Positions 1 to 33,326 of a stretch of 33,326 nucleotides of DNA are shown here, piece after piece. Positions within the stretch are counted from its first letter, which is position 1; the number at the start of each line of letters is the position of its first letter. The notes under the pieces were generated by a model, which ran no database searches, was not told where the DNA came from, and saw only the letters and a list, made by a program, of their open reading frames with translations. The translations under genes were made by a program, and so were the position numbers. Origin of the DNA: Candidatus Methanoperedens sp. (GTDB lineage Archaea > Halobacteriota > Methanosarcinia > Methanosarcinales > Methanoperedenaceae). The stretch lies in the NCBI GenBank assembly GCA_028717345.1, contig JAQUNZ010000024.1, positions 1 through 33,326 of the forward strand, read 5' to 3'.

Positions 1-207
1 TATAGCAAGGGTAACGAAGGTTGAGTTACCTCTGTAAGCAGGTGGATTGTAAGAATCAACGCCGATGATGATGTTGGGGATGGTTGGGGTTTGAATTTTT
101 TCTTCTGTCCCGATGCATCCTGAAAGAGATAGAACAACGCCTAACAATATCAGGGTACAGACAGATGTTTTACTTGCCACCCTTTTCACCTTAACTTCTT
201 TTTCCAT
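1..207 (-). CDS. Lipoprotein, partial at window edge
   Basis: The first 69 residues of a minus-strand protein are visible; the rest lies beyond position 1. The start is the ATG at 205-207. A basic N-terminus (MEKEVKVKR) is followed by a hydrophobic stretch and a lipobox-like LSGC with the cysteine at about residue 31, which is the signature of a secreted, lipid-anchored protein. The visible mature part is Pro/Asn rich (PTIPNI) and not recognisable. It resembles in layout the lipoprotein at 2262, so the two may be surface proteins of the same general class. The ORF is too short in the window to assign a function. Confidence 0.6.
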   Translation of the reverse strand, partial: MEKEVKVKRVASKTSVCTLILLGVVLSLSGCIGTEEKIQTPTIPNIIIGVDSYNPPAYRGNSTFVTLAI

Positions 208-250
208 CCATTGGTTCAGCAGAGTGTCCCTATGTATATATGTTGTCATT

Positions 251-1360
251 TCAATCCCTTCTTTCGCCTAATCTCCACCACACACCCAGAACTCCTACAA
301 TCCCAAAAACAATCTCAAACCCGGGCGCCTCCGGGCTTGCCTGCGCTGCTGGTGAAGAAGATGCATCCCGGACATCTTCTGCTAAGGCTTCAACTGTAAT
401 CACTCTAACTGTATCAGGTAATCGTATCTCTCCTCTTTGCAAAATGTCATCAAACCTGCTCCTATCAGCTTTAGCCACATACAACTTAACACTGTTCTCA
501 TGTACATCGATTTCTGACTGTACATGTATGCCTGAAGCATTGACAGAAGATGATGCGTCTGCTTGATCCTTTTGGAGGTTAGCCAACGACACATTTGCAG
601 TGCGCATCTCAACAATGTCGGCTAACTCTGGATACTTCTTCAAGTACGGTTTGATTATCTCCTCACTATCACGAGTGAACTGCACAACAAACTTGAATTC
701 TGGGGTGTGCTCAACCCAAAGTCCAGCAAAGGTTCCGGTCTCATTCTTGCTCAGTTCCGCACCCAGTTTCCCTGCAACATCTATTAGCTGGAATCGGCGG
801 AGAGCTTCCTCGACACTAACTCCTGTATTTGATGCATATCCCTGTGCGTCAAACAACAGTGCATCCTGTTTTGGTATCGCATCTTCTACACGGCGCAAGA
901 AGTCCTTCAGTGATACTTTCTCACCACTTATATCACGCACCTCCCCATTTTCAACGATATACTTGCCCTGTACCAACCCAGCAACGTTGAACTCACGCCC
1001 AGCCTTTTTCAGGAAAACCAGCACACTCTCGTTTTTTGAGAATTCGGGCATATCTTCCGCCCGGACACCATAACCATCAACATTTCCACCCTCAGTAATT
1101 ATTGTCAGCGTTCCACCCGCGTTACCCTTAATATACCTGTCCGTAGCGAGGGTGGTATAAGTATAGATCATGGTCCTGTCAGAGCCCCGCCTGCTCTCAA
1201 CTTCCTTAACTTGCCCTGTAACGATAACATCAGCCTGTCCGGTAAGGTCTTCGATGCTCATTTCTGCCATTAATGCCATGGCGGATGGCGGGACAGCCAG
1301 CAGTGCCGCTATGATAATCATGGCTGCCGCTGCTATCTTTTTCTGGACGATTTCAGCCAT
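251..1360 (-). CDS. PGF-CTERM surface protein, secreted
   Basis: A 369-residue secreted protein. The start is placed at ATG 1358-1360 (MAEIVQKK) because an AGGAAG ribosome-binding site lies just upstream; a start 33 nt earlier (1393) would put residues before the signal peptide. Residues about 8-30 form a hydrophobic signal segment. The C-terminus has Ser/Pro/Ala-rich linker, then PGFEIVFG, a hydrophobic helix and RLGERRD: the PGF-CTERM tripartite signal that archaeosortase A processes to attach proteins to a membrane lipid. The N-terminal mature part (an ADVIVTGQV stretch followed by a VLVFLK segment) looks like a small beta-rich domain of unknown role. Its start overlaps the end of the upstream membrane regulator by 8 nt, which suggests translational coupling and perhaps regulation of this protein by that regulator. 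Confidence 0.75.
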   Translation of the reverse strand: MAEIVQKKIAAAAMIIIAALLAVPPSAMALMAEMSIEDLTGQADVIVTGQVKEVESRRGSDRTMIYTYTTLATDRYIKGNAGGTLTIITEGGNVDGYGVRAEDMPEFSKNESVLVFLKKAGREFNVAGLVQGKYIVENGEVRDISGEKVSLKDFLRRVEDAIPKQDALLFDAQGYASNTGVSVEEALRRFQLIDVAGKLGAELSKNETGTFAGLWVEHTPEFKFVVQFTRDSEEIIKPYLKKYPELADIVEMRTANVSLANLQKDQADASSSVNASGIHVQSEIDVHENSVKLYVAKADRSRFDDILQRGEIRLPDTVRVITVEALAEDVRDASSSPAAQASPEAPGFEIVFGIVGVLGVWWRLGERRD

Positions 1361-2132
1361 TTTTCTTCCTCTTATGATAATCCAACACAGCAAGCAGAAA
1401 GATCACAAAAATACACCCGAGAAGGAACATCAGACCCGGATGCGCCGAAACTGTATCTGCGATATTAGAGAACATATCAGGCGCCATCTGGCTGACAGCT
1501 CCTCCTTTTTCAATTAAAGGGGCAGGCACAGGAGCTGATGTTGCGGTGGCTGTGGATTGTGGAACCGTGGTTATTGTCTGGTTCATATCTGCGAAATAGC
1601 CTGTGACGCCTCTTACAGATGCGTTCACCGCTTCAGGCGCGGCGGCAATGTTCAGTTCATCGGACGCACCTTTAATATCATAACTATAAGCTGTCATTTT
1701 CCACTGCGGCGCACCTGCCATGAATAATAAGAACTCGATGATGCTTGAAGCGAAAACCGCAGCCAGCACAACTCCTACATACTTCCTGAGAATATCGGTA
1801 ATGGATTTCCTGTCTGTCTTTTCAGGAACAACAACGATGAGTTTTCTCACTGGTGCATATATCTTAACTTCCCTGCCCTTCTCACTGTATTTTATCTTCT
1901 CCACCCTGATGAGCCCCACGCTTTCAAGATTCTCAAGGTTATAAACGATAGTGGTGAGCGGGGTTTGAAGGCGCTCTGCGATATCCGAAGCAGAGAGAGG
2001 CACGTCAGCCAGCAGTTCGATTATCTTGCGCGCCGTGTCGTTGGAGATGACCTGGGTTATCTTCTTGGATTCCTCGCCCAGTGGCAGGATGAGGAGCTTT
2101 TCGTCGCCCGGTGGTGCTTCATTTTCTGACAT
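1353..2132 (-). CDS. Membrane-anchored winged-helix (ArsR-like) regulator
   Basis: A 259-residue protein with an N-terminal winged-helix DNA-binding domain (about residues 25-95; SASDIAERLQTPLTTIVYNL is the helix-turn-helix, followed by a wing at KIKYSEKGREVKIY). A first transmembrane helix follows at about 118-140, then an extracytoplasmic Thr/Ala/Pro-rich segment, then a second helix at about 233-252 and a short basic tail KRKKNG. This layout is typical of membrane-tethered archaeal ArsR-like regulators and suggests direct signalling from the cell surface to a promoter. The start ATG (2130-2132) has no clear ribosome-binding site, so the message may be leaderless. The 3' end overlaps the PGF-CTERM gene. 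The ligand and target are not evident. Confidence 0.75.
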   Translation of the reverse strand: MSENEAPPGDEKLLILPLGEESKKITQVISNDTARKIIELLADVPLSASDIAERLQTPLTTIVYNLENLESVGLIRVEKIKYSEKGREVKIYAPVRKLIVVVPEKTDRKSITDILRKYVGVVLAAVFASSIIEFLLFMAGAPQWKMTAYSYDIKGASDELNIAAAPEAVNASVRGVTGYFADMNQTITTVPQSTATATSAPVPAPLIEKGGAVSQMAPDMFSNIADTVSAHPGLMFLLGCIFVIFLLAVLDYHKRKKNG

Positions 2133-2261
2133 TCTAATATTAATTGGTGGGGATGTTAAAAGAGATTGCGTAAGCTTCGAACTGGTTCGTAGTTTAGGAA
2201 AAAGTTTTATGTGTGGGGAGCATGATCAGGAAATAAGGGAATATGGATATGGCGGATCAAA

Positions 2262-3290
2262 ATGCTGAATAAAAATCGCTTATCTGGAACGACACTGTTG
2301 ATATTCATGTTAAGTACTGCCCTGATTCTTTCAGGTTGCATTAAATCGGAAGAAACTCTTCAGAAACCTTTAGTCCCGAACATTAATGAATCTCCCATCG
2401 GTCAGATATCTGAGGATGAGATTAGGGTTGATAGTAACGTCACTGATTCTAATATTGGTATTGAACCTATAACAGATTCGGGTTTTTATGAATTAGCAGG
2501 GATTTTAACGAAAAAATGGGACGCTTCGAATTTCCCGGGATTCTGGCGTGATCAGGAAACGGGTGTATCTACTGAGGAATTGGTCATAGATCAGAGCATA
2601 AATAACAGCCGCAGGATCATAGAAAAACACAACTTGATATATAGAACTCGACCAGAATCAGTGAATTTCCAGGTGTACAGGAATACCAATAAAGCGCCCT
2701 CCGGCACAAATGGTTCTTATCAGGTCATGGGGTGGCTTGGGGAAAAACATGTTTTTTTCCAGGGGAACAAAATTGCGAAAATCATCTTTGAGCAGAATGC
2801 TACAGAGAAAAAAATAATGACGACAGGTGATTCATGGTATTTTGATGAAGGATACAGGTTCTTTGCCCACACGGTTGAAGCCCCGCTTGAAAGGATGGCA
2901 TGGGTTGAGTTCCTTAAAGACAATAAAAGCCTCCAGGAACTGGTAATCCCTGACAGAGAAGCTTATGCATATCAGGTTGATGCGACTGGCACCCCGGTCT
3001 TTGTAACATATCCCTATATCCACAGGGGTAATGAAACCGACATCGGTGAGTTTATGTATACATGGCTTCGGTCGGCGAATCTGAAATCTATTAATTTCAG
3101 CGATACTTTCGGCATTATGGAAGTAACTTCAGTCGATAATGGCATGATCGAACTAAGGAACAGAGCGCCGATTGAACTTGCGCCTGACAGTACGATTAAT
3201 CTGATGGGGAATCTGAACCTCAAAGTGGGAAGTTCGAATACGAGCCTATCGTTCTATCCATACAGGGTGAAGAATCCGAATGTCAAGTAG
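2262..3290 (+). CDS. Lipoprotein of unknown function
   Basis: A 342-residue protein with a lipoprotein signal: MLNKNR, a hydrophobic helix and LSGC with the lipid-modified cysteine near residue 26. The mature part begins with a low-complexity Asn/Ser/Ile stretch typical of an extracytoplasmic linker, followed by a mixed alpha/beta domain with many Trp and Tyr residues, consistent with an S-layer associated beta-rich module of the type seen in Methanosarcinales surface proteins. It is divergent from the membrane regulator at 2132, and the roughly 130 nt between them must hold both promoters (a TTTTATGT stretch near 2203-2210 is a weak TATA candidate for this gene). No specific function can be given. 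Confidence 0.7.
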   Translation: MLNKNRLSGTTLLIFMLSTALILSGCIKSEETLQKPLVPNINESPIGQISEDEIRVDSNVTDSNIGIEPITDSGFYELAGILTKKWDASNFPGFWRDQETGVSTEELVIDQSINNSRRIIEKHNLIYRTRPESVNFQVYRNTNKAPSGTNGSYQVMGWLGEKHVFFQGNKIAKIIFEQNATEKKIMTTGDSWYFDEGYRFFAHTVEAPLERMAWVEFLKDNKSLQELVIPDREAYAYQVDATGTPVFVTYPYIHRGNETDIGEFMYTWLRSANLKSINFSDTFGIMEVTSVDNGMIELRNRAPIELAPDSTINLMGNLNLKVGSSNTSLSFYPYRVKNPNVK

Positions 3291-3341
3291 GAAACGTTCC
3301 ACAGAAACCCTTACATCTTTTTGCCGCCTTAGATATCTTCC

Positions 3342-4148
3342 ATGCCAGTTGACGATAAAATGCACTCTATCAAAGAAGCCCTGAAAGAAAAAGGCAGCGC
3401 CCTCATCGCATACTCAGGCGGCGTGGACAGCTCAGTACTGGCTGCGCTCGCTTACAGGGCGCTTGGGGATAAAGCTCTTGCAGTCACAGCTGACGCGCCG
3501 ACGCTTGCGCCGGGGGAGCTTGATGGTGCAAAACGGGTCGCAAAGGAGATAGGGATCAGGCACATGGTTATTTTTTATGACGAACTCGAAGAACCTGAAT
3601 TCGCAAAGAACCCGGTTGACAGGTGCTATTACTGCAAGAAAGGATTGATAAGGGAATTAAAGAAAATAGCGCAGCAGCACAGTATAAATACCATCATCGA
3701 GGGAACGAATTACTCAGACCTGAAATCACACAGACCGGGTCACAGGGCAGTCACCGAGGAAGGAATATACAATCCTTACATTGAGTTTGGCGTGACAAAG
3801 GAAGAGATACGCGAAATGGCTCGCAAACTCAAGCTCACAGTAGCAGATAAGCCTTCCATGGCCTGCCTATCCTCCCGTTTCCCTTACGGGCAGGCGATAA
3901 CCCGTGAGACGCTCAAAAGAGTGGGTGAAGCCGAAGCGTATCTTCGAAAGATGGGGTTTGAGGTTGTGCGCGTTCGCGACCACGATGGGATAGCGCGCAT
4001 TGAGATAATGGTTGATGAGATGCCAAAGTTCCTGGAAATGCGCGGCGCTATCGCCTCGGAGTTTAAAAAACTTGGTTTTTCCTATGTCACTCTCGATATC
4101 ATGGGATTCAGGAGCGGGAGTATGGATGAGGTGTTTCTTAAGTCATAG
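3342..4148 (+). CDS. larE: LarE-type ATP-dependent sulfur transferase
   Basis: A 268-residue PP-loop enzyme of the LarE family (TIGR00268). The SGGVDSS pyrophosphate-binding loop is at residues 25-31. LarE adenylates a nicotinate-derived dinucleotide and inserts sulfur on the way to the nickel-pincer nucleotide cofactor of lactate racemase, but archaeal members often lack larA nearby and may serve other sulfur insertions. Three cysteines stand out: CYYC (95 and 98) and the cysteine of ACLSSRFPYG (175). Known LarE proteins fall into a type that sacrifices its own cysteine and a type with three cysteines holding a [4Fe-4S] cluster that carries the sulfur; this one matches the latter. No larA, larB or larC is visible. 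The start could also be the ATG at codon 7; neither start has a good ribosome-binding site. Confidence 0.85.
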   Translation: MPVDDKMHSIKEALKEKGSALIAYSGGVDSSVLAALAYRALGDKALAVTADAPTLAPGELDGAKRVAKEIGIRHMVIFYDELEEPEFAKNPVDRCYYCKKGLIRELKKIAQQHSINTIIEGTNYSDLKSHRPGHRAVTEEGIYNPYIEFGVTKEEIREMARKLKLTVADKPSMACLSSRFPYGQAITRETLKRVGEAEAYLRKMGFEVVRVRDHDGIARIEIMVDEMPKFLEMRGAIASEFKKLGFSYVTLDIMGFRSGSMDEVFLKS

Positions 4149-4222
4149 TCAAGCTTTTTCCTAATGCCTTAAAACCTGACTTTATCAAAACCAGAAATTT
4201 GCTCAAATTAAAAAAATTATAC

Positions 4223-4230
4223 TTTATATA
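4223..4230 (+). promoter_or_regulatory. TATA box before hsdR
   Basis: TTTATATA, within the longer core TTATACTTTATATA (4217-4230), lies about 30 nt before the hsdR ATG (4259). At the usual archaeal distance transcription would start near 4252-4256, giving an almost leaderless message, which fits the absence of a ribosome-binding site. The same 14-nt core recurs at 8293-8306. Confidence 0.55.
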
Positions 4231-4258
4231 CTATGACAAAAATTAATAAGTGTATAAT

Positions 4259-7024
4259 ATGGATGAATCGACAAACCAATTTCCTGAACAAGCGGCAAGA
4301 GACAATATTGATAAACAGCTCCATGCCGCTGGATGGGCCGTGCAGGATAAGGATAAAATTGACTGGAATGAAAGTATTGGTATTGCTATCCGCGGATATC
4401 AGACTGATGTAGGTCCTACTGATTATTTATTATTTGTCGAAAGAAAACCTGTTGGACTAATAGAGGCAAAAAAAGAAGAAGAGGGGTCAAAACTCATATC
4501 TCATGAACCGCAAGCGGAAAATTATGCAACAAGTAAACTCAAATACCTTGATAATGATCAGCTTCCGTTTGTTTATGAAAGTACAGGAACTATAACCCGA
4601 TTCACTGATTACAGGGATCCAAAACCGCGTTCAAGACCTGTATTTACTTTTCATAGACCTGAAACTTTCAAAGCATGGCTGAAGGAGGGTAAATCTTTAA
4701 GAGCAAGACTGCTGGATATTCCCGGACTTCCCGAATCCGGTTTGAGAGACTGCCAGATAAAGGCAATAATAAATCTTGAAAAATCATTCAAAGAAAACAA
4801 GCCACGATCTTTGATCCAGATGGCTACAGGTGCTGGTAAAACCTACACTGCGATTACCTCTATTTACCGTTTGCTGAAATTTGCCAATGCAAAGCGGATA
4901 TTATTCCTGGTTGACACCAGAAACCTTGGAGAGCAGGCAGAACAGGAGTTTTTGGCATATCAACCATCTGACGATAACCGTAAATTTATGGAACTATATA
5001 ATGTTCAAAGGTTGCATTCAAACTATATTTCATCTGACAGCCAGGTATGCATAAGTACTATCCAGAGGCTTTATTCTATTTTGAAAGGTGAAGAACTGGA
5101 TGAAGAGGCAGAGGAGAAAAATCAGGATGAGACTAAATGGGAACCAAAAGAACCAATGCCGGTGGTTTATGATGAAAAGATACCGATAGAACAGTTTGAT
5201 TTTATTGTAATTGATGAATGCCACCGTTCCATATACAACCTGTGGAAACAGGTGCTGGATTATTTTGATGCCTTCCTTATCGGGTTAACTGCAACACCGG
5301 ATAAAAGGACTTTTGGTTTTTTCAATGAAAATGTTGTGAGTGAATATTCCCACGAGGAAGCTGTGGCAGACGGTGTAAATGTTGGATATGATGTTTATTT
5401 AATTGAGACCGAAATTTCACAACACGGAGCAAAGATAAAAGCCAAAGAATTTGTGGATAAACGCGAAAGGCTGAGCAGAAGGAAACGGTGGGAGCAACTG
5501 GATGAAGATGTTTCTTATTCTAAAAAAGAACTGGATAAAGATGTTGTCAATCCCAGCCAGATAAGAAATATCATCCGTGCTTTTAAAAATAAACTGCCTG
5601 AGATATTTCCGGGCAGAAAAGAAGTTCCGAAGACCCTGGTTTTTGCCAAAACCGACAGCCACGCTGATGATATTATTCAGATAGTCAGGGAAGAATTCAA
5701 TGAAGGTAATGAATTTTGTAATAAAATTACTTATAAAACTAAAGATGAAGACCCGAAATCTATACTCACGCGCTTTCGAAATGCCTATAACCCGAGAATT
5801 GCCGTCACCGTGGCTATGATCTCTGTCGGGATTGATGTCAAGCCTCTTGAATGTCTGCTCTTTATGAGAGATGTAAAAAGCAAAGGCTACTTTGAGCAGA
5901 TGAAAGGTCGCGGTACCCGCACATTCGGCTATGATGACTTGAAGAAGGTCACTCCCTCGGCGTTATCGGCAAAAACACATTTTGTTGTTGTGGATGCCGT
6001 TGGAGTTACAAAATCACTTAAAACTGACAGCCGCCCTCTGGAGCGAAAACGTTCAACTCCGATGAAGGAGCTTCTGGATGCTGTGACTATGGGAGTAAGG
6101 GATGAAGACCTGTTCATTTCACTTGCAGGGCGCCTTGCCAGACTGGAAAAACAACTTACTGACCAAGAAAAAGAAACATTTGAGGAAAAGGCAAAAGGGA
6201 AGACTCTAAGTGAGACGGTCAAAGACCTGTTGAATGCTTATAATCCTGATAAGATCGAAGAAAAAGCGCAGGTGCTGAAGAGAGAAAATCCTGAGATAAC
6301 AAAAATCCAGGCTCTTGATATGGCAAAGGAAAGTCTGGGCAAAACAGCAAGTTCAATCTTTAATGGAGAACTTAATAAATACATTGAAAATGTGTGCAGG
6401 GTTCATGAGCAGATCATTGACATTGTGAATATTGATAATGTTACAAAGGCGCAGTGGGGGAAAGATTCCTTAGATAAAGCAAGAGAAATTGTAAATGATT
6501 TTTCTAAATATATGGAAGAGCATAAGGATGAGATAATAGCACTCAGCATTTTTTATGATCAGCCATACCGGCTCAGGGAGTTGACTTCCAGTATGGTTAA
6601 AGATGTTCTTGAAAAATTGAGAATGGATAAGCCACTGCTTGCACCTCTGTACGTATGGCAGGCATACGAGCAGCTTGAAGAGGTGAACGGGAAAAGCCCG
6701 AAAAGTGAGCTGGTAGCTCTTGTTTCCCTTATCCGCAGGATAACAGGTTTGGATGATAAACTGACTGCCTATGATAAAACTGTGGACAGGAATTTCCAGA
6801 AATGGGTGTTTGAAAAGCAAGCCGGAGCATTAAAGTTCAATGAAGAGCAGATGGGCTGGCTGAGGATGATGAAAGAGCATATTGCTACGAGTTTTCATAT
6901 TGAGGTGGACGATCTGGACTACACGCCGTTTGACGCACACGGAGGACGCGGTATGATGTTTCAGTTATTTGGGAATGGAATGAACGAGGTGATCAGTGAA
7001 ATGAATGAGGCGCTGGCAGTATGA
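4259..7024 (+). CDS. hsdR: Type I restriction enzyme, R subunit
   Basis: The motor and endonuclease subunit of a type I restriction-modification complex, 921 residues from ATG 4259; a GTG three codons earlier is possible. The N-terminal PD-(D/E)xK nuclease motif is visible as D55 with E69-A-K71 (PTDYLLF...GLIEAKK). The superfamily 2 translocase follows: Walker A MATGAGKT at about 188-195, DECH box at about 319-322, LTATP about 25 residues later, and GRGTRTFG as motif VI. The C-terminal third is helical, as in EcoEI-type R subunits. It is the first gene of the island and overlaps the next gene (MNT) by ATGA, so the two are co-translated. Its partners hsdS and hsdM are separated from it by about 4.3 and 8.7 kb. 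The gene appears intact. Confidence 0.95.
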   Translation: MDESTNQFPEQAARDNIDKQLHAAGWAVQDKDKIDWNESIGIAIRGYQTDVGPTDYLLFVERKPVGLIEAKKEEEGSKLISHEPQAENYATSKLKYLDNDQLPFVYESTGTITRFTDYRDPKPRSRPVFTFHRPETFKAWLKEGKSLRARLLDIPGLPESGLRDCQIKAIINLEKSFKENKPRSLIQMATGAGKTYTAITSIYRLLKFANAKRILFLVDTRNLGEQAEQEFLAYQPSDDNRKFMELYNVQRLHSNYISSDSQVCISTIQRLYSILKGEELDEEAEEKNQDETKWEPKEPMPVVYDEKIPIEQFDFIVIDECHRSIYNLWKQVLDYFDAFLIGLTATPDKRTFGFFNENVVSEYSHEEAVADGVNVGYDVYLIETEISQHGAKIKAKEFVDKRERLSRRKRWEQLDEDVSYSKKELDKDVVNPSQIRNIIRAFKNKLPEIFPGRKEVPKTLVFAKTDSHADDIIQIVREEFNEGNEFCNKITYKTKDEDPKSILTRFRNAYNPRIAVTVAMISVGIDVKPLECLLFMRDVKSKGYFEQMKGRGTRTFGYDDLKKVTPSALSAKTHFVVVDAVGVTKSLKTDSRPLERKRSTPMKELLDAVTMGVRDEDLFISLAGRLARLEKQLTDQEKETFEEKAKGKTLSETVKDLLNAYNPDKIEEKAQVLKRENPEITKIQALDMAKESLGKTASSIFNGELNKYIENVCRVHEQIIDIVNIDNVTKAQWGKDSLDKAREIVNDFSKYMEEHKDEIIALSIFYDQPYRLRELTSSMVKDVLEKLRMDKPLLAPLYVWQAYEQLEEVNGKSPKSELVALVSLIRRITGLDDKLTAYDKTVDRNFQKWVFEKQAGALKFNEEQMGWLRMMKEHIATSFHIEVDDLDYTPFDAHGGRGMMFQLFGNGMNEVISEMNEALAV

Positions 7025-7317
7025 AAAAGAAAATTGACCGGATTATCATGAAACTTCGAGAAAATAAGCCAGTTCTTGAAGAAAAATACGGTGTAAAGAA
7101 CCTTGAAGTCTTTGGATCCTATATTCGCGGTGAACAGAAAAAAGGGAGTGACTTAGATGTTCTTGTGGAATTTTCAAAAAAGATTGACTTATTCAAATAT
7201 ATGGAACTTGAAGAGTTCATGAGCAAGAAACTTGGTGTTAAAGTTGACCTTGTAATGAAAGATACTCTAAAACCACGGATAAAGGACAGAGTATTGAAAG
7301 AGGCTATACCTGTATGA
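7021..7317 (+). CDS. MNT-type minimal nucleotidyltransferase (antitoxin-like)
   Basis: A 98-residue protein with the nucleotidyltransferase signature GSYIRGEQKKGSDLDVLVEF (Gly32-Ser33, with metal-binding Asp44 and Asp46), the form used by MntA antitoxins that AMPylate and silence HEPN toxins. It overlaps hsdR by four bases (ATGA). The expected HEPN partner is absent: immediately downstream, and again overlapping by ATGA, is only a 16-codon ORF (7314-7364, MKIEYAIQ...), which might be a remnant start of such a gene. Either the partner has been lost, or this protein acts on another target, possibly the restriction enzyme it is coupled to. Confidence 0.8.
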   Translation: MKKKIDRIIMKLRENKPVLEEKYGVKNLEVFGSYIRGEQKKGSDLDVLVEFSKKIDLFKYMELEEFMSKKLGVKVDLVMKDTLKPRIKDRVLKEAIPV

Positions 7318-7400
7318 AAATTGAATACGCTATACAAAGAGAGATTACTTTCACGGTGCTATGATAAAGGATATAATAATGGAACTATGAGGTTATTTTA

Positions 7401-8222
7401 ATGTTAACTAACAAAGAGAGGGCTATTCTTTATCTTTTGAACAATACGAATAAAATTTCAAAAATAAAGTTAGTGAAGCTCATGTTCTTGATGTCTGAAA
7501 AAATGAGCTTTTACAATTTCGTTCCATATAACTATGGGCCGTTCTCTTTTGAACTGTATCATGACTTATCCCACCTTGAAAAACAAGGATATATTTCAAT
7601 GGATGAAGAGTCTGTTTCTCTCATAAATAGGAACATTCCTCCACTGGAAAAAAATTCTGGATTCTTAATAAATGAACATTTCCAAAAATTTCTGAATTAT
7701 AATGATACTCAAATTCTGGATTATACATACTCAAAGCATCCCGAATATACAATTTTTAGCCATTATGATAAAAGAATGAGCTATTCGAGAGATTCAACCG
7801 GAATTGTTACCATAGGCTATGAAGGAAAATCCATTGATTCTTTCCTCTATGAACTTATTTTGAATAAGATTAATACGGTTTTGGATGTAAGAAAAAACGC
7901 ATACAGCATGAAATTTGGCTTTATGAAAAATAAACTGATCAATTATATGGGAAAAATCGGCATAGAATATTTGCACATGCCTGAACTTGGAATACCCTCT
8001 GATCAAAGAAAGAACCTCGATACATATCTGGATTACAAAGCCTTGTTCGCCGATTATGAGAAGGAACTTGCCGGGAAAACCACTTACATTGAAAGAATTA
8101 AGGAAATTGGTGCGGAGAAAAAAATCGCCTTGATGTGTTTTGAAAAGGACGCTAAATATTGTCACAGGGGAGTGATAGCAGAACGGTTGAGGAAAGACGG
8201 CATAGAGGTATGCAATATATGA
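7401..8222 (+). CDS. GPF-domain (YwgA/SocA-like) protein fused to DUF488
   Basis: A 273-residue two-domain protein behind a GAGGT ribosome-binding site. Residues about 1-125 form a helical domain with LVKLMFL, a YNYGPFSFELYHDLSHL segment and a terminal YSKHPEYTIFS segment; the same layout is found in the proteins at 9593 and 12910. It resembles the YwgA / SocA (DUF4065, 'Panacea') antitoxin-like domain, though that match is by eye. Residues about 134-273 are a DUF488 domain: TIGYEGKS, LDVRKNAYSMKFGFMK, PELGIPSD and CFEKDAKYCHRGVIAERL are its hallmarks. DUF488 has no firmly established activity; its conserved Cys/His motif suggests an enzyme. The fusion suggests that the first domain controls or neutralises the second. 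Confidence 0.75.
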   Translation: MLTNKERAILYLLNNTNKISKIKLVKLMFLMSEKMSFYNFVPYNYGPFSFELYHDLSHLEKQGYISMDEESVSLINRNIPPLEKNSGFLINEHFQKFLNYNDTQILDYTYSKHPEYTIFSHYDKRMSYSRDSTGIVTIGYEGKSIDSFLYELILNKINTVLDVRKNAYSMKFGFMKNKLINYMGKIGIEYLHMPELGIPSDQRKNLDTYLDYKALFADYEKELAGKTTYIERIKEIGAEKKIALMCFEKDAKYCHRGVIAERLRKDGIEVCNI

Positions 8223-8298
8223 CCTGGGAGAAGGAAATTGTCCCCGCTCTGAGTGGACAATTTGAAGAAAAATCAACAAAATGATTATAAAGTTATAC

Positions 8299-8306
8299 TT
8301 TATATA
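8299..8306 (+). promoter_or_regulatory. TATA box before the first TGT-like gene
   Basis: TTTATATA inside TTATACTTTATATA (8293-8306), an identical 14-nt core to that before hsdR. It sits in the only sizeable gap of this part of the island (8223-8372) and would start transcription near 8330, leaving a leader of about 40 nt with a GAGG ribosome-binding site before ATG 8373. The next genes follow without gaps, so it probably drives the TGT-like, GPF and PIN genes together. Confidence 0.5.
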
Positions 8307-8372
8307 TAATAAAAAAGGTTTAGACATATATAGATTTAATATTAGAAGCATGAGGTTTATTGTTGAGGAATT

Positions 8373-9596
8373 ATGACTTTTGTGGACATAGAGGAAGTTT
8401 CGAAGGAAAAAAACTCATTAGTACGTTCATGTAGAATAAAAATTAATGGAGGTACTATAATAACTCCTTCCAGAGCTGTTAGCGTCACTAAGTCCAAAAT
8501 TGAAGAACTAAAAGTATCCTCGACATTAATTAACAATCAATTCAGACCTTTTGGTGAGGTGTTTGTTCGCGTCCCATTGGATTTCTTAAGCAAAATAATA
8601 GATGATGATTATGAAGGTCAGAAATTTAGTTCAATGCTTGCAACTCGCTTGAGTCAATTGAAGGATGCAGGATTAGTCCCATATTTGATTCTTTCTTTGG
8701 TCGATAATGAAGATAATCTTTATAACAAGATGCCTCCACCACAAATTCTTGATCTTCTTTTTAATTTTATCTGGGGAACCCCGAACAATTCTATTATTGT
8801 ACCCCCTCTTATTGGAGTTCTCAACGAGGATAAAGAATATATCAAATACATTACTGCTTTGGAGAAAAGGCAGAAGGATCGTATTGATAAAAAGCCTCTG
8901 CCCATGATGGCAATTATTCCTCCTGTGTACCGATTAATTGCTCCAGAACTTCTGGAAAGGTATTGGAAAATTGGATGCCGCATCATTTCTTTCGATTTAG
9001 GGAATAAAAAATATAGCGCATTTGGTTATGTCATCGAAAAACTTCATTCTGAGTTGAATGTATTGAGTAAACGAGATAAAGAACCTTTTATTCTTCATGC
9101 CTTAAATTCAAAATTGAAAACTGGGAGAGGGGATACAAGTAGAATTAATGACTTATTGGGAACGGGGTTTGGATTTGATTCCTATGCCCCAAATCATGGA
9201 GGACGTCCAAAATGGATTCCTCCTCCAGCGCCTCCAACTGAATCCAACCATTTGTTTGATAGAAAAACTTATGGGTTTTTTTCGCTTTCGGATGTTATCT
9301 CCAATAAGACTATAGATCAAAAAGATGTGCTGAATACTTACGCATTTAAAAATGTTGAATTAGATTCAATTGTGGACCAAAAACCTGAAACAATAAAGCG
9401 AATCTGTTCAGCATATAATCTTGAAAAAACTATAGGAGAGATTCGGACTTTTCCAGAATTAATAAATAATGAAGAATTAATTAAATATTTTTCCAAAAAG
9501 GAACGTATTCAGGATGACCTGAAACTTATGAAAAACATTGCAGATAGAGGAATAATCTCTAAACAGCAAAAGAATCTGGATAAGTGGTTTGTATGA
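8373..9596 (+). CDS. TGT-like TIM-barrel protein, copy 1
   Basis: A 407-residue protein of a kind not firmly recognised, but with the layout of tRNA-guanine transglycosylases. The N-terminus has the R-x-K...G-x-I-x-TP pattern (TP at 31-32) that opens the TGT fold. Barrel strands then appear as IIPPV (181-185), ISFDLG (205-210), HALNSKLKTGRGD (242-254) and GFGFDS (265-270), the last aligning with the TGT segment that carries the nucleophilic Asp. The TGT zinc motif CxCx2C is missing. All these elements recur in the copy at 14041. It overlaps the next gene by ATGA, followed closely by a PIN nuclease. Base exchange on DNA or RNA (as by DpdA or TGT) is a guess, and the protein may instead only bind a nucleobase or nucleic acid. 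Confidence 0.6.
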   Translation: MTFVDIEEVSKEKNSLVRSCRIKINGGTIITPSRAVSVTKSKIEELKVSSTLINNQFRPFGEVFVRVPLDFLSKIIDDDYEGQKFSSMLATRLSQLKDAGLVPYLILSLVDNEDNLYNKMPPPQILDLLFNFIWGTPNNSIIVPPLIGVLNEDKEYIKYITALEKRQKDRIDKKPLPMMAIIPPVYRLIAPELLERYWKIGCRIISFDLGNKKYSAFGYVIEKLHSELNVLSKRDKEPFILHALNSKLKTGRGDTSRINDLLGTGFGFDSYAPNHGGRPKWIPPPAPPTESNHLFDRKTYGFFSLSDVISNKTIDQKDVLNTYAFKNVELDSIVDQKPETIKRICSAYNLEKTIGEIRTFPELINNEELIKYFSKKERIQDDLKLMKNIADRGIISKQQKNLDKWFV

Positions 9597-10075
9597 AAAT
9601 AAATGAAAATACTTTAACTTCAACTCAACTCGCGATAATTACGCTATTAAAAAGTAAAGATATCACTGGAATGGATTTTGCCCCGATTCCAGGTAATATT
9701 CATTTGGTAAAAGAGATTTTCGCAATAAAGAATACTGACATCGGAAAACAGCTGCTCGATGAATTGAACTTTGAGCCAGATAATTTTGGTCCTTTTGATG
9801 AGACAATTTTTGCTGCTCTGGATGACTTGAATAATGCAGGACTGGTGGAGTATGTTCAATCGAAAGGAGGTTCTAAGATCAAATTAACAAAGGAGGGTGA
9901 ACATTTCGCAGATACTATATGGAAAAAACTTCGCGAGGATGTTAAATCTATTATTACATATGTGAAATTAAATTTCAACCATATTTCTTCAGAAAAACTA
10001 CTCGATAGGATTTATTCAATTTACCCGGAAATGGCGAAATATTCCCTATCAAAAGTGGCCAAAAAATATCAATGA
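9593..10075 (+). CDS. GPF-domain (YwgA/SocA-like) protein, antitoxin candidate
   Basis: A 160-residue protein whose ATG (9593) overlaps the stop of the TGT-like gene as ATGA; a GTG at 9584 is less likely. It begins with a winged-helix-like region (LTSTQLAIITLL, LVKEIFAI), then FEPDNFGPFDETIFAALDDLNNAGL, a short wing (KIKLTKEG) and the C-terminal LLDRIYSIYPEMAKYS segment. The NFGPF...L..LNNAGL and Y..YPE elements are shared with the proteins at 7401 and 12910. It lies a few bases upstream of a PIN nuclease, the usual order of antitoxin then toxin, so it is probably the DNA-binding or neutralising partner. It has no UPF0175 tail, unlike its counterpart at 12910. Confidence 0.65.
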   Translation: MKINENTLTSTQLAIITLLKSKDITGMDFAPIPGNIHLVKEIFAIKNTDIGKQLLDELNFEPDNFGPFDETIFAALDDLNNAGLVEYVQSKGGSKIKLTKEGEHFADTIWKKLREDVKSIITYVKLNFNHISSEKLLDRIYSIYPEMAKYSLSKVAKKYQ

Positions 10076-10090
10076 TAGGAGATGCTATTT

Positions 10091-10564
10091 GTGGTGACTC
10101 TCTTTGGAGATACATGTTTCTTGATTGGATTAAAAGATAAGACTGATCAGCATCATACAGAGGCAATAAAAATCTGGAAGAGGTTACTAAGCACGAATGT
10201 AGTAAAAGGATTAAATCATGTCACCATTTCAGATTTTGTATTGATAGAGGTTTTTCAGGGTCTACAGAGCCATGCAGGATTTGAGACCGCTGCTGCTGTA
10301 TATAGTGAATTAACTGATAACTGTAGAGTTCAAAAGGTAACACTACCAATGGTGCAGCAGGCAATTAATCAAAAACTCGAACCTTATCGCAATCACAGAA
10401 CAAAACAACCACCAATAGGTCTTGTAGATGCAATATCTTTAGTCACAATGGACAAATTGAAAATTTCATGGATTCTGAGTTTTGATGAGGGTTTTGACCG
10501 AATTCCTTTAGTTAGAAGGATTCATAATGAAAATACGCTGCCATTTGATAAATCTGTTCGCTAA
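10091..10564 (+). CDS. PIN-domain ribonuclease, VapC-like toxin
   Basis: A 157-residue PIN-domain protein. The four acidic residues of the active site are visible as D7 (GDTCFLIGL), E53 (LIEVFQGLQ), D113 (GLVDAISL) and D132 (SFDEGFDRI). An AGGAG ribosome-binding site at 10077-10081 is well spaced for the GTG at 10091; the in-frame ATG at 10082 directly abuts it and is less likely. PIN toxins of the VapC family cleave tRNA or rRNA and are held inactive by a partner encoded just upstream, here the GPF-domain protein. The gene is part of the cassette that also contains the TGT-like protein, and all catalytic positions are intact. Confidence 0.8.
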   Translation: MVTLFGDTCFLIGLKDKTDQHHTEAIKIWKRLLSTNVVKGLNHVTISDFVLIEVFQGLQSHAGFETAAAVYSELTDNCRVQKVTLPMVQQAINQKLEPYRNHRTKQPPIGLVDAISLVTMDKLKISWILSFDEGFDRIPLVRRIHNENTLPFDKSVR

Positions 10565-10588
10565 GACTTTAAAAAAGTGGGAATTTTG

Positions 10589-11065
10589 ATGAACGTTTTA
10601 TTGTCAGTTAAACCAAAATATGCCGAAAAAATTGTCGAAGGAAAGAAAAAATACGAATTCAGACGAGCAATTTTTAAAAGACAGAATATAGAGAAAGTCT
10701 ATATTTATTCCAGTTCGCCGGTGAGTAAGATCGTTGCCACTTTCGAGATTGAAAAAATCTTAAAAGATACCCCGGAAAAAATATGGGCACTATGCCAAAA
10801 ATATGCCGGCATCTCAAAAAAGGATTTTTTCGACTATTTTAAAAATTCCGAACAGGCATTTGCAATTGAAATTGGGTATGTCAATAGTTTTCAAGAGCCA
10901 ATAGACCCATATCTTATTATTGAAGATTTCAAGCCCCCTCAGTCATTTTATTACTTGCCCAATGATTTTCTCCAGAACCAGTGGGACGTTGTTGATACTG
11001 AATTGGTCAAGCCCTCATTATCGATAGAATCAGTATCAGGAATTTCGTTCATTGGACATTTATGA
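10589..11065 (+). CDS. ASCH-domain protein
   Basis: A 158-residue protein whose N-terminus (LLSVKPKYAEKIVEGKKKYEFRR) is the hallmark of the ASCH / PUA-like fold, a beta-barrel that binds RNA or modified nucleotides. ATG 10589 is preferred over GTG 10577 because family members begin with M-x-V-L-L-S-x-K-P. ASCH proteins are often associated with toxin-antitoxin or nucleotide-modification genes, but few have a proven function. It follows the PIN toxin by 24 nt. A role in binding RNA, or a modified base, fits the TGT-like neighbour, but this is speculation. Confidence 0.7.
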   Translation: MNVLLSVKPKYAEKIVEGKKKYEFRRAIFKRQNIEKVYIYSSSPVSKIVATFEIEKILKDTPEKIWALCQKYAGISKKDFFDYFKNSEQAFAIEIGYVNSFQEPIDPYLIIEDFKPPQSFYYLPNDFLQNQWDVVDTELVKPSLSIESVSGISFIGHL

Positions 11066-11093
11066 ATATAGTTTATGCTAAATTATCAGGTCA

Positions 11094-11297
11094 GAAATCA
11101 CCGCAAAGTACGCAAAGATCGCAAAGCTCCACAATCCCTCCGACCGCATATCAAACGGCGCCGCCATCACGACGAAGAACACGGATGACACAGATTGCGC
11201 GGATTTTCACGGATCTGTGCGCATCAGCGTCATCCGCGCAATCCGTGTTCCATCGTAATTCATCTGCGTTTATCCGCGTTCATCTGCGGCTAATATT
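11094..11297. repeat. Intergenic palindromic / tandem repeat element
   Basis: A gene-free patch between the ASCH gene and hsdS made of repetitive DNA. It starts with three copies of a GCAAAG-type unit (11101-11127), continues with an inverted repeat whose arms are GAACACGGAT...TGCGCGGAT (from 11177) and ATCCGCGCAATCCGTGTTC (11232-11250), and ends with the tandem TCTGCG / TTATCCGCG / TTCATCTGCGG units (11262-11290). Similar non-coding families are scattered through many environmental genomes. An open frame across it (to 11331) is low-complexity and is not called as a gene. Confidence 0.6.
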
Positions 11298-11327
11298 TAG
11301 TAGAAAGACGCAGGAGGCGCTGGCAAG

Positions 11328-12815
11328 ATGAAAGAGGGCGCGCTGCATGAACTCCCAGGAGGCTGGGTCTGGACGAGGCTGGAAGACGCTTCTAAAGAAT
11401 TTATTGGAGGTGGAACACCTTCCCGACAGATTCCTGAATATTTTGGAGGAAATATTATTTGGCTTACACCAACTGAAGTGCCGAAAAATAAAATAGTAAT
11501 TTTAAAGGACTCAAAAGAAAAGATTACGGAATCAGGGTTGAAACATAGTTCAGCTAGAATAATTCCAAAAGATGCCGTGTTACTAACATCAAGAGCAAGT
11601 ATTGGTTATGTAGCTATAGCGGGTTGTGATGTCACTACAAACCAGGGTTTTGCTTCATTTGTTTGTTCTGACACAATTTACAATTTCTTTTTAGCCTACT
11701 GGCTGTGGGCAAACAAACGGTTGCTTGAATCGAATGCAACAGGAACTACATTCAAAGAAATCTCAAAATCAAAATTACGAGAATTTTATCTGCCCCTTCC
11801 TCCCCTCCCAGAACAACGAGCCATAGTCTCCAAAATCGAACAGCTTTTCAGCGATCTGGACAATGGAATAAATAACTTCAAAAAAGCACAGGCGCAGTTG
11901 AAGCTCTACCGCCAGTCAGTCTTAAAAGCCGCCTGCGAGGGCAAGCTCGTGCCAACCGAGGCTGAACTTGCGCGCGCGGAGGGGCGCGAGTACGAGGCGG
12001 CGGATGTGCTGCTGGGGCGCATATTGAAGGAAAAATGCGAAAAAAGCAATGGTGCGAAGTATAGAGAGCCTGTGGAGCCGGATACAAACGGGCTGTTGGG
12101 ACTTCCCGATGGGTGGGTATGGACAAAAGTTGGGGGGATTACAGAGAAAATTGAAAAGGTCTCACCGGAGGATGAACCTGAAGCGGAGTTTATATATCTG
12201 GATATTTCCTCTATTGATAACCGATATTTGAAAATCACTGAACCAAAGAAATATTTAGGTAAAGACGCCCCTTCAAGGGCAAAACAGAAAATGAAATGTG
12301 GCGATGTGTTGTTTTCAACAGTCCGAACTTATCTAAAAAATATAGCTCAAGTACCAAGCATATACGACGGACAAATTGCCTCAACTGGTTTTAGCATTCT
12401 TCGCCCTTCAATAGGAGTTAACGAAAATTTTCTGTTTTATTATGTTCAAACTGAAAAATTTCTAAATCCATTAACAGATATCCAGCGAGGCACGAGTTAT
12501 CCTGCTGTTCGTGACGGTGATGTTCGAGAGCAGTTTTTCCCTCTCCCTCCCCTCGCCGAGCAGCGCCGCATCGTTGCCGAGGTCGAGCGCCGCCTCTCAG
12601 TAAGCGACAAAATGGAAGAAACCATAGCAGAATCCCTCCTAAAAGCAGAATCCCTGCGCCAGAGCATCCTGAAAAAAGCCTTTGAGGGAAAACTGCTTAA
12701 CAAAAAAGAGCTGGAAAAAGCCCGTAATGCTTCTGATTGGGAGCCTGCCGGGAAACTGCTGGAGAGGATACGCCAGGAAAAAACACAGATAGGAGAAAAG
12801 AAGAGAAAAAGATAA
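11328..12815 (+). CDS. hsdS: Type I restriction-modification specificity subunit
   Basis: A 495-residue S subunit with two target-recognition domains. Each begins with GWVWT (LPGGWVWTRLED and LPDGWVWTKVGG) and each is followed by a conserved helix beginning PLPPLPEQRAIV or PLPPLAEQRRIV. TRD1 spans about residues 8-160, the first spacer helix about 160-215 (AQLKLYRQSVLKAACEGKLVP), TRD2 about 255-405 and the second helix about 405-460. It reads a bipartite DNA site and holds two HsdM subunits. An AGGAGG ribosome-binding site lies 10 nt before ATG 11328. The conserved helices are clearly richer in G and C than the TRDs, as expected when TRDs are exchanged between alleles. Its gene is flanked by toxin-antitoxin genes rather than by hsdM or hsdR. 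Confidence 0.95.
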   Translation: MKEGALHELPGGWVWTRLEDASKEFIGGGTPSRQIPEYFGGNIIWLTPTEVPKNKIVILKDSKEKITESGLKHSSARIIPKDAVLLTSRASIGYVAIAGCDVTTNQGFASFVCSDTIYNFFLAYWLWANKRLLESNATGTTFKEISKSKLREFYLPLPPLPEQRAIVSKIEQLFSDLDNGINNFKKAQAQLKLYRQSVLKAACEGKLVPTEAELARAEGREYEAADVLLGRILKEKCEKSNGAKYREPVEPDTNGLLGLPDGWVWTKVGGITEKIEKVSPEDEPEAEFIYLDISSIDNRYLKITEPKKYLGKDAPSRAKQKMKCGDVLFSTVRTYLKNIAQVPSIYDGQIASTGFSILRPSIGVNENFLFYYVQTEKFLNPLTDIQRGTSYPAVRDGDVREQFFPLPPLAEQRRIVAEVERRLSVSDKMEETIAESLLKAESLRQSILKKAFEGKLLNKKELEKARNASDWEPAGKLLERIRQEKTQIGEKKRKR

Positions 12816-12909
12816 AAATGTTACACAGCAATAATACTTTCGCGCCGCGCATACTAAAATGACATATATCAAAAAGAGCATTTGTTTGATTTACCGCAAG
12901 TGATTTCAA

Positions 12910-13497
12910 ATGGATATTAAAAAAAGGATACTGGAAAACCTGACTGAAACCCAAAAATATACCCTGTTACTCCTGAGTGCAAATAATTATGAACCGGTCA
13001 GAGGCAGACTCTGGTTTCAAAAGGAACTTTTTCTTTTAGCTAAAAACAGCGATGAACTTGCTGAGCAAACCGATTTTGAGGCTGATTTTATGGGTCCATA
13101 TAGTGAAAGCGCCGATGAGGAGCTTGAGCAGCTTGAATTTGCAAAAGTTGTTGAAAAAGAAGGAAATAAATTGAAACTTACCGGACTTGGCAGGGATATA
13201 GCGGAAATACTTGAAAAAAATTCTAGCGAAGAAGAAAAGGAAATGATTGAAGATTTTAAGTCTGAGCTTAATGATCTGACCGAAGATGAACTGCTTGGTT
13301 TCATATACTTTACTTATCCTGAAATGACCAGAGAATCTGTAAAGTTTGAAAAAATCAAGCCAAAAAGAATGAATATAGCATTAAGTTTGTATGCAAAAAG
13401 TAAAATCAGTCTCGGGAAAGCGCTTGAAATCGCTGGAATGAACATTGATACTTTTATTAAAGAAGCCAAACTGAAAGGAATTCAAATATATACTTAG
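12910..13497 (+). CDS. GPF-domain protein with UPF0175-like tail, antitoxin candidate
   Basis: A 195-residue protein with the same N-terminal domain as 7401 and 9593 (FQKELFLL, FEADFMGPYSESADEELEQLEFAKVV, KLKLTGLG, and LLGFIYFTYPEMTRESV). The last 42 residues (about 154-195; IALSLYAKSKISLGKALEIAG) form a UPF0175-like helix-turn-helix antitoxin tail. UPF0175 proteins commonly pair with DUF3368 PIN toxins, and such a toxin gene starts 10 nt after this one ends. The gene has no strong ribosome-binding site; a TATA-like CATATATCA lies near 12860-12870. It therefore joins the GPF domain to a known antitoxin module, supporting an antitoxin role for the whole GPF-domain family in this island. Confidence 0.75.
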   Translation: MDIKKRILENLTETQKYTLLLLSANNYEPVRGRLWFQKELFLLAKNSDELAEQTDFEADFMGPYSESADEELEQLEFAKVVEKEGNKLKLTGLGRDIAEILEKNSSEEEKEMIEDFKSELNDLTEDELLGFIYFTYPEMTRESVKFEKIKPKRMNIALSLYAKSKISLGKALEIAGMNIDTFIKEAKLKGIQIYT

Positions 13498-13507
13498 GTG
13501 CTTCTTT

Positions 13508-13993
13508 ATGAAAATCCTGGATTCGTCCCCTGTCATAGCTTTTTACTCAGAACTTGATAAGCTGGATTTGCTACATAAATTTCTAAAGTTAGGTCATGAA
13601 CTCAGGATTCCAAAAGGTGTTTTCGGTGAATTAGAGAACGGAAGAACCTCAGAAAAATTAAAATCAAGCATATCTGAAGGAAAAATCAAAATTCTGGAAG
13701 ACCTGCCATCCGAAGAGACTTTACACTTCAAAAACCGACATCCTTACCTTGGGATTGGAGAAATTGAAGTAATCCTGTGGTGGCTAAAACTCAAATCAGA
13801 TGCTAATAAACACTATTGCATCATTGACGATAAAAAAGCCAGAAAAGTCGCTGGAAAATATCAGGTTGCGTTTACGGGAACAATAGGTTTAATAGATTTA
13901 TTAGAGAAAAAACAGGCTATTACTCAGGATGAGCGCACAGAATATATTAATAAACTTTCAGTTTCAGGATTCAGGATAAAGGGGATATCATGA
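13508..13993 (+). CDS. DUF3368 PIN-like toxin
   Basis: A 161-residue protein of the DUF3368 branch of PIN nucleases. The family motifs are LDSSPVIAF (Asp5), FGELENG (Glu41), LGIGEIEVI (Glu85) and CIIDDKKAR (Asp107-Asp108), followed by FTGTIGLIDLL. These acidic residues form the expected metal-binding site, so it is probably an active ribonuclease. It follows the UPF0175-tailed protein by 10 nt, the standard pair. The TGT-like protein comes 47 nt downstream. This cassette thus has the order antitoxin, PIN, TGT-like, while the first cassette has TGT-like, antitoxin, PIN, and the two PIN proteins belong to different branches. Confidence 0.85.
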   Translation: MKILDSSPVIAFYSELDKLDLLHKFLKLGHELRIPKGVFGELENGRTSEKLKSSISEGKIKILEDLPSEETLHFKNRHPYLGIGEIEVILWWLKLKSDANKHYCIIDDKKARKVAGKYQVAFTGTIGLIDLLEKKQAITQDERTEYINKLSVSGFRIKGIS

Positions 13994-14040
13994 AATCTAT
14001 CAGTTAGTTTTTTAATCATATAATATAAATATAACAGTGA

Positions 14041-15219
14041 ATGTCAAAACATATCGAGTTCAAGAAGGTGTGTCCTGATGATGACACGTTATATATCACC
14101 AAAGAACTCCGTGTTAATGGGAAAAAATTAACAACGCCAATAAAATCGCTGGGGGTAAGCTCAAAGCTGGTATTTAATGATAAAATAAAAGGAGTAAATG
14201 AGTTTTATAAAAGATTCTCTTTAGATGAAAACTTAAAGAAAAATTCAGTTTATAGTGTTCTGAGTTCTCCAGAGAAATTGAGCGAGCTTAATTATAAATT
14301 TAACTCCCTGGTGAAAAAAACAGATACAGACAAGGAAATTAATCTCTGTTTTATTGAATACGATGACATGAAATACCCGGAAAAGAAACCACTGGAATTT
14401 ATTCTGGATACAGCATATGAATATTCTGATATTACTCCCTTACCGATTATATCCAATGTTGGCAAGCGTATTGATTCTGAAGAGAAATTCGAAAAATACA
14501 AAAAATTTTTGGAAGAATCTCTTGAAATTATCGATACCTTGAATCATAAACCTATAATGGGAATCGTACCGCCTGTTCAATTCTATATTAAAGAAATTGT
14601 TGAGTTATATGCGAAAAATGGTATCGACGCTTTTGTATTTGATTTTGATGGGAAAACACCATTAAGTATGCATCAGACTATTCGAAGTTTTATGCGTTCT
14701 TTAAGGGAACAGGATTTGTTAGAGAATAGTTTCATCCATTCAATTAATACAAATCAAGGACGCTTCAATAAAGAAGTTAATGTTGTTGGTGCAAAGGATA
14801 TTCTATCCTTCGGTCTTGGTTTTGACAGTATGGGTGAAAGACATAAACCTTTAAAGGGTCCGAAAGAATTTTTTGAAAAATTGAAAAATCGGGAAGATAA
14901 CAAACTCAGACTATTTAATAAAGATGATTATGGTTATTACAGATTGGGTATTAGCGAACTGGAGGAAATTTATCCCGCAGATTCGATTATTAAAAAAGAA
15001 TCATTTGTTAATGAAAAGTCAGATTTAAGAAACCTCCAGAAAAATTTCAATATGGAGCAGATAGGACTTGAAACTATTCGATTAAGGGATATTATTACTA
15101 ATCAGGAACCAAAGGAGTATCTATCTCATAAAACACAGGTCAAAAAAGAAGATTTCAAGAAGATTATAAAAATGAAAAAAGAAATTTCAAGAAAACATAG
15201 TCAATTGACATTATTTTAG
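14041..15219 (+). CDS. TGT-like TIM-barrel protein, copy 2
   Basis: A 392-residue paralogue of the protein at 8373, strongly diverged. Shared elements include the N-terminal NGKKLTTP motif (TP at 32-33), IVPPV (175-179), FVFDFDGK (198-205), FIHSINTNQGR (231-241) and FGLGFDSMGERH (257-268). The order and spacing match the barrel strands of tRNA-guanine transglycosylases, with FDS aligned to the FDC of the catalytic Asp, but the CxCx2C zinc site is absent. Between 13994 and 14040 an AT-rich stretch (ATAATATAAATATA) may provide a promoter with a leaderless start; no ribosome-binding site is visible. The gene is intact, and its repeated association with PIN and GPF-domain genes suggests a real functional link. 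Confidence 0.6.
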   Translation: MSKHIEFKKVCPDDDTLYITKELRVNGKKLTTPIKSLGVSSKLVFNDKIKGVNEFYKRFSLDENLKKNSVYSVLSSPEKLSELNYKFNSLVKKTDTDKEINLCFIEYDDMKYPEKKPLEFILDTAYEYSDITPLPIISNVGKRIDSEEKFEKYKKFLEESLEIIDTLNHKPIMGIVPPVQFYIKEIVELYAKNGIDAFVFDFDGKTPLSMHQTIRSFMRSLREQDLLENSFIHSINTNQGRFNKEVNVVGAKDILSFGLGFDSMGERHKPLKGPKEFFEKLKNREDNKLRLFNKDDYGYYRLGISELEEIYPADSIIKKESFVNEKSDLRNLQKNFNMEQIGLETIRLRDIITNQEPKEYLSHKTQVKKEDFKKIIKMKKEISRKHSQLTLF

Positions 15220-15261
15220 CTTAAGATTTTAAGAATATTAATTAATATTAGGGTGTAAACG

Positions 15262-15594
15262 ATGTCTGAAAGTAAATTGGAGGAAGCGATTAAATTTCTC
15301 GGAAGATGCCTGAAAGAAAAAGGATTGAAGGTTTCAAAGATAATTTTATTTGGATCACAGGTCAAAGGAAAAACCACTGAGGAAAGCGATGTTGATATTC
15401 TTATTATCTCAGAAGATTTTAGCGGCAAAGACATTTTTGAAAGGGCGAGATTAACCAAATACGCTGAAATAATGACTCTTAAGAAATTCATGATGCCTCT
15501 TGATATTGTTACCCTGACATCGGAAGAGTTTGAGCGCGGAACTTCCCTCGTTGTTGAATATGCTAAAAGGGGGAAAGTAATGTATGCCGCATAA
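15262..15594 (+). CDS. MNT-type minimal nucleotidyltransferase
   Basis: A 110-residue protein with GSQVKGKTTEESDVDILII: Gly31-Ser32 and the metal-binding pair Asp43 and Asp45 of minimal nucleotidyltransferases. A GGGTG ribosome-binding site lies just upstream of ATG 15262. As with the MNT gene at 7021, no HEPN partner is adjacent. The C-terminal half is longer than in the first copy and the two are only similar in the catalytic region. It closes the second cassette, so the two MNT genes bracket the toxin-antitoxin-like material in the island. Confidence 0.8.
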   Translation: MSESKLEEAIKFLGRCLKEKGLKVSKIILFGSQVKGKTTEESDVDILIISEDFSGKDIFERARLTKYAEIMTLKKFMMPLDIVTLTSEEFERGTSLVVEYAKRGKVMYAA

Positions 15595-15636
15595 TCACTG
15601 TTTTCGAGACTTTATATTATCTTCTGGTACGAAAAA

Positions 15637-15701
15637 AACCACAGAGCGCACAGAGGACACAGAGAATAATTACTCTGTGATCTCTGTGTCCTCTGTGGTT
15701 G
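15637..15701. repeat. Inverted repeat before hsdM
   Basis: Arms around ACAGAGGACACAGAGA (15650-15665) and TCTCTGTGTCCTCTGT (15681-15696), extending to CCACAGAG / CTCTGTGG at the outer ends, form a near-perfect stem. This CACAGAG family is a widespread non-coding intergenic repeat in environmental bacteria and archaea. Here it separates the second cassette from hsdM and may act as a terminator-like hairpin in RNA. Confidence 0.75.
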
Positions 15702-15741
15702 ATTATCATTGCTTGGATCATTTATCTGGGAAAATTAAAAA

Positions 15742-17229
15742 ATGACCAACACAAGTGCCATAATATCAAAAGTATGGAGTTACGCACACGTACTCCGGGA
15801 TGCTGGTGTCGGCTACGGCGACTATCTGGAACAGTTGACATATCTGCTTTTTCTGAAAATGGCAGATGAATATTCAAAATCACCGTATGACCGTAAACTT
15901 CCGATCCCGGAAAAATATAAATGGGGAAGTCTGGTATCGAAAAAAGGCGCTGACCTGGAATCACATTATACAGAACTTCTCCGTGAATTAAGCCAGGCAA
16001 GGGGCATCCTTGGACAGATATTTACAAAATCCCAGAACAAGATACAGGATCCGGCTATGCTATCTCGCATCATAGGCATGATAGATAATGAGAATTGGAG
16101 CATGATGGGTACTGATGTTAAAGGGAAAATCTATGAAGGACTTCTTGAAAAAAATGCAGAGGATGTGAAAAGCGGAGCTGGTCAGTATTTCACTCCCCGT
16201 TCCCTTATCATGGCAATGGTTGAATGCATTCATCCTGAACCTGAAAAAACGATATGCGATCCTGCATGTGGAACAGGTGGCTTCTTCCTTGCATCTTATG
16301 ATTTCTTAAGCAATCCCAGGAATTACCGTTTGAATAAAGAGCAGAAGGAATTTCTCAAAGACAAAACCTTTTCGGGAAATGAGATCGTTGCAGGCGCAAG
16401 AAGAATGTGCCTTATGAATATGTTCCTTCATAACATTGGCGAAATTGATGGTGAATCGTATATATCACCAACGGATTCCCTTATATCCGTTCCAAGCGAC
16501 CGTTATGATTATGTTTTGACTAATCCACCTTTTGGTAAAAAAAGCAGCATGTCCTTTACAAATGAAGAAGGCGAACAGGAAAAAGAAGACCTTGTTTATA
16601 ATCGCCAGGATTTCTGGGCAACCAGTTCTAACAAGCAGTTGAACTTTTTGCAGCATATCCATACTATCCTGAAATCAGATGGATGCGCCGCCGTTGTTCT
16701 GCCTGACAATGTACTGTTTGAAGGAGGAGCCGGTGAGACTGTCCGTAAAAACCTGCTTGCATCAACAGATCTGCATACAATTTTAAGACTTCCGACAGGT
16801 ATTTTTTACAAACAGGGCGTAAAAGCAAATGTTCTCTTTTTTGAGAATAAGCCCGCAAGCAAAACCCCCTGGACAAAAGAGGTATGGATATATGATTTTC
16901 GTACCAATATTCATTTTACATTGAAAGAGAACACGATGAAATTCGAGGATTTAAAGGATTTTATCAAATGTTACAATCCTGAAAACAGGCATAAAAGAAA
17001 AGAAACATGGTCACAGGACAATCCGAATGGGCGGTGGAGAAAAATCTCATATGAGGAAATAGTTTCAAGAGATAAAACAAACCTTGATATTTCCTGGGTA
17101 AAAGATGAAAGCCTTGCTGATCTGGATAACTTGCCTGACCCGGATATACTGGCAAATGAGATTATTGAAAATGTAGAAGCCGGACTTGAGGGATTTAAAG
17201 AAATAGTCGAAACGATAAATGGCGAATGA
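15742..17229 (+). CDS. hsdM: Type I restriction-modification DNA methyltransferase
   Basis: A 495-residue N6-adenine methyltransferase subunit. The N-terminal HsdM helical domain (YGDYLEQLTYLLFLKMADE) is followed by the SAM-binding motif DPACGTGGF at about 173-181 and the catalytic NPPF at 261-264; GAGQYFTPRSLI just before motif I is also characteristic. The C-terminal part is intact (NLDISWVKDESLADLDNL). Together with HsdS it would methylate the host DNA, and with HsdR it restricts foreign DNA. There is no clear ribosome-binding site before ATG 15742; an inverted repeat separates it from the cassette upstream, so it may have its own promoter. Confidence 0.95.
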   Translation: MTNTSAIISKVWSYAHVLRDAGVGYGDYLEQLTYLLFLKMADEYSKSPYDRKLPIPEKYKWGSLVSKKGADLESHYTELLRELSQARGILGQIFTKSQNKIQDPAMLSRIIGMIDNENWSMMGTDVKGKIYEGLLEKNAEDVKSGAGQYFTPRSLIMAMVECIHPEPEKTICDPACGTGGFFLASYDFLSNPRNYRLNKEQKEFLKDKTFSGNEIVAGARRMCLMNMFLHNIGEIDGESYISPTDSLISVPSDRYDYVLTNPPFGKKSSMSFTNEEGEQEKEDLVYNRQDFWATSSNKQLNFLQHIHTILKSDGCAAVVLPDNVLFEGGAGETVRKNLLASTDLHTILRLPTGIFYKQGVKANVLFFENKPASKTPWTKEVWIYDFRTNIHFTLKENTMKFEDLKDFIKCYNPENRHKRKETWSQDNPNGRWRKISYEEIVSRDKTNLDISWVKDESLADLDNLPDPDILANEIIENVEAGLEGFKEIVETINGE

Positions 17230-17297
17230 GAATCTTACTTACAAACATCCCGCCTGAACCGGAACTGTATTCGATATAGTCTTTTAAAACGATGGGT

Positions 17298-18188
17298 TCA
17301 GGCATGATAGTATTCCCCGGTCGCCCTCTGCTGCACCGGTGACCCGCACGGCTCCATGCCAGGAACTCCTACCGCATCCGCGCGGCACTGCCTGCACAGC
17401 CTGAACTGGGGCAGGAACTCCTCTGCAATTGTCCTTGCCATTGTAAGCTCGTCGCATTCCGGCGCTCTCTCCTTCTCGAACTTCTGGAGAGGTATCAGCG
17501 GGATGATGTTCATCAATATGGCGCCGTTCTCTGCTGCCCTTTTTGCAATTTCCTTTACCTGCTCAAAGTTTATTTCAGGGATCAACACCGTGTTCACCTT
17601 GACATTAAGCCCTGCTTCGCTTGCTTTTTTCACTCCAAGGAACTGCTTCTCGATCAGCAGCTTTGCGCCTTCAACACCCTTATATGTCTTATCGTGATAC
17701 CGCACGAACGAGTATATTTTAGCCCCTATATCGGGGTCAACCGCATTTATTGTAACAGTAACGCTCGTTACTCCAACCTCGACAAGCCTGTCCACACTTT
17801 CAGCCAGCAGAAGACCATTTGAAGCAACACACTTTATGAGTTCGGGATATTTCTCATGAACAAGGCGAAGGGTTTCGAAAGTATCTTCATTCGCAAGCGA
17901 TTCCCCCGGACCTGCTATCCCAACAACACGCAGGTTAGGGATGTCCTTAATATACTTATCAACCCTGACAAGTGCCTCCCGCGGATTAAGTATCACGCCA
18001 GACACGCCTGGTCTGTGCTCGCATTTATCCAGTTTCCTTATACAGTAGTTGCACTGGATATTGCAGCGCGGAGCCACAGGTAGGTGAATCCTTGCTGTCG
18101 TGAAATGCGCTTTCTCATTGTAGCACGGATGCACACTTGTAAGGTGCGCGAATTTTGAGCCTATGTTGCCCCAGCGTTCCTGTTTCAT
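17298..18188 (-). CDS. nifB: Nitrogenase cofactor biosynthesis protein NifB
   Basis: A 296-residue radical SAM protein of the short archaeal NifB type. HPCYNEKAHFTTARIHLPVAPRCNIQCNYC contains a ligand cysteine of an accessory cluster at residue 22 and the radical SAM CxxxCxxC at 42, 46 and 49. The motif RPGV and the C-terminal CRQCRADAVGVPG are likewise NifB hallmarks. NifB fuses two [4Fe-4S] clusters into the 8Fe-9S-carbide precursor of the nitrogenase cofactors. There is no NafY-like C-terminal domain, as usual in archaea. The start has an AGAGG ribosome-binding site. No nifHDK are in the window. The promoter carries two inverted repeats (18203-18239), suggesting repression by nitrogen or another signal. 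hsdM converges on it from the other side. Confidence 0.92.
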   Translation of the reverse strand: MKQERWGNIGSKFAHLTSVHPCYNEKAHFTTARIHLPVAPRCNIQCNYCIRKLDKCEHRPGVSGVILNPREALVRVDKYIKDIPNLRVVGIAGPGESLANEDTFETLRLVHEKYPELIKCVASNGLLLAESVDRLVEVGVTSVTVTINAVDPDIGAKIYSFVRYHDKTYKGVEGAKLLIEKQFLGVKKASEAGLNVKVNTVLIPEINFEQVKEIAKRAAENGAILMNIIPLIPLQKFEKERAPECDELTMARTIAEEFLPQFRLCRQCRADAVGVPGMEPCGSPVQQRATGEYYHA

Positions 18189-18202
18189 GTTATCCTCTGT
18201 TG

Positions 18203-18243
18203 TTCGTAACTATACGAATTAGTATTGGAGTTAATACTATAAA
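18203..18243 (-). promoter_or_regulatory. nifB promoter with two inverted repeats
   Basis: On the minus strand a TATA-like TTTATAG (about 18237-18243) precedes nifB by some 50 nt. Two inverted repeats overlap and follow it: TAGTATT-6 nt-AATACTA (18220-18239), overlapping the TATA end, and TTCGTA-4 nt-TACGAA (18203-18218), near the expected transcription start. The 6-nt spacing of the first equals that of the methanogen NrpR operators (GGAA-N6-TTCC or GGTA-N6-TACC), although the half-sites differ. A repressor at either site would block transcription. Confidence 0.5.
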
Positions 18244-18292
18244 GGTATTTTCCCAATTGTCGCTTAATACACTTTTTATTAATAAAGCTTGT

Positions 18293-18448
18293 TCACATTT
18301 TTTCAAACAGTTCCTTTCCAACACCGCACTGGGGGCAAACCCAGTCGTCCGGAAGGTCAACAAAAGCAGTCCCGGGTTTGATTCTCGGTGTATCTCCTAT
18401 TTCCGGGTCATATATGTATCCACAAACAGTACATCGATATTTGTCCAT
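18293..18448 (-). CDS. Rubredoxin
   Basis: A 51-residue protein, too short for the usual ORF filters. CTVCGYIY (Cys6, Cys9) and [10 protein letters not shown] (Cys38, Cys41) are the two CxxCG knuckles of rubredoxin, and [12 protein letters not shown] is the conserved linker. It carries a single iron and transfers one electron. A GGAGGT ribosome-binding site lies directly upstream of ATG 18446-18448. The start is 2 nt after the stop of the cytochrome gene, so the two are co-transcribed. The 104 nt between its end and nifB's start (18189-18292) contains the nifB promoter. Rubredoxin often supplies flavodiiron proteins or other oxygen-defence enzymes; a decayed fprA fragment lies nearby (19870). 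Confidence 0.95.
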
Positions 18449-18450
18449 TT

Positions 18451-19815
18451 CTACCTCCGTGACTTATAGAACCGTACTGTTATATAAAAGGTAAAGATTG
18501 CCATAACAAAAGAGAAATCGGGGGTTTCTTTTGCGGATGGCGCATACAGTGTGTAATTTGCTGAGGTCATCTCAACTACTGGCGGTCTTACCTTACCCTT
18601 CCCGAACAACAGGTCTGAAAGTTCCTGCGAAGCAGAGACATAATTAAGCCGTGCTGAAAGGATGACAGGTCTTTTTGCAGTTTTGGGGATCGTAAAATTA
18701 TAGTATTCTATGGAATATCCCTTTGGAGGTATCCTGTTATCAGAAAGTATCTTCTGTGCAAACCACACCTTTTCGGTGTGTTTGCCACTGGCATCGCCAA
18801 ATACAGTATGGTATTTTACAGCATCATGGTCGATATACCCATTCTCGTCCACGCCGCCTGACCTGAAGATCGCTTTGCCCGAAGCATCCCGGACTTCGAC
18901 ATCAAGCCATATCAGTCGCGCTTCGGTCAGCCCGGTTGGGAGTTTATGCCCTGCCCCTGTGTTTGTAACCTTTAATCTAAGAGTCACGTTGTCATTAACA
19001 ACTTCGATAGCCTCGATCTCAAGTGTTGCAGCAGATTTAAGCCTCTCCTGCGCAAGCTTTTCATGCTCTGGCGAACCGAGAAGTCCCGGAAGCATAGCAT
19101 TACCTCCTACAAAGTAATGAGTGAAAATATTTTCTCTAATGGGTCCGCCCACAGCCGCTCTTCCAGGATTTGGCACGAACCTGGTCACACCGGGGGTCAT
19201 GTGGCAGTCCTGGCAAGATGTAGTTTCGTTGTATGGCCCCTCTTTCCATTCAGTATAAGTGTTCTCAAGAACAAGACCATTGAAAGGATGCACTACGTTA
19301 TGGCATATTCCGCAGAAATCTGATTTTGTATAAAGATCTGAATACACAGTCGAATGGAATGTAGAATAGTTGGAATCATTTAAAGGTCCTCTTTTTATTC
19401 TGCCTGGTGAAGAAATGAAAGCCCCGTTCCCGATGCCACTTGTTGCGTTGACAGTATGGCAGAAGTCACAGCTTACTCCCTTTTCTGATATCTCGCTGAC
19501 GTTATAGTTATCGGCTGATGGAATTTTTCCTGAAAGGTAGTCGATGGGTGCATGGCATTTTGTGCAGAATGCATCAAAAGAGCTATTCGTTTCCCTGCTT
19601 GCAATAACGAAAAGCTTCTCGTACACAGGGTCTTTATGCGCCATAGAATGCATCGAGCCGTTCCACTGCGCATAGATCTCTTCATGGCATCCCCCGCATA
19701 CTTCAGGATGCACATAATCCGAGGTTTCAATTCCATTATCATACACCATTCCAGAAAGGGCTAATGTCATAGAAAAAATTGTGGCAAGAATCACCAAGCT
19801 CCTCATTCCAACCAT
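18451..19815 (-). CDS. Pentaheme c-type cytochrome, membrane-anchored
   Basis: A 454-residue secreted protein with five CxxCH heme-binding motifs at residues 40-44 (CGGCH), 84-88 (CTKCH), 116-120 (CDFCH), 168-172 (CGICH) and 201-205 (CQDCH). The N-terminus is a signal peptide or anchor (residues about 4-22), and the C-terminus ends in a hydrophobic segment and the basic RFYKSRR, so it is likely held to the outside of the membrane. The half after residue 240 has no heme and forms a beta-rich domain ([22 protein letters not shown]). Distribution of hemes resembles cytochrome c554-family proteins. It would carry electrons across or outside the membrane. It is followed directly by rubredoxin. The start could be the second Met (codon 4). 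Confidence 0.88.
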
Positions 19816-19869
19816 ATATCATCAAATCTCCTATCCTGCCGAAAAGTATTATTTCTATAAGATAAATAA

Positions 19870-20070
19870 CTATCGCTGCGGGATTTCCATGGTTACACCA
19901 CCCCACGCGGTGGGACATACAACGCATATCTTATAGTGGATGAAAAAACTGCACTTGTGGATACTGTGAAACATGGATTCAGCAACGAGATGATAAACAG
20001 GATAAAACAGATAATTGACCCTGCGAGGATCGATTATGTTATCTGGTTAAAGTTTAGCGAAGCTGCATGA
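19870..20070 (+). pseudogene. fprA: Remnant of F420H2 oxidase / A-type flavoprotein (fprA)
   Basis: An open frame without a usable start reads LSLRDFHGYTTPRGGT, then YNAYLIVDEKTALVDTVK and EMINRIKQIIDPARIDYVI. This matches the N-terminus of FprA-type flavodiiron proteins (family pattern RDFHGYTTPRGTTYNAYLI). The frame begins after a stop at 19867 and leaves the family after IDYVI, ending in LKFSEAA; the rest of the flavodiiron protein (metal ligands HxExD, flavodoxin domain) is missing. It is a decayed fragment of about 60 codons. FprA reduces O2 with F420H2, and the nearby rubredoxin would be a reasonable relic of the same defence set. Confidence 0.8.
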
Positions 20071-20200
20071 GCTGCGGCTTTAAAAAATACAGACGGTAGC
20101 GCAGGCATTCCTTGAAATTATCTCCCTGGAAGTCGCACGATTCCAGGTCTGCTGCGACACATTTTCCATCCGTGCAGAAGTTGCATTTTTCAGATGTCAT
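20054..20200 (-). CDS. Small cysteine-rich protein
   Basis: A 48-residue ORF: MTSEKCNFCTDGKC and so on, with cysteines at 6, 9, 14, 22 and 32 (CxxCx4C...C...C). It would bind zinc or an iron-sulfur centre. A GAGGT ribosome-binding site sits 8 nt upstream of ATG 20198-20200. Its 3' end overlaps the fprA remnant in the opposite direction. No family is recognised, and the length means a chance ORF is possible, but the cysteine spacing and ribosome-binding site favour a gene. Confidence 0.55.
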   Translation of the reverse strand: MTSEKCNFCTDGKCVAADLESCDFQGDNFKECLRYRLYFLKPQLMQLR

Positions 20201-20328
20201 TGATCGAACCTCATCTATAGAATATTAGATGAGCGTATTATTTGTTTCGGTTAACAAAAAATTTAATGCCTGTTAAGGAAGTATAAGTAAACCAAGGTTC
20301 GCAGTAACCTTATCGGAGGAATTAATAT

Positions 20329-20736
20329 ATGACTGAGACAGAATCCCCAAAAGGTCAAGATCTTGACCTTAAACTCAAAGCTAATATGACGCATATGGGT
20401 GAGGTGACCTACACACTTCAGGTTTCACCAGCTAATTTAGAATGGAAATATTCAGAGGCTGATGCCGAATATCGAATAGATCAATATGTAATAAAAAGCG
20501 ATTTGATCAGACAGACAATTCGAAATATATTATTTAAGAACAAAGAGCTTCTGGTCGATTCAATAAAAGTAGGCTCAAAAGACTATCTTTTTGAGGTTCA
20601 GGTACCGAAACGGATCGATAAGGAGAGACTCAAACAAGTTCTCATCCAGATAGCCAATGAGATAAAAAACGAAGTCGTCAAAAGCAAAACTGAACTGGAG
20701 TCATTCAAGAAATTCCTTGATGATAATGTATTTTAA
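20329..20736 (+). CDS. Small protein of unknown function
   Basis: A 135-residue protein behind a strong GGAGG ribosome-binding site (20313-20317). It has no signal peptide, membrane segment or recognised motif. The first half is beta-rich (MTHMGEVTYTLQVSP) and the second is a long charged helix (KEVVKSKTELESFKKFLDD type). A TATA-like AAGTATAAG lies near 20279-20287. It converges with the next small gene. It is not recognised, though it looks like a normal, expressed cytoplasmic protein. Confidence 0.7.
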   Translation: MTETESPKGQDLDLKLKANMTHMGEVTYTLQVSPANLEWKYSEADAEYRIDQYVIKSDLIRQTIRNILFKNKELLVDSIKVGSKDYLFEVQVPKRIDKERLKQVLIQIANEIKNEVVKSKTELESFKKFLDDNVF

Positions 20737-20772
20737 TTGAATTTTCCCCTTTTCAGTTCCACTTTGCGGTAT

Positions 20773-20979
20773 TTACACTTCCCTGACTATGTGAATATTA
20801 GAGAATGGTATATAGTGTTTCTTTCCTGCGTGTTCTCCCTCAAGCGGGAAAAACACTAAATACTGTTCCTCGTGTTTTATCTCAATTACTTTTGCATTTG
20901 TTACCCATTTATCAAATGTAGTTTTCCCATCTTCACCAATGTATCTTCTGGATTCTATAATGTACTTTCGATCCTGCAT
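20773..20979 (-). CDS. Small protein of unknown function
   Basis: A 68-residue protein starting at ATG 20977-20979, chosen because AGGAGGT ends 5 nt upstream; an ORF 14 codons longer (start 21021) has no ribosome-binding site. It is a beta-rich single domain (YIIESRRYIGEDGK, AKVIEIKHEEQYLVFFPLEGEHAGKKHYIPFSNI). No family is recognised. It follows cbiQ by about 60 nt on the same strand, and could be co-transcribed with it. Confidence 0.65.
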   Translation of the reverse strand: MQDRKYIIESRRYIGEDGKTTFDKWVTNAKVIEIKHEEQYLVFFPLEGEHAGKKHYIPFSNIHIVREV

Positions 20980-21036
20980 AACATACCTCCTGTCATCTAT
21001 ATAGATGCTATCTTCAGGCATATTAAATTAATACTT

Positions 21037-21861
21037 CTACGTATAAAAACCTAGGTTCAAGCCCATCTGTGCTGCAATTATGACCCCTGCTGTGAGAGCG
21101 AGGAACGAAACGTCAGAAATTCGAAGGTTCTTCCTGCCTACGTACACATGTCCATCCGCATTATAGCCCCGGCAGAGCATACTCTGGTATGTCCGCTCCC
21201 CCTGTTCATATGAACGGATGAACATAGAGCTTATTGTGTAGCCTATCTGTTGAAGCGTCCAGATGCGCGGGACTTTTTTATTCAGGAGGTCAAAGCACCG
21301 CGTCTTCTGGGCTCTTCTTATCCTTCCAAGCATGTTCGAGAAGACAAAGAGGTAGCGCACCATCATTGTAAAAAGAAGAGCCATTTCCTTCGGCATTCCC
21401 AGGCGCCTTGCAGATGCGACAAGTTCACTCAATGATGTGGTGGATGAAAGAAGTATCACTGATGTTATGGAGACCAGGAATTTCGCAAATATGATCGCAC
21501 CAAAAAGCGCGCCTTCATGCGTAGCAGAAAGTCCGAATGGCAGCGTAAAAAGCACTGTATATTCTGGAATGAACGGCTGTTTCAGGAACGGCTGAAGGAC
21601 TGCAATGCCTAATCCAAAGGGTAAGGCTATCGCGAACCGGATTGCGATGTAGGAAAATTCAAGGCGGGCAAGCAGCAAAAGGGCGATAAGATAGGCTTCA
21701 AGAAGCAATAGTTTCTGGAAGTTCCAGGTGTCCATGCGTGGGAGCGATACTGCATATATGACTATAACAAGAGTCATAAAGATCTTTATTCTCCCATCTA
21801 TCCTGTGGACTATTGATTTCCTGAAAGACTCGCGTTCAAGTTCAGTAAGCGATATGTGCAT
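21037..21861 (-). CDS. cbiQ: ECF transporter T component, cobalt/nickel
   Basis: A 274-residue membrane protein of the CbiQ/NikQ family. Several hydrophobic helices (about 25-45, 50-75, 100-165, 245-270) surround the cytoplasmic coupling segments; ERTYQSMLCRGY near residue 220 carries the Ala/Ser-Arg-Gly-type motif that docks to the ATPase. It links CbiM to CbiO and converts ATP hydrolysis into metal uptake. It lies 1 nt after the cbiO stop, so the two are translationally coupled. The system order is cbiM, cbiO, cbiQ. Confidence 0.93.
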   Translation of the reverse strand: MHISLTELERESFRKSIVHRIDGRIKIFMTLVIVIYAVSLPRMDTWNFQKLLLLEAYLIALLLLARLEFSYIAIRFAIALPFGLGIAVLQPFLKQPFIPEYTVLFTLPFGLSATHEGALFGAIIFAKFLVSITSVILLSSTTSLSELVASARRLGMPKEMALLFTMMVRYLFVFSNMLGRIRRAQKTRCFDLLNKKVPRIWTLQQIGYTISSMFIRSYEQGERTYQSMLCRGYNADGHVYVGRKNLRISDVSFLALTAGVIIAAQMGLNLGFYT

Positions 21862-21862
21862 C

Positions 21863-22687
21863 CTATTTCACCACTCGCAGCAGTTCATCCTTGGCTTCTT
21901 CCAGAGTGAACTTCACATTAACAGGCACGCCTTCATCCTTAAGCAATTCCAGAAGCTGCGCCACTATGGGTAGGCGCAGGTGGGTTTTCTTGATAAGTTC
22001 ATCTGTTGAGAATATTTTCTGGGGCGTACCATCACCGATTATCCTGCCTCCTGACATTATGCATACCCTGTCTGCAAGCATAGGTACGATATCAACATCA
22101 TGCGTAGCTGTTATTATAGTGATTCCCAGATACCTGTTCATGTCGTTTATAAGCCTGATGAGACGCACCGCTCCACCCGGATCAAGTCCAGCCGTGGGCT
22201 CATCCAGAACAAGCACTTCCGGTTGCATGGCAAGTATGCCTGCCATAGCGACCTTTTTTTTCTCACCCATGCTCAGATGATGGGGTGCCCGCTCCTCAAA
22301 TCCTGTGAGGTGCACAAGCTCAAGTGCCTCACGCACCCTCTTTTCGATTACATCTGGAGGAAGACCGAGATTCATGGGACCAAATGCAACGTCCTGTTTG
22401 ACCGTAGGTGCAAATATCTGGTCGTCAGGGTCCTGGAACACAACACCCACAGTCCTCCGCACATCCAGTATGTTTTTCTTATTTATTGGCTCACCTTTAA
22501 TAAAGACCTCGCCGCTTGTTGGTTTAAGTATCCCGTTGAAATGTTTGAAGAGCGTGGATTTCCCCGCGCCGTTCGCTCCGATTATGGCAATTCGCTCTCC
22601 GGGCTTTGCCGCAAAGTTTATGCCGTCAAGTGCTTTTATCTTTCCCCTATATACGTGGGTTAGATCTCGTGTTTCTATTATGTTCAT
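21863..22687 (-). CDS. cbiO: ECF transporter ATPase, cobalt/nickel
   Basis: A 274-residue ABC ATPase: Walker A GANGAGKST (about 36-44), Q-loop VFQDPDDQIFAP, signature LSMGEKKKVAMAG, Walker B VLVLDEPTAGLDP and the HDVD switch histidine. The LSMGEKK signature and the PDDQ of the Q-loop are characteristic of CbiO-type ECF ATPases. The C-terminal extension (residues 225-274) is typical of the family. It energises uptake with CbiQ. The cbiM gene is 17 nt upstream. Confidence 0.95.
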   Translation of the reverse strand: MNIIETRDLTHVYRGKIKALDGINFAAKPGERIAIIGANGAGKSTLFKHFNGILKPTSGEVFIKGEPINKKNILDVRRTVGVVFQDPDDQIFAPTVKQDVAFGPMNLGLPPDVIEKRVREALELVHLTGFEERAPHHLSMGEKKKVAMAGILAMQPEVLVLDEPTAGLDPGGAVRLIRLINDMNRYLGITIITATHDVDIVPMLADRVCIMSGGRIIGDGTPQKIFSTDELIKKTHLRLPIVAQLLELLKDEGVPVNVKFTLEEAKDELLRVVK

Positions 22688-22696
22688 TTTATATCA

Positions 22697-22725
22697 TTCT
22701 GCGTTCATCTGCGTTTATCTGCGGT
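22697..22725. repeat. CAGATAAACGCAG-type repeat at the cbiM 3' end
   Basis: The tandem units TTCTGCG / TTCATCTGCG / TTTATCTGCGG are of the same family as those at 11262-11290. The last residues of CbiM (RTADKRR and the stop) are encoded by this repeat, so it has replaced or extended the natural end of the gene. Confidence 0.65.
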
Positions 22726-23643
22726 TCTTAAAATTTTCGCGGCGCCGAACCATATTATCAGGATAGCTGCAAATCCGATAACAATAGCCGCGATCTCACC
22801 CATCTTTCCCATGCCAGGGATGGCATAGTCTGAGAACAGGAGAGTTATTGTGTTTTTTATATTATCTTTTACAAGAAGGCTTGTGGTATGTTCAAGACCG
22901 TCGGGATTGCTTGACGCAAGGAATGGCGCAGCAATAGCAAGTCCTGCAAAAGCCACAATACCTGCCACAACCACTTTTGCCGTGCTGACTTTCTTATATC
23001 CCTCTTCTGCAATGATATCAGGTCTGGCCCTGATTATGGCATTGAACACGATGACCGTTATAATCCCCTCACCTATCCCTGCTGCGCCCTGGAAAATACT
23101 CATGTAGAGTACACCTTCCTTGAGCGGGAATGTGCCTGAGAGCCACAATTCAAATACAAGAGCAATGGCAGGAAGTATCATGCTGATCCATGCGCCTGCA
23201 AAAAGAGCTATGGATCGCCTTACCGACAGTCTGGAGAGTGCTATGAAGCTGTAGTACCCGAAGAATCCGCCTATTATCCCCATGTTCAGGATATTCGCAC
23301 CCATGACAGTTATCCCGCCATCCCCGAAAAGAGATTGTACTGCGAGAACCAGGGTCAACAGCAGGACAGCAGCCCATGGGCTTGCGAATATTATGGCTGC
23401 CAGCGCTGCACCCACCACATGCCAGCTCACACCTCCCAGGACAGGCAAAGGTATCAGCAGGTTTGCTGCTATGTTAATGGTCTGGAGCACGAACATGCCT
23501 GCAGCAAGCACGCCAAACAGCGGTATCATGTCCTCGTTAAGGTCGCTTCGCGCCCATTTTATCGACCGCGCGATAAAGATGATTGCTATGAGCCAGTAAA
23601 CTGCTGCCTGGTACCATACGATGGAGCCGTCAGGGATGTGCAC
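22705..23643 (-). CDS. cbiM: ECF transporter substrate-binding component CbiM with PDGLE tail
   Basis: A 312-residue membrane protein from GTG 23641-23643, preceded by AGGAGGT at 8 nt. The mature N-terminus MHIPDG coordinates the metal, as in CbiM/NikM proteins, and HVVGAALAAI further in is the second conserved metal site. The C-terminal part has APFLASSNPDGLEHT, the PDGLE domain that replaces CbiN/NikN as an auxiliary component. Substrate (cobalt or nickel) cannot be told from sequence; the nearby AdoCbl-dependent ribonucleotide reductase gives cobalt a use, and methanogen enzymes give nickel one. The last few residues lie in an intergenic repeat. The upstream palindrome at 23698-23725 probably controls it. 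Confidence 0.92.
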   Translation of the reverse strand: MHIPDGSIVWYQAAVYWLIAIIFIARSIKWARSDLNEDMIPLFGVLAAGMFVLQTINIAANLLIPLPVLGGVSWHVVGAALAAIIFASPWAAVLLLTLVLAVQSLFGDGGITVMGANILNMGIIGGFFGYYSFIALSRLSVRRSIALFAGAWISMILPAIALVFELWLSGTFPLKEGVLYMSIFQGAAGIGEGIITVIVFNAIIRARPDIIAEEGYKKVSTAKVVVAGIVAFAGLAIAAPFLASSNPDGLEHTTSLLVKDNIKNTITLLFSDYAIPGMGKMGEIAAIVIGFAAILIIWFGAAKILRTADKRR

Positions 23644-23697
23644 TTTTTATACCTCCTAAATAAAATTATTAACAATTTATAAACATATATTTGCTTG

Positions 23698-23725
23698 GTG
23701 TTACGAATATGCATTTTCGTAACAC
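23698..23725 (-). promoter_or_regulatory. Long near-perfect palindrome upstream of cbiM
   Basis: Arms GTGTTACGAA (23698-23707) and TTCGTAACAC (23716-23725) surround a spacer that holds ATGCAT on the same centre of symmetry (23711.5); only positions 23708 and 23715 break the symmetry. It lies just upstream of TATA candidates on the minus strand (TTTATAA about 23677-23684 and AATATATG about 23686-23693) and belongs to cbiM, since both flanking genes run leftward. It is most probably an operator of a metal-sensing repressor such as NikR or a cobalt regulator. Confidence 0.65.
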
Positions 23726-23812
23726 TCGTGATATGGCATAATAAATCGTTATAGTATATGAAGATTTGCCCGCCCTAACACAAGAGTTATTTCCATCCCG
23801 GTTTCGCGATCG

Positions 23813-24472
23813 CTATCTCCCAAACCTTCTCTGCCGCCTCTGGAAATCCCTGATAGCTCTCAGGAAATCTATTTTCCTGAAATCCAGCCAGTTCATATCA
23901 GTAAAATACAACTCTGAGTAAACTGCCTGCCATATGAGAAAATCCGTTAATCTTTTGCCGCCTGCTCTTATTACCAGGTCGGGCTCGAATTTGAACAACA
24001 GGTGGGATTCGATAACCTCTTCGTTTATGTCTTCGGGTTCCAGTGTGCCGCTCTCAACTTTTTTCATGATGTCTTTAACTGCACGCGTCAGTTCATATTT
24101 CCCACTGTATCCTAGCGAGATATCGATCCGCATACCATCTGTTTCCCGTATCTTTATTTCTTTATCAAGGCGGGTGATCACGTTGATATTTCGCGTTATT
24201 TCAGAAATCGCATTGGGTAATTCTGTTGAGAGCTTGAGGCATATCTTTTTACTCAACTCTTGTTTCAATTCGATAATACTGATATAAATGGTAACTATCT
24301 TAACACCATATTCTTTGCACCAGCAAACAAAAGAACGAATTTTGTCGTATCCCTCGTCAGCCAGAAGGTCGCTTTCCGATAGCACAAGGACAATATGTTT
24401 CGGTATTTCCTGGTTCTTTATGGCATTTTTCAGTTTCCATTCATACAATCCTGAAATAAGTCCCATGCCCAT
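23813..24472 (-). CDS. Cis-prenyltransferase homologue lacking catalytic Asp
   Basis: A 219-residue protein of the undecaprenyl diphosphate synthase family, from ATG 24470-24472 (an upstream ATG at 24511 is possible, but the family usually begins near ISGLYEWKL). The C-terminal half retains IRAGG...LTDFLIWQAVYSELYFTDMNWLDF and the RRQRRFG tail. The catalytic motif, normally HIAIIMDGNRRWA, reads HIVLVLSESDLLA: the Asp is Ser (residue 32) and the Gly-Asn pair is lost. It is probably a non-catalytic subunit of a heteromeric cis-prenyltransferase, as known in Methanosarcina mazei and eukaryotes (NgBR-type). Such enzymes make the dolichol-like lipid used in glycosylation. It is divergent from the DUF92 gene. 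Confidence 0.8.
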   Translation of the reverse strand: MGMGLISGLYEWKLKNAIKNQEIPKHIVLVLSESDLLADEGYDKIRSFVCWCKEYGVKIVTIYISIIELKQELSKKICLKLSTELPNAISEITRNINVITRLDKEIKIRETDGMRIDISLGYSGKYELTRAVKDIMKKVESGTLEPEDINEEVIESHLLFKFEPDLVIRAGGKRLTDFLIWQAVYSELYFTDMNWLDFRKIDFLRAIRDFQRRQRRFGR

Positions 24473-24522
24473 GTATTGGAAGTAAAGGATAAAGTATTTG
24501 CTTATTAGCATAGATTCTGTGA

Positions 24523-25872
24523 ATGATGAAGCTGACCCAGGAGTACAAAACGCAGTGCATATATATTTTTACAGGTCTGATCATCCTCTTCTTTCCATTC
24601 CTTCCATCATATTTTTTTATGCTGGTATTCTTTTGCGCAGCGCTTTTCATTTCCAGGGTCAGACCCGGCACAACTGTATTCCAGACGCTTGCCAGGGAAT
24701 CGGATATCAGGAAGGGAAGATTGAAGGGTCTTACATATCTTTTTCTGGTCATCGGATCACTTTTTTTAATAAGTTCGATAGTTGGACCTTCTAAATTCCC
24801 CATTTTCATAATTGGCGGAGCCCTTGCGATCACGACATTTGGGGACGGGGTCTCGGACATTATCAATATCCATGAAAGAAAAAAAAGCTCTGAAAAGGTC
24901 TATTCAGCTATATCAAGCGTTGTTTTCCTTATCTCAGGAGTTATTTTTACGTATCTGGCATGCGCCTGGATACTTGCATGGAAAGGAGAAATAATTCCGA
25001 ATGAACTGATATTTTTCCTTGCGGTTATTGGCGCTGTCACTGGCGCGCTTCTTGAATCCATGACCTACAATGAGGATAATATTGTCATCCCGTTCGGATC
25101 TGCCATGTCAATGTGGTTATTTTTCACGTTCAGTTACGGCTATCTGGTCGAATGGGTGTACTTCTTACAAGTCATCATCTTTGCGTTCGTGCTCGGATAC
25201 CTTGCTTACCGTATGAGGATAGCGGATATCTCAGCAATGCTCAGCGCCACACTGCTTGGTATAGTAATTATAATCTCCACTGACGTCTGGTGGTATCTTA
25301 TGCTTCTTGCGTTCTTTTTGCTTGGAGGTCTTTTCACCCGCTATAAATATGATTTCAAAAAATCGCGCGGGATAGCGGAATCCAAAGGCGGCGTCCGCGG
25401 CTACAAGAACGTGTTCAGCAATTCGCTGGCAGCGCTTGTGCTTGCTGTTGCTTTTAAGGTATTTCCAGATCATTCGATACTCCTGCTGCCGGCATATCTT
25501 GGTTCCATAGCCACTGCCACCGGAGACACGCTTGCAAGTGAGATAGGGCAGACCTGGAAAGGGGAGCCGCGTATGATCACAACGCTAAAAAAAGTCAAAC
25601 CGGGTACAGATGGGGGTGTAACCGTTCTTGGCGAGTGCGCAGCATTTGCAGGATCTGGCGCGATCGCTCTTTTGTCCCTGATGTTCATTAAGAATGACAT
25701 CAGTCTTGCACTTATCGTTCTTGCAGGAGGATTTATTGGCACGAACATCGATAGTGTGCTCGGTGCGACGCTCCAGCAGAAGGGTTATCTCTCCAACAAC
25801 GGGGTGAATCTTTTTGCCACGATATCAGGAGCGATCATTACGGCATTGATCTACAGTTCTTTGGGCTCGTAG
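24523..25872 (+). CDS. DUF92 polytopic membrane protein, isoprenoid kinase-like
   Basis: A 449-residue membrane protein with about 12 hydrophobic helices. The C-terminal half has the DUF92 signature: RGYKNVFSNSLAAL, TATGDTLASEIG and GTDGGVTVLGE; this family includes plant VTE6 phytyl-phosphate kinases. The N-terminal half has the GGALAITTFGDGVSDIINI segment typical of dolichol kinase-like proteins, so it may be a kinase of isoprenoid alcohols or phosphates. Its divergent partner is a cis-prenyltransferase subunit, which supports a role in lipid-carrier metabolism. The last 10 nt of the coding region (GGC TCG TAG) are also the acceptor stem of the tRNA-Arg gene. The function is inferred from family and context. 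Confidence 0.8.
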   Translation: MMKLTQEYKTQCIYIFTGLIILFFPFLPSYFFMLVFFCAALFISRVRPGTTVFQTLARESDIRKGRLKGLTYLFLVIGSLFLISSIVGPSKFPIFIIGGALAITTFGDGVSDIINIHERKKSSEKVYSAISSVVFLISGVIFTYLACAWILAWKGEIIPNELIFFLAVIGAVTGALLESMTYNEDNIVIPFGSAMSMWLFFTFSYGYLVEWVYFLQVIIFAFVLGYLAYRMRIADISAMLSATLLGIVIIISTDVWWYLMLLAFFLLGGLFTRYKYDFKKSRGIAESKGGVRGYKNVFSNSLAALVLAVAFKVFPDHSILLLPAYLGSIATATGDTLASEIGQTWKGEPRMITTLKKVKPGTDGGVTVLGECAAFAGSGAIALLSLMFIKNDISLALIVLAGGFIGTNIDSVLGATLQQKGYLSNNGVNLFATISGAIITALIYSSLGS

Positions 25873-25936
25873 TATAGTCCGGATAGTACATGGGCCTCCG
25901 GAGCCTATGACTCGGGTTCAAATCCCGACGAGCCCG
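25863..25936 (+). tRNA. tRNA-Arg (anticodon CCG)
   Basis: A full cloverleaf: acceptor stem GGGCTCG / CGAGCCC (25863-25869 and 25929-25935), D stem GTAT / GTAC, anticodon stem TGGGC / GCCTA with the loop CTCCGGA, so anticodon CCG at 25898-25900, which reads the CGG arginine codon. The T arm is TCGGG TTCAAAT CCCGA. The discriminator base is G25936, and no CCA is encoded. The 5' end overlaps the DUF92 coding region by 10 nt, an unusual sharing of sequence. Confidence 0.95.
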
Positions 25937-26047
25937 TTAATGACCTACACCGAGAGAAGCAAACACCAGGACAACAGTCAATATCAGACCTGTAACTGAA
26001 ATACACGCCCAGATAATATATCCTGGCAACACTAATGAAGATTTCAT
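25937..26047 (-). CDS. Small single-helix membrane protein
   Basis: A 36-residue ORF: MKSSLVLPGY, then a hydrophobic helix (IIWACISVTGLILTVVLVFA) and SLGVGH. A GAGGTGA ribosome-binding site lies 5 nt upstream of ATG 26045-26047, and a TATA-like TTTATATG lies near 26080-26090. It ends exactly against the 3' end of the tRNA gene. Small membrane proteins of this form are common in Methanosarcinales, but the family is not recognised. Confidence 0.55.
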   Translation of the reverse strand: MKSSLVLPGYIIWACISVTGLILTVVLVFASLGVGH

Positions 26048-26091
26048 ATACTCACCTCATTTTCAATGAGAAGTACATACATATAAAAGCT

Positions 26092-26117
26092 GCTAAAAAA
26101 ATTAAAACAAAAAAAAG
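26092..26117 (-). terminator. T-rich terminator after MC1
   Basis: Downstream of the MC1 stop the minus strand reads a long U run (TCTTTTTTTTGTTTTAATTTTTTTA), the typical archaeal intrinsic termination signal. No hairpin is required. Confidence 0.6.
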
Positions 26118-26125
26118 AGAGAGAA

Positions 26126-26416
26126 TTAAACTTTCTTAAGTTTATCAATCCCAACTTTCTTAACATTGGGCTTGTTTATCTTATCCGGCATCCATTTCGG
26201 TTTGTTCTTTGGAGCCGTAACAACTTCTCTCCAGCCTTTGTATATGTGTAATTTCTTGGTCCCTCTTTCTCTTAACCTGATCTCAACCGGTTTCGACTTG
26301 GTTCCCTTGCTGCGGTTTGCAGCCTTCAATGCTGCCTGACGCGGCTGGTTACCTGTGAATACTCCAGTCTCTTTTCCATTCTTTTCCCTTAATACATAAT
26401 TTCTGGTTTTCGCCAT
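26126..26416 (-). CDS. Archaeal chromatin protein MC1
   Basis: A 96-residue protein matching MC1, the small architectural DNA-binding protein of Methanosarcinales and haloarchaea. TRNYVLREKNGKETGVFTG, QPRQAALKAANR, IRLRERGTKKLHIYKGW and APKNKPKWMP are its highly conserved segments; the last includes the tryptophan that packs in the DNA-bending face. MC1 bends DNA sharply and compacts the chromosome. The start ATG 26414-26416 is favoured over the one 9 nt earlier because the GGGGT ribosome-binding site has proper spacing only from it. The promoter TATA box is at 26473-26480, and a 6-bp inverted repeat (26431-26447) lies in the leader. Confidence 0.95.
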   Translation of the reverse strand: MAKTRNYVLREKNGKETGVFTGNQPRQAALKAANRSKGTKSKPVEIRLRERGTKKLHIYKGWREVVTAPKNKPKWMPDKINKPNVKKVGIDKLKKV

Positions 26417-26430
26417 ATTTTTCATACCCC

Positions 26431-26447
26431 GACAACGATTTGTTGTC
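26431..26447 (-). promoter_or_regulatory. Hairpin / inverted repeat in the MC1 leader
   Basis: GACAAC (26431-26436) and GTTGTC (26442-26447) flank 5 nt. The repeat lies directly between the expected transcription start (about 26449) and the MC1 start, so it could be a repressor operator at +1 or an RNA stem that limits translation. Confidence 0.45.
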
Positions 26448-26472
26448 TTATCATTTAATTCTTCATGCTACT

Positions 26473-26480
26473 ATATAAAT
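26473..26480 (-). promoter_or_regulatory. TATA box of MC1
   Basis: Minus strand ATTTATAT (in AAATTTATATAG) lies about 60 nt before the MC1 start codon and fits a start near 26449. The gap 26426-26579 also carries the promoter of the DsrE-like gene in the other direction (AATTATAT near 26527). Confidence 0.55.
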
Positions 26481-26579
26481 TTAACTCAAAAACCAGCGCC
26501 TTTGCATATTGATTTGCAGGTAAAGTAATTATATCGGAAAACGTATTTACTATTATACTGACTAAAGAACGGAGGTTAA

Positions 26580-26939
26580 ATGACAAACTTGCTTTATGTC
26601 CAGACAAGCGGAATTGACACACCAGAACGCCTGTATTCGCCTTTTATCCTTGCGCAGACCGCAAAAGCGATGGGTATAGAGGCAACGATATATTTTCTCG
26701 GGACCGGGATCACTGTCGTAAAAAAAGGCAATGCTGAAAAGATCAAGATCGGGCAATTCCCATCTCTCAAAGATGTAATGGAGCAGACCATAAAAGCGGG
26801 AGTAAAGCTCATGGTATGCGAGCAAAGCTGCCAGCTTATTAATCTTGGAAGGGGCGAATTTGTCCCGGCAGCTGAGATAGTTGGCGCAGCAACGCTCAAC
26901 GATCTTGTGCTTGAGGCAGATGGAACAATGTGGTTCTAA
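26580..26939 (+). CDS. DsrE/DsrF-like sulfur-relay protein
   Basis: A 119-residue alpha/beta protein of the DsrE/DsrF/TusD type. The first strand (NLLYVQTSG), helix (SPFILAQTAKAMG) and second strand (EATIYFLGTGI) form the family core; VCEQSCQLI places cysteines at 80 and 84, the position of the sulfur-carrying cysteine in the family. A GGAGG ribosome-binding site precedes the start. It lies 54 nt upstream of the cysteine desulfurase homologue and then the scaffold, so it probably carries persulfide or receives sulfur in this cassette. Its direct sulfur donor is not known. Confidence 0.82.
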   Translation: MTNLLYVQTSGIDTPERLYSPFILAQTAKAMGIEATIYFLGTGITVVKKGNAEKIKIGQFPSLKDVMEQTIKAGVKLMVCEQSCQLINLGRGEFVPAAEIVGAATLNDLVLEADGTMWF

Positions 26940-26993
26940 GAGGTATTATGAAGGGACAGGCGGATCTAGACCAATAATTTTTCGAGTGAGACA

Positions 26994-28157
26994 ATGAGAA
27001 AGGTTTACATGGATCACGGTTCTGCTTCACCTGTTGATGCACGTGTGCTTGAAGCCATAATGCCGTATTTTGATATGGATGTCGGGAATCCCTCATCCCT
27101 CCATTCGGCAGGACGGAAAGCAAAAAGAGAGCTTGAAGCGGCGCGCACAGCAGTTGCAAAGTTGATCGGCGCACCCTCTTCGAACTCCATCATTTTCACA
27201 TCATGCGCAACAGAATCGAACAACCTTGCGCTTCGGGGTGCAGCATTGCGGTATAAGGATAAGGGAAACCACATCATCACAACTTCGATCGAGCATATGT
27301 CAGTGATGAATACACTGAAAGACCTGCAGAGAAGCGGGTTTGAGGTCACTTATATCCCTGTGGATAAAGACGGGCTTGTAGATGCCGAACGAATAAAGAA
27401 AGCAATAACAGATAAGACTATCCTCATTTCTGTGATGTACGCAAATGGCGAGATCGGGACAATCCAGCCCATACGCGAGATCGGTGCAATAGCATCGGAT
27501 AAAAAGATAATGTTCCATGTTGATGGGACAGCAGCAGTTGGAAAAGTGCCTGTCAATGTGGAAGAAGAACGTATTGACCTTCTTACCATTTCCTCCAATG
27601 ATATGAACGGACCCAAAGGCGCAGGCGCTCTATATATTAAGCAGGGCGTAAGGCTGATACCTTTCATGCTGGGAGGAGGGCAGGAATTCGGGATGAGAAG
27701 CGGTTCTGAGAACATCCCCGGCATAGTCGGGATGGGAAAAGCTGCGGATATCGCTGGAAAAGAGATGATAACTGAAGGCGCGCGTCTCATCAAAATGCGC
27801 GACAGGCTTATAGATAATATCCTGAAGCTTGAATATACGTATCTTACAGGTCACAGGACAAAACGCCTTCCGAACAATGCAAGTTTCAGGTTCAGCTTCA
27901 TAGAAGGAGAAAGTATCATACTTCAGCTCAACGATATGGGGATCACTGCAAGTACAGGCTCGGCGTGCTCTTCAAAGACCCTTGAACCGTCGCATGTACT
28001 CATTGCTACCGGACTCAGGCACGAAGAGGCTCATGGCTCGCTTCTGCTCACTCTTGGAAGATCAAATTCAGAAGAAGATGTAGATTATGTGATAAAGAGC
28101 GTCCCTGAGATCGTGACTCGTCTCAGGGCATTATCGCCCCTTTATCCAGCAAAGTAG
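26994..28157 (+). CDS. iscS: IscS/NifS-type cysteine desulfurase homologue without PLP lysine
   Basis: A 387-residue fold-type I PLP enzyme with the usual NifS/IscS layout. The stretch CATESNNLALRG (71-82), the HVDG strand (175-178, normally HVDAVQ), NGPKGAGALY and the mobile-loop cysteine GSACSS (Cys325) are all present. The PLP-binding lysine, normally within S-x-H-K, is replaced: the segment reads ISSNDMNGPKG with Asp at 203. Archaeoglobus fulgidus IscS has the same Asp and binds PLP non-covalently with little or no desulfurase activity, while still forming an IscS-IscU cluster complex. So this protein probably acts as a cluster ligand or sulfide-fed assembler. It is followed by the IscU fusion after 8 nt. 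Confidence 0.9.
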   Translation: MRKVYMDHGSASPVDARVLEAIMPYFDMDVGNPSSLHSAGRKAKRELEAARTAVAKLIGAPSSNSIIFTSCATESNNLALRGAALRYKDKGNHIITTSIEHMSVMNTLKDLQRSGFEVTYIPVDKDGLVDAERIKKAITDKTILISVMYANGEIGTIQPIREIGAIASDKKIMFHVDGTAAVGKVPVNVEEERIDLLTISSNDMNGPKGAGALYIKQGVRLIPFMLGGGQEFGMRSGSENIPGIVGMGKAADIAGKEMITEGARLIKMRDRLIDNILKLEYTYLTGHRTKRLPNNASFRFSFIEGESIILQLNDMGITASTGSACSSKTLEPSHVLIATGLRHEEAHGSLLLTLGRSNSEEDVDYVIKSVPEIVTRLRALSPLYPAK

Positions 28158-28165
28158 GTGAAAAC

Positions 28166-29500
28166 ATGGCAGAACAATTCGAATATTCAGAGAAGGTGAT
28201 GGATCATTTCAGGAACCCGAGGAACGTCGGGGAGGTTAAAAACGCCGACGGCATCGGAAGAGTAGGGAATCCTGTTTGCGGCGACCTGATGGAGATCCAG
28301 ATAAAAGTCGAGAACAATATATTGAAAGACGTGAAGTTCAAGACTTTCGGCTGCGGCTCAGCCATTGCCACAAGCAGCATGATTACTGAAATGGCAATTG
28401 GTAAGACGCTTGAGGAAGCACTCAAGATAACGCGCGGGGACGTGGCGGCTGAACTTGATGGTCTTCCTCCCATCAAGATGCACTGCTCCAACCTTGCGGC
28501 TGATGCTCTCCATGCAGCCATAAAAGATTACATGGCAAAAAAGGAAGAGAAGGCAAAAATAGAGGCAGAAAAATATGATTTTGATGTGATCGTGGTCGGC
28601 GGAGGTCCTGGCGGGCTGACGACAGGAATACTGTGCGCCTACAGGGGACTTAAAACCGCAATTTTCGAGGCTTCAAGCTGGGGAGGGATACTCTCGTGGC
28701 TGTGCCCGACAAAAATGATAGAGAACTTTCCGGGACTGAGTGAAAGAACAACATGCAAAGACCTTGTTGATACATGGGTGAGCGAGGCTGGGAAGCTCAA
28801 AGTGGAATTAAAGAAGGAGCGTGTAAATGAGATCACGAAGGATCTGAAAGTCATCGCAGAAAGCGGTGAATACAGAAGCAAGATCATAGTCCTGGCAACA
28901 GGGAGTTCTCCGTCAATAGCAGGCGTAAAAGGCGAGGAGAAGTTCAGCAAGGATGACAGGGGCGTCTATTATTATGTGACAAACCCCGCGAAATTCGCGG
29001 GGAAGCGGGTTCTCATCGTGGGCGGGGGGAGCTCTGCCGTGGATGCTGCGCTTTCCATAATCGAGACAGCAGACCTGATAACCATAGCACACAGACATAA
29101 TGAACTGCGCGCGGTAGGACATAAGATAGAGCGCCTTAAGGCAAGCGATAAGATCAAGATCCTGTATGATACCGAACTTGTAGAAATAACAGGCGCAGAA
29201 AAGGTAGAGAAAGCCATCATGCGGGATTTGAAAGAAGATGAGAACATCCAGCAGGTTGTGGATTCAGTTATACTTGCTGTTGGCATGACGCCGAATACCG
29301 AGATATTCAAGAAGCTCGGCATAGAGATGGATGAGAAGGGGTATATAAAGACTGACAAGACCCAGAAGACGAATATCAATGGTATCTACGCTGTGGGAGA
29401 CATTGCTTCCGATCTTGCGTTAGTTGTGATGGCTGTGGCGCATGGAGCTACGGTGGCGCATAATGCGTATATAGAACTCAGGAAGCCTTATTGGAGATGA
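28166..29500 (+). CDS. IscU scaffold fused to thioredoxin-reductase-like flavoprotein
   Basis: A 444-residue two-domain protein. Residues about 1-125 are an IscU/NifU scaffold: GNPVCGD (Cys38, Asp40), FGCGSAIA (Cys63) and MHCSNLAADAL (Cys107), the three cluster-holding cysteines plus the Asp. Residues about 138-444 are a thioredoxin-reductase-like domain with VVGGGPGG (FAD, 143-150), VGGGSSAV (NAD(P)H, 285-292) and YAVGDIAS at the end. The redox CxxC is missing (the segment reads YYYVTNPAKFAGK), so it is more like a ferredoxin/flavin reductase of the YumC type. A flavin reductase covalently joined to a scaffold could give electrons for cluster formation. It is directly coupled to the lysine-less IscS. 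Confidence 0.93.
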   Translation: MAEQFEYSEKVMDHFRNPRNVGEVKNADGIGRVGNPVCGDLMEIQIKVENNILKDVKFKTFGCGSAIATSSMITEMAIGKTLEEALKITRGDVAAELDGLPPIKMHCSNLAADALHAAIKDYMAKKEEKAKIEAEKYDFDVIVVGGGPGGLTTGILCAYRGLKTAIFEASSWGGILSWLCPTKMIENFPGLSERTTCKDLVDTWVSEAGKLKVELKKERVNEITKDLKVIAESGEYRSKIIVLATGSSPSIAGVKGEEKFSKDDRGVYYYVTNPAKFAGKRVLIVGGGSSAVDAALSIIETADLITIAHRHNELRAVGHKIERLKASDKIKILYDTELVEITGAEKVEKAIMRDLKEDENIQQVVDSVILAVGMTPNTEIFKKLGIEMDEKGYIKTDKTQKTNINGIYAVGDIASDLALVVMAVAHGATVAHNAYIELRKPYWR

Positions 29501-29521
29501 TTATCATAAATCAAATAAGTA

Positions 29522-29530
29522 TATATTTTA
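29522..29530 (+). promoter_or_regulatory. TATA box before the KaiC-like gene
   Basis: TATATTTTA lies about 40 nt before the KaiC-like start and would initiate near 29552, giving a short leader of about 15 nt with GGTGAT as ribosome-binding site (29555-29560). Confidence 0.5.
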
Positions 29531-29566
29531 ATAAGTAAAATACTCATATCTTACGGTGATATGCAC

Positions 29567-30334
29567 ATGCCCGATACAAACCAATCAACAAACCTGGAAC
29601 GTGTTCCTACTGATATTCCGGGTTTTGATGAATTATGTGATGGGGGTCTATTGAGAAAACGAACCTACCTTGTATCAGGTACTGCAGGTGCAGGCAAGAC
29701 CATATTCGGCATACAGTTCCTATATAACGGCATTACAAAACACGGTGAGAGCGGCATTTATTTGTCTACTGAAGAAGCACCTGTGAATGTCAGGGAGAAT
29801 GTAAAACCGTTCGGATGGGACTTAAAGGGTCTTGAGGACGAAGGAAAACTTGCGATAATCGATGCGCGCTCTGTTAGATTTGGAAGATCTTCGGCTAATA
29901 AATCCGTTGATATCGAGCCTTTAGAAATACGTTCGATCATGGAAAAGATCCTGACAAAACAAGAAGATATCGATGCAAAAAGGGTATTAGTTGGGGGGGC
30001 TGCATCTATCGGTATTTCTCTTGAGGATCCTTCAAAGATAAGGATAGGATTTATGAAGTTAAGCAGAACCCTTGAAATCCTTGGATTGACCTCCCTTATC
30101 ATCTGCGAGACCATCGATGACAGTACAACAAGCAGGTTCGGGGTTGAATCATTCGTTACTGATGGAACCATATTGATGTCCAATCAGCGAATGGATAATG
30201 TAAGGGTAAGAAGTATTGAAATAATCCAGATGAAAGGCTCTACACACAGCCAGACCACTCATCCGTATGAAATAACCCCGAAAGGAATAGTTGTGCATCC
30301 GTATGAAGACGTCTATTCATCCAAAAGACGTTGA
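29567..30334 (+). CDS. KaiC-like RecA-family ATPase
   Basis: A 255-residue single-domain KaiC/RadA-like protein. IPGFDELCDGGLLRKRTYLVSGTAGAGKT combines the KaiC entry motif and Walker A (about 37-44); LSTEE (about 68) and the following GW/IDAR elements match the family. There is a typical KaiC-like mid region (SKIRIGFMKLSRTLEILGLTSLIICE, Walker B) and a C-terminal PYEITPKGIVVHPYE, which is the KaiC-family end. ATG 29567 is favoured, as GGTGAT lies 6 nt upstream, but ATG 29561 is possible. Archaeal KaiC-like proteins take part in signalling and motility control by partner binding. The 319-residue protein downstream (9 nt gap) is a probable partner. Confidence 0.85.
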   Translation: MPDTNQSTNLERVPTDIPGFDELCDGGLLRKRTYLVSGTAGAGKTIFGIQFLYNGITKHGESGIYLSTEEAPVNVRENVKPFGWDLKGLEDEGKLAIIDARSVRFGRSSANKSVDIEPLEIRSIMEKILTKQEDIDAKRVLVGGAASIGISLEDPSKIRIGFMKLSRTLEILGLTSLIICETIDDSTTSRFGVESFVTDGTILMSNQRMDNVRVRSIEIIQMKGSTHSQTTHPYEITPKGIVVHPYEDVYSSKRR

Positions 30335-30343
30335 AGGAAAAAA

Positions 30344-31303
30344 ATGCCAATAGCAACCGAGTTCTTAAAATATTGTACTCAATATCTTGATGATAATATG
30401 GGGGGAATATCTGAAGGTGTCATTAATAAGATACAGTCAAGAAAAAATTTGAATGACACGTCAAATATTAACGATGTTATGGAATTTATCGGTTTGCTTG
30501 AAAACAGCATTGGCGTAATCTCAGGTAAGAACAATGCAATTACAATATGCAAACATCTAAGGGAGAAAACTATGGAGCTTAACCTTGCCAATGAAACCGA
30601 TGAATTACACAATACCCTCAGGAACGAGGCATCTGATATCAACATCAATGAATTTTTAGCAAGGATAAATGCAGTTAATTTTCTCAACGATCTACGACCG
30701 ATAGATAAAACTGAGAAACAAACATTATCTGAGATGCATGCGGATATGGATGGATTTTTATCAAAAAATGTTATTCCGGCAGAAAGTGAAATCACAGAAT
30801 TTTCAGAAGAACTGGCTTTGAAATATCATGTTGATGTGCCAAAAATAAAGAAAGATATCATTGAAAAAGTTAAAGTTAATTTCAAGAATGAGATCAACAA
30901 GAAAGCGATTAAAACTGAAATAAACAAATTCCTGTTTAGATACCCTGTGCCCTCAAAAGAAGATATAGATGATTTTGTGAATTATTTCAATTTATTAAAA
31001 TTCACTTATTCTGAAGCACAAATTAGAGAGCAAATTGAGACTGAAAGACTTTACCTAAAATTCCAGGACCCGGTTTTACCTGAGAAAATCTCTGAATTTG
31101 ACCAGTTAATAGACCAGATAAAAGGATACAGGGATAAGAACGACATCATCAGAATACTGGAAGAGAAAGAAATCAGTTATCTTATTAAAGATGAGACCCG
31201 GGCATCTGATAAATTTTTAATTGAGTTAGTTGAACAAATAACCCTGTTTGAAAAAGATCCAGTGGGAGGCGCTTATCTTAATCACCTGGTCAGGGAAAAT
31301 TAG
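30344..31303 (+). CDS. Helical protein of unknown function, KaiC partner
   Basis: A 319-residue, strongly charged, almost fully helical protein with no signal peptide or membrane helix and no recognised motif. A weak internal repeat is suggested by INKFLFRYPVPSKEDIDDFVNYF, NEFLARINAVNFL and SEFSEELALKYHV segments. It starts 9 nt after the KaiC-like gene and uses a GGA-rich ribosome-binding site, so the two are co-transcribed. Small KaiC-like ATPases usually work with a dedicated partner, and this gene is the obvious candidate; the function is not known. The nrdJ frame opens before its stop. Confidence 0.7.
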   Translation: MPIATEFLKYCTQYLDDNMGGISEGVINKIQSRKNLNDTSNINDVMEFIGLLENSIGVISGKNNAITICKHLREKTMELNLANETDELHNTLRNEASDININEFLARINAVNFLNDLRPIDKTEKQTLSEMHADMDGFLSKNVIPAESEITEFSEELALKYHVDVPKIKKDIIEKVKVNFKNEINKKAIKTEINKFLFRYPVPSKEDIDDFVNYFNLLKFTYSEAQIREQIETERLYLKFQDPVLPEKISEFDQLIDQIKGYRDKNDIIRILEEKEISYLIKDETRASDKFLIELVEQITLFEKDPVGGAYLNHLVREN

Positions 31304-33326
31304 GAAAAGAGATGGCAGGATTGTTGAATTTGACAGGTCAAAGATTTCAAATGCCGTCTTTAAAGCTTTCATCGCTACAAAAAGCAAGGACGGTAAGATA
31401 GCCGGGAGCATAGCGGAACAGGTAGTGGAAATAATCCAGAAGCGAATCACAGGAATACCGGGTGTCGAGGATGTCCAGGACATTGTCGAGGAAGTTCTCA
31501 TTAAAAACGGCTACGCCAGTGTTGCAAGGGCGTACATTCTGTACAGGGAGAAGCGCGCCCAGATAAGAAAAGCCAAGGAACTTCTCGGAGTCAGGGATGA
31601 ATTAAAACTCCCGGTAAATGCAATAAGAGTGTTAAAGAAGCGCTACCTGCTAAAAGATGATGTGGGAAACGCAACAGAGACCCCGCTTGAGATTTTCAGG
31701 CGAATAGCAAAAGCTGTAGCCCTTGACCCTGAATCAGAGGATGAGTTCTTCAATGTTCTTTCAAACCTTGAGTTCCTCCCCAATTCTCCCACGCTCATGA
31801 ACGCTGGTACAGACATAGGACAGCTCTCTGCGTGTTTTGTTATCCCTGTTGAGGATTCGCTGGAGAGTATTTTCGATGCGGTAAAGGACATGGCTCTGAT
31901 CCAGCAGTCAGGTGGTGGCACCGGGTTTTCGTTCTCCCATCTTCGACCTGAGGGCGACATCGTAAGAACCACCCATGGTGTGGCATCCGGTCCTGTTTCT
32001 TTCATGCGTGTTTTTGATACCACGACTGATGTAATAAAGCAGGGAGGTAAGCGGCGGGGCGCTAACATGGGAATACTAAGGGCAGACCATCCTGATATCA
32101 TCGAGTTCATAACAGCAAAGACTAAAGAAGGAAACCTTGCGAATTTTAATATCTCTGTTGCTGTTGATGATATGTTCATGAACGCTGTCAAAGAGGATCG
32201 GGAGTATGAGTTGATAAATCCGCGGAACAATGAACCTGTGAAGAAGGTGCGAGCGCGGGAGATATGGAACCTGATAATAACGATGGCGTGGAGAACGGGA
32301 GACCCTGGGCTTATTTTCATTGATGAGATCAACAGACACAATCCCACTCCGCATGTGGGGCTGATGGAGAGCACAAATCCATGCGGTGAGGTGCCGCTTC
32401 TTCCGTATGAATCATGCAATCTCGGCTCAATTAATCTTGCAAAGATGGTAAAAGAAAGGATTATCGACCTTGAAAAGATTGAAAGAACGATAAATATCGG
32501 CGTCAGATTTCTTGACAATATAATAGATGTAAATAAATACCCTCTTCCAGAAACTGAGGCGATCACAAAGGCAAACAGGAAGATAGGGCTTGGAGTAATG
32601 GGTTTTGCTGATATGCTCGTGCAGCTTGGGATACCTTATAATTCTGAGGATGCACTGAGAACGGGCGAGGAGATAATGCAGTTCATTGAAGAAAGATCAC
32701 ATGCAGCGTCTGAACGGCTGGCAAAAGAACGGGGCGCATTCCCTAATTTCCCTGGCAGCATCTATACAAAACCAATACGTAATGCTACCGTAACAACTAT
32801 AGCGCCTACTGGTACGATCAGCATCATTGCAGGATGCTCAAGCGGGATCGAACCTTTGTTTGCCATCTCATTCGTGCGAAATGTCATGGAGGGGACAAAA
32901 CTCCTTGAGGTGAATCCGTACTTTGAGGCAGTCGCACGTGAGCGCGGATTTTACAGCGAGGAACTTATGATGAAAATCGCCAGGCATGGAACACTTTCTG
33001 GAATTGATGGGGTGCCTGAGGACATAAAGCGCGTGTTCGTTACTGCTTTTGACGTGGCGCCGGAATGGCATGTAAGGATGCAGGCAGCTTTCCAGAAGCA
33101 CTGCGATAACGCGGTCTCAAAGACCATCAATTTCCCGAATGACGTGGATATCAAGGAAGTAGAAAAGGCGTACATGCTTGCGTATGAACTTAAATGCAAA
33201 GGCATCACTGTGTACAGGTACGGCAGCAAGGCGCAGCAGGTGCTTTATCTGGGTGATGCTGTGGATAAATATGTGTCTGCTGATGATGAATATGCGGGCG
33301 GGTGCCCGGCGCTGGTGTGCCCGGTG
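31299..33326 (+). CDS. nrdJ: Adenosylcobalamin-dependent ribonucleotide reductase, partial
   Basis: The N-terminal 676 residues of a class II ribonucleotide reductase; it runs past the window end. An ATP-cone-like region (IRKRDGRIVEFDRSK) begins the protein. The core motifs are LSACFVIPVEDS (redox Cys, about residue 179), QQSGGGTGFSFS, NPCGEVPLLPYESCNLGSINL (radical-site NPCGE at about 360-364) and APTGTISIIAGCSSGIEP. The reductase makes deoxyribonucleotides using coenzyme B12. No intein is seen in this part. The start is unclear: the frame has no ATG or GTG before about 31420; it is open from 31242, with TTG at 31248 or a rare ATT at 31299 as possible starts. The upstream reading frame overlaps this start region. 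Confidence 0.9.
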   Translation, partial: MRKRDGRIVEFDRSKISNAVFKAFIATKSKDGKIAGSIAEQVVEIIQKRITGIPGVEDVQDIVEEVLIKNGYASVARAYILYREKRAQIRKAKELLGVRDELKLPVNAIRVLKKRYLLKDDVGNATETPLEIFRRIAKAVALDPESEDEFFNVLSNLEFLPNSPTLMNAGTDIGQLSACFVIPVEDSLESIFDAVKDMALIQQSGGGTGFSFSHLRPEGDIVRTTHGVASGPVSFMRVFDTTTDVIKQGGKRRGANMGILRADHPDIIEFITAKTKEGNLANFNISVAVDDMFMNAVKEDREYELINPRNNEPVKKVRAREIWNLIITMAWRTGDPGLIFIDEINRHNPTPHVGLMESTNPCGEVPLLPYESCNLGSINLAKMVKERIIDLEKIERTINIGVRFLDNIIDVNKYPLPETEAITKANRKIGLGVMGFADMLVQLGIPYNSEDALRTGEEIMQFIEERSHAASERLAKERGAFPNFPGSIYTKPIRNATVTTIAPTGTISIIAGCSSGIEPLFAISFVRNVMEGTKLLEVNPYFEAVARERGFYSEELMMKIARHGTLSGIDGVPEDIKRVFVTAFDVAPEWHVRMQAAFQKHCDNAVSKTINFPNDVDIKEVEKAYMLAYELKCKGITVYRYGSKAQQVLYLGDAVDKYVSADDEYAGGCPALVCPV

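Follow-up and report, generated by a model that had tools for sequence, protein, structure and literature searches.

Panacea-related domains, putative PIN toxins and a transglycosylase-like third gene within a Candidatus Methanoperedens type I restriction-modification operon

Panacea-type antitoxins (SocA/Panacea, DUF4065, PF13274; PanA) have been described chiefly as members of pairs of two genes. These antitoxins pair with many toxins, and the third genes that sporadically accompany them have been judged accessory (PMC8832971). Where other antitoxin domains are present, a role as sensor is favored over one as neutralizer (PMC8832971, PMC10440598). Among related arrangements, the UPF0175-DUF3368 pair is a known putative antitoxin-toxin composite (PMC6929052), and PrrC-EcoprrI provides the example of an RNase that is held by a type I restriction-modification (R-M) operon (PMC2610378).

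Here, we describe a stretch of 33,326 nucleotides from Candidatus Methanoperedens (the window), in which GPF-type domains related to Panacea occur three times. On balance, it is probable that 2 of them (genes are named by their start positions; 9593 and 12910) are parts of toxin-antitoxin (TA) modules of three genes, each with a PIN protein and a protein resembling tRNA-guanine transglycosylases (TGT), while the third, fused to DUF488, belongs to a separate system. What stands out in this arrangement is the constant third protein, which resembles a nucleic-acid base-exchange enzyme and is tied to the domain through several unrelated RNase toxins, as well as the recurrence of such modules inside restriction operons.

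Layout of the locus

The genes of a type I R-M operon surround both PIN modules. The relevant part of this operon reads as follows:

4250..7024, plus strand: HsdR, type I R-M restriction subunit (context; ORF reading, homologues 52-72% identical beside related modules)
7021..7317, plus strand: MNT-type nucleotidyltransferase without a HEPN partner (context; PF01909 E 2e-17)
7401..7806, plus strand: GPF (Panacea-like) domain 1, at the N terminus of the protein fused to DUF488
7807..8222, plus strand: DUF488 domain, C-terminal part of the protein encoded by 7401-8222 (PF04343 E 5e-25)
8373..9596, plus strand: TGT-like protein 1, 407 aa, putative nucleophile Asp269 (9177-9179; homology to 14041, residue mapping)
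9593..10075, plus strand: GPF (Panacea-like) protein 2, stand-alone, its start overlapping the end of the preceding gene
10082..10564, plus strand: VapC-type PIN, putative ribonuclease-like toxin (PF01850 E 1e-9)
10577..11065, plus strand: ASCH-domain protein (context; PF04266 E 3e-5, PDC-M11B E 5e-51)
11328..12815, plus strand: HsdS, specificity subunit (context; ORF reading, homologues at related loci)
12910..13341, plus strand: GPF (Panacea-like) domain 3 (AlphaFold pLDDT 92)
13366..13497, plus strand: UPF0175 tail, VapB-like antitoxin or HTH part (PF03683 E 8e-9, above the cut-off, residues 153-193)
13508..13993, plus strand: DUF3368/COG2405-type PIN, putative toxin (PADLOC PDC-S70 E 4e-20)
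14041..15219, plus strand: TGT-like protein 2, 392 aa, putative nucleophile Asp262 (14824-14826; Foldseek, hhalign to a zinc-bearing subfamily)
15262..15594, plus strand: second MNT-type nucleotidyltransferase (context; PF01909 E 9e-13)
15742..17229, plus strand: HsdM, methylation subunit (context; ORF reading, HsdM 60-80% identical beside related modules)

At a syntenic locus (G006), the ASCH gene is kept and the MNT gene at 7021 is missing. Hsd genes are present at approximately 10 loci with related modules; further modules lie between HmaA and HmaB of an HmaABC system (1 case) and in DrmMI/type IIG-like loci, and many do not adjoin R-M genes. As in PrrC-EcoprrI, genes for RNase-type toxins are placed inside an hsd operon; however, nuclease family and antitoxin differ here, and no match to PrrC or RloC was found among the scanned window proteins.

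The GPF-type domain family

An earlier note, made from the DNA alone, had placed one domain in 3 ORFs at 7401, 9593 and 12910, fused to DUF488, alone before a PIN, and joined to a UPF0175 tail before a DUF3368-type PIN, respectively. Positions and architectures agree with our Pfam and PADLOC searches, and the shared motifs that it listed are real: a Lys in the first helix, the Gly-Pro of the turn, and a Tyr and a Ser in the tail are invariant in 13 relatives. Pairwise similarity is uneven, with BLASTP aligning 9593 and 12910 at 34% identity (E 1e-17), 7401 and 9593 only at E 2e-4, and 7401 and 12910 not detectably. A profile HMM built without the subfamily under test nevertheless recovered all 3 domains (7401, E 7e-13; 9593, E 7e-25; 12910, E 1e-28), while the controls, 737 decoy ORFs and reversed sequences, scored 0.0043 or worse. 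At the level of sequence profiles, homology of the 3 domains is therefore confirmed. In a scan with 9593 alone, no relatives were found in viral contigs.

The note had further suggested that the domain is a relative of Panacea with similarly promiscuous pairing. Against the curated PF13274 cut-off of 25.7 bits, the 3 domains reach 17.8, 16.0 and 16.8 bits (7401, 9593 and 12910, respectively), and since all of them stay below it, we regard them as relatives rather than members of Panacea. The relationship itself is borne out by profile comparison with genuine Panacea proteins (hhalign 96%, E 4e-9) and by a bridging protein (G054:C52), which exceeds the PF13274 cut-off with 34.3 bits, is also matched by a window protein and adjoins a ParE-like toxin. 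The pairing is borne out as well, since the profile search and neighbor tally that the note proposed yielded diverse toxin-type partners, namely VapC-type PIN, DUF3368-PIN, DUF4258/MqsR-like, ParE and HD proteins in addition to the fused DUF488. Both families share a compact helical domain, a beta hairpin, the conserved G-P turn, many unrelated toxins as neighbors and fusions to an MqsA-like zinc domain. In contrast to Panacea, GPF-type domains are fused to UPF0175, DUF488 or MqsA-like parts, of which UPF0175 and the MqsA-like zinc domain are known antitoxin parts; and while accessory genes of PanA are sporadic, most GPF modules with PIN or DUF4258 carry a TGT-like third gene.

DarG is the antitoxin of DarTG, and its C-terminal domain is the best match of the GPF-type domain among solved structures, both by sequence profile (7yk3, E 1e-3) and by fold, being the top Foldseek match of the 12910 domain (prob 1.00, E 9e-3). 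This match is confined to the C-terminal region of DarG; GPF proteins are devoid of the macrodomain, profile searches of the window neighbors revealed no DarT, and the toxins here are predicted nucleases. Taken together, the relation to Panacea is largely supported, and the 3 domains, which form one family, are probably a sister group within a Panacea/DarG-C-terminal superfamily of antitoxin and sensor domains. Matches of the GPF-type domain to DUF4364, ABC-3C MC2, LmuC and eS19 were weak, of winged-helix-level resemblance, and were set aside.

Both toxin candidates have a PIN fold with 4 acidic residues, which are invariant in alignments with their respective relatives (D10, E56, D116 and D135 in 10082; D5, E41, E85 and D107 in the DUF3368-type 13508). 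With its UPF0175 tail and DUF3368 PIN in tandem, the second module resembles VapBC pairs of the UPF0175/COG2886 and DUF3368/COG2405 PIN type; it differs from them by the N-terminal Panacea-like domain of the antitoxin and the TGT-like gene that comes after.

The transglycosylase-like third gene

While the note rightly described three uses of one domain, each with a partner of its own, it overlooked that both PIN copies share a second partner, the paralogous proteins 8373 and 14041 of an undescribed family (24%, E 1e-13), as well as the hsd-operon setting and the recurrence of the modules. In 35 of 41 loci, the TGT-like gene lies at most 2 genes away from a GPF gene, frequently overlapping or abutting it, with 3 clear exceptions: loci L127 and L128 and a Haloarcula plasmid, the last being the only find of this family in phages, viral contigs and plasmids. 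The association extends across at least 3 unrelated toxin types, several archaeal orders, varied gene orders and overlapping frames, and 8373 is kept together with GPF and PIN genes in 6 genomes. Where the accompanying toxins are recognizable, they are of RNase types. GPF modules without a TGT-like gene exist as well (DUF488, ParE, HD and the VapC of L202), and one locus, L096, has GPF and TGT-like genes and no PIN; it may be a remnant. Our literature search found no paper linking TGT, TA systems and PIN.

Four hints suggest that the 8373/14041 family is a divergent TGT: an N-terminal TP motif, a zinc site in some members, the fold and a QueC neighbor. The top full-length Foldseek matches of the 14041 model are TGTs (E 4e-4), with a low model confidence (pLDDT 60) and TM-scores of 0.42-0.47, i.e., below the customary threshold of 0.5. 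Neither 8373 nor 14041 matched the TGT profile PF01702 (curated cut-off 26.3 bits). Three relatives did so below threshold (L128, L127 and L097; E 0.001-0.08, at best 18.2 bits for L128), all at one C-terminal zinc region. Direct hhalign comparison of the window proteins with canonical TGT gave nothing significant. However, subfamily 3 (L097, L121, L122, L127 and L128), which bears the zinc site CxCxxC...H that is lost in the window paralogues, aligns with TGT (E 2e-5) and, over full length, with the window proteins (hhalign 96%, E 4e-9). The link of 8373 and 14041 to TGT thus appears to run via this subfamily and the modeled fold.

By alignment, on which the equivalence rests, 13 of 14 proteins have an Asp at the position of the TGT nucleophile (G-x-D), as in TGT and DpdA. 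Unlike in these enzymes, the base-recognition residues (equivalents of Asp156 and Gln203) appear lost, and therefore the protein may be a non-catalytic TIM barrel. Also unlike them, the family is found nearly always beside an antitoxin. The QueC, a genuine one (E 1e-57), adjoins a single one of the modules examined. Matches of 14041 to ankyrin/DARPin PDB sequences, confined to a single stretch of 26 residues, were judged to be due to chance, as were PPR matches of 8373.

Possible working of the modules and the DUF488 fusion

We propose that the first module consists of toxin 10082, antitoxin 9593 and TGT-like protein 8373, and the second of toxin 13508, antitoxin 12910 and TGT-like protein 14041. 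The antitoxin, in the second module with its UPF0175 tail, would neutralize the PIN RNase by keeping it inactive. The GPF-type domain would sense a cue, for example an infection or the disappearance of the restriction complex, upon which the RNase would be freed to exert its toxicity by cutting RNA. The TGT-like protein could use its TIM barrel to bind RNA, and would then either exchange a base, thereby marking or protecting the RNase target, or present RNA to the nuclease. What the analysis shows is homology, gene association, a resemblance in fold and kept catalytic residues, whereas neutralization, toxicity, sensing and RNA base exchange are inferred. Several points weigh against this reading: the low confidence and TM-scores of the TGT-like model, the lack of a significant direct match to TGT, the changed base-recognition residues, the published view of Panacea third genes as sporadic and of the domain as a sensor beside other antitoxin domains (PMC8832971, PMC10440598), the 3 TGT-like genes that lack a GPF neighbor, and the many modules away from R-M genes.

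It is unlikely that these are plain two-gene Panacea-type TA pairs in a defense island, with the TGT-like gene as a frequent, functionally unrelated passenger. Wide pairing and accessory third genes are known from Panacea antitoxins (PMC8832971), unrelated genes accumulate in defense islands, and the modules without a TGT-like gene fit as well; but the gene follows GPF through toxin types, gene orders and archaeal orders with overlapping frames, and each paralogue persists beside its own antitoxin subtype within one operon. Rather improbable is a DNA modification by the TGT-like protein that would serve the R-M or Hma locus as a second self-mark, guarded by PIN and antitoxin. In its favor, the DNA-editing DpdA is homologous to TGT (PMC6884629), BREX-related capture systems contain homologues of TGT as well (PMC12839542), the modules lie in R-M, Hma and DrmMI/type IIG-like loci, and one of them adjoins QueC. 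However, the confinement of QueC to this one module, the RNase types of the recognizable toxins and the apparent loss of base-recognition residues speak against it, as does the fact that no DpdB/DpdC partner was seen. A TGT-like protein acting as the effector, with the PIN/DUF3368 protein as part of the antitoxin complex, would account for L096, yet the PIN acidic residues are fully kept, L096 may be no more than a remnant, and UPF0175-DUF3368 is already known as a putative antitoxin-toxin composite (PMC6929052); we consider this very unlikely.

Within the three-gene reading that we favor, a bolder version can be put forward only tentatively, and we doubt it more than we trust it: an archaeal class of three-gene TA systems with a TGT-family base-exchange enzyme as obligate third component. 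This enzyme would alter a base of the RNA cut by the PIN or MqsR-like toxin, or would read from that base whether the cell is infected; the Panacea-like domain would be the common sensor, and the neighboring restriction or Hma system the guarded partner. A third protein that acted on the toxin's RNA target, or reported the state of this target, would provide a concrete candidate for the cue that the Panacea domain may sense.

The DUF488 fusions form a conserved module of their own with PDC-M19B, which adjoins the fusion at 18 of 22 loci, and are separate from the PIN modules. The complete protein encoded by 7401-8222 matches the PADLOC phage-defense candidate PDC-M19A (E 1e-78), and it is missing from the otherwise syntenic G006 locus. 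A defense effector with a cis-acting Panacea-like sensor, unrelated to the PIN modules, thus seems a rather likely explanation, which is compatible with the reading of three-gene modules; the fusion would then be self-contained, with the same domain controlling a fused putative effector. Nonetheless, DUF488, in which the note saw a possible toxin-like effector, is a putative toxin, our literature search found nothing on its function, and PDC-M19B is neither adjacent in the window nor found in the genome, so the 7401 copy may not be active or may work with a different partner. Its DUF488 domain carries the invariant motifs IGYEG, DVR and CFE-x5-CHR.

Restriction operon with three GPF genes

The three genes for GPF (Panacea-like) domains and their neighbours are embedded in a type I restriction operon, in which every gene lies on the + strand; the window is the entire contig G000:C24 from a 2.5 Mb genome.

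Genes of the operon, with coordinates and strand (names of HsdR, HsdS and HsdM from our own reading of the ORFs)
4250-7024, +, HsdR
7021-7317, +, MNT (PF01909)
7401-8222, +, GPF-DUF488 fusion
8373-9596, +, unnamed, TGT-like
9593-10075, +, GPF alone
10082-10564, +, PIN
10577-11065, +, ASCH (PADLOC candidate PDC-M11B, E 5e-51)
11328-12815, +, HsdS
12910-13497, +, GPF-UPF0175
13508-13993, +, DUF3368 PIN
14041-15219, +, unnamed, TGT-like
15262-15594, +, MNT (PF01909)
15742-17229, +, HsdM

HEPN proteins are the usual partners of MNT-type genes; both MNT nucleotidyltransferases of this one operon (7021-7317 and 15262-15594) are orphans without a HEPN partner. The ASCH protein (10577-11065) is retained beside the PIN module in G006, a genome of the same genus, Candidatus Methanoperedens, with a syntenic locus.

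The earlier note had regarded the domains at 7401, 9593 and 12910 as one type, and this was borne out by leave-one-subfamily-out profiles: built from other subfamilies only, these recovered 12910 (E 1e-28), 9593 (E 7e-25) and 7401 (E 7e-13) above all decoys (737 ORFs plus reversed sequences; best E 0.0043). While 9593 and 12910 are clear relatives (BLASTP, 34% identity, E 1e-17), 7401 is more distant, with E 2e-4 against 9593 and, in direct sequence comparison, similarity to 12910 below detection; its alignment scores lie 6-7 s.d. over those of shuffled sequences. In 13 GPF relatives, no variation is seen in the helix Lys, the G-P turn, or the Tyr and Ser of the tail.

Relationship of GPF to Panacea and DarG

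As to the Panacea relationship also proposed there, all three copies match Pfam SocA_Panacea under the curated cut-off (E 0.007-0.02), and by that measure the family lies outside PF13274. Homology was seen at profile level: the GPF profile matched genuine Panacea proteins (same-order proteins, mostly above the cut-off) with 96% probability and E 4e-9. Furthermore, a bridging relative retrieved with the 9593 sequence, G054:C52, which adjoins a ParE/RelE-like gene, clears the cut-off at 34.3 bits. The confident AlphaFold model of 12910-13497 (pLDDT 92; structure predictions were built from 13-15 sequences) has as its closest solved structure the DarG C-terminal domain of the DarTG complex 7yk3 (Foldseek probability 1.00, E 9e-3, TM-score 0.46-0.48), which is also the top PDB sequence-profile match of GPF (E 1e-3), and its helices and one hairpin are consistent with the published Panacea architecture (PMC10440598). 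Because profile-profile comparison, bridge protein, structure match and architecture agree, the GPF family is related both to Panacea and to the DarG C-terminal domain.

Partners of GPF genes

GPF genes were classified by partner in some 70 loci, with some copies from metagenome-assembled genomes frameshifted or truncated.

Partner classes of GPF genes
(i) GPF fused to DUF488: 22 loci; one 250-aa protein, PDC-M19B of PADLOC, comes next in 18 of them
(ii) GPF alone, then VapC-type PIN: 6 genomes
(iii) GPF with UPF0175 tail, then DUF3368 PIN: about 20 genomes
(iv) GPF with MqsA-like zinc domain, adjoining or fused to DUF4258
(v) GPF preceded by a CxxC-motif protein of 158-163 aa
(vi) GPF with ParE, HD or other PIN partners

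The promiscuous pairing suspected earlier is thus supported by a neighbour tally that spans PIN, DUF3368 PIN, DUF4258, ParE, HD and fused DUF488. Class (iii) occurs in Methanoperedens, ANME-2, Methanosarcina, Methanolobus, Methanoculleus and Methanofastidiosum, and the acidic PIN residues are invariant in both the VapC-type and the DUF3368 sets. The unnamed protein in the toxin position of class (v) modules (L123-L126, e.g., L124 8565-9041) carries CxxCG...CxxC motifs, and Pfam gave nothing above noise for it. In L097 (7089-9925, G071), a single protein combines a DUF4258 toxin with an MqsA-like zinc domain and GPF; its gene is flanked by a zinc-bearing TGT-like gene and by a bona fide QueC.

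The GPF-DUF488 fusion corresponds to PADLOC PDC-M19A, and the CFE-x5-CHR motif of DUF488, a putative effector, is invariant among fusions. Since the syntenic G006 locus lacks the fusion yet retains the rest, the 7401 fusion is separate from the PIN modules. PDC-M19B was found neither beside it nor in its own genome, an empty search being weak evidence. The phage family phrog_14939, of unknown function, matches almost the entire protein (7401-8222, E 7e-41); therefore, the fusion is also carried by viruses. In G181 (L196 3599-4171), GPF is joined straight to the C-terminal half of PDC-M19B, DUF488 apparently having been removed by an in-frame deletion.

The TGT-like partner and its genomic settings

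The view of three copies with three partners stands, but it missed a constant partner, the TGT-like (tRNA-guanine-transglycosylase-like) gene. The window paralogues 8373 and 14041 (24% identity, E 1e-13) are assigned to no family by Pfam, NCBIfam or PHROGs. TGT-like genes were sampled in archaea and, for bacteria, among records of plasmids and phages; in 35 of the 41 loci that carry one, a GPF gene lies on the same strand within two genes. The exceptions are L052 (frameshift-split), L049 (at a contig edge), L111 (nearest GPF five genes off) and 3 loci without GPF, namely Methanosarcina L127 and L128 and the Haloarcula plasmid CP050016, whose haloarchaeal gene (L179 5965-7179, CP050016.1) has no recognisable GPF neighbour. 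Reading frames overlap or abut in lone-GPF and MqsA-type modules. Because gene order varies, with the TGT-like gene first in class (ii) and last in classes (iii)-(v), the association does not reflect a single fixed operon.

An N-terminal T-P motif, typical of TGTs, gave the first hint of identity. Whole-length top Foldseek matches of the weak model (pLDDT 60) are tRNA-guanine transglycosylases (E 4e-4, TM 0.42-0.47), and direct comparison of 8373 and 14041 with TGT gave no significant match. Subfamily-3 relatives retain the CxCxxC...H site, show sub-threshold PF01702 matches in one shared C-terminal stretch (L128, E 0.0014; L127, 0.045; L097, 0.08), and align with canonical TGT over the zinc region only (E 2e-5) and with the window paralogues from end to end (96%, E 4e-9). 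One module has a bona fide QueC gene next to it (E 1e-57). Of the 14 aligned proteins, 13 carry Asp at the nucleophile position of TGT (Asp269 in 8373, Asp262 in 14041), while the guanine-site residues appear from the alignment to be replaced. A TGT fold is thus likely for this putative enzyme.

From homology, gene association, fold resemblance and residue retention, we infer every activity of the GPF, PIN and TGT-like proteins. Most likely, the modules encode PIN RNases held back by a Panacea-like antitoxin, with GPF working as neutraliser (9593) and/or sensor, roles proposed for Panacea in PMC10440598; the UPF0175 tail of 12910 would probably add neutralisation or DNA binding, and the TGT-like protein may act on or present an RNA target.

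About ten genomes have modules within or next to type I R-M genes, variously arranged, e.g., as HsdR-HsdM-module-HsdS in L124. A known precedent for an RNase tied to such a locus is PrrC, silenced by the linked type I enzyme and freed by a phage anti-restriction peptide (PMC2610378). From DNA-modification defence, too, TGT homologues are known: DpdA (PMC6884629) and those of BREX-related capture systems (PMC12839542). In G168, the module adjoins a DrmMI/type IIG-like protein. G203, G204 and G208, whose identical copies were counted as one event, carry HmaA, then the module downstream, then HmaB and HmaC as far as the contig extends; this GPF-DUF3368-TGT-like module (L095, L094 and L093, respectively) sits between HmaA and HmaB of the HmaABC defence system. 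In G054 (L053 8646-9029), a deletion has joined the N-terminal half of a DUF3368 PIN in-frame to a TGT-like C-terminal end, making this a decayed module.

Follow-up and report, generated by a model that had tools for sequence, protein, structure and literature searches.

Lysine-less IscS homologue encoded between a DsrE-like gene and an IscU-flavoprotein fusion in Methanoperedens, and a candidate sulfur route that does not start from cysteine

The DNA analysed here (the window) is a stretch of 33,326 nucleotides from the methane-oxidising archaeon Candidatus Methanoperedens. Its genome of 2.54 Mb is distributed over 128 contigs, is 95.9% complete and belongs to an order sample of 185 genomes. 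Three genes of the window lie together on the same strand and encode a DsrE-like protein, an IscS homologue and an IscU-flavoprotein fusion, with a gap of 54 bases between the first and the second gene and of 8 bases between the second and the third. Proteins with Asp at the position of the pyridoxal phosphate (PLP) lysine are called D-type below, and those with Lys are called K-type or Lys-type. The features of the module are as follows.

26580..26939, + strand: DsrE-like sulfur-carrier protein, 119 amino acids (PF02635, 62.6 bits against a cut-off of 22.7); Cys80 codon at 26817-26819
26994..28157, + strand: D-type IscS (pseudo-desulfurase), 387 amino acids, ATG start; a single clade in trees
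27531..27533, + strand: Ala180 codon, replacing Gln183 (E. coli numbering), which binds PLP; 132 of 140 distinct D-type proteins have Ala here and 44 of 45 K-type proteins have Gln
27600..27602, + strand: Asp203 codon, replacing the PLP lysine (Lys206 in E. coli IscS); Asp in 140 of 140 distinct D-clade proteins
27966..27968, + strand: Cys325 codon, the retained mobile-loop cysteine; Cys in 140 of 140 distinct D-type proteins
28044..28046, + strand: Leu351 codon, replacing Arg354 (E. coli numbering), which binds the cysteine carboxylate; Arg in 45 of 45 K-type proteins
28166..29500, + strand: IscU (residues 1 to about 127) fused to a flavoprotein domain of thioredoxin reductase fold (about 139 to 435); PF01592 166 bits, PF07992 140 bits, NifU_clost 207 against a cut-off of 187.9, AF2 and Foldseek
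28277..28486, + strand: IscU cluster-site residues Cys38, Asp40, Cys63, His106 and Cys107, all present
28703..28705, + strand: Cys180 codon, where B. subtilis FNR has the flavin-stacking Tyr50; all 49 of 49 distinct full-length domains that are fused have Cys here, and the unfused relative L249 and 3lzw have Tyr
28973..28984, + strand: Tyr-Val-Thr-Asn (270-273), at the position of the thioredoxin reductase CxxC

The first-pass annotation of this DNA had reported that the S-x-H-K segment of the IscS homologue reads SSND, that the catalytic Cys325 is retained, and that a DsrE-like gene and an IscU fusion adjoin it, and all of this was confirmed. SSND occupies residues 200-203, which places Asp203 in the lysine column, where no Schiff base is possible, and Cys325 lies within SACSS. 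The closest solved structures are those of A. fulgidus IscS (4eb5, 4eb7 and 4hvk), which have the same Asn-Asp pair; in the alignment with 4eb5 (E value 1.5e-139) the two pairs coincide, and 4r5f is the 4eb5 chain with Lys at the Asp position (D199K). The window protein has the mobile-loop cysteine (C325), His104 (H101) and Asp180 (D177) of type I IscS/NifS proteins, but it has no match to their Schiff-base lysine (D203) or to Gln183 and Arg354 (A180 and L351), and its scores lie below the NCBIfam equivalog cut-offs (FeS_nifS, 500.2 of 530.75; IscS, 438.5 of 643.2). His104, Asp180, Gln183, Lys206 and Cys328 are given as required in E. coli IscS, and Arg354 as binding the substrate carboxylate, in a part of PMC9978102. 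Judged from its residues, the window IscS is in all probability unable to use cysteine in the manner of IscS. A D203K change alone should not restore activity, because neither the Gln that binds PLP nor the Arg that binds the substrate is present.

Asp at the lysine column was present in 140 distinct relatives, and Asp203 is therefore neither an error nor a chance event. These 140 proteins were drawn from 173 rows, which included the same loci fetched twice; the count excludes rows with internal stops, those that cover fewer than 330 query residues and those that are closest to SufS. Most rows were found by means of a DNA motif that itself contains Asn-Asp, so that the invariance at residues 202 and 203 is partly due to selection; 36 of the distinct proteins were found by protein or family searches, independently of the motif, and all 36 read Asn-Asp. 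Scanning the named genomes with the motif returned at least 119 stretches, 117 of which carried an IscS homologue with Asp and two of which (L159 and L161) had no IscS match. The archaea with D-type IscS among the matches listed include Bathyarchaeota, Lokiarchaeota and other Asgard archaea, Thermoplasmata, Methanomassiliicoccales, Hadesarchaea, Methanocellales, Methanothrix, Geoglobus, Methanophagales and Syntrophoarchaeum, and the bacteria, likewise among the matches listed, include Deltaproteobacteria, Zixibacteria, Cloacimonadota, Actinomycetota and WOR-3. The motif occurred in 61 of 227 genomes of the phylum that contains a Lokiarchaeia genome (none with a reversed control pattern), and a stricter motif occurred in 11 of 392 genomes of a spread sample of the window's own phylum. 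Within the Methanosarcinales, D-type IscS seemed a promising marker for anaerobic methane oxidisers, but this use was ruled out by the wide scan.

When the five diagnostic columns were masked, a tree of 44 D-type and 29 K-type proteins separated the two types by one branch with a support of 100/100, a value that functional divergence may raise since other pocket columns, among them 351 and 11, stayed in the alignment. The split between the two types required a single change in 100% of 200 bootstrap trees, compared with a mean of about 23 after shuffling. The window protein is found on the same side of this branch as the Archaeoglobus-type proteins (the Archaeoglobus-like row being L082 from genome G262, as A. 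fulgidus itself was clustered away) and apart from the Lys-type. This tree excludes two identical copies and L243, a distant row with a long branch, and L268, with Pro at the lysine site, was placed in neither group; in a quick tree that contained one very long branch, the branch between the two types had a support of 71. In a correction to the first-pass annotation, the window IscS belongs to one ancient clade that extends over many archaeal and some bacterial phyla, and an isolated lysine loss in one genome is ruled out by the tree.

The substitution of the lysine does not stand alone, because Lys, Gln and Arg were all missing in 137 of the 140 distinct D-type proteins and in none of the 45 K-type proteins. 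Thr73, His101, Asp177 and Cys325, on the other hand, were retained in all 140. The loss of three catalytic residues would be in keeping with a decaying, functionless paralogue; however, the median dN/dS among 27 Methanoperedens copies was 0.076 (44 of 351 pairs with usable dS), Cys325 and the pocket are invariant, and the operon is conserved across phyla. There is next to no likelihood left for decay, and a pseudogene reading is refuted by the conservation. On the evidence of the alignments, the D-type is a fixed alternative site, arguing for repurposing of the protein.

One could also envisage that the D-type protein still carries out PLP chemistry, with PLP or PMP that is bound non-covalently, in which case Asp203 and Asn202 would replace Lys and His and the substrate might be a different one. 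Thr73, His101, Asp177, Asn202 and Asp203 are invariant in the 140 distinct proteins (the last two partly by selection), PLP is shown in A. fulgidus IscS according to the 4EB5 figure legend in PMC9769115, and very slow activity of E. coli K206A is discussed in a section of PMC9978102. However, 137 of the 140 proteins have also lost the Gln that contacts the phenolate oxygen of PLP and the Arg that holds the carboxylate of the substrate, and we regard retained PLP chemistry as improbable.

The protein encoded upstream belongs to the DsrE/DsrF family by its PF02635 score and by its fold; an AF2 model (pLDDT 96.7) had 3mc3, DsrEFH and TusBCD as its best matches in the PDB. It shares with these DsrE/TusD carriers the fold and an invariant cysteine, but differs from them in forming a subfamily of its own that is tied to D-type IscS (44 bits against a cut-off of 210 for DsrE2). 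Cys80 and Ser83 were invariant in all 94 distinct upstream DsrE homologues, and Cys84 of the window protein was not conserved (39 of 122). The gene was located directly upstream, that is, within 800 bases and on the same strand, in 115 of the 150 D-type loci with enough flanking DNA but in none of the 44 K-type loci. Counting distinct proteins gave 88 of 121 versus 0 of 44, and counting 72% representatives gave 23 of 37 versus 0 of 30.

The association was also apparent at the level of genomes. A profile search of 184 Methanosarcinales genomes, with D-type genomes taken from the matches listed, found 45 genomes with both D-type IscS and DsrE, 3 with D-type IscS only, 2 with DsrE only and 134 with neither; the number of D-type genomes is a lower bound, as a few low-scoring copies may be absent. 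Strong DsrE matches were thus present in 47 genomes, 45 of them among the at least 48 with a recognised D-type IscS. Both DsrE-only genomes do have D-type IscS, cut at a contig end. As for the genomes with D-type IscS only, the contig begins in or just before iscS in two of them (G052 and G048), and the third (G055), with only 674 bases of contig upstream of iscS, is an exception that is also missing iscU after iscS. Elsewhere the linkage is looser: 33 of the 121 distinct D-type loci had no DsrE directly upstream, and the 33 genomes with such an IscS carried the same DsrE at another place in 10 cases (E value below 1e-50), weaker matches in 10 and no match to the DsrE of the module in 13.

IscU is encoded directly downstream of D-type IscS in 108 of 122 distinct loci, and in the window it has the NifU_N domain and the Cys/Asp/Cys/His/Cys site of an IscU/NifU scaffold. 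The flavoprotein was in the same open reading frame as IscU in 77 of the 83 D-type loci with a flavoprotein match. The fold model of the window fusion (pLDDT 79) matched thioredoxin reductase and FNR, and both dinucleotide motifs are present, GGGPGG and GGGSSA, for FAD and NAD(P)H. That the fused domain is a thioredoxin reductase was ruled out by YVTN in place of CxxC and by a TRX_reduct score of 219 against a cut-off of 343 bits; CxxC at this position was absent from all fused domains with a complete segment, and CATC was found only in three unfused flavoprotein neighbours.

The fusion partner in the window looks FNR-like. It shares the fold, the FAD and NAD(P)H motifs and the absence of CxxC with the FNRs of thioredoxin reductase type (B. 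subtilis FNR, 3lzw), but it has Cys instead of the flavin-stacking Tyr50 and is fused to IscU. Among the unfused relatives, the nearest one (L249) is most similar to these FNRs and shares their LYPxK segment, at which the fused proteins read LC(P/S). A flavin-facing cysteine is the device of single-cysteine flavin disulfide/persulfide reductases. The Tyr of LYPxK corresponds to Tyr50 of B. subtilis FNR, as numbered by counting along the alignment, and this residue stacks on the flavin at 3.3 Å according to a passage in PMC10526003. The NADPH-binding arginines are retained in most Methanoperedens copies, but not in ANME-2-type fusions. The fusion itself is not universal, being absent in A. fulgidus and many others. 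In addition, 16 loci (L112, L187, L190, L115 and 12 more) encode shortened IscU fusions, mostly of about 270 amino acids, with the second half of the flavoprotein and without the FAD domain or GxGxxG; they are from Lokiarchaeota, Actinomycetota, WOR-3, Stahlbacteria and a Bathyarchaeota bin, and the shortened version appears to be either a remnant or a binding domain.

The parallel with A. fulgidus drawn in the first-pass annotation turned out to be exact, as both iscS genes of this organism have the same Asp and the same dsrE and iscU neighbours in the order dsrE-iscS-iscU, one dsrE copy being without its 5' end. By eye, the L297 protein is the 4eb5 chain but for one residue. The two organisms differ in that the IscU of A. 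fulgidus is unfused and in that a Lys-type IscS is present in the window genome but not in that of A. fulgidus. The Asp change, the inactivity as a desulfurase and a model in which the IscS cysteine serves as a ligand are cited in a section of PMC7585200, and Cys321 of A. fulgidus IscS is described as a cluster ligand in part of PMC9769115; the portions of these two articles that treat the protein together with IscU do not mention the dsrE neighbour. In the open-licence literature, we found no paper whose evident subject is the DsrE link, the D-type clade or the IscU-flavoprotein fusion, and the terms IscU, IscS and DsrE are all absent from the ANME genome paper PMC9012536. The Asp substitution was known from A. 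fulgidus IscS, and what is new is its setting.

Free sulfide could be the direct source of sulfur, as in the SMS system of M. jannaschii, which uses sulfide (PMC12192291). D-type IscS would then be a structural partner that contributes a Cys ligand, as in the A. fulgidus model, and DsrE would scavenge or sense sulfane sulfur or have some other role. The reported inactivity of A. fulgidus IscS (a section of PMC7585200), the ligation of a [2Fe-2S] cluster by its cysteine (part of PMC9769115) and the retention of Cys325 in all 140 distinct D-type proteins agree with this. Such a source, however, leaves unexplained why D-type IscS is tracked nearly gene for gene by a DsrE with an invariant Cys80, and it gives no reason for the fusion of IscU to a flavoprotein reductase, because sulfide needs no reduction. 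We therefore consider direct use of sulfide rather unlikely.

Cysteine-fed assembly has not been replaced in the window genome, since a canonical pair of Lys-type IscS (SAHK) and stand-alone IscU is encoded side by side on another contig (C36); a SufS-like protein is encoded on a third (C61). No protein with SUFBD_core (SufB/SmsB) was found in the window genome at its completeness of 95.9%, and 14 of 14 control genomes were positive in the same search. Among the matches listed for the Methanosarcinales, full-length SmsB/SufB was present in 12 of 50 D-type genomes compared with 110 of 134 others, a difference that shared ancestry may explain, and full-length SmsB was missing in 23 of the 28 genomes of the genus Methanoperedens with D-type IscS (again among the matches listed). 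Methanoperedens may thus rely for the most part on assembly of the ISC type. Sulfur from cysteine could still arrive at DsrE, because a Lys-type desulfurase motif was present in 40 of 53 sampled D-type genomes. A complete absence of Lys-type desulfurases from D-type genomes holds for a minority only: no Lys-type IscS or SufS was seen among the strong PF00266 matches of A. fulgidus, a second genome of its genus, Geoglobus, Hadesarchaea and two other MAGs, where gaps in the MAGs may hide some.

Given this coexistence, D-type IscS might combine with the Lys-type IscS of its own cell into mixed dimers and modulate it. The motif counts just given, for the window genome and the sampled D-type genomes, would allow this, and in two loci (L045 and L130) a canonical Lys-type IscS, accompanied by IscU in L045, adjoins the D-type module. 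Yet A. fulgidus and several other genomes have the D-type only, and D-type IscS comes with an iscU and a dsrE of its own. We judge mixed dimers to be very improbable.

A source of sulfur other than cysteine is the best reading for the window module, and in this respect the first-pass annotation stands, as it does for the excluded Schiff base and for A. fulgidus; it has to be corrected as regards an isolated change, the effect of D203K, the nature of the fusion partner and the replacement of cysteine-fed assembly. The module can be compared with the MIS system (MisS/MisU), which is described as having a cysteine desulfurase (PMC12192291). Both have an IscS/IscU homologue pair without carriers, but the window module is without the desulfurase residues and adds DsrE and a flavoprotein. 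We see about an even chance that the module represents an old and widespread branch of ISC/MIS without a desulfurase, in which sulfane sulfur on DsrE would be passed to Cys325 and IscU and reduced by the flavoprotein. By analogy with Cys321 of A. fulgidus, D-type IscS would very likely act as a protein partner that docks IscU and presents Cys325 to the nascent cluster. A putative persulfide on Cys80 of DsrE would bring in the sulfur, which would come from sulfide-derived sulfane sulfur and not from cysteine, and would be handed to Cys325, to the IscU cysteines or to both. Electrons that reduce the persulfide to sulfide would be given by the fused FAD/NAD(P)H domain through the flavin-facing Cys180. 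We infer the roles of DsrE as donor and of the flavoprotein as electron source from the gene linkage, the invariance of the cysteines and the established requirement for electrons; cluster assembly on E. coli IscS/IscU in vitro can be driven by NADPH, FNR and ferredoxin alone, as stated in part of PMC4547094.

A more far-reaching proposal, which we put forward tentatively, is that the module amounts to a widespread, cysteine-free anaerobic machine for Fe-S assembly, in which DsrE, in place of a desulfurase, would load a lysine-less IscS/IscU pair with sulfane sulfur, the scaffold of methanotrophic archaea would carry its own single-cysteine flavin persulfide reductase, and the fixed pocket of Asp203 and Asn202 would be a new active or binding site and not a relic. 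The module would be a candidate for a third sulfur route beside MIS, with its desulfurase, and SMS, with sulfide, and it points to particular residues, namely C80 of DsrE, C325 of IscS and C180 of the fusion. It would also offer a reason for the conservation of the biochemically inactive IscS of A. fulgidus.

Two further proteins have lost the lysine. In L299 (770-3230), the lysine site reads SAHT (Lys to Thr), the Cys is kept and the identity is 45%; a gene of the DsrE_2 family (128.8 bits) lies 167 bases upstream, and the IscU encoded downstream is joined to a FeS_assembly_P domain. By elimination among the three IscS-like proteins of its genome (G148), we take L299 to be, most likely, IscS1 of M. 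acetivorans. That protein is noted as lysine-less in a passage of PMC7585200. L299 has lost the lysine independently and has DsrE and IscU neighbours of a similar kind, and M. acetivorans IscS1 as a member of the D-type clade was not supported (SAHT, 45% identity, absent from the tree). L268, a bacterial IscS-like protein, has Asn-Pro at the lysine site, a retained Cys and IscU upstream, with no DsrE neighbour within the stretch examined.

Outside the module, a 319-amino-acid protein without a Pfam or NCBIfam match is encoded at 30344-31303, after a KaiC-like ATPase. Type I restriction-modification genes for HsdR, HsdS and HsdM extend over 13 kb (4250-17229) with PIN-domain and UPF0175 genes interspersed, and a multihaem protein of the cytochrome c554/c7 type is encoded at 18451-19815 on the minus strand, adjoining a radical SAM gene.
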